A program made the position numbers and the translations under genes. The notes beneath the pieces were generated by a model. That model saw nothing but the letters and a program-made list of their open reading frames with translations. It was not told where the DNA came from and did not search any database. Positions 1 to 52,010 of a stretch of 52,010 bases of DNA are shown here, piece after piece (the first letter of the stretch is position 1; each line of letters begins with the position of its first letter). Source of the DNA: Deltaproteobacteria bacterium (GTDB taxonomy: Bacteria; Desulfobacterota; Dissulfuribacteria; Dissulfuribacterales; UBA5754); contig JAINCN010000056.1 of the NCBI GenBank assembly GCA_036574075.1, forward strand, positions 1 through 52,010, written 5' to 3'.

Positions 1-5
1 CGAGA

Positions 6-126
6 TGCAAGGCGCGAAATTTTCCAGGAATGAGGAGGGCGAATCACGATTCGCCCCTACAGCGTCAGCCGCATGGGCTGGAAAATTGAAGCAACGCCGC
101 GAGAATCGGGTTTTTTCAGCGGGATC
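6..126. repeat. Family B intergenic repeat, copy B1
   Basis: The outer parts of this 121-bp block are nearly identical to 18457-18567. The left part begins TGCAAGGCGCGAAA; the right part runs from GGAAAATTGAAGCAACGCCG to TTTTTTCAGCGGGATC. AATTTTCC and GGAAAATT form a short inverted pair. The centre differs between copies: here it is the hairpin GGGCGAATC-AC-GATTCGCCC at 37-56, followed by CCTACAG. That same centre occurs alone, inverted and slightly diverged, at 30703-30728. It fills most of the 213 bp upstream of thiD; nothing else is evident there, and no TPP riboswitch is recognisable. Confidence 0.7.
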
Positions 127-213
127 ATAACTGATATGCTATCACGCCTTGCATGCCTTTATACACGCCAGTAGATTTCCTTTCATGAAGCCGATGCAAA
201 GGCCCATGACGCC

Positions 214-1041
214 ATGATTTCCCTTCTTAGTATCGCGGGATCGGATCCTGGCGGCGGGGCCGGGATCCAGCAGGACCTCAAGGTCTTCACCGCTCTCGGC
301 GCGTACGGATGCGCCGTGGTCACGGCCCTTACGGCCCAAAATACGCTCGGGGTCCACGGCATCCTGCCGATCGATCCGTCCTTCGTGTCCGCACAGATTG
401 TGGCGGTGCTGGATGATATCACCCTTGGGGCCGTCAAGGTAGGGATGCTGGCCAACTCGGAAATCGTGGCAACAGTGGCGAAAGACTTGGAGGCATATTC
501 AAGACACGGGATCATCGTGGTCGATCCGGTCATGATCTCCAAAAACGGACGCCCACTCCTCGACGACGCAGGGGTGGATGAGGCCGTCCGCAGCCTCTTC
601 CCCCTGGCCCATGTCCTCACCCCCAACATCCCTGAGGCCGAACACCTCCTTGGGAGAAAGATCAGGGACACGAGGGAAATGGAGGCCGCGTCCCTGGAGC
701 TCCTACGTTTCATCTCCCGCAAAAGGGGCCCTTTGAAAAGCCGAGGGGTAATCCTCAAGGGAGGCCATCTCGAAGGAAGTGTCCCAGTGGATGTCCTCGC
801 GTGCGACGAGGGGGTATTCCAAATGGCAGGTGAGCGCGTTGAAACCACCCACACCCACGGGACCGGCTGCGCCTTTTCCTCGGCCCTTGCCGTATTCCTC
901 GCCGCCGGGGACCCGATTCCAAAGGCCGCCAGAAAGGCCAAGACGTTCGTTGCCGAGGCCATTAGACACGCCTGTGTCGTCGGCCGGGGAATCGGATCCG
1001 TAAATCCTGCGGCCCTCATCACCCCTTGGGAGGCACCATGA
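214..1041 (+). CDS. thiD: Hydroxymethylpyrimidine/phosphomethylpyrimidine kinase ThiD
   Basis: A 275-residue ribokinase-fold kinase that phosphorylates HMP and HMP-P to HMP-PP for thiamine synthesis in the cytoplasm. Visible family motifs are [16 protein letters not shown] (about residues 8-23), the DPVM strand (about 109), [11 protein letters not shown] (about 136) and the C-terminal anion-hole motif [11 protein letters not shown] (about 215-225). Length matches the family. ATG 214 is the first in-frame ATG; the ATG at 185 is in another frame and stops at once. Only a weak purine stretch precedes it. The stop overlaps the fumarase start as ATGA, so the two are probably translationally coupled although the pathways are unrelated. 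No other thiamine gene is in the window, so salvage alone is possible. Confidence 0.95.
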
Positions 1042-2516
1042 AGCCCATTTCTGCACAGGAAATAGCCGAGGCCGTTGCCACCCTCGTCCGGACGGCAAAC
1101 GTCTATCTCCCACAGGACGTAGAGGAGGCCCTTCTGAAGTCCCGAGACCTGGAAGAGGCAGGGGGAAATGCACGGACCGTCCTTGAGATCCTGTGCGAAA
1201 ACGCCCGCATCGCCCGTAAAACCGGGCTTCCCATCTGTCAGGACACGGGGATCGACGTCGTATTCGTACAAAAGGGAGGGTCCGCTGTCATCGATGGCGA
1301 CCTCCGCCGGGCCATCAGTGACGGCATAGCCAGGGGGACTCGGGAGGGCCTTTTGCGCTCATCTGTCTGCGACCCCTTGACCCGGAAAAACACGGGCGAC
1401 AACACACCTGCCGTCATCCACATCGAGACCGAACCCGGCGATGGACTCCAAATCACGGTCCTTCCAAAGGGCTGCGGGAGCGAGAACATGAGCGCCCTTT
1501 TCCTGCTGCCGCCCTCGGCGGGTGTGGACGGGATCGTCCGTTCTGTGGTGGGCCAGGTGAAAAAGGCCGGCCCCAATCCCTGCCCGCCCGGGCTGATCGG
1601 AGTCGGAATCGGCGGGACCATGGAGATGGCCGCCCTCCTCGCCAAAAAGGCCCTCCTCAGACCCTTAGGGTCACGCCACAAAAGGCCGGATGTGGCGGAA
1701 CTGGAGGAGCGGATTCTTGCTGAAATCAACAAACTCGGCATCGGACCCCACGGATTGGGCGGAAAAACCACGACCCTCGGGGTCTCGGCAGAGGTCTTTC
1801 CCTGTCACATCGCAAGCCTTCCGGTTGCGGTCAACATCCAGTGTCACGCAGCCCGAAGGGCATCTGCCACCTGGAACAGGACGGTCGGGAGCTGGGACTT
1901 CACCACGCCAGGACCTCGAACAACCGACCTGGGCAAGGGCCATGTCACCTTTCCCCACGCCAAAAGGATGACCCTGCCCTTCCTCCCCGAGGACGTACGC
2001 TCCCTGCGTGCAGGCGACTGGGTGCTCCTCTCCGGTACACTCTTCACCGGCAGGGACCAGACACACAGGAGGCTCATCGCCCTGCTCGACGCAGGAAAGG
2101 CCTTACCTTTCGATCCCTCGGGCCAGCTCATCTATTATGTCGGCCCCACTCCAGCCCCTGCGGGCATGCCCATCGGATCCGCCGGACCCACGACGAGCTA
2201 CCGGATGGATGCCTATGCCCCACGCCTCCTCGAAGCGGGCATTCGAGCCACCATGGGCAAAGGGAAGAGGTCCCTGGAGGTCAAGGAGGCGATGCGAAGG
2301 ACCGGGGCGGTCTATCTTGCGGCAATCGGCGGGGCCGGGGCGTATCTCGCCCAGTGCATCGAGTCATGCGAACTCATCGCCTTTCCGGAACTGGGTCCTG
2401 AGGCCATGTTCCGCATGGAGGTGAAGGACTTCCCGGCCGTAGTCATAGTGGATACGGAAGGGAGGGACCTCTACGATCTCGTCCTGGAAGGGGATAGACG
2501 TGAGAGAGCAGCCTGA
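1038..2516 (+). CDS. fumA: Class I (Fe-S) fumarate hydratase, alpha and beta domains fused
   Basis: A 492-residue class I fumarase interconverting fumarate and malate with an oxygen-sensitive [4Fe-4S] cluster. The alpha domain covers about residues 1-285 (LPICQDTG at 62-69, [21 protein letters not shown]). The beta domain covers about 310-492 ([42 protein letters not shown]). Likely cluster ligands are C67, C182 and C269, judged by spacing against characterised class I enzymes. ATG 1038 is chosen over the in-frame TTG at 1026 because GGGAGG lies just upstream and it overlaps the thiD stop. Single-chain class I enzymes are common; many anaerobes carry the two halves as separate subunits. Malate dehydrogenase lies close by on the other strand. 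Confidence 0.93.
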
Positions 2517-2526
2517 CTACTTCTCC

Positions 2527-2547
2527 CTTGACAGGCCCCGGGTCAAG
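2527..2547 (+). terminator. Weak hairpin between fumA and mltA
   Basis: CTTGAC and GTCAAG form a perfect 6-bp stem around a 9-nt loop 10 bp after the fumarase stop; an interrupted T-rich stretch (ATCTTTTTAA) follows about 10 bp later. A second candidate is CCCC-AGCA-GGGG followed by TTTTCTTTTTT at about 2636-2656, which overlaps the 3' end of convergent mltA. Either could end the thiD-fumA transcript. This is an inference from the sequence. Confidence 0.35.
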
Positions 2548-2628
2548 AGGGTATAAATCTTTTTAATCCCCTGCTGGTCCCTCTCTACCACCTCCAACAC
2601 AGACGACCATCATACCCACCTCCATCCT

Positions 2629-3891
2629 TCAATGCCCCAGCAGGGGGTTTTCTTTTTTCAAAAGAACGAGATACAGATCGGCCGGGTTTCGAATGACTCC
2701 TGCGATCCTCCCGGCCTCCTCCCCTTCTCCGCAGTAGAGATCGAGCCGATACGGCCCGGTGATGGCTGCCCCCGAATCCTGATTGCACAGAAGCAGCGCG
2801 CCTTTGGGCGCCCCATCCGGAAGATCCCCGCTTATGACCAGGATCGACCCGAGGGGATAGTGGTTCGTATCGAGAGCGGCTGAATGGTAAGGGGTGAGGA
2901 CCTCGCCCATGCGGCCGATCGGCCCGGTTTCCATCCATTCGAAAAAGATATAGCGGGGGTTGGCGGCAAGGGCCTCCTCGAAAAGGTCAGGATGGGCCCG
3001 GGCCCAGGCGCTGATCCCGGGCCAGTCCGCCTCCTCCTTGGACAGGAACCCGTTTCTGATGAGCCAGGCCCCGATGCTCCTGTACGGGTGCCCGTTCGTG
3101 GCCGCTACATGGATGTACCGGCGCTCCCCGTTTGCAAAAAGGAGGAGGCCTGAACCCTGGATGTGGAGCATGAGCCCGTCCACAGGAGAGGCGAGCCACG
3201 CAAGGACCGGGGTGCCTGAAAGCCGCCCTTCTCTGTCTATCTCCTGACGAGTGAGATAGGGCACGAGGCGGCCGCCGTCCACCCTCCCCCATAACGTCCT
3301 GCTGGGAAGTGCCGGATCAAATCGGTCGAGATCCACCCGGACAAGATCGGAAGGGACCCCGTACAGGGGATAGGTGAAGCCATTGCCTGACACATGCGAG
3401 GCGGCAAGCTCTGGCTGAAAGTACCCAGTGACGAGGACCGGGGCAGGGCCGTCGCCTGTTACACGATAGACGGAAAAACGTCTGGATGCGGCCTCCAAAA
3501 ATGTGTCAAACGAGCCAGCCGAGCAGACAAGATCCAGGAGGGCGCGGGATGTCTCCCGGAGATGCCCGGCCCGGATCCTTCCGCCTCGGAAGGGAAAAGT
3601 GGTCTCTGGGCTGAGGCGTTCGAGATAACGGAGGTTCGCTTCAAGGGCGTTTGCGAGGCCTGTGGGATCCCATGCGATGCGGGAAAAAAGGGCCCTGACC
3701 TCGTCAAAAGAGAGCTCTTCCAAGACCTGGGGGGCTGGGAGAACAGGAGGAACTGGGACGGGCGGAGGAGGCGTGAAGAGCCGGAAGATGACGATGAGGG
3801 CGGAGACGATGCCGGCGAGCCCTGCAAGGCAGAGCGGTACGGTCCACCGGGGTGTCTTCGTGATGTCCTTCTCAGAGTCCGGTGGCTGCAA
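2629..3891 (-). CDS. mltA: Membrane-bound lytic transglycosylase MltA
   Basis: A 420-residue murein hydrolase that cleaves MurNAc-GlcNAc bonds, leaving 1,6-anhydro ends. A hydrophobic segment at about 17-42 followed by a proline-rich linker (PPPPVPVPPVLPAP) suggests an N-terminal membrane anchor; no lipobox is seen, unlike E. coli MltA. The MltA domain covers about 130-320 (VTGYFQPEL, HIQGSGLLLFANGERR) and the C-terminal 3D domain includes NQDSGAAITG and DLY, with D372 and D384 as likely active-site aspartates. The best start is a TTG at 3891, preceded by AGGCAGG and overlapping the 3' end of mdh by 20 bp; no ATG or GTG follows before the hydrophobic segment. It is presumably cotranscribed with mdh. 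Confidence 0.9.
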   Translation of the reverse strand: MQPPDSEKDITKTPRWTVPLCLAGLAGIVSALIVIFRLFTPPPPVPVPPVLPAPQVLEELSFDEVRALFSRIAWDPTGLANALEANLRYLERLSPETTFPFRGGRIRAGHLRETSRALLDLVCSAGSFDTFLEAASRRFSVYRVTGDGPAPVLVTGYFQPELAASHVSGNGFTYPLYGVPSDLVRVDLDRFDPALPSRTLWGRVDGGRLVPYLTRQEIDREGRLSGTPVLAWLASPVDGLMLHIQGSGLLLFANGERRYIHVAATNGHPYRSIGAWLIRNGFLSKEEADWPGISAWARAHPDLFEEALAANPRYIFFEWMETGPIGRMGEVLTPYHSAALDTNHYPLGSILVISGDLPDGAPKGALLLCNQDSGAAITGPYRLDLYCGEGEEAGRIAGVIRNPADLYLVLLKKENPLLGH

Positions 3892-4819
3892 CCTGCCTCT
3901 TCACCGCCTCGACAGACCGGGCAAGGGCCTTTTCTTCCTCCAGGGTAAGCCGGAACTCGAGGATCCTCTCCACTCCCCCTGCCCCGAGCACCACAGGGAC
4001 CCCGAGAAAAAATCCGCTGACCCCGAACTCTCCGTCCAGGTGGACCGCGCAGGGCATGACGCGTTTTTCGTCCTTCAGGATCGCCTGGGCCATCTCTATT
4101 GCAGAAAGACCAGGGGTCGTAAAGGCGCTTCCGGTCTTCAGATGTTCGACGATCTCTGCCCCTCCGTGCTGGGTCCGACGGACGATCTCGTCGATCTCCT
4201 CGTTCGAGAGGAGATCCCTCAAGGGCACCCCCCCAACGGTCGCAAGCCTCACAAGAGGGAGCATGTGGTCTCCGTGGATACCCATGACCAGTGCCGAGAC
4301 ATCAGCGGGCGAGACACCGAGCCGCTCTGCGATGAAGGTCCGATACCGGGCGGAGTCCAAGACACCGGCCATGCCGATGACCCGGTTCCGGGGGAATCCA
4401 GAGACCTTGAACGCCGTGTAGACCATGGCATCGATGGGGTTGGTGACCACGACAAGGCAGGCATTTGGAGACCTTTCGACAACGGCCTCGGTCACTGAAC
4501 GCACGATCCCCACGTTTTGGGCAAGGAGATCCTCCCGGCTCATGCCAGGCCTTCGAGCAAGACCCGCAGTTATGATGACCACGTCCGAATCCGCCGTGTC
4601 CGCGTAATCGTTGGATCCGGAGATCCTGCCGTGATACCCGCAGAGGGGCGCTGACTGGGCCATATCCAAGGCCTTTCCCTGGGGGACGCCCTTCACGACG
4701 TCGAGAAGGACGATCTCGTCCGCAACAGACCGGGCGACCGCCCAGTGGGCCGCCGCTGTCCCGACGGCACCTGAGCCGATGATGCTGAGTTTTGTGCGAC
4801 GTGGGATGGAAGTAGTCAT
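3872..4819 (-). CDS. mdh: Malate dehydrogenase (LDH-like type)
   Basis: A 315-residue NAD-dependent dehydrogenase oxidising malate to oxaloacetate. The Rossmann motif GSGAVGTAAAHWA is near residue 15. The mobile substrate loop reads AGLARRPGMSR; Arg rather than Gln at the specificity position marks malate rather than lactate dehydrogenase. NPIDAMVY and GIHGDHM, which carries the catalytic histidine, are both present. ATG 4819 is preferred to an in-frame TTG at 4855 because it gives the usual family length. It runs toward fumarase, so two consecutive C4-dicarboxylate steps sit together with mltA between them. The upstream gap of 424 bp to alr (4820-5243) holds repeats of families C and A. Confidence 0.93.
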   Translation of the reverse strand: MTTSIPRRTKLSIIGSGAVGTAAAHWAVARSVADEIVLLDVVKGVPQGKALDMAQSAPLCGYHGRISGSNDYADTADSDVVIITAGLARRPGMSREDLLAQNVGIVRSVTEAVVERSPNACLVVVTNPIDAMVYTAFKVSGFPRNRVIGMAGVLDSARYRTFIAERLGVSPADVSALVMGIHGDHMLPLVRLATVGGVPLRDLLSNEEIDEIVRRTQHGGAEIVEHLKTGSAFTTPGLSAIEMAQAILKDEKRVMPCAVHLDGEFGVSGFFLGVPVVLGAGGVERILEFRLTLEEEKALARSVEAVKRQVAATGL

Positions 4820-4865
4820 GGGGTGGATCTTAGCTGGAGACCCAGTGCTTTGCAATCTATAACTT

Positions 4866-4900
4866 CAGTTGTTAGCAGTCAGCTATCAGCTGTCAGTGGT
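4866..4900. repeat. Family C short palindromic repeat
   Basis: This stretch contains AGTCAGCTATCAGCTGTCAG, built from overlapping GCTATCAGC/GCTGTCAGC units. The same motif recurs at 10410-10461 after hemA. It lies in the mdh upstream region. Short repeats of this type are often scattered through genomes; nothing here shows a regulatory role. Confidence 0.5.
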
Positions 4901-4940
4901 AAGAGATGACCGTTTTGCAGCATCCCGGATGGAGTGTAAG

Positions 4941-5114
4941 CTGAATCCGTGAGATATGCACTCAACCTTGCGATTTCACAGCATAAGCCTACGGCCGGGG
5001 TATTTGTGGAGTGAGGCGCCCATGGACGGGGCTCGAACGGCAAATCTGCCCCCATGGACAGGAGGCTATTTGCCGCACGGAACAAATACCCCGGCCGTAG
5101 GCCCACGGATTCAG
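4941..5114. mobile_element. Family A palindromic element, copy 1 (174 bp, intact)
   Basis: Ends are CTGAATCCGTGAG (left) and CCACGGATTCAG (right). Inside, arms of 21 bp at 4987-5007 and 5082-5102 are perfect inverted repeats (core CCTACGGCCGGGG / CCCCGGCCGTAGG). The left or long arm carries an extra stretch of about 30 bp that includes ATATGCACTCAA. The core holds GCGCCCATGGAC and CGGCAAATCTG with complementary partners, so it can fold into two further hairpins. The left flank GTGTAAG and right flank GTGTAAT share 6 of 7 bases, a possible target duplication. Short ORFs through it are by-products. It lies between divergent mdh and alr. Confidence 0.85.
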
Positions 5115-5243
5115 GTGTAATCTGAATCCGGGGTTTTCTTTCCCCGTGCCTATGGGCGATGGATTGACTCCTCCCCTCAGCGGTCGGCATTTTCCGATCC
5201 CCTTGAAAGCCGAAACAAAATACGTCAAGCTCACCCACATCCC

Positions 5244-6371
5244 ATGCCATTTTCTTCCCTCAACCGCATCGAGGTCAATCTCTCGGCCATCCGCCAGAAC
5301 TTCCGTGCGATCGCATCCCTCCATGGCCTTGAAACATCCCGTCTCATGGCGGTTGTCAAGTCGGACGGCTACGGCCACGGGATGGTGGAAGTATCCCGGT
5401 TGCTCGTGGCGGAAGGGGCGTGGGGTCTTGCAATCTTCGACCTCTCCGAGGGAGAAAGGCTTCGTTCGAACGGGATCTCAGCTCGCATCTTCCTTCTCTC
5501 AGGTTTCCCCCTGGGAGACGAGGAGGGAATCATGGCCCTCGGCCTCATCCCAGGGGTCACCCAAAGGGCCCAGCTCCATGCCCTGGAGAAGGAGGCTGCC
5601 CGTCGAAAGGCCAGATGCGAGATCCATCTCAAGGCCGACACCGGAATGGGGCGGATGGGGTTTGAGCCGGAAGAGATCACCGAGATCGTAAAGGCCCGGG
5701 GTGAGTGGCCCCATCTGGCATTTGCTGGCCTTTACACCCATCTCTCCTCGGCAGATGACCCGGAAGACCCTGAGACCCGGCGTCAGATCGATGTCTTCGC
5801 GCGCCTCGTTGCCACGGTCAGGCGCCTCGGCTGGGACCCGCCGTTTCTCCACGCCGCCAACTCTGCCGGCCTCATCCACTTTCCCGAATCCATTTATTCG
5901 ATTGCCCGCATCGGGCTTGCGATCTATGGCGCATACCCTGGGGAGAAGGCAAAGGAAAAGATCGCGCTGCAGCCAGCCATGAGTTTCAAGAGCAGGATCG
6001 TGGAGATCCGATCGTCCCCGCCTGGTTCTCCAGTGAGCTATGGGCATCGGTTCCGCTGCGCCCGAGCAAGCCGCATCGCAGTCCTTCCAGTCGGCTACGA
6101 CGACGGCTATTTCCGCTCCCTCTCCGGCTCGGCCAGGGTCATCATACGGGGGCGACCCCGCCCAGTGCTCGGAAACATCTGCATGAAGGCCCTCATGGTG
6201 GATGTGACCGACGCCCCTGCGGCCGAGGTGGGCGATGAAGCGGTCCTACTCGGCCGCCAGGAGGGTGAAGAAATCACCCTTGAAGAGCTCGCAGAGTGGT
6301 CAGGCACCATCAGTTACGAAGTCATGTGCTCCCTTGGCACGCGAAACACCAGATACCACAAAGGATCATAA
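5244..6371 (+). CDS. alr: Alanine racemase
   Basis: A 375-residue fold-type III PLP enzyme making D-alanine for peptidoglycan. The PLP lysine is K39 in AVVKSDGYGHG; the usual context is VKANAYGHG, so the Ser-Asp pair is a mild variant. The second catalytic base is Tyr 266 in VSYGHRF. HLKADTGMGRMGF and LHAANSAGL fit the barrel consensus. No convincing Shine-Dalgarno precedes ATG 5244. It heads a plus-strand run in which spacings are short or negative: tatB begins 5 bp after its stop. The 129 bp before it, beyond family A copy 1, contain a small CGGGG-CCCCG hairpin at about 5129-5146. Confidence 0.95.
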   Translation: MPFSSLNRIEVNLSAIRQNFRAIASLHGLETSRLMAVVKSDGYGHGMVEVSRLLVAEGAWGLAIFDLSEGERLRSNGISARIFLLSGFPLGDEEGIMALGLIPGVTQRAQLHALEKEAARRKARCEIHLKADTGMGRMGFEPEEITEIVKARGEWPHLAFAGLYTHLSSADDPEDPETRRQIDVFARLVATVRRLGWDPPFLHAANSAGLIHFPESIYSIARIGLAIYGAYPGEKAKEKIALQPAMSFKSRIVEIRSSPPGSPVSYGHRFRCARASRIAVLPVGYDDGYFRSLSGSARVIIRGRPRPVLGNICMKALMVDVTDAPAAEVGDEAVLLGRQEGEEITLEELAEWSGTISYEVMCSLGTRNTRYHKGS

Positions 6372-6375
6372 AAAG

Positions 6376-6777
6376 ATGTTCGGCATCGGACTACCTGAAA
6401 TGCTCTTCATATTTGCCCTTGCCCTTATCGTCCTCGGCCCCGAACAGCTTCCCAAGGTGGCACAACAACTCGGGCGTTTCTTCAGGGAACTCAAAAAGAC
6501 CGGGGAGGAATTCCGCAAACAGCTCGACATCGAGGACATCAAGGATCTCAAGGGGATCCGTGAAGAGGTGGATGATTGGGAAAAGGAGATCATCTCCCCG
6601 CAAAAGGCCGGACCCGCCAAGAAAGAGGGGCCTGGAGGCCTGGGCGGGGAATGGAAGATCGCATCCGGCCCTGCTGCTAAGGCCCCTTCTGCAGGATCAA
6701 CAACAGAAGGTCCTTCCAAGACCCAGGACAACGACAAAAAAGGGAAAGGATCCGGGCCTGAAAAGGATGCATCCTGA
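6376..6777 (+). CDS. tatB: Sec-independent translocase TatB/TatA-family subunit
   Basis: A 133-residue single-span protein. It begins MFGIGLPEMLFIFALALIVL, then the GPEQLPK hinge, an amphipathic helix (QQLGRFFRELKKTGEEFRK) and a long charged, low-complexity tail rich in Lys, Gly, Ser and Pro. Glu at residue 8 and the LGPxxLP hinge are typical of TatB rather than TatA, but single-type TatA/B proteins look similar. It acts with TatC to export folded proteins carrying twin-arginine signals. The start at 6376 fits the conserved N-terminus; a longer in-frame extension would overlap alr and is not conserved. The end overlaps tatC by 11 bp. No separate tatA is in the window. Confidence 0.88.
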   Translation: MFGIGLPEMLFIFALALIVLGPEQLPKVAQQLGRFFRELKKTGEEFRKQLDIEDIKDLKGIREEVDDWEKEIISPQKAGPAKKEGPGGLGGEWKIASGPAAKAPSAGSTTEGPSKTQDNDKKGKGSGPEKDAS

Positions 6778-7528
6778 GGATATCCCCCTCAAACTGCCGT
6801 TTCATGGCCATCTCGAGGAGTTAAGAAAGAGGCTCATGTGGTGCTTTGCCTCTGTCCTTGTCCTTTTCGTCGTGGCCTATGCCTTTTCCGAAAGGATCAT
6901 GAACGCCCTGTTTTACCCGGTCCGCCAGGCCCTTCCTCCCGGGAGCACCCTTGTATATACCTCCCTCACCGAGGGCTTCATGACCCACCTCAAGGTGGCA
7001 TTCTGGACGGCACTCATCCTCGCCGCCCCATTCATACTCCATCAGGTCTGGGCCTTTGTCTCCCCTGGCCTCTACACGCATGAAAAACGCACGGCACGGC
7101 GTTTTCTCCTCTTGTTTTCAGGCCTCTTCCTTACCGGCGGCGTCTTCGGCTACTGGGTCATCATGCCGGTCGTGCTATCCATTTCCCTTGGTTACGCAAG
7201 CACAGATCTCGAACCACTGCCAAGGCTCCAGAACTATCTCCTCTTTGCGCTCAAGACCATCTTCACCTTCGGCCTTATCTTCGAACTCCCCTTTGCCATG
7301 TGCTTCGCCACCCGCTCTGGCATCGTGCACAGGGAGTATTTTCGCCGAAACCGCAAATTCAGCTATATCGCCCTATACATCCTCGCTGTCCTCGTCTCAC
7401 CCGCTGATCTCTTTGCCCAGATACTCCTCTTTCTTCCCCTCATGGGCATGTACGAAGTGGGGATTCTCCTTGGCGGGTCACGCCCTCCATCATCCACAGG
7501 CACCGTTGAAGGGCGGAATCCTTCCTGA
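6767..7528 (+). CDS. tatC: Sec-independent protein translocase TatC
   Basis: A 253-residue polytopic membrane protein that receives twin-arginine signal peptides. The N-terminal cytoplasmic motif HGHLEELRKRL is followed by six hydrophobic segments. Family landmarks are FMTHLKVAFWTALILAAP, the FVSPGLYTHEKR loop (the family FxxPGLxxxE motif) and FELPF in the fifth helix region. The short tail is Ser/Pro-rich. ATG 6767 overlaps the tatB stop and starts just before the conserved domain. It is followed after 12 bp by the siroheme gene in the same run. Confidence 0.95.
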   Translation: MHPEDIPLKLPFHGHLEELRKRLMWCFASVLVLFVVAYAFSERIMNALFYPVRQALPPGSTLVYTSLTEGFMTHLKVAFWTALILAAPFILHQVWAFVSPGLYTHEKRTARRFLLLFSGLFLTGGVFGYWVIMPVVLSISLGYASTDLEPLPRLQNYLLFALKTIFTFGLIFELPFAMCFATRSGIVHREYFRRNRKFSYIALYILAVLVSPADLFAQILLFLPLMGMYEVGILLGGSRPPSSTGTVEGRNPS

Positions 7529-7540
7529 TATCCTCCACGC

Positions 7541-8254
7541 GTGACCTCTCGACGTGATGATGCCCCAGTATGGTATCCCCTCTTTCTCGATCTTCGGGAC
7601 AAGCAGGTCCTTGTTGCGGGTGGCGGACCGGTGGCTGAGCGCAAGATCCTCGGCCTCCTCGAGGCAGGGGCCCGGGTCAAGGTAGTAAGCCCCGTGGCTA
7701 CCGCACGCATTGGCGCCCTGGCTGCAAACGGACGCATCGAATGGGACAGACGGTCGGTAGAGCCCAATGACCTGGACGGCGCCTGGCTCGCTTTTGCCGC
7801 CACATCGGATCCGGAGGCGCAAAGGATCGTCTCCGAGGCCGCGCGGGCCCGAAAGATCTTTTGCAATGTCGCAGACTCGACCGATGCCGGGGGCTTCATC
7901 CTGCCGGCGACGCTCCGACGCCGGGAACTCGTGATCGCCGTCTCCACGGGAGGCCAAAGTCCGGCCCTTGCCCGCAGGATCAGGGATGACATCGATAGAT
8001 CCCTCGACCCTGTCCACGACATCTATGTCTCCCTCCTTGGGGCCCTGCGCTCCCACGTCCTTGAAACGGAAAAGGACCCGGGCCGCAGGTCGGAACTCTG
8101 CCGAAAACTCACAGAGGCCCAGGTCCTCTCCTGGATGGAACGGGGGGACTGGGCCTGCATCGCGGCTTGGGGACAGGCGCACTTCGGGGCCGGGGCCAAG
8201 GAAATCATTCAAAAATTCGCTTCCGTTTCCGGTTCCATCCACCACCATGCATGA
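7541..8254 (+). CDS. Precorrin-2 dehydrogenase / sirohydrochlorin ferrochelatase (SirC/Met8-like)
   Basis: A 237-residue protein matching the N-terminal half of CysG. It oxidises precorrin-2 to sirohydrochlorin with NAD and may insert iron to give siroheme. The NAD motif is VLVAGGGPVAERK near residue 24-36; FCNVADSTDAGGFILPA and VIAVSTGGQSPALARRIR are conserved domain blocks. The start is a GTG at 7541 with no good ribosome site; no in-frame ATG lies near. Its substrate would come from the CobA half of the fusion at 37.9 kb. The 3' end overlaps ccsB by 8 bp. Whether it has ferrochelatase activity cannot be told from sequence alone. Confidence 0.9.
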   Translation: MTSRRDDAPVWYPLFLDLRDKQVLVAGGGPVAERKILGLLEAGARVKVVSPVATARIGALAANGRIEWDRRSVEPNDLDGAWLAFAATSDPEAQRIVSEAARARKIFCNVADSTDAGGFILPATLRRRELVIAVSTGGQSPALARRIRDDIDRSLDPVHDIYVSLLGALRSHVLETEKDPGRRSELCRKLTEAQVLSWMERGDWACIAAWGQAHFGAGAKEIIQKFASVSGSIHHHA

Positions 8255-9074
8255 CTTTCTCTTCCAGGGCGCGGTCTTTTTGTACACACTGGCCACGGCA
8301 GGATTTCTCGTTCACGTGATCACCCTGCAAAAAAGGGCGGAAAAGGTGGCGACCGCATTTCTGGTAGCGGGGTTTGCGTTTCACACCCTTGCCGTGGCCG
8401 CCCGGTGGGTGGCGGCCGGACACGCCCCATTTCTCAACCTCCATGAGAGTCTCTCCTTTCTCGCATGGTCCATCGTGGGCGCCTATCTGCTCGTACAGTG
8501 GCGATACACTATAAAGGCCCTCGGGGCCTTTGCCGCACCCCTTGCACTGACGGTCATGGTCGCGTCATCCCTCCAGCCGAGGGCCATCCTCCCCCTGCCT
8601 CCAGCCCTAAAGAGCCTCTGGCTCCCTGTACATGCGACGATCTGCCTCGCTGCGGACGGGGTCTTTGCCGTCGCATTCTGCCTTGCCTGCATGTACCTCA
8701 TCCAGGAACGGGAGATCAAGAACAAGCGCCTCGGTGCCGTCTTCAAACGCCTTCCCTCCCTCGACACCCTCGACATCCTGAACGGACGGTGCCTCAGCTA
8801 CGGGTTTCTCCTTCTCACCCTTGGGATCGTGACAGGATCCCTCTGGGCCGAAAGCGCCTGGGGCGCTTACTGGAGCTGGGACCCGAAGGAGACGTGGTCC
8901 CTCATCACGTGGTTTTTCTACGCCGCCCTCTTACATCAGCGCCTCACTGTCGGATGGCGCGGAAGAAAGGCGGCCTACATGACGATCCTCGCCTTTATTG
9001 TCCTGATCTTCACCTTCCTCGGTGTGAGCCTCCTGATCCCGAGCCTCCACAGCTATGCATCCCGGTTCAAATAG
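8247..9074 (+). CDS. ccsB: Cytochrome c biogenesis protein CcsB/HemX-type
   Basis: A 275-residue polytopic membrane protein with about eight hydrophobic segments. It has the tryptophan-rich heme-handling motif WGAYWSWDPKETWSL at about residues 211-225 and flanking conserved histidines (HESLSFLAW, PVHATICL). This is the CcsB/ResC/CcmC family that moves or holds heme for c-type cytochrome maturation; a short version next to hemA is also called HemX. ATG 8247 fits the domain start and overlaps the previous gene; it overlaps hemA by 20 bp at the other end. No CcsA or ResB partner is in the window. Confidence 0.85.
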   Translation: MHDFLFQGAVFLYTLATAGFLVHVITLQKRAEKVATAFLVAGFAFHTLAVAARWVAAGHAPFLNLHESLSFLAWSIVGAYLLVQWRYTIKALGAFAAPLALTVMVASSLQPRAILPLPPALKSLWLPVHATICLAADGVFAVAFCLACMYLIQEREIKNKRLGAVFKRLPSLDTLDILNGRCLSYGFLLLTLGIVTGSLWAESAWGAYWSWDPKETWSLITWFFYAALLHQRLTVGWRGRKAAYMTILAFIVLIFTFLGVSLLIPSLHSYASRFK

Positions 9075-10398
9075 ACCGAACATCCTCATCCTCGGGGTGA
9101 ATCACAAGACAGCCGACGTGGGCATTCGGGAACGCCTTGCGCTCAAGGCCCACCCCTCTCCCCTTGCCCTCTTTCTCAATCGCCTCGGAAAGGAGACAGA
9201 GCTCGTCTTTCTCTCCACCTGCAACCGGGTCGAGGTCATCGCCGCCACTGACCGGACCGACGAATCCGCAGCAGTGGTTCAGGATCTATGGTGTTCTGAG
9301 ACCGGAATCGCCAGGGACACCCTCTCCTCCGTCCTGTATGTGCATAAAGGGGATGAGGCCATCCGACACGTCTTCCGGGTCGCGTCGAGCCTTGACTCCA
9401 TGGTGGTCGGCGAACCCCAGATCCTCGGTCAACTCAAGGACGCCTACCGGAACGCCTGCGAGGCCAAGACCACGGGCCCTATTTTGAACCGTCTCCTCAC
9501 CAAGGCCTTTTCCGTTGCAAAACTCGTAAGGACCGAGACGAACATCGCGGGTCACGCCGTGTCCATCAGCTACGCGGCGGTGGAGCTCGCCCGAAAGATC
9601 TTTGGGGATCTGGCAGGCAAACACGCCCTCCTGATCGGTGCGGGCGAAATGGCCGAGCTTGCGGCCCAGCACCTCCTTGCCGCAGGCACCGGAAAGATCG
9701 TGGTCGCAAACCGGACACTCTCCAGGGCCGTGGAGCTCGCCCAGACCCTCAAGGGCTCTGCTATCGCCCTCGAGGAACTGGATGAGGCCCTCGTGGATGC
9801 CGACATCGTGATCAGCTCCACCGGGGCCCCGGGCCTTGTGCTCCACAAGGAACAGGTTCAGAGGATCATGCGGCCCCGCAGACACCGCCTCCTCTTTCTC
9901 ATCGACATCGCGGTCCCTCGTGACATCGACCCTGGTGTGAACGACATCGACAACGTCTATCTCTACGACATCGACGACCTCAAGGGTGTGGTGGACGCAA
10001 ACAAAACCGAAAGGGCCAAGGAGGCCTTAAAGGCCGAGCGGATGATCGAGACCGAGGTGATCAAATTCCTCGCCTGGATGGAGACACTCGATGTGGTCCC
10101 GGTGATCCAGGGCCTCCAGGACAAGGTGGAGGCCATCCGCCTCAGGGAAATCGAACGGACGGCTCCCAGACTTTCAGGCCTTACACCGGACCAGATGAAG
10201 GCGATCGACGTCCTCACCCGCTCCATCGTGCAGAAGATCCTCCACGACCCCATCGTCCACCTGCGAAAGCACGCGCGGGACGAGGACATCCGGCCCCTTC
10301 TCGACAGCGCCTGCCGTCTCTTTGGCCTGAACGGGGCCATGGGAGACGAAAAAAGGCCCGCCGAAAAGGCAGGCCTTTGCAGGGAGAAAAAGGGCTGA
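9055..10398 (+). CDS. hemA: Glutamyl-tRNA reductase
   Basis: A 447-residue enzyme for the first committed step of C5 tetrapyrrole synthesis, reducing Glu-tRNA to glutamate-1-semialdehyde with NADPH. The catalytic cysteine is C56 in LSTCNRVEV. Other landmarks are VVGEPQILGQLKDAY, the NADPH motif LLIGAGEMAELAAQHL and the C-terminal dimerisation helices. The last 15-20 residues, rich in Lys and Glu, are a variable tail encoded across a strong hairpin at 10352-10378. The start overlaps ccsB by 20 bp. GSA aminotransferase and PBG synthase genes are not in the window; hemC and cobA/hemD are 27 kb away. Confidence 0.96.
   Translation: MHPGSNRPNILILGVNHKTADVGIRERLALKAHPSPLALFLNRLGKETELVFLSTCNRVEVIAATDRTDESAAVVQDLWCSETGIARDTLSSVLYVHKGDEAIRHVFRVASSLDSMVVGEPQILGQLKDAYRNACEAKTTGPILNRLLTKAFSVAKLVRTETNIAGHAVSISYAAVELARKIFGDLAGKHALLIGAGEMAELAAQHLLAAGTGKIVVANRTLSRAVELAQTLKGSAIALEELDEALVDADIVISSTGAPGLVLHKEQVQRIMRPRRHRLLFLIDIAVPRDIDPGVNDIDNVYLYDIDDLKGVVDANKTERAKEALKAERMIETEVIKFLAWMETLDVVPVIQGLQDKVEAIRLREIERTAPRLSGLTPDQMKAIDVLTRSIVQKILHDPIVHLRKHARDEDIRPLLDSACRLFGLNGAMGDEKRPAEKAGLCREKKG
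10352..10378 (+). terminator. Hairpin inside the 3' end of hemA
   Basis: AAAGGCC-C-GCC-GAAAA-GGC-A-GGCCTTT forms a 10-bp stem with one mismatch and a 5-nt loop. It is entirely within the last codons of hemA and is followed by GCAGGGAGAAAAAGG rather than a T run. It is not a standard intrinsic terminator, but could protect the 3' end or aid Rho-independent pausing. Confidence 0.4.
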
Positions 10399-10409
10399 AA
10401 ACCGCGGAT

Positions 10410-10466
10410 AGCTATCAGCTGTCAGCTTTTTGCTTTTGATGATTACTCGCAACTGATAGCTGACTT
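10410..10466 (+). terminator. Inverted repeat with T run after hemA (family C)
   Basis: AGCTATCAG (10410-10418) and CTGATAGCT (10453-10461) are perfectly complementary around a 34-nt loop, followed by GACTTTTT. The site lies between convergent hemA and the lipoprotein gene and could end transcription from hemA. The same short palindrome occurs near mdh. The long loop makes it a weak intrinsic terminator. Confidence 0.4.
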
Positions 10467-10473
10467 TTTACGG

Positions 10474-11643
10474 TTAAAACGTCTCCTCAAGGGGCGGCCC
10501 CACATGGATGGTGCCGTAGCTGGTTTTATCCGAGGCGTATATGCCGCCAGCAGGGGTCACATAAATGGCCCCATCTACACGGCTCCTGACCACCTTGCAT
10601 CCGGTGAGGCTCGCCACGAAATTGTCGATCAGACGCCCTGTGGCGTGCTGTATCGCCTCGCTGGTCAAGGCATCCACATCTCTTTCTCCGAAAAAGCTCT
10701 TGGGCGTCACCTTGACTTCGGCCCTGTTGGTCCACACGATCTGGCCGGTCTGCGCGTCCTGGGCGACCATACGGAGCTGCACCCATGACCGGTCCACCCG
10801 GCCGCCCTTGTCGGCGAGATAGGCAAGTCCCGCTCCAGCAGCGCCCCAGATCGCCCGGTTCCAGCCCTCGTAGCTGTCCACATCGACGGCAAGCCCCCCG
10901 CCAAAACGAGGATTTCCAACCAGGGAGGTCTTTTTGTCGTCCTCTATGGGCCAGCCCTTGTCGGCGATAGCCGCTCCGATGACGCCCCCGATGGCCATTT
11001 TGTCTATGAGTTCATACTGGTCGCTCTCGGCAAAACCGAAGACCGTCCTGGAGCCCAATTTGAAAATGAAAGGGGCGATCCCAGTCTGAAACGGATTCAT
11101 GCTGTCCTCGAGGCCGGAATTCATGACAAGGATGCGCCCGCGCAGTATGTAGTCCGCGTCGAAATACGCTCCCATGGCGCGAATGCTCTGACTATCCAGA
11201 CGTATGAGCTTTTCTGTGTCCCAATATCCCTTTTTCTGGTTGCCCAATGCATTATTGATATTGATTTCGCGCAGAAGTTCGGATCTCATCTGGGGAGACC
11301 AATCTTTTTGAAGTTCCTTTTCGAGTTCGACGCTCGATGTCTTCACCGCATCCTTGATGATGCCCCTGTCCAGGAGATAGGCCACCGTCTCTTCATAATG
11401 TGAGGTCCTAAATCCATACCTCGTCAGCTCGTCACAGATCGCTTCGTTCACGAGGATGTTCCGCTTCCAGTAATCGTACAGGGAACCGGAGTTCGTGTAG
11501 TCCGAAAATGGCAGCACGACTACCGTTTTCATATTGCCTGCTGGTGATTGGCGGATGACCGGCTGCACGGTTTCAACCACCGTGGCGCCGCACCCCGTCA
11601 GAAAAAATACCGCCAGGAAAAGTAGCCCTAATTTCTTCGCCAT
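10474..11643 (-). CDS. Lipoprotein with CsgG/LpoB-like features, function unknown
   Basis: A 389-residue predicted lipoprotein: signal peptide with lipobox LTGC and lipidated Cys 18. The following VVVLPFSDYT and the later tandem of strands and Gly/Ala-rich stretches (IGGVIGAAIADKG, AIWGAAGAGLAYLADKGG) resemble CsgG/LpoB/DUF799-type outer-membrane lipoproteins. QLRMVAQDAQTGQIVWTNRAEVKV fits the late CsgG-like strand pattern. The C-terminus ends with VDGAIYVTPAGGIYASDKTS. It begins 14 bp after the BACON-like protein gene, so the two are very likely one operon. No curli genes are near, so a curlin pore is not implied. The family assignment is by visual resemblance only. Confidence 0.6.
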   Translation of the reverse strand: MAKKLGLLFLAVFFLTGCGATVVETVQPVIRQSPAGNMKTVVVLPFSDYTNSGSLYDYWKRNILVNEAICDELTRYGFRTSHYEETVAYLLDRGIIKDAVKTSSVELEKELQKDWSPQMRSELLREININNALGNQKKGYWDTEKLIRLDSQSIRAMGAYFDADYILRGRILVMNSGLEDSMNPFQTGIAPFIFKLGSRTVFGFAESDQYELIDKMAIGGVIGAAIADKGWPIEDDKKTSLVGNPRFGGGLAVDVDSYEGWNRAIWGAAGAGLAYLADKGGRVDRSWVQLRMVAQDAQTGQIVWTNRAEVKVTPKSFFGERDVDALTSEAIQHATGRLIDNFVASLTGCKVVRSRVDGAIYVTPAGGIYASDKTSYGTIHVGPPLEETF

Positions 11644-11657
11644 TGCGTTATCCTCCG

Positions 11658-13544
11658 TTATGGCTGCAAGTTAGAGGGCAGGAAATTTGACACCCGTGTT
11701 CCCTCAAACGTATTCCATCCCGATGACTGTCCACCATACTGGAAAAGCCATCTTCCGCTCATTTTATCCCCGGTCAGGCGGTCGATTTCATAGACATAAT
11801 AAAATCCGCCTTCGGTAAATTCCACTGTATACAGATAGGTCGTTCCGTCCCCTGGGCGGCATACAACAGGAGTGCCCCCCCAATCACCTGCAAGATCAAG
11901 GCTGCCTGGCACCCTGTTGAGGTTGAGGAGACGGGAGGATTCGTAATTATAAACGACGCCCTGATAATTCTCGCTCACCCTCCAGGACCCGACGGGTGTG
12001 CGCACGTTGACCTGGACCCTCTGGATCTCCTGGGCGGAAGAAAGGTTGACCCCGGTCCTGACGCTGACATAGATAAGACCGCTGAAGCCGAGGAGCCGCA
12101 TAGGACCGAAGTGGATGACCGGGACAGAACCCAGGGAATAATACCAGTTGTCCGCCAGTGGATCCATGACCCCGTTTCTCATGACGATACCGATCCCGTT
12201 CGGATGATGGGAAGACCAGGCAAAGACGTATCCGGGCAGGACATCCGGGCAGGAAAGGAGCACATAGACCTTTTCGTCAAGGGTGCAGAATTCGTCCAGG
12301 GTGCCTGGAATGGTATCTGGATCGGACCACACACCTCCGGCCGTGACACACGCCTGCGAAGAGGTGTAACGATCTACCTGCGGTCCGGCGAGGTACATCT
12401 CGAACCATCCGGCATCCGTGGCCTCAACCAGGGCATAGCCCGGCTCTGATTGATAGACGGCAAAGGGCGGCATGGGCATCTGGACCGGCTCTCCGGGGCG
12501 CCGGATGTCTATCGTCACCGGGACGATGCGTGTCGCATCCCCGTTCATGTTGGACACGATGATATTGCCGGTGAACCTGCCGTAGCCGTAACCTGCAAGA
12601 AGGGTGTTTGGCTGGACGGTCAGGCTGGTCTTGGTGCCCGTACCCATCAACTCTCCGGTCAAGGTAATGAACGGGATGTCCGTCTGGATGATCCATCCGT
12701 TGTTCTGGGAAAAGATGTAGATCGTTTCGGAATCCAGGGTATCAAGCGTCCCGTCCGCAGCCCTTTCCACGCTCCAGTGGAGATAGGACGGATAGACGCT
12801 CAGGCGCTCCTTGCTGACTGCCACAACACGCGCCCTTACCGTTATCTCCACAGGCTCGGAGAGGCTCGACCGGACCGTAATCTTCCCTTCTGCGTAGCCT
12901 CCATCGCTCTTTACCGGAAGGTGCTTCGGATCGATGGTCAAGGTGGCGGTCGCGTTACCGGTTCCAGTGACAGGAGCAAGAGACAGCCATTCCACAGCCG
13001 AAGATGCCGACCACTGGAAATCCGGCTTGTCAGGATTGGCATTCCTGATCTCCACTGGGAAATCCCGAGGGGAGAGATCGTTACTGGTGATATCGACCTC
13101 GAGAGCAGTAGGAGAGACCGTCAGGATGTTTCCGATGATCCTCTTTACCGTGACCTTGACGGTTACCGTATCAGATGCGCCTAAATTACTGGTAAATTTG
13201 ACAGTGGCTTTGTGGTCGCCTTCATCCACGAAATCGTTGAGACTGACCTTCAGGGTGGCCGAAGCGGGGAGTGTGCCGGAGTCAGGATCCACAGTCAGCC
13301 ACGGCTTGTCCGCACCCGCGACATAATTTGTCTCATTGGCGCTATTATTGTTGGCGCTATTATTGGCCGTTATGGAAAGCGGGACGCTCAATGTCACTTC
13401 CTTGCCGGGCGTCAGGTAGACCGTCCCCAGATCCACATCCTTAGGCGTGACGGTGATCGCCAGGGCGCTTCCGACCGCACCCACCAGACACAGCCAAAAG
13501 ACCAGTAAGAGGCCTGTGAAGACCCCATGTGCCCTCGATTTCAT
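11658..13544 (-). CDS. Secreted protein with BACON-like Ig-fold repeats
   Basis: A 628-residue exported protein. The signal peptide is residues 1-29, with cleavage likely after SALA. Residues about 30-350 contain at least three beta-rich modules with the BACON-type pattern: PWLTVDPDSGTLPASATLKV, VEWLSLAPVTGTGNATATL and a third around GWIIQTDIPFITLTGELMGTG. The rest (about 370-628) is rich in Trp, Tyr and Gly, has paired cysteines (CVTAGG, FCTLDEKV, SCPDVLPG, VVCRPGDG) and no recognised domain. The start at 13544 has a strong AAGGAGG site. A perfect 15-bp tandem duplication sits near its 5' end. BACON modules often bind carbohydrate or mucin; that role is only a possibility here. It is followed by a lipoprotein gene. 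Confidence 0.75.
   Translation of the reverse strand: MKSRAHGVFTGLLLVFWLCLVGAVGSALAITVTPKDVDLGTVYLTPGKEVTLSVPLSITANNSANNNSANETNYVAGADKPWLTVDPDSGTLPASATLKVSLNDFVDEGDHKATVKFTSNLGASDTVTVKVTVKRIIGNILTVSPTALEVDITSNDLSPRDFPVEIRNANPDKPDFQWSASSAVEWLSLAPVTGTGNATATLTIDPKHLPVKSDGGYAEGKITVRSSLSEPVEITVRARVVAVSKERLSVYPSYLHWSVERAADGTLDTLDSETIYIFSQNNGWIIQTDIPFITLTGELMGTGTKTSLTVQPNTLLAGYGYGRFTGNIIVSNMNGDATRIVPVTIDIRRPGEPVQMPMPPFAVYQSEPGYALVEATDAGWFEMYLAGPQVDRYTSSQACVTAGGVWSDPDTIPGTLDEFCTLDEKVYVLLSCPDVLPGYVFAWSSHHPNGIGIVMRNGVMDPLADNWYYSLGSVPVIHFGPMRLLGFSGLIYVSVRTGVNLSSAQEIQRVQVNVRTPVGSWRVSENYQGVVYNYESSRLLNLNRVPGSLDLAGDWGGTPVVCRPGDGTTYLYTVEFTEGGFYYVYEIDRLTGDKMSGRWLFQYGGQSSGWNTFEGTRVSNFLPSNLQP
13336..13365. repeat. 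Perfect 15-bp tandem duplication in the BACON-like gene
   Basis: TTGGCGCTATTATTG occurs twice head to tail at 13336-13350 and 13351-13365. The unit is a multiple of three, so the frame is kept and the protein shows a repeated Asn/Ser/Ala stretch (NNSANNNSAN) in the loop of the first module. This looks like a recent replication slip. Confidence 0.9.
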
Positions 13545-13648
13545 AGAGTTCCTCCTTGTTCCAAACGGACTGCAAGGCAAAGCGCCCTGTTTCTTTTCCC
13601 TTTCGGAACTGGAGGGGCGGGGCTTGAATTCTTTGTGACGATCCGGGC

Positions 13649-16552
<2,904 letters not shown>

Positions 16553-16556
16553 GTCC

Positions 16557-16697
16557 CTGAATCCGTGAGCCTACGGCCGGGGTATTTGTTTCGTGTGGCA
16601 AATAGCCCCTGTCCATGGGGCAGATTTGCCGTTCGAGCCCCGGCCGTAGGCTTATGCTGTGAAATCGAAAGGTTGAGTGCATATCTCACGGATTCAG
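16557..16697. mobile_element. Family A element, copy 2 (141 bp, core deletion)
   Basis: Orientation is opposite to copy 1: short arm at left (CTGAATCCGTGAG then CCTACGGCCGGGGTATTTGT), long arm at right ending GCATATCTCACGGATTCAG. Compared with copy 7 it lacks 31 bp of core and arm, removed between two CCCC tracts, so the right arm keeps only CCCCGGCCGTAGGC. No matching flanking direct repeat is seen. It fills most of the gap between aroC and mpl and stops 4 bp short of the mpl start codon. Confidence 0.85.
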
Positions 16698-16765
16698 GTA
16701 ATTCGCCCTTGGGGGACGGGGATGCAACTATTCAGGAGGCCTTGAATAGGAACCATGTCGGCACT

Positions 16766-17824
16766 TCAGCCCTCAAGCGTACGCTGGCGCAGGAGGTGAT
16801 CGGCCAGCACGAGGCGGACCATGGCCTCCGAGACCGGGATGATCCTCGGGATGGCAGAGGCGTCGTGCCTTCCACTGATGACGAGGGTGGTGGGCCTTCC
16901 GTCGGTCGTGATCGTCTCCTGCTCCCGCGCTATGGACGGGATGGGTTTTACCGCCACCCTGCAGACGATCTCGTCGCCGTTCGAGATCCCGGCCAGGATC
17001 CCTCCCGCGTTGTTTGTACGGAAACCTGAAGGAGTGATAGGATCATTGTTTTCCGATCCGAGCATGCCGGCAGCGGCAAAGCCTGATCCTATCTCGACCC
17101 CCTTGACGGCCCCGATGGACATGAGTGCCCCTGCGAGCTCTGCGTCCAGCTTGCCAAAGACGGGTTCACCGAGCCCAGCCGGCACGTTTCGGGCCCGCAC
17201 CTCCACGATCCCGCCCACCGAGTCCCCTGCGGCACGGACCTCAGCGACCCTCCTTTCCATTGCCTCTGCCGCCTCCGGATCCGGGCAGTAGAGGCGGTTT
17301 CCGCGCGCCGCATCAGGATCGAACCGACTGATCTTCACCCCGCCGAGGGCGACCGTATAGGCCCTGACATCGATCCCCTCGGCATCAAGGAGGACCTTGG
17401 CCACGGCACCTGCTGCCACACGGGCTGCAGTCTCCCGGGCGGATGCCCGTCCACCGCCCCGGTAGTCCCGGATGCCGTACTTTTTTAGATAAGTGATGTC
17501 CCCATGACCGGGACGAAAGACATCCCTGAGGTGGTCATAGGCCGAGCTACGGGCGTCCCGGTTCCGGATGATGAGCGAGATGGGGGTCCCGGTCGTCCGA
17601 CCCTCAAAGACCCCGGAAAGGATCTCCACCCGATCCGGCTCCTTTCGCGGGCTTTCGGCAACCCCGCCCTTTCCCGGCCGCCTCCTGTCGAGCTCGGCCT
17701 GGATGACCTCCTCGCTCAAGGGAAGAAGGGGCGGGCAGCCGTCTATCACGACCCCAACCGCAGGCCCGTGGGACTCCCCCCACGTGGTCACGCAAAAAAC
17801 CTTTCCAAAGGTGTTACCGGCCAT
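16766..17824 (-). CDS. aroC: Chorismate synthase
   Basis: A 352-residue FMN-dependent enzyme converting EPSP to chorismate. The signature blocks [45 protein letters not shown] and [13 protein letters not shown] are present. Active-site histidines are in ESHGP and the PGHGD segment. The start overlaps aroK by 11 bp. The downstream gap carries family A copy 2 and then mpl on the same strand, so readthrough is possible. Confidence 0.97.
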
Positions 17825-18389
17825 GGATCCTCCTTACCCCCTTTTCGAGCCCTTCCGCCATGAGCCGGGCGGCCTCCTCCGGTGTCACGTTGTCGGTTGC
17901 CACAGAAAACCAGGCAAATCTTTCATAAAGGGGCCTTCTCTCCGAGATGACCCTCTCCACCTCATCTGCAAGGGATGAGGCATTGGTGAGGGCCGGGCGG
18001 CTCCCGGCGCTCCTTTCGTCCGAAAGCACCCTTTCCACGATAGTCTCCTTTCGGGCCGTGAGCCACACCACCGGGTATGCGGCAGTGATGCGTTCAAGAA
18101 GGTCCTCATGGAGGACCGCGCCTCCGCCGCAGGCAACGACAAGCGGGCCTTCCGCATCACACATCTCCTGCAGTGCCTCCCGCTCCAGGTTCCGGAAATA
18201 CGGCCAACCGTTTCTCTCGACCATATCCTTTATGGACGCGCCCTCATGCTCGCAGATGTAGTCATCCAGGTCAATGAAGGGACGGCCGAGAAATCGGGCA
18301 AGGATCCGGCCCGTTTGGGTCTTGCCCGTCCCCCTGTAGCCGATGAGAAAGACCTTTTGGGATGCCGGGAAATGAGCGCTGACAGACAT
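17814..18389 (-). CDS. aroK: Shikimate kinase
   Basis: A 191-residue P-loop kinase phosphorylating shikimate at the 3-OH. Walker A is GYRGTGKT near residue 18; the shikimate site [14 protein letters not shown] and the motif VACGGGAVL are present, as is the lid R in RPLYER. ATG 18389 is preferred to an in-frame GTG at 18395. A TATAAT box lies about 35 bp upstream. It is paired with aroC two steps later in the pathway. Confidence 0.94.
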
Positions 18390-18421
18390 GGTCACAGTCT
18401 TCGTTTTGTTTGTTCAGGGCA

Positions 18422-18427
18422 ATTATA
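18422..18427 (-). promoter_or_regulatory. Probable -10 box for aroK-aroC
   Basis: Reading the minus strand, TATAAT sits 32 bp before the aroK ATG. The hexamer 17 bp further upstream is TTCCTT, a poor -35 match. A start of transcription would fall near 18415, giving a leader of about 25 nt. Confidence 0.4.
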
Positions 18428-18456
18428 GGGCATCAGGAGATTTGAAGGAACCATTA

Positions 18457-18567
18457 ATGCAAGGCGCGAAAATTTCCCCCTCCCCATCCCAAGGGTGGGG
18501 GATCATCAGCCGCATGGACTGGAAAATTGAAACAACGCCGCGAGAATCGGTTTTTTTCAGCGGGATC
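18457..18567. repeat. Family B intergenic repeat, copy B2
   Basis: The outer segments match B1 at 6-126, but the centre is a different hairpin, CCCCATCCC-AA-GGGTGGGG, followed by GATCATC. The 367-bp gap between aroK and cmoA (18390-18756) is occupied by the aroK -10 box, this repeat and the decayed family A copy 3. No gene is apparent there. Confidence 0.7.
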
Positions 18568-18614
18568 TTGCCCGATCTTCATCATTTCTTCATGAAGATC
18601 TCCTATATTCTTGC

Positions 18615-18709
18615 CGGATCTGTGGGCCTGCTACCTGGACGTTTGAGGTAACGCCCGTTTATCGGCGCCTCACCCCACAAACACCCTGGGCGCCGGCCCA
18701 CGGATTCAG
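18615..18709. mobile_element. Family A element, copy 3 (decayed remnant)
   Basis: The right end CGCCGGCCCACGGATTCAG and the core piece GCGCCTCACCCCACAAACACCC are recognisable. The left end (GGATCTGTGGGCCTGC) is diverged and most of the core is missing. The arms no longer pair well. It sits 47 bp upstream of the cmoA start codon. Confidence 0.6.
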
Positions 18710-18756
18710 GATTTAAATAAACGACGAACCGGCGATGGGAAAAAGGAGACCGGGCG

Positions 18757-19500
18757 ATGACAGACATCCGAACCAAGGAAAGAGACGAGATCTTTCGGGA
18801 ACAAAATGGACAGATCGGCGATTTTACCTTTGGGAAGGAAGTGGCGCGAGTCTTCGACGACATGCTTGAGCGCTCCGTCCCCATGTATGCGGAGATCCAG
18901 CGCATGATCTCGGAGATGGCTGCCGACTTGGCCGTGGATGGCACGAACATCTATGACCTCGGCTGCTCGACCGGAACTACCCTTCTCGCCCTCGATCGAT
19001 CGGTGCCTCCTGGCGTGAAGTTCATAGGGGTTGATCACTCCAAAGAAATGCTCGAAAAATGCAGGGAAAAGCTCGAAGACCACGGCTTCTGCCGTGCCCA
19101 CGAACTCGTCCAGGCCGACCTCAACAAGGGGATCCGAATAGAAAACGCATCCCTCGTCCTCATGGTCCTCACCCTCCAGTTCATCCGCCCCCTGTACCGG
19201 GAGCGCCTGATCGCGGACATATACCGGGGAATCAACCATAACGGCGCACTGATCCTGGTGGAAAAGGTCCTCGGCGAGGACTCGTTCCTCAACCGGACCT
19301 TCATCCGGTACTACTACGACTTCAAGAAACGAAACGGCTACAGCGAGATCGAGATCTCCCAGAAAAGGGAGGCGCTCGAGAACGTCCTTATCCCGTACAA
19401 GCTCCTCGAAAACCGCGAGCTCCTGCTCGAGACGGGCTTTCGCTACTGCGACGTCTTCTTCAAGTGGTACAATTTCTGCGGGATGGTGGCAGTCAAATGA
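18757..19500 (+). CDS. cmoA: Carboxy-S-adenosyl-L-methionine synthase CmoA
   Basis: A 247-residue Rossmann-fold enzyme that converts SAM and prephenate to carboxy-SAM, used to make cmo5U in tRNA wobble positions. Family blocks are GDFTFGKEVARVFDDMLERSVP, YDLGCSTGTTLL, LVLMVLTLQFI and NGYSEIEISQKREALENV. ATG 18757 has a good AAGGAG site. The partner CmoB is not in the window; the prephenate substrate links it loosely to nearby aroC. It overlaps the next gene by 4 bp. Confidence 0.92.
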   Translation: MTDIRTKERDEIFREQNGQIGDFTFGKEVARVFDDMLERSVPMYAEIQRMISEMAADLAVDGTNIYDLGCSTGTTLLALDRSVPPGVKFIGVDHSKEMLEKCREKLEDHGFCRAHELVQADLNKGIRIENASLVLMVLTLQFIRPLYRERLIADIYRGINHNGALILVEKVLGEDSFLNRTFIRYYYDFKKRNGYSEIEISQKREALENVLIPYKLLENRELLLETGFRYCDVFFKWYNFCGMVAVK

Positions 19501-20216
19501 TGGTGCGCATAGGGAATTTCCTCTTCCACTGGAGAAATCTCCTCTTTCCAGCCCTTTTCATCACCATGTTTCTGACCCCATGGGTCGTGACGGCCGATCA
19601 GAAAGCGGAACTCCTCATGAACATCGCCGGATGGGCGGCGGCGATCGCGGGTCAGGCCATTCGGGCCGCGACCATCGGGCTCGCCTACATCCGCCGGGGC
19701 GGGAAGAACCGTCGCGTCTACGCCGAGGACCTGGTGACCGAGGGGATCTTCGCCCACTCGAGAAACCCACTCTATCTCGGAAACATCCTGATCGTGCTGG
19801 GTGCGGGGCTCGTGGCCAACTCCCTCTTTTTCATGCTCGTTGGCCTTCCGTTCTTCCTGTTCGCCTACCTCGCCATCATCCAGGCTGAGGAGGACTATCT
19901 GGGGAGAAAATTCGGAAGACTATACCAGGAGTATTGCAGAGACGTCCCCCGCATCATCCCGAGGCTTTCCGGCATCGGCAGGACCTTCACAGGCATGAGC
20001 TTCAACTGGAGGCGGGTAATGCTGAAGGACTATGGAACCGCCTTTGAGTGGATCGCTGGCCTCGCCCTCCTCGACATGAAGGATGGCTATCTCACCTTCG
20101 GGCATCTCATCCAGGAGGGGAGAAACCCCTCCCTCATCCTTCTGGTCGGACTTGCGGCGATCTTTTTCCTGACTGCCAGGATCCTCAAGAAGACACGGCT
20201 CGTGCGTGGGGGCTGA
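19497..20216 (+). CDS. Membrane methyltransferase of the isoprenylcysteine carboxyl methyltransferase family
   Basis: A 239-residue integral membrane protein. Hydrophobic segments run through residues about 10-60 and 95-140. The SAM-binding ICMT/PEMT signature is seen: GIFAHSRNPLYLGNILIVLG, then IIQAEEDYLGRKFGRLYQEYCRDVPRIIP. The C-terminus adds one more hydrophobic span (SLILLVGLAAIFFLTARI). Two adjacent ATG codons (19497, 19500) overlap the cmoA stop, so the genes are coupled. The substrate is unknown; bacterial members act on lipids or small molecules, not prenylated proteins. Confidence 0.82.
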   Translation: MMVRIGNFLFHWRNLLFPALFITMFLTPWVVTADQKAELLMNIAGWAAAIAGQAIRAATIGLAYIRRGGKNRRVYAEDLVTEGIFAHSRNPLYLGNILIVLGAGLVANSLFFMLVGLPFFLFAYLAIIQAEEDYLGRKFGRLYQEYCRDVPRIIPRLSGIGRTFTGMSFNWRRVMLKDYGTAFEWIAGLALLDMKDGYLTFGHLIQEGRNPSLILLVGLAAIFFLTARILKKTRLVRGG

Positions 20217-20355
20217 CGGCCCCGGATAGCACACTTCAAAAATCCTTTCACGCTTCACGATTTCTTCATACAGCCCGTTTATCGTTGTCTCAAAAGGCGC
20301 CGGTAAGGCACTCGATGCCTACCAAAAACATGCGCCGGAAAAAGGAGGCAACATC

Positions 20356-20766
20356 ATGAAAAACGGAAAATGGATGGCAGTCATCGGAAGCGGCATGCTC
20401 GCGGGGTTCGTCACCCTGTCAGGGGTCGTCATGGCCCGGGATGGCGGAGGCGAGATCCAGCACGGCACTATCAGCGTGAGCGGTCATGACGAGGCCGCAT
20501 ATCCATCGCTCGCCACAGTGACATTCGAACAGGCCGTCCAGAAGGCCAGCGAGGCGGTCCCTGGCAGCGTCCTCAAGACCCAACTCGAGGACGAGAACGG
20601 GTTTCTCGTCTACGGAATCGAGATGGTCACCCCGGACCGGAAGGTCATGGAAATAAAGGTGGACGCGGGCTCGGGCGAGGTCCTCGCCATGGAGCCAGAT
20701 GAACAGGACGACGAAAAGGCCGAGAAAAACGACGAGCTGGAGGCCCAGGAAAACACCAAGGGATAG
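20356..20766 (+). CDS. Small exported PepSY-domain protein
   Basis: A 136-residue protein. An N-terminal signal sequence (about 1-27, ending VVMA) is followed by a PepSY-like module at about 50-117: TFEQAVQKASEAVPGS, NGFLVYGIEMVTPDRKVMEIKVDAGSGEVLAM. A highly acidic tail follows (EPDEQDDEKAEKNDELEAQEN). PepSY proteins are often protease inhibitors or metal-linked periplasmic proteins; no specific role can be given. The start has a strong AAGGAGG site. The 139-bp gap before it shows no clear promoter. Confidence 0.8.
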   Translation: MKNGKWMAVIGSGMLAGFVTLSGVVMARDGGGEIQHGTISVSGHDEAAYPSLATVTFEQAVQKASEAVPGSVLKTQLEDENGFLVYGIEMVTPDRKVMEIKVDAGSGEVLAMEPDEQDDEKAEKNDELEAQENTKG

Positions 20767-20778
20767 GCAAGCAGCACG

Positions 20779-20814
20779 CCGCCCCGGACGCCGCCCCTGA
20801 GGCCTCCGGGGCGG
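20779..20814 (+). terminator. GC hairpin between the PepSY and phosphatase genes
   Basis: CCGCCCCGGA (20779-20788) pairs perfectly with TCCGGGGCGG (20805-20814), a 10-bp stem with a 16-nt loop, 12 bp after the PepSY stop. There is no T run. It may be a Rho-type or RNA-stability hairpin. It would mask any ribosome site of an ATG start at 20819. Confidence 0.45.
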
Positions 20815-20818
20815 GTCC

Positions 20819-21445
20819 ATGCCCGTCACCGATGAAAGGGGACGGGCCATTCCCCATAGGAGATATCCCTTGAAACCGTTCAGCTCACGCCGTCTCACCT
20901 TCGCTTACGCTCTTGCAGGCATCCTCGTCATGCTGACGGGTGCACGTTACGTCTATCTGGAGGAGCAGGGAAACTTTCATGCCATCAGCCCAGGTAAGGC
21001 ATACCGATCGGCCCAGATGGATCGGGATGAGCTGGAGCACTATCTCGGAAAATACGGCATCAAAACCGTCATAAATCTCAGGGGGGCCCACCCCGGGGAA
21101 CCCTGGTACGACGAGGAGATCGCAACCTGCCAGGACATGGGGGTCGGGCACATTGATGTAAAGATGTCGGCCCGGCGCAAGCCTTCTTCCGAGACCATCT
21201 CGGCACTCCTGCAACACTTCGAGACCGCTCCTCGTCCTGTACTGATCCACTGCCAGGGCGGCGCCGACCGGACAGGACTCGCTGCGGCCATCTGGAGGAC
21301 GGCCATAGACAATTCCCCGGTCTCCGAGGCCCGGCAAGAGCTCTCGCTCCTTTACGGCCACATCCCCTATGGCGAGACACAGGCCATGGACGAGTTTTTC
21401 GATGCCTGGGTCGGGAAGCAGGCAAGTTTACAGCCAGGGCAATAG
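20819..21445 (+). CDS. Dual-specificity/tyrosine phosphatase-like protein, membrane-anchored
   Basis: A 208-residue protein with one hydrophobic span (about residues 28-43) and a CX5R phosphatase domain. The P-loop is HCQGGADRTG with nucleophile C145 and R151. SPGKAYRSAQMDRDELEHYLGKYGIKTVINLRG is the usual upstream block of the DSP/PTP-like family found in many proteobacteria. ATG 20819 lacks a ribosome site and abuts a hairpin. An in-frame TTG at 20870 has AGGAG 7-8 bp upstream and would give 191 residues starting just before the span; it may be the real start. The substrate (protein, lipid or inositol phosphate) is unknown. Confidence 0.82.
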   Translation: MPVTDERGRAIPHRRYPLKPFSSRRLTFAYALAGILVMLTGARYVYLEEQGNFHAISPGKAYRSAQMDRDELEHYLGKYGIKTVINLRGAHPGEPWYDEEIATCQDMGVGHIDVKMSARRKPSSETISALLQHFETAPRPVLIHCQGGADRTGLAAAIWRTAIDNSPVSEARQELSLLYGHIPYGETQAMDEFFDAWVGKQASLQPGQ

Positions 21446-21648
21446 GCTGCTGAAGGCCTCTGAAAAATATGTGGGCTCCTCGACGTTTCTTGTGGATTTG
21501 GAGTTTAAGGCTCTTCGTCATTTCGTGAGGGATTTGATGGGTACCTGGATGGGGGCGGCGAGGAGCCAGAATGATTTCGCTGACGTACGAAATGATATAC
21601 TTTTCTGACTTCTTGCAAGGCCACCAACCATAAAAAAGTGAGGAATCC

Positions 21649-22587
21649 ATGGCAAGGGTATATTTCCAGCGGGCGAGAGGTGGGTACCGCCCCGTGCGCG
21701 GGGAGGTCGTGCGACAGGTCCAGGTCGAGCTCAAGGCTGCCGGCTCCAATCCCGGGGAGATCGACGGTATCTACGGAAGCGGCACAGAGTCGGCCATCAT
21801 GGACTTTCAGCGGATGCACGGCATCGAGGCCGACGGAAAGATCACCGACGAGGTATGGACCCGCCTGATGGGGGCGGCGCCCCCTGCCATCCTTGACAGG
21901 TGTCTGCAGCTCACAGGCGATTTCGAGGGCCATGGATTTCAGAAGGTTGCCGGCAATTTTGACGGGGCCGGTCTCACGTGGGGCATCATCGGCTTTACGC
22001 TCTACCGGGGAGAGATAGGCCGGATCATGGAAGAGATCCGGCAAAATTTCCCGGATCTCATTAATCAGGCATTTGGAGACCTTGCACACGAGCTTTTTGA
22101 GGTGCTGGGAAAGAGCCGCGCCGAACAGATCGACTGGGCAAACGGCATCTCCATCGGCCCTGGCAAGTACCGGGTGAAACGGCCATGGGAAAAGGCATTC
22201 AAGACCCTGGGGTCATTTCCAGATGTGCAGGCAGTACAACTACGGCGCGTGCGCCCGTACTGGGACATAGCCCTCAGGGACGCGGAGCGATTTGGGCTGA
22301 CGACTGAGCGGGGGATCGCCCTCTGTTTCGATATCGCCGTCCAAAATGGAGGGATCGATGACGACGAGGAGCGACAGATCAGGAGAAGGCTGGCCGATCA
22401 CCCAGGGGCGTCGGAGCGGGACACGCGCATCCTGATCGCCGATGTAGTGGCTGAGAACAGCAGCCCCCAATACATGGAGGATGTGCGACAACGCAAGATG
22501 ACCATCGCGACCGGAGAGGGAGTGGTGCACGGCGCCTGGTACGCGACAATGGATTGGGGCATCGCCGAATACCCGTGGGAGACATAA
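21649..22587 (+). CDS. Peptidoglycan-binding protein with lysozyme/chitosanase-like domain
   Basis: A 312-residue protein. Residues about 15-75 are a PG_binding_1 module (VRQVQVELKAAG, IDGIYGSGTESAIMDFQ, DGKITDEVWTRL). The remainder starts ILDRCLQLTGDFEGHGFQKVAGNFDGAGLTWGIIGF, resembling lysozyme-like/GH46-type catalytic domains; the Glu in DFEGH is the likely acid. IALCFDIAVQNGGI matches the second conserved block of this group. No signal peptide or holin is present and no phage genes are near. The start has a GAGGAA site. The 203 bp before it hold no recognisable feature. It could be a cell-wall hydrolase or a domesticated lysin. Confidence 0.75.
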   Translation: MARVYFQRARGGYRPVRGEVVRQVQVELKAAGSNPGEIDGIYGSGTESAIMDFQRMHGIEADGKITDEVWTRLMGAAPPAILDRCLQLTGDFEGHGFQKVAGNFDGAGLTWGIIGFTLYRGEIGRIMEEIRQNFPDLINQAFGDLAHELFEVLGKSRAEQIDWANGISIGPGKYRVKRPWEKAFKTLGSFPDVQAVQLRRVRPYWDIALRDAERFGLTTERGIALCFDIAVQNGGIDDDEERQIRRRLADHPGASERDTRILIADVVAENSSPQYMEDVRQRKMTIATGEGVVHGAWYATMDWGIAEYPWET

Positions 22588-22618
22588 TGGACATCCGCGT
22601 CGTTCGCCTGTAAAAAGG

Positions 22619-23458
22619 ATGGTGCGCTGTTTGGCGTGTATCCCTACCCCCATGCCCCGTACTCCCCCTGAAAAGGCCGTTCTCTTCGATATGGACGGCG
22701 TCCTTCTTGACAGCATGTCAAGCCACGTCCATGCATGGCAGGAGGCAATGGGGGAATTCGGCTGCGCCGTGGACGAGGAGGTCCTCTACCTTCACGAGGG
22801 GGCGATCGAGCCCGAGACGGCAATAGGGATCTTTCAGGATCACGGGTTCTCCATGGACGAGGAGCGTTTCGCCGCGATCCTTGCCCGCCAGATGGCCATT
22901 TTCCAGGAGAGGTTCCGTCCCCACGTCAGGCCCTATCCCGAGGTCCCGGGGATCATCGGCCGGCTCAGGGAAGAGGGCTGGACCATGGCCCTTGTGACGA
23001 GTTCCCATGGGGTCATCCTTGATCAGATCCTGCCCCACGAGATTCGGGATGCCCTGAATTACATAGTTACCGGGGACCGAGTTTCCCGCCGCAAACCCCA
23101 TCCAGATCCATATCTCGCCGCCCTCGATGCCATCGGGGCCCATGCGGCCTCTTGCATTGTGGTGGAAAACGCCCCTGCTGGGATCGCGGCGGCGAAGGCC
23201 GCAGGTCTCCACTGCATAGCCCTTGCTACCACGCTCGCACCCGAACAACTCTCCGCAGCGGACGCCGTGCTTGCGTCCCACAGGGAGCTCCTTGGGTATC
23301 TTGCCTCCTGGGATGCTGGCCGTGGGGACGCTCTATCACACGGGCCAAGCCGGGATCTTGAGGATGCGCAGGTCAGGGTTTGGGCCGAGGACAGGGAAGA
23401 TCGCTTCCATGACTTCAACGGGCTTGGGCATGGGTGTGACAGCCTGAGAAAGGGATAG
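22619..23458 (+). CDS. HAD-superfamily phosphatase (beta-phosphoglucomutase-like)
   Basis: A HAD-IA hydrolase of 279 residues (268 if ATG 22652 is used; neither start has a good ribosome site). Motif I is VLFDMDGVLLDS, motif II is ALVTSSHG, motif III is RRKPHPDPYL and motif IV VVENAPAGIAAAKAAG. The substrate is probably a sugar phosphate or similar; it cannot be specified. The HAD domain ends near LGYLASW; the last 48 or so residues are encoded antisense to the 3' end of the radical SAM gene, a tail-to-tail overlap of 123 bp. That tail has no family similarity that I recognise. Confidence 0.83.
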   Translation: MVRCLACIPTPMPRTPPEKAVLFDMDGVLLDSMSSHVHAWQEAMGEFGCAVDEEVLYLHEGAIEPETAIGIFQDHGFSMDEERFAAILARQMAIFQERFRPHVRPYPEVPGIIGRLREEGWTMALVTSSHGVILDQILPHEIRDALNYIVTGDRVSRRKPHPDPYLAALDAIGAHAASCIVVENAPAGIAAAKAAGLHCIALATTLAPEQLSAADAVLASHRELLGYLASWDAGRGDALSHGPSRDLEDAQVRVWAEDREDRFHDFNGLGHGCDSLRKG

Positions 23459-25921
23459 GGCCACGAGGCATGCGGGAGGGGCGGTCCCTTTCTGGGCCTC
23501 CCTGATCCATGAGAGGACCGCTGTTTTCGAGGTGATCGTCTCCGTCTGGATGACCTCCAGGCGCGTGACTGCTTGGTCCAGGTCGGCCATCCGTTCCCGT
23601 CCTTTTCTCCGAATGGCCAGTTTCCCATTACTCAAAGACCGGAATGCACCAATGGCCTTTTGCGCCTCCGACGGCCCGATTCCCGAAAGACAAACGATGA
23701 AGGTGATCTCAGACGCAGAATTGAGGCCGCCTCCAGCACTGGAGGATATACCCGAAACGATTCTGAGGCCTTGGGGGAGTTGGCTGTTCATGGCCTCCAT
23801 CACCCGCTCTGCTCTCCAGTCTTCCTCGAGGAGGATTTCCATTTCTTCACAAAGGCTTTCGGTTCCGAGGGGGATGGGCTGGCCGAAGGAGAACCGGGGG
23901 AGAGGGTGGTGTCCTTGTGAAAATACAACCGGGAGCCCGGCCCTGCGGGCCGCCCTGTGAAATACATGCATGACCTCGAGGTGTCCGAGGAGGCGGGCAG
24001 GCCCGAGTTTCTCGAAAACGAAGCGGAGGCGATGGCATCCGGCCTTTGGCCGGACCTCTCTATGAAGCATGGGGCCCAGGTCGCATTCTGCGTGCGTGAC
24101 CGGCCGTAGGTGACGAAAATCGCAGACCCCGCAGCCCTGGCAGGCCCCATGTCTGCAGTCGGCTGTGGGGAGTTCCCTGTAGGCATTCTCCCGTTCCGCG
24201 AGCAGGAAGGCCTTTGTGATGCGTGTGTCGATATGATCCCAGGGGAGGGGGGCATCCACCAGGCGGGCCTCCAGGAGGGCATCGAGATCCAGACCCATTT
24301 CGTCCGCTGCCCTTCGGTAGAGATCGGGCCGGAAATGGTCGCTCCAGGCATCGAGGCGGGCTCCAAGCCTCCAGGCCCTTTCCACAAGGGAGGCAAGCCG
24401 CCGGTCACCCCGTGAGAAGACCCCTTCGAGGAAGCTCAGCTCAGGGTCGTGCCACTTGAATTTTATCGCCCGTTCCCGAATGGCGGAACGGATGAGTTCA
24501 AATCGCTCCCTTGCCTCATGGACGGTGATCTGCCGCTCCCACTGAAACGGGGTGTGGGGCTTTGGGACGAAGGTCCCGACGCTCACCGTGACGGTTTTTC
24601 CGCGTTCACCGGTCTTGAGGACCTTTCGGGCGAGTTCGGCAATGGCAAGGCAATCTTCCCGGGTCTCGGTGGGTAGTCCGATCATGAAATAGAGCTTGAT
24701 TCCGGGCCAGCCAAGTCCAAAGATCCGCTCAGAGGTCGCGAGGAGTTCCTCCTCTGTGATCCCCTTGTTGATGACCTTTCTCAGCCTTTCGCTTCCGGCC
24801 TCTGGGGCGAGGGTGAACCCGGTCTTTCTCACCTTGCCGACCAGCTCCATGATCTCGGGGGTGAGGGTCCCCACCCGGAGAGACGGGAGGGATACAGAGA
24901 CCCGATCTTCCTGGTGGCGGGCCATGACCTGGGCGAGTACGGGTTCGATGCAGCGGTAGTCCCCAGTGCTCAAAGACAGGAATGACGCCTCTTCGAAGCC
25001 GCTTGCCCTAAGACCTCGCTCCATGAGGTCGAGGACCAGTCCGGGGGGGCGTTCACGAACAGGCCGATAAAGGATCCCGGCCTGGCAGAATCGGCACCCA
25101 CGGGTGCATCCGCGGGCAATCTCCACACCGAGCCGGTCGTGGACGATGGGGGCGAATGGGACGAGGGGCCGGTCCGGAAACGGGACCTTGGCAAGGTCGG
25201 AGACGATTCGGCGCCTGACCGGCCCGGCACCCGGCTCCAGAGGGACCATTTCCCGAAAGGATCCATCCGGCCCGTAGCGCACATCTGAAAATTCCGGGAC
25301 ATAGATCCCTTCGATCCTGGAAAGGGCGTGGAGGAGCTCGCGCTTCGGGACCCCTTCTGTCCGTCCGTCCCTGACGGCCTCGGCGATCTCGACTATGGCC
25401 TCTTCCCCGTCTCCGATGAGGATGGCATCGAAGAACGGAGCGACCGGTTCGGGATTGGAGGCCGAACTTCCGCCGCCGAGCACGAGGGGGAGGGATGGAT
25501 CTTTCCGATCTCGGGAGCGTAAAGGTACTCCGGCAAGATCGAGGATCGTGAGGATGTTCGATGCACTCAGCTCGTAGGGCAGGGTGATGGCGAGGATGTC
25601 GAATTGCCCAAGTGGACGTCCGCTCTCCAGACCCCAGATCGGGATGGCCTTTTGTCGAAGGACATCCTCCAGGTCAGGGGCAGGGCAATAGGCCCGGTCC
25701 GCCATGGCCCAGGGGAGCTCGTTCAGGATATGGTAAAGTATGTGGAGACCCAGGTGGGACATCCCGATCTCGTACAGATCAGGAAAGATGAGGCAGACCC
25801 TCAGGCTTGCATCCTGCCAGGCCTTTCTCCGGGCGTTCGTCTCGGTCCCGAGATAGCGGGACGGCCTTTTCGCACGGGCCAGCACGGATAGGATGGCGGT
25901 ATAATCGGGTGCGTCCAACAT
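23336..25921 (-). CDS. B12-binding-type radical SAM protein fused to DUF2344
   Basis: An 861-residue protein of the TIGR03960/TIGR03936 type. Residues about 40-200 are a cobalamin-binding-like fold. The radical SAM cluster motif is CTRGCRFCQAG (C272, C276, C279), followed by barrel blocks TLAPEAGSERLRKVINKG and IKLYFMIGLPTE. Around residue 607 there is a cysteine cluster (CRHGACQGCGVC), possibly a second Fe-S site. From about 640 comes the DUF2344 module (RLRFVFEKLGPARLLGHLEVMHVFHRAARRAGLP). In some bacteria DUF2344 is a separate gene linked to ribonuclease G and ribosomal proteins. The exact reaction is unknown. Confidence 0.9.
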   Translation of the reverse strand: MLDAPDYTAILSVLARAKRPSRYLGTETNARRKAWQDASLRVCLIFPDLYEIGMSHLGLHILYHILNELPWAMADRAYCPAPDLEDVLRQKAIPIWGLESGRPLGQFDILAITLPYELSASNILTILDLAGVPLRSRDRKDPSLPLVLGGGSSASNPEPVAPFFDAILIGDGEEAIVEIAEAVRDGRTEGVPKRELLHALSRIEGIYVPEFSDVRYGPDGSFREMVPLEPGAGPVRRRIVSDLAKVPFPDRPLVPFAPIVHDRLGVEIARGCTRGCRFCQAGILYRPVRERPPGLVLDLMERGLRASGFEEASFLSLSTGDYRCIEPVLAQVMARHQEDRVSVSLPSLRVGTLTPEIMELVGKVRKTGFTLAPEAGSERLRKVINKGITEEELLATSERIFGLGWPGIKLYFMIGLPTETREDCLAIAELARKVLKTGERGKTVTVSVGTFVPKPHTPFQWERQITVHEARERFELIRSAIRERAIKFKWHDPELSFLEGVFSRGDRRLASLVERAWRLGARLDAWSDHFRPDLYRRAADEMGLDLDALLEARLVDAPLPWDHIDTRITKAFLLAERENAYRELPTADCRHGACQGCGVCDFRHLRPVTHAECDLGPMLHREVRPKAGCHRLRFVFEKLGPARLLGHLEVMHVFHRAARRAGLPVVFSQGHHPLPRFSFGQPIPLGTESLCEEMEILLEEDWRAERVMEAMNSQLPQGLRIVSGISSSAGGGLNSASEITFIVCLSGIGPSEAQKAIGAFRSLSNGKLAIRRKGRERMADLDQAVTRLEVIQTETITSKTAVLSWIREAQKGTAPPACLVALSLSQAVTPMPKPVEVMEAIFPVLGPNPDLRILKIPAWPV

Positions 25922-26033
25922 AGGGCCAGGCTTTATACCTCTTTTCCACTTCGTGGGGAATGGCTAAGGTAGATGATGGTGTCCAAAAATGGTCCTTCGA
26001 TCAAACAATGCGGGCCAAAAGGAATCTCGTGCC

Positions 26034-27869
26034 ATGTCCCGACAAGATATTGACGAGAGCATCCAGGAATTTTTCTCCGAGCATCCTGCGTTTCTTTCCG
26101 TTCCCAAAGAGGATCGGGACGACCTCGTTTCATGGGTCAAGGAGGTCTGCCTCTACACGGGCCTTCAGGGGATCATCGGCGAGGTGGACGCAATCATGGG
26201 GATCGACCCCACCCTCGACGAAAAGGACATTCTCGAGAAGGCGGCCGGCAGGATCATGGAAGCCCTCGGGGCAGACGGCGCATCCATTCGGATACTGGAT
26301 CCCGTCTCCCAAAGCATGGTCTTCCAAGGGGGCTGTAAAATCCCGCCGTCGGAGCTCATCTCCCATGTTTCCATCGAGGATTCCGTTTCCGGACAGGTGG
26401 TGCGGGAAAACCGGGCCATAGCGGTCTCGAGCCTCGCTTCTGACGAGCGTTTCAAGAACCGGGATATCATCCTGAAACAGGGCTTCCATTCCATGCTCGC
26501 GGTCCCCTTGCGCATCCCAAGGCTTCTTCTCCCAATGGGAGAGGAGGTGGTGGGTTCCATTCAGATCTTTTTTCGGGAAGACAACAAGCGGTTCGCCCCG
26601 TTTCAGATCCTCCACGCCGAACTTCTTGCAAGGCGTCTGAGTTTCGTCCTGGCCAAGCGGAGGATCCTCATTCTTGAGGGTATAAATGCCTGCAAGGAAC
26701 GGATAGCCAGTGCCATATTCGAAAAATTGAGCAACAAAGAGGGGATCAAGCTCAAGGATCTCTTTGTTGCCCTCGTCCCGGTGCTCGCACAATATCTTCA
26801 CATCAAAAGCTGGTCCCTTTTTTCCATCTCCAAGGACCTTCATTTCATCCGCCTCGAGGCCGCTTATCCCGTTGACGCTACCTATCACAAGATCGGCTAT
26901 ACATTTACGGTCGTCAACCATCCCTATTTTCGAATCGCAGTAACAGGGGGCGAACCTTACGGGGACAAGCCGTTCCACCGCATAGATCCCGCCTATCTCC
27001 TTATCAAGGATCCCTTGAGAAGTGAGCTCGTGACGCCGGGGCTCCGCGAATTTGCAGAGAAAGTGGGTATTCATTCCATTCTGATCGTGCCCCTGAAAGT
27101 GGCCGGCATCCCCCGCTACCTGATGGTCTTCGCTGCTACAGAACAGAAGGAATCCTTTTCCCTGGAGGAGATCGAGCTTCTCACCTTTTTGGGCAAGGAG
27201 ATCATGAAGGCAAGCCGGTTCGAATTTTTGGACGATGTCCTCCATGACTTCAAGAACCCTGCCATCGCCATTGCCGGCTTCGCCTCCCGGGCAAAAAAGG
27301 TCCTGCAGTCGGAGAATCTCGAGGATGTGCGAAAGAAACTCAACGATTACTTGGACATCATCATCAGGGAGACAGGCCGTCTCCAGGATCTCGCCATCAC
27401 CATCGGGGCCGAGGGCAGGGAGGAACTCCTTGATTTGGCCGCCATTGCGCGGGAGCGCTTCATGATGAACGAGATGGCGATCCAGGCCTCTGGAAAATCC
27501 TTCATACAGCTGCCCCATCCGGAGTGCCAGAAGCCGCTCACTGTTTATTGCCCCCGTTTCGCCCTCGAACGCGTCATAGATAACCTTTTGAGCAATGCCA
27601 CCAAGGCGGTTCCCGAGACAGGCGGGATCATCGCCATGAAATGTTTTCAAGAAGGCAACATGGCCTGTCTCTCCCTTCGGAACACCGGTGCGATCCCGCC
27701 GGACAAGATAGAAGAGGTGAGGGCAGGGAACGTTAGGGGCCGAGGTCTCAACATCATCTATCGCTTCGTACAGGCGAATCACGGCAAGGTGGACATCCAG
27801 TGCGGAGACAACGAGACGGTCTTTGTGATCAAGCTCCCGCTCTCCGCCGGGGGAGGCCGCCTGGACTAA
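26034..27869 (+). CDS. Cytoplasmic GAF-domain sensor histidine kinase (orphan)
   Basis: A 611-residue kinase with no membrane span. Two GAF-like regions (about 45-200 and 225-390) precede the dimerisation helix; the H-box is LDDVLHDFKNPAIAIAGF with H404 as the likely phosphoacceptor. The ATPase domain has N-box RVIDNLLSNATKAVPE and a G-box RGRGLNIIYRFVQANHG. ATG 26034 follows AAAGGAA by 11 bp; an in-frame ATG at 25989 would add 15 residues. No response regulator or receiver domain is adjacent. The gene is divergent from the radical SAM gene (112 bp) and convergent with the ABC genes. The signal sensed is unknown. Confidence 0.88.
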   Translation: MSRQDIDESIQEFFSEHPAFLSVPKEDRDDLVSWVKEVCLYTGLQGIIGEVDAIMGIDPTLDEKDILEKAAGRIMEALGADGASIRILDPVSQSMVFQGGCKIPPSELISHVSIEDSVSGQVVRENRAIAVSSLASDERFKNRDIILKQGFHSMLAVPLRIPRLLLPMGEEVVGSIQIFFREDNKRFAPFQILHAELLARRLSFVLAKRRILILEGINACKERIASAIFEKLSNKEGIKLKDLFVALVPVLAQYLHIKSWSLFSISKDLHFIRLEAAYPVDATYHKIGYTFTVVNHPYFRIAVTGGEPYGDKPFHRIDPAYLLIKDPLRSELVTPGLREFAEKVGIHSILIVPLKVAGIPRYLMVFAATEQKESFSLEEIELLTFLGKEIMKASRFEFLDDVLHDFKNPAIAIAGFASRAKKVLQSENLEDVRKKLNDYLDIIIRETGRLQDLAITIGAEGREELLDLAAIARERFMMNEMAIQASGKSFIQLPHPECQKPLTVYCPRFALERVIDNLLSNATKAVPETGGIIAMKCFQEGNMACLSLRNTGAIPPDKIEEVRAGNVRGRGLNIIYRFVQANHGKVDIQCGDNETVFVIKLPLSAGGGRLD

Positions 27870-27966
27870 AGCCCAAGGACTCTGCCGAAGACCAAGGGCC
27901 TCTGGGACCGCTGATCGAAGGGTTTTTTCTCTGCCCCTTCCTGTTCTTTTTTCCTGACAGATGGAA

Positions 27967-28755
27967 TTACAATGCGCTGTGGAGCCCCATCAGGAAGTGG
28001 ATCCGCTGCCTGAGCCGGGCGAGGTCGTCTTTTGTGACGTCTCGAGGGTGGGGATGGGAAAGGTGCATGTCCTCCAGAATCCGGCTCGGGCGTTCACTCA
28101 GGACGATGACATGATCCCCGAGCTGGAGGGCCTCGTCGATGTCGTGGGTGATGAAGAGGATCGTGGTGGGGAACATGTCGTGGACGTTCAGGATTTCTTC
28201 CCGCATCTGCATGCGGGTGACGAAGTCCAGTGCCCCGAAAGGTTCGTCGAGAAAGAGTATTTCCGGGTTCGCGATGAGGGCCCGGGCGATCTCCACGCGT
28301 CTTCGCATCCCTCCCGAGAGTTCGTAAGGGTAGTGGTTTTCAAAACCGGCAAGCCCGACCAGATCCAGGTACTCCAGGACCTGCGCTTGCCGTTCCTGTT
28401 TATCTGAATAACGGCGCGCGCCAATGGCCACGTTTTCCCGGGCCGTCATCCAGGGAAAGAGCCCGTCTTCCTGAAAGACGAAGATATGGCCTGTCTGCGG
28501 GCCGGTGACGACCTTTCCGTCCACCAGGATTCGGCCTGCCGAGGGGGAGATGAACCCGGCGATCATGCGAAGGAGCGTGGACTTTCCGCACCCGGACGGC
28601 CCGAGGAAACAGACAAGGGATCCGGCCGCCACGGTAAAGTTGACGTCCTCGATGACGGTGCAGGTCTCGCCGAATCCGCATGCACGGGGATCCAGCCGCT
28701 TTCTTCTTCGCTCCTGGTAGACCTTGGAGACGTGGTCGACAATGATCTTGGTCAT
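27967..28755 (-). CDS. ABC importer ATPase (nitrate/sulfonate/taurine type)
   Basis: A 262-residue ATPase. Walker A is GPSGCGKST, the Q-loop is FQEDGLFPWMTARENV (the FPW signature is typical of SsuB/TauB/NrtD), the signature is LSGGMRRRVEIARAL and Walker B is ILFLDEPFGALD. The H-loop is THDIDEAL. A small insertion before the Walker A region includes cysteines (ACGFGETCTV). ATG 28755 overlaps the permease stop as ATGA. It is the last gene of the substrate-binding protein/permease/ATPase operon. Confidence 0.93.
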   Translation of the reverse strand: MTKIIVDHVSKVYQERRRKRLDPRACGFGETCTVIEDVNFTVAAGSLVCFLGPSGCGKSTLLRMIAGFISPSAGRILVDGKVVTGPQTGHIFVFQEDGLFPWMTARENVAIGARRYSDKQERQAQVLEYLDLVGLAGFENHYPYELSGGMRRRVEIARALIANPEILFLDEPFGALDFVTRMQMREEILNVHDMFPTTILFITHDIDEALQLGDHVIVLSERPSRILEDMHLSHPHPRDVTKDDLARLRQRIHFLMGLHSAL

Positions 28756-29576
28756 CGTTCCATCCGGGGCCACCTGGCCTCGGGAAGGCGTCTGAGGAGG
28801 GAGACGAGGGTGTCGAGAAGGAGGCCGATACCGCCGATCACGAGCATGCCCCCGACTACGAGATCCATCCTGAGGGAGTTTCGGGCGTCGAGGATGAGAT
28901 AGCCAAGCCCCGAGCGCACGGCGATCATCTCTGCCGCGACAATAACGAGCCAGGCGGTACCGAGCGTGATCCTGAGCCCGACCACGATCTCAGGGAAGGC
29001 GCCAGGAAGGATCACCGTTCGGGCCAGTTCCCAGCCCCTGATCCCGTAGTTTTGGGCCACCATCCGGTAAATGGGGCGAATGCGAAAGATGCCGCTCGTG
29101 GTGAAGACCGTAAGGGGGAGGACGACAGACAGGTAGATGATAAAGATCGCGGAGCGGTCCCCGATACCGAACCAGAGCAGGGCCAGGGGTATCCATGCTA
29201 AGGGCGAGATAGGGCGGAGAAACTGGACGATCGGGTTGGCGAGCCTGTGCATGGTGGGGACGAGGCCGAGAAGGAGGCCCAGGGGGATGGCCGTTGCGAT
29301 GGCAAGTGCGTATCCCCAGCTCACACGAAAGAGGCTCGCAACGATGTGGTCGATAAGTACCCCAGAGGCGAAAATTTCGGCAAGCCCCTTAAGTACTGCC
29401 AAGGGGCCGGGAAGGAGAGATGGGGAGACGTGGAGGACCCGCACAAGGATCTCCCATGCTGATAAAACGATGATCCAGGGAAGAAGGGTGGCCGGAAGGG
29501 GGGTGAAAATCCCTTTCAGTCTGGTGCCGGCCGATGGTCTTTTCTCTTCCGGCCCGTTCACGGATCCGTCCTCCAT
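28752..29576 (-). CDS. ABC importer permease (nitrate/sulfonate/taurine type)
   Basis: A 274-residue permease with about six hydrophobic segments. The EAA-type coupling loop reads AQNYGIRGWELARTVILPGAFPEIVVGLRITLG. The ending LLLDTLVSLLRRLPEARW is typical of the SsuC/TauC group. It overlaps the binding-protein gene by 19 bp and the ATPase by 4 bp, so the three are one translationally linked operon. Confidence 0.93.
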   Translation of the reverse strand: MEDGSVNGPEEKRPSAGTRLKGIFTPLPATLLPWIIVLSAWEILVRVLHVSPSLLPGPLAVLKGLAEIFASGVLIDHIVASLFRVSWGYALAIATAIPLGLLLGLVPTMHRLANPIVQFLRPISPLAWIPLALLWFGIGDRSAIFIIYLSVVLPLTVFTTSGIFRIRPIYRMVAQNYGIRGWELARTVILPGAFPEIVVGLRITLGTAWLVIVAAEMIAVRSGLGYLILDARNSLRMDLVVGGMLVIGGIGLLLDTLVSLLRRLPEARWPRMER

Positions 29577-30583
29577 GACGTATCCACAAGGCCCTCTAAA
29601 TCAGGAGGGCTGACGAGGAGGCCGCGCCGGACGAGGGCGTCCGCCATCACCTTGAATTCCTCTTCGCAGGGTATCAGGTTGGAGTAGGAAACCCGCCCAG
29701 GTTGGGTGAGGACACGGGCGATAAGGGACTCGGGGAGGCCGTAGGCATGTGCCCCGATATCTGCCGCCTCCTTTCGGTGTTTCTCGATCCACGAGGCCTC
29801 CCGGAGAAAGGCCCGGATGAGGGAACGGATCTGGCCGCCCCGCTCTCTAATGGCCTCGTCCCTCACCACGAGGACGCTCGAGATGAATCCCGGAAACGCA
29901 TCTGCCATGTGGACCAGGACCCGTCCCCAGCCCTCTGCCTCTGCCTTGGCCGCGTAAGGTTCCCCGACGATGTAGGCGTCGATGGCCCCTGAACCAAGTG
30001 CAGATGGCATGTCAGGAGGCGGAAGCTCGATGAGTGTGACTTCCTCCTTCCTCACTCCGTTTTTTTCGAGGAGGTCCAGGAGGGCCAGGTGCTGATGGCT
30101 GAAACGGATGGGGATCGCCACGCGGCGGCCTACCAGGTCTTTTATCCCTTGCATATCCCCGGAATTCTTCACCACGAGGGCCGATCCGTCCCTGTGTCCG
30201 AGGAGCACGACCCTGACCGGGATCCCCTGGGTACGAAGGGCGATGGCGATGGGGGCGAGGATGAAGGCCATGTCGATTCTCCCCCCCTTGATGCATTCGA
30301 TCATCTCCGGCCAGGAGGAAAACCGTACGGGCATGAATGCAGGGTCACCCGCACGGAGGTGGGCATGGGTGACCGGACAGAGGAGATGGCATGTGATGGG
30401 GAGGTAGCCGACCCTGAGCGTCCGTGCGTCCTCATGGTCTGATCCGTTGCGCTGGATATGGGCCCACGAGATGAAAACGAGCCAGCACACGATTCCGATC
30501 GCTATCCGCCATCGCAAAGACAGGTCATGGAGGGCACGGTAAGGGTTCACATCTTTCGTATCGTCTTTCCTTACAGGGTTCAT
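29558..30583 (-). CDS. ABC importer substrate-binding protein (NMT1/SsuA-like), membrane-anchored
   Basis: A 341-residue protein. A hydrophobic segment at about 26-42 with no lipobox suggests a signal anchor. The mature part begins LRVGYLPITCHLLCPVTHAHL, in the same position as the GYLP block of nitrate/sulfonate/thiamine-precursor binding proteins; the Cys-x3-Cys there is uncommon. WPEMIECIKGGRIDMAFI and GAIDAYIVGEPYAAKAEAEG are group blocks. No visible residue pattern fixes the ligand. No Shine-Dalgarno is evident before ATG 30583. Confidence 0.85.
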   Translation of the reverse strand: MNPVRKDDTKDVNPYRALHDLSLRWRIAIGIVCWLVFISWAHIQRNGSDHEDARTLRVGYLPITCHLLCPVTHAHLRAGDPAFMPVRFSSWPEMIECIKGGRIDMAFILAPIAIALRTQGIPVRVVLLGHRDGSALVVKNSGDMQGIKDLVGRRVAIPIRFSHQHLALLDLLEKNGVRKEEVTLIELPPPDMPSALGSGAIDAYIVGEPYAAKAEAEGWGRVLVHMADAFPGFISSVLVVRDEAIRERGGQIRSLIRAFLREASWIEKHRKEAADIGAHAYGLPESLIARVLTQPGRVSYSNLIPCEEEFKVMADALVRRGLLVSPPDLEGLVDTSWRTDP

Positions 30584-30702
30584 GAATGGAGGCCCGGAAG
30601 AGCTTGCCTGTCCATGGGCAAAAGTTTAGATTTGACGGCTAATGTTGCTGAAAACGTCCGATCTGCGGCGTAATGCTGCATCCTCTGTCCATATGGCATA
30701 CC

Positions 30703-30728
30703 CTGTAGGGGCGGATCGTGATTCGTCC
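30703..30728. repeat. Isolated central module of family B repeat
   Basis: CTGTAGGGGCGGATCGTGATTCGTCC is a slightly diverged inverse of the B1 centre at 37-62. The palindrome here has decayed at two positions. The 263-bp gap between the divergent binding-protein gene and hom also holds a candidate promoter; nothing else is apparent. Confidence 0.6.
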
Positions 30729-30752
30729 TTCTAATTCTCAAAAATTTTTGTC

Positions 30753-30782
30753 TTGCATCTCAGGCTTTTTGATCGGCATATT
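30753..30782 (+). promoter_or_regulatory. Candidate promoter for hom-apgM-thioesterase
   Basis: TTGCAT (30753-30758) and CATATT (30777-30782) are separated by 18 bp in a locally AT-rich stretch, about 65 bp before the hom start. Each matches the sigma-70 consensus at four positions. This is a prediction only. Confidence 0.3.
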
Positions 30783-30846
30783 TGAAAGGTTTTTTAAGAC
30801 GATCACGGCTGACGTAGATTGAGGCAGATGTCGGTGAGGTGGATTG

Positions 30847-32181
30847 ATGGAGACACAAAGACGATCAGTGAAGATTGGGCTTCTGGGTTTCGGGACCGTT
30901 GGGAGTGGGACGGCGAGGCTCCTTATCGAGGAGTCTGATTCCATTGCCGCCCGCACGGGCATTTCCCTTCATCTTGCGCGGATTTGCGACCGGGATATCA
31001 CGACCCATCGCGGATTTTCGGTCCCTTCCGGGGTACTCACCACGGACGTTCGCGACATCCTCGATGACCCTGATATCGAAATCTTTGTTGAACTTATCGG
31101 GGGGATCGAGCCAGCCAGGGGGTTCATCCTTTCTGCCATCGAACGGGGGAAGCACGTCGTCACTGCGAACAAGGCGCTACTTGCCACCCACGGCCGGGAG
31201 ATCTTCGATGCCGCGGCAGAGAAAGGGGTCATGGTCGGGTTCGAGGCGAGCGTCGGGGGGGGAATTCCGGTCATCAAGGCCGTGAGGGAGGGGCTCGTGG
31301 CAAACCGCATCCATACCTTGGTCGGCATCATGAACGGTACATCTAATTACATACTTACGCGCATGTCCGACGAGGGTCTCTCCTTTGCTGAGGCCCTCCT
31401 GAAGGCCCAGGCCCTCGGCTATGCCGAGGCGGACCCCACTTATGACGTCGCTGGCATCGACACCGCCCACAAACTCGCCATCCTTTCCTCTCTTGCCTTT
31501 GGGATCCCTGTGGGTCTTGAAGACATACTGGTGGAAGGGATCACTAAGATATCACCGGTGGATATCGAATTCGCCCGGGAGTTCGGATACGCCATCAAGC
31601 TCCTTGCCATGGCCCGGAACGGGGATGCAGGGACGGAACTCCGTGTGCATCCAGCAATGGTTCGGCAGGACCATCTCCTTGCCCAGGTGAAGGGGGCATA
31701 CAACGCCTTTTATCTTGTCGGAGATGCGGTGGGAAAGGTCCTCCTTACCGGGCTCGGAGCCGGACAGATGCCGACGGGAAGCGCGGTTGTGGCGGATCTC
31801 GTGGATATCGCCCGGGTCTTGGCGCACGGTTCCGTCTTCCCTGCCCCTGGAGGCCTTTCGTCCGGTGCGGGTGGGAGATTGCGTCCCATCCCTGTGGAGG
31901 ATCTCCGTGGAAGGTATTACATGCGTTTTTCGGCCATTGACCAGCCGGGGGTGCTCGCCGGGATTGCGGGCGTTCTCGGAAGGCAGGGCATCAGCATTGC
32001 CTCGGTGGTCCAGAAGGGACGGGGGCAGGGAGAATCGGTCCCAATCGTCATGCTGACCCACGAGGCGCGGGAAGGGGCCGTCATCGCGGCCCTCGAAATG
32101 ATCAACGCCATGGAAGTGGTTACGGACGAAACGATCCTCATACGCATCGTCGAGCTCGGCGGTCTGGAAGGGGATTCCTGA
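30847..32181 (+). CDS. hom: Homoserine dehydrogenase (with C-terminal ACT domain)
   Basis: A 444-residue NAD(P)-dependent enzyme reducing aspartate semialdehyde to homoserine. The Rossmann motif is GLLGFGTVGSGTARLL. VVTANKALLATHG, GGGIPVIKAVREGL, GIMNGTSNYILTRM and GYAEADPTYDVAGIDTAHKLAIL carry substrate and catalytic residues (the GTSNYILT motif and the GYAEADP/DTAHKLAIL Asp and Lys). The last about 80 residues form an ACT domain (YYMRFSAIDQPGVLAGIAGVLG), usual for threonine feedback. ATG 30847 is chosen over the overlapping TTG 30844. It is followed after 23 bp by apgM. Confidence 0.96.
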   Translation: METQRRSVKIGLLGFGTVGSGTARLLIEESDSIAARTGISLHLARICDRDITTHRGFSVPSGVLTTDVRDILDDPDIEIFVELIGGIEPARGFILSAIERGKHVVTANKALLATHGREIFDAAAEKGVMVGFEASVGGGIPVIKAVREGLVANRIHTLVGIMNGTSNYILTRMSDEGLSFAEALLKAQALGYAEADPTYDVAGIDTAHKLAILSSLAFGIPVGLEDILVEGITKISPVDIEFAREFGYAIKLLAMARNGDAGTELRVHPAMVRQDHLLAQVKGAYNAFYLVGDAVGKVLLTGLGAGQMPTGSAVVADLVDIARVLAHGSVFPAPGGLSSGAGGRLRPIPVEDLRGRYYMRFSAIDQPGVLAGIAGVLGRQGISIASVVQKGRGQGESVPIVMLTHEAREGAVIAALEMINAMEVVTDETILIRIVELGGLEGDS

Positions 32182-32204
32182 AACAAAAACAGCGGGATCT
32201 ACAG

Positions 32205-33524
32205 ATGACAGACATGATAGATGAAAAGGCATCCGGCGTGTCGCCAGTGGTGAATGAATCGCCTGTGGAGGCCCCAAGGCGGACCAAATACGTGGTTCTC
32301 ATCGGTGACGGGATGGCGGATTATCCCGTGGATTCCCTCGGGGGGGCGACCCCCCTTGAGGCCGCACGTACATCGGCCATGGACCGGCTTGCCCGCCTTG
32401 GTGAGGTCGGTACGGTCCTCACCATCCCGAACAGCCTTCCTCCGGGAAGCGATGTTGCCAACCTCTCCCTCATGGGCTACGACCCTATGGAATATTACAC
32501 GGGCCGGGGTCCCATCGAGGCCGCTGCCATGGGTGTCAAGATGAACCCGGAGGACGTGGCCTTCCGGTGCAATCTCGTGACCCTCGATTTTCGGGAGGGC
32601 CGTGTCTTCATGGTGGACTACAGCGCAGGGCACATCTCCACCGAGGAGGCTGGACTCCTCCTTAAGGAGCTTCAGCCCCTTATCCCGGCAAGATCCTTTA
32701 GCCTACACCCCGGGGTGAGTTACCGCCATCTCCTCATATGGAAGGGCGGCCCCGAGGGGATTTCCACGTTCCCTCCCCACGATTACACCGGGCAGAACGT
32801 GACCGAGGCCTGGAATTTTTACGAGGAGGAGCCCCTTCTCTACGACATCCTGACCAAGGCCGTGAAGTTTCTCTACCGTCATCCGGTGAACGTGGCCCGG
32901 CGGGCCAAGGGACTCAATCCGGCCAATTCCCTTTGGCCCTGGGGACAGGGCAGGCGCCCTCAGCTTCCACGCTTTAAGGAACGCTACGGACTTGCCGGCG
33001 CGGTCATCTGCGCGGTGGACCTCATCAAGGGGCTCGGGGTGCTCGCCGGTTTTGAACACATCCCTGTTGCCGGCGCCACGGGATATCTGGACACGAATTA
33101 CCAGGGAAAGGCGGATGCCGTACTGAAGGCCATAGAGGAGCGGGATATCGTCTTCGTACACGTTGAGGCCCCAGACGAGGCCGGACACATGGGAAGCGCA
33201 GAGGAGAAGGTCAGGGCCATCGAGCGGTTCGACAAAGAGGTGGTCGCCCGGGTGGTAAACGGACTCGCCGATAGCGGCCATCCCTTTCGAGTTCTCGTGG
33301 TGACGGACCACTTCACGCCCGTCGCCCTGAGGACCCATGCGCGCGGCGCAGTCCCCTTCGTGATCTACGATTCCCTGGGGGCTGGCAACAACCCCGATGC
33401 CGCCTACTCGGAACGTGCTGCCAAGGCGGGTATCCTGCACATGAAAAATGGACCAGAACTCATGAGGTATTTCCTCGATCTCCCCCCTGCTGATCAGGAA
33501 GAAGAACCTGATACCGAGGAATGA
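32205..33524 (+). CDS. apgM: ApgM-like phosphoglycerate mutase / possible homoserine kinase
   Basis: A 439-residue alkaline-phosphatase-superfamily protein of the archaeal-type cofactor-independent phosphoglycerate mutase group. Metal and nucleophile motifs include IGDGMADYPV, PPGSDVANLSLMGYDP, HVEAPDEAGHMG and VVTDHFTPV. The first 27 residues are a non-conserved leader. It lies just after hom; in several groups lacking thrB, ApgM paralogues next to hom have been proposed to phosphorylate homoserine, so this copy may serve threonine synthesis rather than glycolysis. Sequence alone does not decide. Its stop overlaps the thioesterase start. Confidence 0.85.
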   Translation: MTDMIDEKASGVSPVVNESPVEAPRRTKYVVLIGDGMADYPVDSLGGATPLEAARTSAMDRLARLGEVGTVLTIPNSLPPGSDVANLSLMGYDPMEYYTGRGPIEAAAMGVKMNPEDVAFRCNLVTLDFREGRVFMVDYSAGHISTEEAGLLLKELQPLIPARSFSLHPGVSYRHLLIWKGGPEGISTFPPHDYTGQNVTEAWNFYEEEPLLYDILTKAVKFLYRHPVNVARRAKGLNPANSLWPWGQGRRPQLPRFKERYGLAGAVICAVDLIKGLGVLAGFEHIPVAGATGYLDTNYQGKADAVLKAIEERDIVFVHVEAPDEAGHMGSAEEKVRAIERFDKEVVARVVNGLADSGHPFRVLVVTDHFTPVALRTHARGAVPFVIYDSLGAGNNPDAAYSERAAKAGILHMKNGPELMRYFLDLPPADQEEEPDTEE

Positions 33525-33988
33525 TGACCGGCGTATCATCCCTGAATCTTCGCCTCCGGGATCCTGTCCATTGCCTTCCGTACCGGGTCCTGTACGCGGA
33601 CACGGATACGGGCGGCGTGGTCTATTACGGGTCCTACTTGCGGATGTTCGAGATGGGACGGACCGAATATCTCCGGGATGTCCTCGGGGTCTCCTACAAT
33701 GCACTCCAGCGGGACGGGATAATCTTCCCGGTACATGAGGCTTATTGCAGGTACACGTCCCCTGCTCGATACGACGATCTCCTCGCCATCCACACCTCGC
33801 TCGATGGTTTTACCAAGGCATCCCTGCGGTTCCACTACGAGATCACACTTGGGGAGGAAAAACGTACCATCGCCAGGGGGTTCACTGTTCACGCCTCGGT
33901 TGACCGGTCAGGACGTCTCGCACGCATGCCGGAAACGCTCATCGTCTCGTTCCAGAAGGTCTTTCCCGACCTTTCACCGGCACACTGA
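33521..33988 (+). CDS. YbgC/FadM-type acyl-CoA thioesterase
   Basis: A 155-residue hotdog-fold protein. The active-site block YADTDTGGVVYYGSYLRMFEMGRTEYL contains the catalytic Asp of the 4-hydroxybenzoyl-CoA thioesterase group, and FPVHEAYCRYTSPARYDDLL is the next family block. The natural acyl-CoA substrate is unknown. The ATG overlaps the apgM stop by 4 bp, giving a coupled three-gene unit hom-apgM-thioesterase. Confidence 0.9.
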   Translation: MMTGVSSLNLRLRDPVHCLPYRVLYADTDTGGVVYYGSYLRMFEMGRTEYLRDVLGVSYNALQRDGIIFPVHEAYCRYTSPARYDDLLAIHTSLDGFTKASLRFHYEITLGEEKRTIARGFTVHASVDRSGRLARMPETLIVSFQKVFPDLSPAH

Positions 33989-34037
33989 GGACGGGGGGAG
34001 CAGCCAGACACCCTGGATCGGTGAGATCCATCCCTGT

Positions 34038-35174
34038 ATGAAGATCTTGTATGTTTCTGCCGCACATGTCCCTTCCGGGACCGCGAACAGCATCAACATC
34101 GTGAGATCCTGTTCCGCCATGGCAAAGCTCGGCCATGAGGTCGTTCTTCTACATCCCGCCAGTCATGGGCCGGGGTCGGAAAAAGGAGACCCGGATCCGT
34201 TTTCCTTTTATGGAGTGCCTGCCTCTTTCCGGATCAAGAGGCTTCCATGCCCTGGCCTCATCGGCGGGCGGACACTTTATTGCGCATCAGTCGCATTATA
34301 TGGCCTTGCCATGCGTCCGGATCTGGTCTTCGGACGATACCTGAGGGCGACCTATTATCTTTGCCGATTGGGTTTCCCAGCGGTCTGCGAACTCCACAGC
34401 GGCGTACGATTCAAGGGGCAGAAATCATATTTTTTGGAAAGGCTCGCCGCATCTGCAAACCTTTTGGCCTTCATTACCATCTCGAGGATGATGGGTGATT
34501 ATTTCGAACAACTGGATCCCATCAAGAGGAACAGGAAACCTGTTTTGGTCGCTGGGTGCGGCGGGGAGCCCCTGTCCGGGGAGCCGGCGCCATCCAAGAT
34601 CCAAAAGGTCACAACAGGACTCGATATCGGCTATTCCGGCAAGCTGGATGTTACAAAGGGGCTTGGCCTCATCGGCGCTATTGCATCCAGATTGCCCCAC
34701 CACGATTTCCATATCTTTGGAGGGAGTCCGGAGGAGGTAGCTGAGTGGCGGACGCGAACGTCCCTTCGGAATGTCCATTTTTACGGGTTCATCCCGCCGG
34801 GGGATCTCCCAGGTTACTTGGGCTCGATGGATCTCTGTCTGCTTCCCTGTCAGAGGAATCCCGTAAATCCCAGCGGGCAGATATTTGGATCCCCCCTGAA
34901 GATGTTCGATTACATGGCCCTGAAGAAGGCCGTCCTTGCCTCCGATTTTCCTGAAATCCGGGAAATCCTGGACGAGACGTGCAGCGTCCTGCTTGACCCG
35001 GGGGATCCTGCGGCATGGGCACGGACCATAGATGGTTTGACGAAAAACGATATCCGCCGGCTCGGAGAGGCCGCCCATGCCCGTTTCATTTCACATTACA
35101 CCCGTGAGACGCGATACCGAAGGTTGCTTGCCGAAATCGACGCGATCCGGTCTTGTCGGAGGCCGGGTTCTTGA
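34038..35174 (+). CDS. Family 4 glycosyltransferase
   Basis: A 378-residue GT-B glycosyltransferase. The N-terminal acceptor domain begins MKILYVSAAHVPSGTANSI. The C-terminal sugar-nucleotide domain includes IGYSGKLDVTKGLGLI, VHFYGFIPPGDLPGYLGSMD and SPLKMFDYMALKKAVLASDFPEIREIL, matching the GT4 pattern with the usual second Glu of the EX7E motif replaced or shifted. Donor and acceptor are unknown; envelope polysaccharide is likely given gmhA 0.7 kb away. ATG 34038 starts the conserved fold and lacks a strong ribosome site. Base composition is slightly lower in GC than in its neighbours. Confidence 0.85.
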   Translation: MKILYVSAAHVPSGTANSINIVRSCSAMAKLGHEVVLLHPASHGPGSEKGDPDPFSFYGVPASFRIKRLPCPGLIGGRTLYCASVALYGLAMRPDLVFGRYLRATYYLCRLGFPAVCELHSGVRFKGQKSYFLERLAASANLLAFITISRMMGDYFEQLDPIKRNRKPVLVAGCGGEPLSGEPAPSKIQKVTTGLDIGYSGKLDVTKGLGLIGAIASRLPHHDFHIFGGSPEEVAEWRTRTSLRNVHFYGFIPPGDLPGYLGSMDLCLLPCQRNPVNPSGQIFGSPLKMFDYMALKKAVLASDFPEIREILDETCSVLLDPGDPAAWARTIDGLTKNDIRRLGEAAHARFISHYTRETRYRRLLAEIDAIRSCRRPGS

Positions 35175-35276
35175 GCCTGCCTGATCTACGGGCCGAAAAA
35201 CGCAACATCCCTTGATCTTCTCCCCATACTCGGGAATCATGCAATAAGATAGCACGGCATCAGACACGGAGGACGC

Positions 35277-35894
35277 ATGACCCTGATAACCGGATTCATG
35301 GGCTCACCTCGAAAAGGCGGAAACACGGATATCCTGCTCGATGCCCTCCTTGTCGAGGCTGCGGCTCATGGAGCGGTAACGGAAAAGATTGCCATTGCGG
35401 GCCGCGACATCACGCCCTGCATCGAGTGCGGGGGGTGTGACGAGACCGGCATCTGCGTCCTTAGCGACGGCATGACGCCTCTTTATGAAAAGATCGAGGC
35501 CTCTGACGTGGTGGTCCTTGCATCCCCCATCTTTTTTTACAACATCACTGCTTCCACCCAGGCCCTGGTCGAAAGGAGTCAGGCCTGCTGGACCGGCAAG
35601 TACCGTCTCAAACGTGGCCCCTTGGGCGGGAAGATGCGAAAGGGGGTCTTCCTTTCCCTCGGCGCCACCCATGGAAAGCTCCTCTTCGATGGGGTACTTC
35701 GAGTGGTCCGGTACTTTTTCGACGCCATCGACGCCACGTTCGAGTGTGCGCTACTCTACCGGGGGGTCGAGAAACGCGGGGCCATCCTGGGGCATCCGAC
35801 TGCCATCAAGGAGGCACGGACCCTCGGGGCCTTTCTTGCCGAGGGAAAAGACCTAAAAGACCTTTCTGGTATGGAAGGTCTTGTTCGGCCATAA
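35277..35894 (+). CDS. Iron-sulfur flavoprotein-like NAD(P)H:FMN reductase
   Basis: A 205-residue flavodoxin-fold protein. The FMN phosphate loop is MGSPRKGGNTDILLDALL. CIECGGCDETGIC gives a compact cysteine motif as in iron-sulfur flavoproteins (ISF), which could bind a [4Fe-4S] cluster. VVLASPIFFYNITASTQALVERSQ contributes to the flavin site. Role in electron transfer to unknown acceptors, typical of anaerobes. ATG 35277 has a GGAGG site. The gmhA gene follows closely. Confidence 0.87.
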   Translation: MTLITGFMGSPRKGGNTDILLDALLVEAAAHGAVTEKIAIAGRDITPCIECGGCDETGICVLSDGMTPLYEKIEASDVVVLASPIFFYNITASTQALVERSQACWTGKYRLKRGPLGGKMRKGVFLSLGATHGKLLFDGVLRVVRYFFDAIDATFECALLYRGVEKRGAILGHPTAIKEARTLGAFLAEGKDLKDLSGMEGLVRP

Positions 35895-35907
35895 GAGGCG
35901 CGTGCCC

Positions 35908-36492
35908 GTGCAGGAAGACCCCTTCTCACTTCTTATCGAATCCTCCCTGCGTGCCCTGGTTGATGTCCTCGAAGGGGGCGTTCACGAGCACTCCGGCCGT
36001 CTTATTGAGGCCGCACGGATCGTCACCACTTCGCTTGAGACGGGTGGCAAGCTCCTCATCTGCGGAAACGGGGGAAGTGCAGCCGACGCCCAGCACATCG
36101 CGGCGGAATTCGTGAATCGTTTTCGTCTTGAGCGCCGTGCACTTCCTGCCGTTGCCCTTACCACGGATTCATCGGTGCTCACCTCCATTGCGAACGACTA
36201 CAGCTTTGACGAGGTCTTCGCCAAGCAGGTCGCGGCCCTTGCAGGGCCAAAGGACGCGCTTCTCGCCATCAGCACGAGTGGCGCGTCTGCGAACATTCGC
36301 CGGGCGCTTGAAACATCCAGGCACATCGGCGCACGGAGCATCCTCTTTTCCGGTGGCACAGGGGGGGAGGCGGCGCGGCACGCGGACCTCGTCCTCTGTG
36401 TCCCTTCGTCAGATACCCCGCGCATCCAGGAGGTGCATATCTTCTGGGGACACGTCCTTTGCGACCTCGTGGAAAGGTCCCTGTTTGCCTGA
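35908..36492 (+). CDS. gmhA: Phosphoheptose isomerase GmhA
   Basis: A 194-residue SIS-fold isomerase converting sedoheptulose-7-phosphate to heptose-7-phosphate for LPS inner core. The blocks LLICGNGGSAADAQHIAAEFVNRF, LTTDSSVLTSIANDY and AISTSGASANIRRAL are diagnostic. GTG 35908 has AAGAGG 9 bp upstream and gives standard length; a GTG at 35902 and a TTG at 35881 are upstream alternatives. It implies a heptose-containing LPS. Other heptose genes (gmhB, hldE) are not here. Confidence 0.92.
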   Translation: MQEDPFSLLIESSLRALVDVLEGGVHEHSGRLIEAARIVTTSLETGGKLLICGNGGSAADAQHIAAEFVNRFRLERRALPAVALTTDSSVLTSIANDYSFDEVFAKQVAALAGPKDALLAISTSGASANIRRALETSRHIGARSILFSGGTGGEAARHADLVLCVPSSDTPRIQEVHIFWGHVLCDLVERSLFA

Positions 36493-36550
36493 TCGGGGAT
36501 CCGCCTCTTTATTCTTGCGTGTCATGCCTGTGTGGCGGTAAAGTATAAAC

Positions 36551-36723
36551 CTTAATCCGTGGGCCGACGGCCGGGGTATTTGTTCCGTGCGGCAAATAGC
36601 CTCCTGTCCATGGGGGCGGATTTGCCGTTCGAGCCCGTCCATGGGCGCCTCCATCCACAAATACCCCAGCCGTCGGCTTATTCTGTGAAATCGAAAGGTT
36701 GAGTGCATATCTCACGGATTCAG
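36551..36723. mobile_element. Family A element, copy 4 (173 bp)
   Basis: Short arm left, long arm right. The left end is CTTAATCCGTGGG (one change from the consensus), the right end CTCACGGATTCAG. The arm core is CCGACGGCCGGGG, paired with CCCCAGCCGTCGG; one T-A pair of copy 1 has become G-C in both arms, and one mismatch exists. Flanks GTATAAAC (left) and ATATAAAT (right) agree at 6 of 8 aligned positions, a likely eroded target duplication. It occupies most of the 271-bp gap between gmhA and fmdB. Confidence 0.85.
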
Positions 36724-36763
36724 ATATAAATTCTTTTACATATGCGGCGTTAAAGGAGGAGAC

Positions 36764-36991
36764 ATGCCCATCTACGAATTCGTATGCGCCAGTTGTGGCG
36801 AGTCGTTTGAAAAACTCGTTTTCGGTTCGGATCCGGCCGTGATTTGCCCCAAGTGCGGATCGCATGAGACGGAAAAGAAAATGTCTGCCTGTGCTTTCAA
36901 GTCAGGCTACAGGTTTGTAGGCACCGGCAAGAAGGCGGGTTCTGCCTGCGGCGGATGTACGAGTTCGAGTTGCTCCTCTTGCGGAGGTTGA
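36764..36991 (+). CDS. FmdB-family zinc-ribbon protein (1)
   Basis: A 75-residue small protein. MPIYEFVCASCGESFEKLV and VICPKCGSHETEKK give the CxxC...CxxC zinc ribbon of the FmdB/putative regulatory protein family. The tail is Ser/Gly/Cys-rich (SACGGCTSSSCSSCGG) and could bind more metal. The ATG has a strong AAAGGAGG site. It begins 40 bp after family A copy 4 and is 9 bp upstream of hemC, so it is probably cotranscribed with the heme genes. Confidence 0.88.
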   Translation: MPIYEFVCASCGESFEKLVFGSDPAVICPKCGSHETEKKMSACAFKSGYRFVGTGKKAGSACGGCTSSSCSSCGG

Positions 36992-37000
36992 GAGGGGAAG

Positions 37001-37924
37001 GTGCCCATTCTCCGCCTTGCCACGCGAAAGAGCGTCCTCGCCGTCACCCAGAGCACGTGGGTTAAGGATCGACTCGAGGCCCTGAATCCGGGGCTTGACG
37101 TGGAACTCGTCCGGATCACCACTAAGGGTGACCGGATACTTGACGTACCATTGGCCAGGATCGGAGGCAAGGGGCTCTTCGTGAAGGATATCGAGGAGGC
37201 CTTGCTTGCAGGAGAGGCGGACTTTGCTGTCCATAGCCTCAAAGACGTCCCGGCTGAGGTCCCGGAAGGACTTGAGGTCTCGGTTTTTCCCGAGAGGGAA
37301 GATGCCAGGGACGCATTCATTTCGAGAAACGGGGTGGCGCTTGCCGCGCTCCCATCGGGGTCGCGTGTGGGGACGAGCAGCCTGAGACGAATGGTCCAGC
37401 TTCGGTCTCGTCGACCGGATCTGGATATTATATCGCTTAGGGGGAACCTGGATACGCGCCTCAGGAAGCTGGATGCAGGTGAGTTCGACGCCATACTTTT
37501 AGCAGCAGCAGGCCTCAATCGCCTGGGGCTTGCCGGCCGCGTGACCGAATTTCTCGACCCGGAGGTAATGCTCCCGGCCGTGGGGCAGGGGGCACTGGCC
37601 CTTGAGTTTCGTACGGACGACACTGTTACCCGCAGGATCCTCGCACCCCTCCACCATCAGGAGACCGCCGTCTGCGTCACCTCAGAGAGGGCCTTTCTCT
37701 CCCGCCTTGAAGGGGGGTGTCAGGTGCCTATCGGTGCCCATGCGGTCATAGACAGGGATACCCTCAGGCTTTCTGGCCTTGTGGCGAACGAGGACGGAAC
37801 CCGGGTCATACGAAGGGAGAAGATAGGCCCGGTCTCCAGTCCCGAGACCCTGGGGACCGCTCTTGCAGATGAGATCCTTGCGGAAGGTGGGGCCGAGATC
37901 CTCAGGAGTCTCCATGAGACATAA
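37001..37924 (+). CDS. hemC: Porphobilinogen deaminase (hydroxymethylbilane synthase)
   Basis: A 307-residue enzyme assembling four porphobilinogens. Family motifs are LRLATRKSVLAVTQS, GGKGLFVKDIEEALL, DFAVHSLKDVPAEVP, RVGTSSLRRMVQL and LEGGCQVPIGAHA with the Cys that carries the dipyrromethane cofactor. It starts with GTG at 37001 after a purine-rich run (GAGAGGGGAAG). It overlaps cobA/hemD by 11 bp. Its product is the substrate of the HemD half of the next protein. Confidence 0.96.
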   Translation: MPILRLATRKSVLAVTQSTWVKDRLEALNPGLDVELVRITTKGDRILDVPLARIGGKGLFVKDIEEALLAGEADFAVHSLKDVPAEVPEGLEVSVFPEREDARDAFISRNGVALAALPSGSRVGTSSLRRMVQLRSRRPDLDIISLRGNLDTRLRKLDAGEFDAILLAAAGLNRLGLAGRVTEFLDPEVMLPAVGQGALALEFRTDDTVTRRILAPLHHQETAVCVTSERAFLSRLEGGCQVPIGAHAVIDRDTLRLSGLVANEDGTRVIRREKIGPVSSPETLGTALADEILAEGGAEILRSLHET

Positions 37925-39437
37925 GATAGGGCGGGTCTATCTCGTCGGCGCAGGGCCAGGGGATCCGGGCCTTCTCACCCTTCGGGGAAAGGAGCTTCTT
38001 GAGCGCGCCGAGGTCCTTGTGTATGACCGGCTTGCCAACCCCCGGCTCCTCTCTTTTGCTCACCCCGGGGCGGAACGTATCTACGTAGGAAAACGCAGCG
38101 GCCGCCACGCCGTCCCTCAGGAAGAGATCAATCGAATCATTGTGGAACACGCCCTTGCCGGAAGGGACGTGGTCCGGCTCAAAGGGGGGGATCCATTCAT
38201 CTTCGGCAGGGGGGGAGAGGAGGCCCAGGCCTGCGTCAAGGCCGGAATCTCTTTTGAGGTGGTGCCTGGGGTCACCTCAGCGATCGCCGTACCTGCCTAT
38301 GCCGGCATCCCCCTCACCCACCGGGAGCATACGGCCTCTGTGGCCATCATAACGGGCCACCGGCAGTTTGGTGAGGAAAAAGCCGAGGTGGGTTGGGAAG
38401 GGCTGGCCAAGGGGGCCGGGACCCTTGTCTTTCTGATGGGCATGAAGAATCTTCCCCACATCGTCGAGCAGCTCATCTGTCATGGGCGCTCCCCGCAAAC
38501 GCCCGCCGCTGTTATCGAGTGGGGGACCACCCCCCGGCAGAGGACGGTTCGGGGGATCCTTGCGGACATCGTCGCACGCGTGCATGAGGCCGGTTTGACC
38601 CCGCCATCCGTGGTCGTGATCGGGGACGTGGTGAGGCTCAAGGACGAGATAGATTGGTTCGAGAACCGGCCTCTGGTCGGAAGGCGCATACTTGTCACGA
38701 GGACCCGTGAGCAGGCAAGCGGTCTCGTGGCCCTTCTCGAGGAGCGGGGCGCCACATGTATCGAACTTCCCACCATTGAGGTGGTGCCACCTCGGGATAT
38801 GGGTCCTCTTGATGAGGCTATCGATGGACTCTCTCGATATGACTGGCTGGTCCTTTCGAGCCCTAACGCCGTCCGTTTCTTCATGGGGAGGCTCCTTTCC
38901 CGGGGGCTGGACGCCCGGGCCTTGGGAGGGGTCAGGATCGCCGTGGTGGGATCGGGGACGGCCGAGATCCTCGGATCTTATCACCTGAAACCCGATCTCA
39001 TTCCCGAGACCTTTCAGGCCGAGGGGCTCCTTGCCGCCTTTGAACGCATGGACATGAATGGCAAAAAGGTCCTCGTCCCCCGGGCCAAGAAGGCTCGGGA
39101 GGTGTTGCCTGAAGGGCTGTCCGCCCTTGGGGCCGAGGTCACCGTGGTGACGGCCTATGAGACCCTGACTCCGGAGCTCGACCCTGACGTGATCGAGATC
39201 CTTAGTAAATCCCCTCCGGACGTAGTCACGTTCACGAGTTCCTCCACAGCGAAGAACCTGGCGCGTCTCCTTCCTCCCGGCCTTTTCCATACCCTCCGGA
39301 CAAAGGCACGGGTCGCCTGCATCGGACCGGTGACTGCACAGACCGCACGATCACTCGGCTTAGAGGTCTCCATCATGCCTGAGGAGGCTACGATCCCTGC
39401 CTTGGTCGCTGCTATCGAGGATTTTTATCGGGGTTGA
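37914..39437 (+). CDS. cobA-hemD: Fused uroporphyrinogen-III C-methyltransferase and uroporphyrinogen-III synthase
   Basis: A 507-residue fusion. Residues 1 to about 245 are SUMT/CobA ([56 protein letters not shown]), which methylates uroporphyrinogen III to precorrin-2. Residues about 255-507 are HemD ([49 protein letters not shown]). The fusion channels intermediates toward siroheme, cobalamin and the alternative heme route. The next step, precorrin-2 dehydrogenase, is at 7.5 kb. A 7-bp hairpin spans the stop codon. Confidence 0.95.
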
Positions 39438-39446
39438 CCAACCCCG
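39429..39446 (+). terminator. Perfect hairpin across the cobA/hemD stop codon
   Basis: CGGGGTT (39429-39435) pairs with AACCCCG (39440-39446) around the loop GACC; the TGA stop lies at the apex. No T run follows. It may mark the end of the fmdB-hemC-cobA/hemD transcript or stabilise its 3' end. Confidence 0.45.
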
Positions 39447-39474
39447 CATCCATCCTCTATTGTGCGACATAATT

Positions 39475-39504
39475 TTGTCCAAATTCGTGAATTCTGCATG
39501 TAAT
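39475..39504 (+). promoter_or_regulatory. Candidate promoter for the second histidine kinase
   Basis: TTGTCC (39475-39480) and TGTAAT (39499-39504) are 18 bp apart within an AT-rich island that contrasts with the GC-rich surroundings. The second box matches the -10 consensus at 5 of 6 positions. A leader of about 130 nt would precede the start at 39642. Confidence 0.4.
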
Positions 39505-39641
39505 ATTTTGATTTAATGGTAAAATGTCCTATCCTTTGGAAAAGGGGGCCGGGGTGAGGTGATCTGTGCGTTGGTTGCCTGTATAACATTAAGAGGTTTC
39601 AGGGGGCTGTTGGCCGCCTTTCCTGATTTTGTCAGAGTTCC

Positions 39642-41090
39642 ATGAGCATCTTTTGCCCATCCTCTTCCCAGGAGCCGGGGTCGGTCTTCGCGCGCGTTCG
39701 AAAGAAGCGGGATGACTATGAACACTACGGCTTCTCCGTCCTTCAGGATCGGACTCTCCTGGCCTTTTTCGATCTTGCCCAGGAATACGAGACCCTGGAC
39801 AATTTCTACCGTGTCTGCGTCTATGTCCCGAAAGATTTTCTGGGATTCGATTCCTGTCTCTATCTCGTGGATCCGGAGACTCGCGAGCTCAGGATGGCGT
39901 GTGACACCCTTTCAGGGCTTGCCGTCTGTGGAAATCCGGCACCGGAAGGTATCCATCTCGCTCAGGAGCCCTATGATTCAACAGACTCTTTCATCGCCCC
40001 TATTCGGGGGAATTTTCGCCTTTTTTCCCGCAAACCCTTAGACTATGCCGAGGATGTGATCGGCATGTTCGAGGTCTTCTCTTTGTCCCGATTAGACGCG
40101 CAGGACCGCCTCTTTTTCGAAAAGTACGCGAACCGGATCGGCTATAGCCTCCATTACAAGCTCATAGCCGAACAAAATCAGCGACATCTCACCTTCATCA
40201 ACACCTTGGTTGCCGATATTGAGCACAACGTCATCGCCCCCAACATCCGCTACCGGGTATTTTTTCTCCGACTTCAGAAGATACTCGACCAGATCCGGGA
40301 GATCTCCGGCACTTGGAGGGCAGCCATCGAGGCCCATCTGGATGTCTGCGACCGGGCCAGGGATTTCATGCCCTTGAATGAGAGACTCAATAGCATCCTT
40401 GATAGCCTCGCCAAGGAATACGAGGGACTTGAAAAACACTATCAGAACACGAGTCTTTTTCTGGAGAGCCTACTTCGCCGGGAGCATTTCACCAAGGGTG
40501 AGCTCGTGCTCCAGCGCCGCAAGTGCAATTTTCGGCGTAGGATCATAGACCCGCAGCTCGACCGTTATCGGGAACGCCTCGAGCGCATGGGGATTCGCAT
40601 CGACGACCACATGGGAGGGGTGCCGGACGAGGACATCCCGCTTTTCGTGGATATTGGACTCATCTCACAGGTGTACGCGAATCTTTTCTCGAACGCCGAA
40701 AAATACTGCCGCGAGGTCCGGAATGAACGGGGCGAATACGTGAAGTTCATGGCATACGGCCGGGAGGTCATTGCGGATTTTTTCGGGCCCGGACGCCCCG
40801 GAATCAAGTTCAACGTCTTCACCACAGGCCCCCATATCAGCCCTGAGGACCAGGCCCACCTCTTTGAGGAGGGTTTCCGGGGGGGCGATACGGGATCTGT
40901 ACCTGGAACTGGCCACGGGCTCCATTTCGTAAAAAAGGTGGTGGAGGTCCACGGAGGAGTGGTCGGGTACGAGCCGGTCTATCTCGGAAACAATTTCTAT
41001 TTTGTCCTCCCCCTTCTGGAGCATGTGGAGGGGGAAGGTCTTCCAAATGATCACAAGGCGGAATGCGTAGCGTCTCCGGGTGGCATTTAG
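39642..41090 (+). CDS. Cytoplasmic sensor histidine kinase-like protein (orphan)
   Basis: A 482-residue protein without a membrane span. Residues about 30-175 look GAF-like (DNFYRVCVYVPKDFLGFDSCLYLVDPET). The probable H-box is LVADIEHNVIAPNIRY with H195, an unusual context. A long helical stretch at about 255-300 may be coiled. The ATPase part has N-box LISQVYANLFSNAEKYCREV and G-box PGTGHGLHFVKKVVEVHGG. No response regulator is adjacent. It resembles the kinase at 26.0 kb in overall plan, but I see no clear sequence identity. The substrate and signal are unknown. Confidence 0.78.
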   Translation: MSIFCPSSSQEPGSVFARVRKKRDDYEHYGFSVLQDRTLLAFFDLAQEYETLDNFYRVCVYVPKDFLGFDSCLYLVDPETRELRMACDTLSGLAVCGNPAPEGIHLAQEPYDSTDSFIAPIRGNFRLFSRKPLDYAEDVIGMFEVFSLSRLDAQDRLFFEKYANRIGYSLHYKLIAEQNQRHLTFINTLVADIEHNVIAPNIRYRVFFLRLQKILDQIREISGTWRAAIEAHLDVCDRARDFMPLNERLNSILDSLAKEYEGLEKHYQNTSLFLESLLRREHFTKGELVLQRRKCNFRRRIIDPQLDRYRERLERMGIRIDDHMGGVPDEDIPLFVDIGLISQVYANLFSNAEKYCREVRNERGEYVKFMAYGREVIADFFGPGRPGIKFNVFTTGPHISPEDQAHLFEEGFRGGDTGSVPGTGHGLHFVKKVVEVHGGVVGYEPVYLGNNFYFVLPLLEHVEGEGLPNDHKAECVASPGGI

Positions 41091-41109
41091 GGGGCCGATT
41101 TTTGAAATC

Positions 41110-41253
41110 CTGAAACCGTGTGAGATATGCACTCAAACTTTCGATTTCACAGCATAAGCCTACGGCCGGGGTATTTGTGGATGGAGGCGCCCATGGACAG
41201 GAGGCTATTTGCCGCACGAAACAAAAACCCCGGCCGTAGGCTCACGGATTCAG
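41110..41253. mobile_element. Family A element, copy 5 (144 bp, core deletion)
   Basis: Long arm left, with a mutated end (CTGAAACCGTGTGAG); right end CTCACGGATTCAG. The arms match copy 1 except for one mismatch. Compared with copy 1, 32 bp of core were lost between two CCCATGGAC repeats. Flanks TGAAATC (left) and GGAAATG (right) share GAAAT at the same offset. It starts 19 bp after the histidine kinase stop and ends 4 bp before the first possible start codon of the helicase. Confidence 0.85.
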
Positions 41254-41257
41254 GGAA

Positions 41258-43420
41258 ATGGTATCTCACAGGGCAGGCATGATGGGCCATGATGATGCCC
41301 TGAATCCTGAGCAGCGCGAGGCCGTCGAGACCCTCTACGGTCCGGTTCTCGTCATCGCAGGCGCAGGCAGCGGCAAGACCCGGACCCTTGTCCATCGGGT
41401 AGCCAGGCTTGTGGAGGCAGGTGTCGAACCAAAACGCATCCTCCTGCTCACCTTTACACGCAAGGCCGCGGAGAACATGCTCTCCCGCGCATCCGAACTC
41501 ATTGGGCCGGCCTGCGAAAAGGTGGCGGGCGGGACCTTTCACGGATTTGCCCACGGAATGCTCCGCCGTTATGCGTCTCTTGCGGGCTACCCGAGGGGAT
41601 TCACCATCCTCGACCGGGCCGATGTCCAGGACGTGTTACATCTTCTGGCCCGCAACCTCGGCCTCTCTGGGCCTGGCCGCCGCTTTCCTTCCAAGTCGGC
41701 CCTTGCCTCCCTGGTGAGCAAGACGGCCAACACGGGTGGATCGCTCGATCTGGTCCTCGAGAGGGAATATCCCCATCTCCTTCCTGATCTTTCGGATCTC
41801 GCGCGTCTCTTCCAGGCCTACCGGGAATACAAACAGGCCGGGGCCCTCCTTGACTACGACGACCTCCTCACGACCTGGCGGGACATCCTCAGGGGATACG
41901 CCGAGGTCAGAGAGACCATGGGCAGGACCTTCAGCCACATCATGGTGGACGAATATCAGGACACCAACGCAATCCAGGCGGATATCGTCCGTCTCATGGC
42001 AACTGGTCACGACAACGTAATGGTCGTCGGAGACGACGCCCAGTCCATCTATTCCTTTCGTGGGGCGAACTACCGGAACATCCTGGACTTTCCGAAACAG
42101 TTTCCAGGGACACGCATCATCAAGCTCGAGAGGAACTACCGGAGCACACAGCCGAATCTGGACTGCACGAACGCCATCATCGCCTGCGCCCGTGAGAGTT
42201 TTGCCAAGCGCCTTGTGGCCGAACGTAAGGGGGGGCGTCCTCCTGTTGTATATCCCGCCCGGGACGAGATCGACCAGGCCCGGTTCGTGGCCGATCGGAT
42301 CGAGGAGTTCCTCGCCCAGGGGATCCCGCCCTCTGAAATCGCGGTCCTTTTCCGCATGGCCTTCCATTCCTTCCAGCTCGAGACGGAACTCAGACGCAAG
42401 GGCCTCGGTTTTGTGAAACGGGGCGGCATGCTCCTCACCGAGGCCGCCCATATCAAGGACCTTCTTGCCTTGCTCCGCATCCTCGTCAACCCTCTCGACC
42501 GGATCAGCGTCAACCGAGTCCTGTCCCTCCTCGAGGGGCTGGGGCCCAAGGGGGTGGAGAGGATCTATGCCAGGATGCTCACGGCTGAAGATCCCTTTGC
42601 GGCCCTTGCTTATATGGAGTCCCGGGCCTCATGGGCAGGGGAGGTGCAGGCCCTTGGCGGCCTCCTCATGGAGCTGAAAAGCTCGGGGCTTACGGATCTT
42701 GCCGGAGTCCTCGGGCGTCTCGAGGCCTGGTACAGACCCCATCTCGAGCGCATCCACGTGGACGACCATCCGAAAAGGACCCAGGAGCTCGCCTATCTCA
42801 GGGAAATGGCCCTCCGCTACGACGACCCGTCCGTCTTTCTCGCGGATTTTTCCCTCGAGCCTCCTGACGGGGTGGAAGAAACGAAGGAGGATCGGATTGT
42901 CCTTTCCACCATGCACTCGGCAAAGGGCCTCGAATGGGACGTGGTCTTTGTCATCTCCCTTGCCGAAGGACGTTTCCCTGCCCCGCGATCAGTCCATAGC
43001 CCGAGCGAGCTCGAGGAGGAAAGGCGCCTTTTTTATGTCGCCTCCACGCGCGCCAAGGACCACCTCTTTTTTTGTTACCCCACTGTCATTTCGGTCTCTG
43101 GTTCAGGGATCCTTCCGTCTGCGCCCTCCAGGTTTCTTGCCGAGATACCTAGCCCGTTTCTCGTCTATTGGAAGGAAAAAGGGCCTGTTGTGTCCTGTAG
43201 CGAGGGTCTTACAAAGACCTCCAGCCAAGCGAGGCAGGCCCAGAAGGCCGGGGATCACGCCACTTCTCAGGGCCTTTCTGTGGGACAGCGGGTGAGGCAT
43301 CCCATCTTCGGCCCCGGACGGGTGAGCGCGGTCATAGGGCCTGAAAAGGTCCGCATAGCCTTTGATACGGCAGGTGAAAAGGTCCTGAACACCACAGTCG
43401 CGCGGCTTTCAGTTTTGTAA
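41258..43420 (+). CDS. UvrD/PcrA-type superfamily 1A DNA helicase
   Basis: A 720-residue 3'-5' helicase. Walker A AGAGSGKTRTLVHRV (K40), motif Ia LTFTRKAA, motif II VDEYQDTN, motif III GDDAQSIYSFRGANY, motif IV LERNYRS, motif V VLSTMHSAKGLEWDVVFV and motif VI FYVASTRAKDHLF are all intact. The C-terminal module QRVRHPIFGPGRVSAVIG is PcrA-like and may contact RNA polymerase. Starts at 41258, 41279 or 41282 are all in frame; the first is 4 bp beyond family A copy 5 and would use the element end (TCAGGGAA) as ribosome site. Role in repair and replication fork maintenance is inferred from the family. Confidence 0.93.
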   Translation: MVSHRAGMMGHDDALNPEQREAVETLYGPVLVIAGAGSGKTRTLVHRVARLVEAGVEPKRILLLTFTRKAAENMLSRASELIGPACEKVAGGTFHGFAHGMLRRYASLAGYPRGFTILDRADVQDVLHLLARNLGLSGPGRRFPSKSALASLVSKTANTGGSLDLVLEREYPHLLPDLSDLARLFQAYREYKQAGALLDYDDLLTTWRDILRGYAEVRETMGRTFSHIMVDEYQDTNAIQADIVRLMATGHDNVMVVGDDAQSIYSFRGANYRNILDFPKQFPGTRIIKLERNYRSTQPNLDCTNAIIACARESFAKRLVAERKGGRPPVVYPARDEIDQARFVADRIEEFLAQGIPPSEIAVLFRMAFHSFQLETELRRKGLGFVKRGGMLLTEAAHIKDLLALLRILVNPLDRISVNRVLSLLEGLGPKGVERIYARMLTAEDPFAALAYMESRASWAGEVQALGGLLMELKSSGLTDLAGVLGRLEAWYRPHLERIHVDDHPKRTQELAYLREMALRYDDPSVFLADFSLEPPDGVEETKEDRIVLSTMHSAKGLEWDVVFVISLAEGRFPAPRSVHSPSELEEERRLFYVASTRAKDHLFFCYPTVISVSGSGILPSAPSRFLAEIPSPFLVYWKEKGPVVSCSEGLTKTSSQARQAQKAGDHATSQGLSVGQRVRHPIFGPGRVSAVIGPEKVRIAFDTAGEKVLNTTVARLSVL

Positions 43421-43447
43421 GACAGGGCCTTGCCTTTTGGTTTTGGG

Positions 43448-43620
43448 CTGAATCCGTGAGTTATGAACTTAACTTGGCAATTTTTTCACAATGAGCCGAC
43501 GTTCGGGGCATTTGTTCCGTGCGGCAAATAGCCCCCATCCATGGGGGCGGATTTGCCGACGGCGCCCGTCCATGGGCGCCTCACTCCACAAATACCCCGA
43601 ACGTCGGCTCACGGATCCAG
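43448..43620. mobile_element. Family A element, copy 6 (173 bp, perfect 8-bp flanking repeat, inverted core)
   Basis: Ends are CTGAATCCGTGAG and CTCACGGATCCAG. The flanks are identical 8-bp direct repeats, GTTTTGGG at 43440-43447 and at 43621-43628, as left by a transposase. The arm core is CCGACGTTCGGGG, paired with CCCCGAACGTCGG: three base pairs differ from copy 1, each changed on both sides. The core reads TCCGTGCGGCAAATAG next to the long arm, the reverse of every other copy. GGCGCCC-GTCCAT-GGGCGCC makes a 7-bp inner hairpin. The last codons and stop of the M20 peptidase lie inside it. Confidence 0.9.
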
Positions 43621-44784
43621 GTTTTGGGCCCATTCCTCTATTATCGCTATCATCCTTCGAGTGGTGAGCTCCATGTCGTCGAGCAGGATGAACTCCCCGG
43701 TGCTGTGGACCTTCTGCATCCCTGTGCCGAGGATCGCAGTGGTGATTCCCTTGCCGTAGAGGATGTTTGCGTCGCTTCCGCCCCCTGTCTTTTGGAGCTT
43801 GAGCGGCGAACCCATCCGTTCAGACGCCAAAAGGGCGCAGGCAACGATGGGGTGGTCGTCCGGGACGCAGAGGGCGGGGTAGTCGTCCCTCACATCTGAC
43901 TGGATAAGGGGGAGGGAGGCCTTCGAGGTCTTTCCCTGGTCTTCTTTCTGCAAGTGTGCTGCCTCTCTATGAAAGGCGCCGATGATGTGATCCTGTACCT
44001 CCCTGAGCCGCGCAGGGTCATGGCTTCTGACCTCGCCCTCGAGGACGCACTCTGCGGGCACGATGTTCGTCGCCGTTCCTCCCTGGATGATGCCGATGTT
44101 GGCGGTAGTCTCTTCGTCGATCCGTCCGAGGGTTAGCCCTGCCATGGCCTTTGCCGCGATCTGGATGGCGTGGATCCCGAGTTCCGGGCTGATGCCGGCG
44201 TGGGCCGCCCTGCCCACCACCTTGAGGGTGAAGCGGATGGCCTGAGGTGCCCGGGTAATCAGGACATCGGGGTCTGTGGAGTCAAGGGCGAATCCTACAC
44301 GAGCTGATAGCAGGGACGGGTCCAGGGCCTTTGCCCCGAGGAGGCCGATTTCCTCACAGACCGTGAAGAGGAATTCCATGGGGCCGTGGGGGATTCCGGT
44401 GTCCCGGAGGATCCGGGCGGCCTCGATCATGATGGCGATGGCGGCCTTGTCGTCGGCGCCGAGGATAGTGGATCCGTCCGAGGAGAATCGTCCGTTTTGA
44501 AAGACCGGCCGAACACCCCTTCCCGGTTCCACGGTATCCAGGTGGGCGTTGAAAAGCAGGGGGCGGGCAGGGATGGAACCCGGAATACGGACAATGAGGT
44601 TTCCGGTTTCCGAGCCCGTCAGGGAGGCGCTCGAGTCTGTTTTCGTCTCCGCGCCCAGTTCTTCTTCGAATATTTCGCGGATTCGGCAGGCAATCGATCC
44701 CTCCTCACGGGAGACGCTGTCGATCCTGACGAGCTCGAGGAAGGTCTGGGCCAGGCGATCTCGGTTGACTGGGGAGAGTGTCAT
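43609..44784 (-). CDS. M20-family metallopeptidase (peptidase T-like)
   Basis: A 391-residue dizinc aminopeptidase/tripeptidase-type enzyme. Metal ligands and catalytic Glu are seen in LFNAHLDTVEPG, LGADDKAAIAIM, FTVCEEIGLLGAKAL, ALDSTDPDVL and the final His in MQKVHSTGEFI. GRAAHAGISPELG is the dimerisation block. The start has a GGAG site. The stop codon and the codons for the last residues come from the right end of family A copy 6, so the native terminus was probably replaced or slightly extended when the element inserted. Confidence 0.9.
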   Translation of the reverse strand: MTLSPVNRDRLAQTFLELVRIDSVSREEGSIACRIREIFEEELGAETKTDSSASLTGSETGNLIVRIPGSIPARPLLFNAHLDTVEPGRGVRPVFQNGRFSSDGSTILGADDKAAIAIMIEAARILRDTGIPHGPMEFLFTVCEEIGLLGAKALDPSLLSARVGFALDSTDPDVLITRAPQAIRFTLKVVGRAAHAGISPELGIHAIQIAAKAMAGLTLGRIDEETTANIGIIQGGTATNIVPAECVLEGEVRSHDPARLREVQDHIIGAFHREAAHLQKEDQGKTSKASLPLIQSDVRDDYPALCVPDDHPIVACALLASERMGSPLKLQKTGGGSDANILYGKGITTAILGTGMQKVHSTGEFILLDDMELTTRRMIAIIEEWAQNLDP

Positions 44785-44794
44785 GGGGACTCCT

Positions 44795-47470
44795 TCATTT
44801 ACGCATCACAGCCTTTGGTCCCTGCCCGAACTCCTGCATGACGAGGGCGATTTCCTTTTCACGGGAATCGACCTCACCGTCAAGACGCGCACGAAGTAGC
44901 CTGTCCAGGATCTGCCGGTAGATGGGGCCGGGCGTGAAGCCCATCTCTCTCAGGTCGTCACCGGTGAGCGCTGGACGTGTTTCAGCCAGTTCCGTGACGT
45001 AGCGCGATAGGTAACGGCGCACCTCTTCGTGTTTCGTTCGGGCGAGCAGGTGGAGGATGAGCTCTATTTTGAGCGGGGTTAGTACCTTATGGATCTCGCT
45101 TGCCCTCGGATTTTCCCTGTCAGATAGATATTCTTCGGCCTTGCCAGCAAGGAAAAGGCCGTGGGTGAGGAGCCTTTTTGTCTCCCCTTCGAGGCCAAGG
45201 CGTTCGATAGTGGCGGCCAGATCCCCATGACGCAGACCGGAGAGGAGGGCCATGAGATAGACGAGCCAGCGCCGAGGCCTCGATTCGGTGAAGAGGAGGT
45301 CGTGCCAGGCTAGTACGTCGTAGGTCCGCGAGAGGATTTGGGATACGGTCGGCGTAAGGGAAAGATTGGGGTGGATGATGGGGAGGAGATCGAGTTCGGC
45401 GCACCGGATGATGGCGGGTCTCGGATCCGGTTCGTCAAGGATGAGTTTGAGCTCGGCAAAGAGGCGTTTGCCGGACAGCCGCGAAAATATGTCGAGGGCG
45501 AGGGCGTTTTTTATGAGTCTCAGGGTGTGTTTCCCAATGGTGAAGCCGTATCGCTGTTCGAATCGAATGGCGCGGAAGATCCGGGTCGGGTCCTCGACAA
45601 AGCTCAGGCTGTGGAGGACCCGGATCATCTTGTCCTTCAGGTCACGCTGGCCCCCGAAAAAATCGATCAGCCGACCGAATTCCGGCGGATTGAGTTTTAT
45701 GGCCATGGTGTTGATGGTGAAGTCCCGCCGGTAGAGGTCGAGCTTTATGGAGGAGAGGGCGACCGTGGGCATGGCCGCCGGGTATTCATAGTACTCCCAC
45801 CGGGCTGTGGCCACATCTATCTTGAATCCGTCCGGAAGTATCACGACCGCAGTCCCGAATTCCTTGTGCGCCTTGATCCTCCCCCCGAGTCGTTTGGCGT
45901 ATGAACAGGCGAAGTCAATTCCATTTCCTTCGACCACCAGATCCAGGTCCAGGTTGGGGACACGTAGAAGGAGGTCACGGACGAATCCTCCGACCACGTA
46001 AACCATGACGCCTTTTTCTTCTGCCGTTTCCCCGGCCGTCACAAGAAGATTGGAAATCCTTTTGTCCAGCCTCTCTCGAAGGAACCGGGCCAGGTTTCGG
46101 CCCTGGTTCGATTCATCGAGGAGGGGTTCGGGTTGCCGTCCCGGATCGCCAGTCAGGATCTGGAGGAGATCGGTCCGTGTCACGACACCGGTGATCCGCC
46201 CGTCCTGGATGACTGGGAGGAATCGTTGGCGGTGACCTACGATGATGTCCTGTACGGATCGGAGGGTGTCCTCGGGCTGCACGGTCAGGAATTCGGTGGA
46301 CATGTAATCACGGACCGGTGAGGAATCGAGTCCATGATAAAGGGCCTTTTCTATGGTGCGGCGGGAGATCATGCCGAGGACCTTGCCGTCTTCGACAATG
46401 GGCAGGACGGTGATCCCGAGGCGGGTGAGGTGATCGTGGGCCTCGGAAATAGTGGTTTCGGGTTTGATGGAATGGACGGGTGATGACATGATGTCCCGGA
46501 CCCGGGGTTCGTGTCCGAGCTGTCGGGACAATTCTGCAATAAGGCGTTCTTCGGCCTCGAGAAGGGTGATCCCCTTGATGGTCGCTGATGCAGCCGAGGC
46601 ATGACCTCCGCCGCCAAGCCCCTGGAGGATTCGGCCTGCGTCCACGGAGGGGACCCGGCTCCGACCCACGATCACGACCTGATCCGCCATCAGGGCGATC
46701 ACGAAGACAGAGTCCAGGCCTCGGATGTCCATGATTTCGTGGGCGAGAAGGGCAAAATCTTCAACGTAGTCAGGCCGTGAGGTCTTGGCAATAACAATGG
46801 GAACACCGCCGAAGTGGTGCACCCGTGCGGCATGGAGGAGATCGTCCAGGATCTCCACGTGCTCCGGGGTCAGCTGGCGGAACAGGTAATCGTGGACGGA
46901 CTTGAGGTCCGCCCCGTGTTCCAGTAGCCAGGCCACGGCCTGGAGATCCTCGGGCGTGGTGCTCGGGAAGGTGAATGAGCCCGTGTCCTCGTATATCCCG
47001 AGCGCGAGGAGTGTGGCCTCGGCCGGTGTGACGGAGATCCCCTTCTCCTGGAGGAGTTCCACCATCATGGTGGTATTCGCACCTACGGGCCGGGAAAAGA
47101 CCGTCTTAGACGGGATATCCCCGGCGGAGGCGGTGTGGTGGTCGTATAGAATGATCTCCACGCCGGGCAGGTCGAGGAGGAAGGCGAGCGGCCCGAGACG
47201 GTTCCTCTGGTTGGTGTCCACGATGATGAGGCGACGAATGACACTCGCATCCAGTCTTTTCATCCGGATGAGCGGCAGATCGGGGAGAGGGCCGGAGAAT
47301 TTGCCCTCGAAAAGGTCCCGAACGGCCTTTTCCTGAGAGCCAGGAAGGAGGATTCGAGAGCCGTCGTACAGGAGACTCGCAGCGAGGGCCGATGCGACAG
47401 CATCGAAATCCGCATTCAGATGGGTTGTGATGACCGTGTCGGGGGAGGATCTCGTTGGTTGGCCGATCAC
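44795..47470 (-). CDS. DHH/DHHA1-CBS-CBS-tRNA nucleotidyltransferase fusion
   Basis: An 891-residue multidomain protein. DHH phosphoesterase motifs HLNADFDAVAS, VDTNQRN and YDHHTAS (110-112) are followed by DHHA1 (GGGGHASAASATI, about 287-297). Two CBS domains follow (about 322-440). The nucleotidyltransferase has GGFVRDLLLRVPNLDLDLVVEG with catalytic D508/D510 and RRDFTINTMAI. This is the A-adding tRNA nucleotidyltransferase/poly(A)-polymerase type found fused in many Desulfobacterota and some other bacteria. The DHH part may degrade nanoRNA or a cyclic dinucleotide and CBS may sense adenylates; these roles are inferred. The start is a GTG at 47470 without a clear ribosome site. Confidence 0.9.
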   Translation of the reverse strand: MIGQPTRSSPDTVITTHLNADFDAVASALAASLLYDGSRILLPGSQEKAVRDLFEGKFSGPLPDLPLIRMKRLDASVIRRLIIVDTNQRNRLGPLAFLLDLPGVEIILYDHHTASAGDIPSKTVFSRPVGANTTMMVELLQEKGISVTPAEATLLALGIYEDTGSFTFPSTTPEDLQAVAWLLEHGADLKSVHDYLFRQLTPEHVEILDDLLHAARVHHFGGVPIVIAKTSRPDYVEDFALLAHEIMDIRGLDSVFVIALMADQVVIVGRSRVPSVDAGRILQGLGGGGHASAASATIKGITLLEAEERLIAELSRQLGHEPRVRDIMSSPVHSIKPETTISEAHDHLTRLGITVLPIVEDGKVLGMISRRTIEKALYHGLDSSPVRDYMSTEFLTVQPEDTLRSVQDIIVGHRQRFLPVIQDGRITGVVTRTDLLQILTGDPGRQPEPLLDESNQGRNLARFLRERLDKRISNLLVTAGETAEEKGVMVYVVGGFVRDLLLRVPNLDLDLVVEGNGIDFACSYAKRLGGRIKAHKEFGTAVVILPDGFKIDVATARWEYYEYPAAMPTVALSSIKLDLYRRDFTINTMAIKLNPPEFGRLIDFFGGQRDLKDKMIRVLHSLSFVEDPTRIFRAIRFEQRYGFTIGKHTLRLIKNALALDIFSRLSGKRLFAELKLILDEPDPRPAIIRCAELDLLPIIHPNLSLTPTVSQILSRTYDVLAWHDLLFTESRPRRWLVYLMALLSGLRHGDLAATIERLGLEGETKRLLTHGLFLAGKAEEYLSDRENPRASEIHKVLTPLKIELILHLLARTKHEEVRRYLSRYVTELAETRPALTGDDLREMGFTPGPIYRQILDRLLRARLDGEVDSREKEIALVMQEFGQGPKAVMRK

Positions 47471-47514
47471 GGCAAAGGAAGAGAAAGAGGGAGGATGATT
47501 CCGGGATGACAGGA

Positions 47515-47532
47515 CGGTCCGGGGATGGACCG
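47515..47532 (-). terminator. Hairpin after the universal stress protein gene
   Basis: CGGTCC (47515-47520) pairs with GGACCG (47527-47532) around a 6-nt loop in the 73-bp gap between the usp stop and the downstream nucleotidyltransferase gene on the same strand. No T run is visible on the minus strand, so termination may be incomplete. Confidence 0.35.
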
Positions 47533-47543
47533 CCCCGGTGTCT

Positions 47544-47990
47544 TCAAACCTTGTAAGGGTTTATCGTAAGGACGGGACAGTCCGCAGCTTTGACCACACC
47601 CTCGGCGACCGAGCCGAACATGACCTTTTCCAGCCCCTTTCTACCGTGGGTGCCCATGATGATAAGTTGGACCCCCGCCCCTTTTGCATAGTTGAGGATC
47701 TCTCCCACTATGTCTCCCATGAGGACCTTGGTGATGACCGAATGCCCCGGCAATGCCTCCTCGACGAAGCGATCCATGGCCTTTTGTGCCCCATCTATTA
47801 GTTCCTTTTCGTAGGTGGACCACCAGGCCGCTCCCATCTCGAAGCCCGAGAATTCTTCAGGTCCGCGAACGACGTGGACAATGTGGATTTCCGCTCCGAA
47901 TTTCTGGGCGAAATGTAGGAGATGGGGTATGATTTTTCGGGAACTATCGGTAAAATCGACCGGGAACAGGATCTTCTTGATTTCAGCCAT
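47544..47990 (-). CDS. Universal stress protein UspA family
   Basis: A 148-residue single-domain protein starting KKILFPVDFTDSS. The ATP-binding signature MGTHGRKGLEKVMFGSVAEGVV (GxHGx2G...GSVA pattern) is intact, so it is an ATP-binding type. The substrate and regulation are unknown. ATG 47990 has a GGAGG site. The gene is divergent from the IscA-like gene; the 226-bp gap contains a TTCCCTG-CAGGGAA hairpin (48066-48093) and AT-rich stretches, but no confident promoter. Confidence 0.93.
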   Translation of the reverse strand: MAEIKKILFPVDFTDSSRKIIPHLLHFAQKFGAEIHIVHVVRGPEEFSGFEMGAAWWSTYEKELIDGAQKAMDRFVEEALPGHSVITKVLMGDIVGEILNYAKGAGVQLIIMGTHGRKGLEKVMFGSVAEGVVKAADCPVLTINPYKV

Positions 47991-48216
47991 ATGACCCTCC
48001 TACATAGGATATTTGACATCTAACTATCACTTTCTTTCGAACGCTGTCAAGGAGCCTCGCTCAGATTCCCTGCCTGGTCTTTTCGACAGGGAAAGAATGT
48101 GCCTATGATCGGATGATATTTTATGGTATTTTCAAATCGGATTGTCCATCAGTTCAACCCTTCGTTTTCATGCCTATTGGATAATCCGGATCCCAATCCC
48201 TGTGGAGGACTTTTTC

Positions 48217-48576
48217 ATGTTGACGATTACCCCTGTTGCACTAAAGAATCTTCAGGACTATTTCGCGCAGAACCGGATAGATTCCCCTGTCCGGGTTGTC
48301 GCCCACAACGGTTGTTCCGGTCCATCCCTCGCCCTCGCCCTTGATGAGCATCGTGAAGGAGACATGTCCTTTTCCGAGGGAGGCATGACCTTTCTCGTGG
48401 ATAAGGATCTGCTCGATGAATGCGGTGAGATTACAGTAGATTTCGTCACCGCGTGTTCTTCTGGCGGTGGATGCTCCGGATGCGGCGGAGGCGGGGGATT
48501 CAGCGTCACCTCCTCCAGGCCCCTTAAGGCCGCAGGGGGATGTGGTTGTTCCTGCTCCTCGGGCGGATGCCACTGA
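48217..48576 (+). CDS. IscA/HesB-like protein with Gly/Cys-rich tail
   Basis: A 119-residue A-type Fe-S carrier relative. The first conserved Cys is C33 in AHNGCSGPSLAL. The C-terminal pair normally written CGCG is replaced by ACSSGGGCSGCGGGGGFSV, followed by GGCGCSCSSGGCH, giving eight more Cys in 40 residues. It may bind Fe-S or other metals; the tail makes a canonical carrier role less certain. ATG 48217 has a GGAGG site. Similar Gly/Cys-rich endings occur in the two FmdB-like proteins of this window. Confidence 0.75.
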   Translation: MLTITPVALKNLQDYFAQNRIDSPVRVVAHNGCSGPSLALALDEHREGDMSFSEGGMTFLVDKDLLDECGEITVDFVTACSSGGGCSGCGGGGGFSVTSSRPLKAAGGCGCSCSSGGCH

Positions 48577-48617
48577 GTCATTCCCAAGCAGCGGCTGCGC
48601 GGTGTTTTACATACCGT

Positions 48618-49361
48618 TCAGCCGCTTTTTGTGAACAAGTTCCAAGGCCTTTGATCCGGGATTGCCGCATCGAAAACGACCTTTTCCCTTCGAACCGGAT
48701 GGAGAAATTCCACCCTCAGGGCATGGAGGGCGATTATTCCGTCTGGAAGGGCTGCTTTCGAACCGTATTTGACATCCCCAAGGATGGGGCACCCGATGAA
48801 TGCCAGATGTGCCCTGATCTGATGTGGGCGTCCGGTTTCCGGAAAGATCCTCACAAGATGGTATGTTCCGACAGTTTGGGCGAGTTTCCACCGGGTTCGT
48901 GCCCGCAGACACGGGCGATCTGTCCTGGAGACGTCCATGACACGGACGAGGTTGCGCAACGCATCCTTTTCGAGACAGGTGTCGATGACACCTGCCCGGC
49001 CAGGGGGTGGGCGATCCGTCACAGCGAGATAGGTTTTTCTAAAGGCGCGGGTGCGGATCTGTTCCGAAATACGTGCCGCGGCCTTTGATGTGACAGCGAA
49101 ACAGACGATGCCGGAAACGGGCCTGTCCAGCCGGTGGACCACACCGAGAAAGACGTTTCCTGCTTTTCCACGTGTTTTTTTGAGATATTCCTTTCCCAAA
49201 TCGAGGAGTGAAGGGGCGCTGGAGGAGTCGGGAACCGTGAGAAGCCCTGCGGGTTTATCAAGGATGAGCAGATGGTTGTCCTCGTAAATGACCTTCAGGT
49301 CCCTGACCGTCGGTTGGGTCCTGGTATGGGGTTCGTGCATTTGCGATTTTATCGGCGGCAT
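48618..49361 (-). CDS. RluA-family pseudouridine synthase
   Basis: A 247-residue enzyme that isomerises uridine in rRNA or tRNA. The catalytic Asp is in VVHRLDRPVSGIVCFA; VIYEDNHLLILDKPAGLL and GRPHQIRAHLAFIGCPILGD are family blocks. There is no S4 domain, as in RluA and TruC-type members, so the target cannot be fixed. ATG 49361 or ATG 49340 could start it. It is divergent from namZ with only about 36 bp between them. Confidence 0.9.
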   Translation of the reverse strand: MPPIKSQMHEPHTRTQPTVRDLKVIYEDNHLLILDKPAGLLTVPDSSSAPSLLDLGKEYLKKTRGKAGNVFLGVVHRLDRPVSGIVCFAVTSKAAARISEQIRTRAFRKTYLAVTDRPPPGRAGVIDTCLEKDALRNLVRVMDVSRTDRPCLRARTRWKLAQTVGTYHLVRIFPETGRPHQIRAHLAFIGCPILGDVKYGSKAALPDGIIALHALRVEFLHPVRREKVVFDAAIPDQRPWNLFTKSG

Positions 49362-49397
49362 GGAAAATTATAACCCCATTGTGTGAGGCAGGCCCGT

Positions 49398-50564
49398 ATG
49401 ACCACCACCGGCCTTGAGGCCCTTATGCGTGATCCACCCACCTGGATCCAGGGGAGGAGATTTGGGCTCCTGTGCAATCAAGCCTCGGTGGACAAGTCTT
49501 ATCGTCATGCAAAGGACCTCCTGGCCTCGAGGTTTCCCGGGCAGTTAACCTGTCTTTTCAGCCCTCAGCACGGCCTTCAAGCAGAAAAGCAGGACAACAT
49601 GGTCGAGTCTCCCCATGGATGGGATGCCGGGCTTGGAATCCCCGTTTTCAGCCTTTATGCCGAAAATAGGTCTCCATCCTCGTGTCAACTCGATGAACTG
49701 GATCTTGTCCTCGTCGATCTCCAGGATGTGGGATGCAGGGTCTACACTTACATATGGACACTTCTTCTCCTCATGGAGGCGTGCGCCTGTCAGGGAAAGG
49801 GCGTGGTGATCCTCGACCGGCCCAATCCCATTGGAGGGGCGAAAGTCGAGGGCAATCTCCTTGATCCCGGACTTTTTTCGTTCGTGGGTCTTGCGGCCAT
49901 CCCCATGCGTCACGGAATGACGATGGGAGAACTGGCCGGTTTTCTTGTCTCGGACAAGGGATTGGACCTGGAGCTTCACGTCGTTAGGCTGGAGGGGTGG
50001 CAGAGGGAATGGGATTTTTCCTTGACGGGCCTTCCCTGGGTATGGCCCTCTCCCAATATGCCGACCCTCGATACGGCCCGTGTCTATCCCGGCCAGGTCG
50101 TTCTCGAGGGGACATGCCTTTCGGAGGGGCGCGGTACTACGAGACCCTTCGAGGTCTTTGGTGCCCCGTTTCTGGACCTTGCAGGGATACGGGCGGATTT
50201 CGAGCGTATGGGCCTTGCCGGCTGCGTCCTCCGTGAACAATGTTTCGAGCCGACCTTTCAGAAATGGCAGGGGAAACGGTGCAAGGGGTTCCAGATCCAC
50301 GTGACGGATTTCGGCCAGTACGAGCCCTATGTCACCACCCTTGCCCTGCTTTCCAGCATCATACGGCGACATCCTGAGGACTTCTTCTGGCGGGATCCAC
50401 CGTACGAATACGAATTCACCCGTCTTCCCGCCGACCTTATTATTGGTGACCGGCGGGTACGTGAGGCCGTCGAGAGCGGGGCCGGCCCCAATGAGCTCCG
50501 ATCCCTCTGGCAGGAAGGGCTCAAGGAGTTCGCCGCCCGTAGAGAACGTTTTCTCTTGTACTGA
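49398..50564 (+). CDS. Exo-beta-N-acetylmuramidase NamZ-like (DUF1343)
   Basis: A 388-residue protein of the DUF1343/YbbC/NamZ group (GH171), whose characterised members remove MurNAc from the non-reducing ends of peptidoglycan fragments. Conserved blocks are FGLLCNQASVDKSYRHA, CLFSPQHGLQAEKQDN, DLVLVDLQDVGCRVYTYIWTLLLLMEA, VILDRPNPIGGAKVEGNLLD and PIPMRHGMTMGELA-like (AAIPMRHGMTMGELAG). No signal peptide is seen, so it may work on recycled fragments in the cytoplasm. ATG 49398 follows GAGGCAGG; a GTG at 49383 is an alternative. It fits with Mpl and MltA in wall recycling. Confidence 0.88.
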   Translation: MTTTGLEALMRDPPTWIQGRRFGLLCNQASVDKSYRHAKDLLASRFPGQLTCLFSPQHGLQAEKQDNMVESPHGWDAGLGIPVFSLYAENRSPSSCQLDELDLVLVDLQDVGCRVYTYIWTLLLLMEACACQGKGVVILDRPNPIGGAKVEGNLLDPGLFSFVGLAAIPMRHGMTMGELAGFLVSDKGLDLELHVVRLEGWQREWDFSLTGLPWVWPSPNMPTLDTARVYPGQVVLEGTCLSEGRGTTRPFEVFGAPFLDLAGIRADFERMGLAGCVLREQCFEPTFQKWQGKRCKGFQIHVTDFGQYEPYVTTLALLSSIIRRHPEDFFWRDPPYEYEFTRLPADLIIGDRRVREAVESGAGPNELRSLWQEGLKEFAARRERFLLY

Positions 50565-51128
50565 TTATCGGTCCGAGGGCTTGAAACCTTGGGGGACGTG
50601 GCCGGGAGTGAGATGGTAAATGCCAGGGAGATTCCGATACCGTTCATCGTAATCGAGGCCATAGCCCACGAGGAATCCGTGCGGGACATCGAAGCCCACA
50701 TAACTGGCGCTGACGTTCACTTTGCGGCGTTCCTTTTTGTCAATGAGGCAGCAGATGGAGACGGAGGCGGGGTTATGGAGGCGGAGAATTTCCATGAGAT
50801 ACTTGATCGTATAACCGGTGTCCACGATGTCTTCCACTACGAGGACATCCTTGCCCTCGATGTCGGTTTCTATGTCCTTGGTGATGGAAACCTGCCCGAG
50901 AGATTCCATTTTCGACCCATAGCTCTTGAGCCGGACGAAATCGATGATGACGTCGTTTTTGATGGAGCGGACCAGGTCGGAAAGAAAGATGAACGCGCCC
51001 TTGAGAATCCCGATGATGACAAGGGGGCGGCCTTCGTAGTCATCTGAAATGCGTTTCCCGAGCTCCTGGACACGTGTTGCAATGATGTCGGGGGCGAGGA
51101 TCTCTACAAGTTCGTCCTGGGAATTCAT
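50565..51128 (-). CDS. hpt: Hypoxanthine phosphoribosyltransferase
   Basis: A 187-residue purine salvage enzyme converting hypoxanthine or guanine and PRPP to nucleotides. The PRPP loop is KDVLVVEDIVDTGYTIKYL; VIIGILKGAFIFLSDLVR is the PPi loop region; VGFDVPHGFLVGYGLDYDERYRNLP carries the base-binding Asp. The start has an AAGGAAAG site. Its stop abuts the namZ stop with no spacer, so the two convergent transcripts must overlap. Confidence 0.94.
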   Translation of the reverse strand: MNSQDELVEILAPDIIATRVQELGKRISDDYEGRPLVIIGILKGAFIFLSDLVRSIKNDVIIDFVRLKSYGSKMESLGQVSITKDIETDIEGKDVLVVEDIVDTGYTIKYLMEILRLHNPASVSICCLIDKKERRKVNVSASYVGFDVPHGFLVGYGLDYDERYRNLPGIYHLTPGHVPQGFKPSDR

Positions 51129-51214
51129 GGATCTTCCTTTCCTTGACAGTGGTCAGGGAACAATTATCTTTTTTGACTAGTTATAAATAATCTAAACTGC
51201 GATTGGAAGTATAC

Positions 51215-51362
51215 CTGAATCCGTGGGCCTACGGCCGGGGTATTTGTTCCGTGCGGCAAATAGCCCCCGTCCATGGGGCCAGATTTGCCGTTCGAGCCCC
51301 GTCCATGGGCGCCTCACTCCACAAATACCCCGGCCGTAGGCTTATGCTGGGAAATCGAAAGG
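51215..51362. mobile_element. Family A element, copy 7 (right end truncated)
   Basis: Short arm at left (CTGAATCCGTGGG, then CCTACGGCCGGGGTATTTGT), complete core and a perfect right arm ACAAATACCCCGGCCGTAGG. The long arm stops at GAAATCGAAAGG; about 25 bp including the right terminal repeat are missing. At that junction the sequence becomes GGAGGTCACACGGC, which serves as the ribosome site of the next gene. The 246-bp gap to hpt otherwise holds only an AT-rich stretch at 51168-51196. Confidence 0.85.
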
Positions 51363-51374
51363 AGGTCACACGGC

Positions 51375-51596
51375 ATGCCTATTTATGAATTCGAGTGCGC
51401 AAGATGCAAACAGCTCTTCGAGCGGTTCCTTTTTTCCCACAATGATGCCGGGGGTGTCCAGTGTCCCCGGTGTGGCGGAGAAGGGATAAAAAAACCGTCT
51501 GCCTTCTCCTCATGCGGCCGCGGATCCACCGGTGGTGGTCCATCAGTCGGTTCATCCTCCTGCGGCACTGGAGGATTTTCACGTCGTTTTGGGTGA
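51375..51596 (+). CDS. FmdB-family zinc-ribbon protein (2)
   Basis: A 73-residue small protein, MPIYEFECARCKQLFERF and VQCPRCGGEGIKK, with the CxxC...CxxC ribbon. The tail is Gly/Ser/Cys-rich (SSCGRGSTGGGPSVGSSS, then CGTGGF). It resembles the protein at 36.8 kb in ribbon and tail style. ATG 51375 follows GGAGG by about 9 bp, at the broken end of family A copy 7. The function is unknown; relatives are called putative regulators. Confidence 0.85.
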   Translation: MPIYEFECARCKQLFERFLFSHNDAGGVQCPRCGGEGIKKPSAFSSCGRGSTGGGPSVGSSSCGTGGFSRRFG

Positions 51597-51644
51597 GCTT
51601 GACATCAGGGCCGGCTGGATGCCGATATAGACTCTGAAGTGAAT

Positions 51645-51786
51645 CTGAATCCGTGAGATATGAATTTGACTTGGCAATTTTTCAAAATAAGCCGACGTTC
51701 GGGTAGCTTGTGGATACAGGCGCTCATAGACGGGGGGCTATTTGCCGCACGGAACAAATACCCCTAACGTCAGCTCACGGATTCAG
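51645..51786. mobile_element. Family A element, copy 8 (142 bp, diverged, core deletion)
   Basis: Long arm left, ends CTGAATCCGTGAG and CTCACGGATTCAG intact. Its long arm and arm core (CCGACGTTCGGG) are of the copy 6 type, but the right arm has diverged so about 6 of 21 pairs mismatch. The core carries a deletion like copy 5. Flanks AGTGAAT and GGTGAAG share GTGAA. The 389-bp gap 51597-51985 contains this element, a hairpin and a candidate promoter, and no gene that I can support. Confidence 0.8.
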
Positions 51787-51840
51787 GGTGAAGACGCAAA
51801 AAGGGGATTTTTCATCTCCACTGAAGGGGAGTTTTCCAGT

Positions 51841-51865
51841 CGACCTGCCGACGTCAGGCAGGTCG
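51841..51865. repeat. Perfect 9-bp inverted repeat
   Basis: CGACCTGCC and GGCAGGTCG pair perfectly around GACGTCA. It may be a terminator-like or REP-type hairpin; no T run follows on either side. Confidence 0.5.
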
Positions 51866-51897
51866 GCCGTTCGATATTCCTATGTGTTCCGTATCGG

Positions 51898-51926
51898 TTG
51901 ATCATATACCTCCGAGGAGTTATCCT
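51898..51926 (+). promoter_or_regulatory. Candidate promoter before the last gene
   Basis: TTGATC (51898-51903) and TATCCT (51921-51926) are 17 bp apart, each with four consensus bases. It would give a leader of about 50 nt to the start at 51986. Prediction only. Confidence 0.35.
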
Positions 51927-51985
51927 CTCTTGCTTGCCAGGATGTTTTTTGCAAAGCTCATGGAAGAAGTGAAGGAGGGCGGAAA

Positions 51986-52010
51986 ATGGGCATGATCCAG
52001 CTTCACAAGA
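51986..52010 (+). CDS. Start of a probable ABC ATPase gene (FtsE-like), cut by the window
   Basis: Only eight codons are visible: ATG GGC ATG then IQLHK. GGAGGGCGG lies just upstream of ATG 51986. MIQLHK at the start resembles the first residues of FtsE-type ATPases, but so short a piece cannot prove it. ATG 51992 is an alternative start and overlaps the stop of a 17-codon ORF that begins ATGTTTTTTGC at about 51941. Confidence 0.4.

Follow-up and report, generated by a model that had tools for sequence, protein, structure and literature searches.

Ends and target duplication of a very-high-copy, genus-specific MITE beside an M20 peptidase gene

Between a UvrD/PcrA-type helicase gene (41258-43420, plus strand) and an M20-family peptidase gene (43609-44784, minus strand) of a deltaproteobacterium lies a short repetitive element, copy 6 of its family in the 52,010-nucleotide stretch of DNA that was analysed (the window). 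The sequence GTTTTGGG is found twice around this element, at 43440-43447 and 43621-43628. The initial annotation gave both occurrences correctly, and took them for an 8-bp target duplication left by a DDE-type transposase. The locus therefore raises the question of whether the flanking repeat records a transposition, how long the duplicated target was, and what kind of enzyme moved the element. With a probability of about 0.95, copy 6 belongs to a very-high-copy, genus-specific MITE family inserted with a 5-6-bp stagger, and the 8-bp repeat consists of a 6-bp duplication and a chance G on each side.

Ends of the element and length of its duplication

The boundaries were derived from flank statistics of 81-119 copies, which were sampled by search and in stretches of the genome, with copy 6 as the first query. 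Each left-flank position was compared with each right-flank position in 81 copies. Flank identity was 61% at exactly five positions, -6 to -2 on the left against +2 to +6 on the right, and the edges of this block were sharp. The uniformity of this block and its abrupt limits show where the element ends. The base adjoining the end chosen in the initial annotation matched between left and right in just 4% of the 81 copies; the left side has C there (70/81) and the right side G (75/81), both of them terminal-repeat bases, which accounts for the low value. This outermost, complementary pair is part of the terminal inverted repeat, not of the target. The family element begins one base outside the earlier boundary on each side, with a C before CTGAATCCGTG and a G after CACGGATTCAG, and the corrected family ends read CCTGAATCCGTG...CACGGATTCAGG.

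With its ends placed by the family flank statistics, copy 6 is a complete MITE of 175 bp (43447-43621, plus strand), the left terminal base of which has changed from C to G. The left terminal inverted repeat is GCTGAATCCGTGAG (43447-43460, plus strand; CCTGAATCCGTGAG in the family), and the right one reads CTCACGGATCCAGG on the plus strand (43608-43621, minus strand; CTCACGGATTCAGG in the family). Target copies of 6 bp, TTTTGG, lie at 43441-43446 on the left and 43622-43627 on the right (both plus strand); they agree at 6/6 bases in the family register and are also placed by the empty site of a sister species, described below. The duplication is thus 6 bp instead of 8, the earlier boundaries having been one base short per side, and the two outer matching Gs are coincidental. 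On one side, a genomic G stands opposite the right-terminal G of the element. On the other, a genomic G faces the first base of the element, where C has become G.

The corrected register was applied to 119 copies from this genome and from G001, a second genome of the same genus that represents a sister species. Perfect duplications of 5 bp were seen in 43 copies, of 6 bp in 14 and of 7 bp in 1, with none of 3, 4, 8, 9 or 10 bp. With right flanks shuffled among copies, one would expect 0.65 at 5 bp, 0.17 at 6 bp and 0.01 at 8 bp, so that 5-bp duplications are about 66-fold above chance. The AT content was 72% in the duplications vs. 50% in the wider flanks. An excess of matching flanks over the genomic copies, a check that the initial annotation had proposed, was found to be large. 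No perfect 5- or 6-bp duplication was seen in 62 of the 119 copies. This share, about half, is what one might expect if the flank matches were chance or pre-existing sequence and the family had spread by recombination rather than transposition. Given the 66-fold excess at 5 bp, and empty sites that hold a single target copy, that account is hardly credible.

Four other copies in the window can be read in the same register. Copies 1 (4940-5115, plus strand), 5 (41109-41254, plus strand) and 8 (51644-51787, plus strand), for which 7 bp had been suggested, all carry perfect 5-bp duplications: TGTAA (4935-4939, 5116-5120), GAAAT (41104-41108, 41255-41259) and GTGAA (51639-51643, 51788-51792). The flanks of copy 4 (36550-36724, minus strand) had been described as alike at 6 of 8 bases; the duplication stands, and in the corrected register it is a perfect 6 bp, TATAAA (36544-36549, 36725-36730). 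Both of these earlier readings arose because the duplications are 5-6 bp once the register is corrected. Copy 2 (16556-16698, minus strand) has both ends intact and a duplication that is not recognisable.

Could copy 6 nevertheless carry a true 8-bp duplication, GTTTTGGG, having been moved by a transposase other than that of the rest of the family? The repeat is perfect, and with right flanks shuffled among copies (n = 81) 0.01 perfect 8-bp matches are expected in the earlier register. Collapse of the repeat also leads to an identical empty site whether 6 or 8 bp is assumed. However, there is no further copy with a perfect 8-bp repeat in the earlier register, and none of the 119 has one in the corrected register. 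In the earlier register three copies match at 7/8 bases, and all of them become perfect 6-bp cases once corrected; the right terminal G is conserved in 75/81 copies, hence belongs to the element and not to the target. An 8-bp duplication at copy 6 is, on this evidence, very improbable.

Empty sites in a sister species

G001 is collinear with window positions 34026-48106 at an identity of 89-92%. Copy 5 is absent from it, and the two flank alignments overlap there by exactly 5 bp, GAAAT. Copy 4 is also absent; a single target, TGTATA, is found at the expected place and of the expected length (6 bp). At the copy-6 locus, the sister species has CCTTTTG-ATTTCGA-GCCCATTCC vs. CCTTTTG-GTTTTGG-GCCCATTCC here after removal of the element and one target copy, and the lengths are equal. 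The site thus holds one target, TTTCGA vs. TTTTGG, with an identity of 4/6. The initial annotation had looked to a relative with an element-free gap between the helicase and M20 peptidase genes and one copy of the target, and G001 shows both. There is a reciprocal case, a copy in G001 at about C4:6084-6320 that is absent from the present genome. A 6-bp and an 8-bp repeat collapse to one and the same string; the empty site is thus proof of insertion, while the length follows from the family statistics. That transposition left the flanking repeat as a target duplication is upheld by flank matches far above chance and by an empty site with a single target.

Copy 6 is younger than the species split because its duplication is intact and it is absent from the sister species. 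The further suggestion that it is among the youngest copies did not hold. Its nearest neighbour is 93.1% identical, which places it at rank 57 among 67 full-length copies sampled in this genome, a ranking biased by the rarity of its core orientation, which leaves it fewer close neighbours; the closest pair is 99.4% identical. Each of its terminal repeats carries one substituted base.

The insertion also altered the neighbouring gene. The M20 peptidase gene has its stop codon (43609-43611, minus strand) within the right terminal repeat, and the TGA is terminal-repeat sequence (CCG TGA G). The predicted C-terminus is ...EEWAQNLDP, and the peptidase of the sister species continues to ...EEWARNQKEGQQPTSQN. 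Copy 6 truncated the peptidase by replacing the 3' end of its gene, and with it the last residues, and by supplying the stop codon. The locus is an example of a MITE providing a neighbouring gene's stop codon. Open reading frames that cross copy 6 are either part of the genes on its two sides or overlap them. A terminator scan at the site gave one match, not above shuffles.

The MITE family and its candidate mobiliser

When up to one mismatch is allowed, the 11-base end CTGAATCCGTG has 516 matches in the genome (1.99 Mb), and a reversed-pattern control has 1. The family numbers some 250 copies in the genome, a small one for a bacterium. Most are 171-177 bp in length and are without a transposase gene. 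The size criterion used for a MITE was under about 500 bp, non-coding; the family is short and non-coding, and has terminal inverted repeats, a 5-6-bp target duplication with empty sites, and a high copy number. Among 46 genomes of the order, the exact 14-base terminal repeat was present in the two genomes of this genus only. No paired terminal repeats were found in viral contigs, and Rfam gave no match to the element at gathering scores (window) or up to an E value of 1 (five loci). A likeness to the TwoAYGGAY motif was dropped, Rfam being without any match. The family of copy 6 is a genus-specific MITE family, so far unnamed, and is filed as a MITE by its features.

Several described families bear comparison. 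The Chunjie MITE of Geobacter uraniireducens, likewise deltaproteobacterial, is short and non-coding, ends in terminal inverted repeats with direct repeats on either side, and occurs in tens of intergenic copies, with an insertion in an operon (PMC10969869). As compared by description, it differs in length and number: 178-235 bp with 38 full and 57 partial copies, vs. about 175 bp and 516 ends here. ERIC, Correia and QMITE2 are also short, high-copy MITEs and are likened to the present family by description; QMITE2 likewise lies mostly in 3' untranslated regions (PMC10969869). Other repeats occur near copies of the family. A dispersed repeat with GCCGCGAGAATCGGGTTTTTTCAGCGGGATC, or a sequence close to it, lies at 65-135 and 18506-18576 of the window; similar sequence occurs on C9 and C33 of this genome and near position 6400 of C4 in G001, and the repeat is thus found near MITE copies in both species. 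Another short palindromic repeat, TGGTCTCGTAAAAAGTC...GACTTTTTACGAAACCA, is present in G001 close to where copy 4 is missing and also within a copy of the MITE (L195, near 3190-3360 and 6110-6220).

On the best explanation, a transposase that cuts AT-rich targets with a 5- or 6-bp stagger inserted the non-coding MITE of about 175 bp with the terminal inverted repeat CCTGAATCCGTG(AG) between the helicase and M20 peptidase genes, and gap repair duplicated TTTTGG. A DDE transposase, as proposed initially, is by analogy the likely agent. No transposase gene with the ends of the family was found. Profile searches of the draft genome with PF01609, PF13701 and NF033559 yielded no autonomous partner with these ends, and no PF01609 transposase at all. 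In the stretches examined, no two terminal repeats spaced by 500-3000 bp had a perfect duplication around them. The transposase partners of old MITEs are often lost. The enzyme may have been a DDE transposase acting in trans, possibly an IS1634-type one, of which the assembly no longer holds a recognisable gene.

The search with PF13701 (IS1380) returned two relics in this genome, decayed transposase genes on C47 and C63 (L125, L126), and a MITE end adjoins the first. These relics were rejected as the source of the MITE; their border sequence, CCTCCTCGACGTTTCGTGTGG, agrees with the MITE repeat in CCT only. Likewise, only two relics of IS1634 type were found in the genome, at C9:19005-19226 and C33:13329-13469, the latter a weak match (E 0.0022). 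Both adjoin an end of the MITE family (L215/L217, C9:19005-19233; L216/L218, C33:13329-13630).

IS1634 elements have ends of the form C-----YT and make 5-6-bp duplications in AT-rich tracts (PMC2266710). The AT-rich, 5-6-bp target of the MITE points weakly to a transposase of this type, which would refine the best explanation rather than oppose it. The MITE end has C at position 1 and T at position 7, and the only IS1634 relics that were found both adjoin ends of the family. However, the terminal repeat has C at position 8 where T is expected, the match of the C33 relic is weak, and no intact transposase with the MITE ends was found. In addition, where the C9 relic has intact relatives in other genomes of the phylum, these end in inverted repeats like CGGATGTTCCAG, not CCTGAATCCGTG. 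An IS1634-family mobiliser is thus a tentative candidate, with the odds somewhat against it. IS1634 elements also differ from the MITE in being 1.5-2 kb in length with a transposase gene (PMC2266710). The MITE family is not filed under IS1634; its terminal repeats were not found on a transposase-bearing IS1634 element.

The hairpin core

The interior of copy 6 contains an inner inverted repeat around two hairpins (43492-43609, plus strand), assigned from the DNA fold and from orientation counts. The predicted DNA fold of the element is a stem with two hairpins, a three-way junction, at -58.4 kcal/mol (z -10.6). The hairpin core is found in both orientations inside the same MITE arms, and copy 6 has the rarer one. 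This orientation, with the long arm set to the left, was seen in 7/67 full-length copies sampled here, a share that is if anything too high because copy 6 served as the first query, and in 2/18 in G001. An eighth call in this genome was the mis-paired copy 2 and was left out.

Exact complementarity between the two arms of the inner stem, over 13 bases, was seen in 33/82 copies vs. 8.4 expected on shuffling (maximum 18 in 5000), a statistic that ignores kinship among copies. Nine different sequences occur among the exactly complementary pairs, and the arms change together between copies. Template switching between inverted-repeat arms has been reported to homogenise the arms and invert the spacer (PMC8604942). 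Such switching would explain both the flips in orientation and the paired arm changes.

G007, a genome from another family of the same order, has many copies of a comparable core, likewise of two hairpins and with loops of CCATGG type (L082, L086, L105-L124). The cores there have two other sets of stems, differing from those of the MITE core and self-complementary. The core could be a structured nucleic-acid module distinct from the MITE ends, with a selected cruciform or RNA function beyond what template switching alone would give; we regard this as unlikely.

The ends and target duplication are now fixed for a large MITE family, which is a prerequisite for seeking its transposase; the 8-bp reading would have pointed to the wrong transposase families. 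The transposition footprint of copy 6 is ordinary, and the hairpin core is the part worth following. It flips and its arms change together, and a family with hundreds of copies lets such events be counted.
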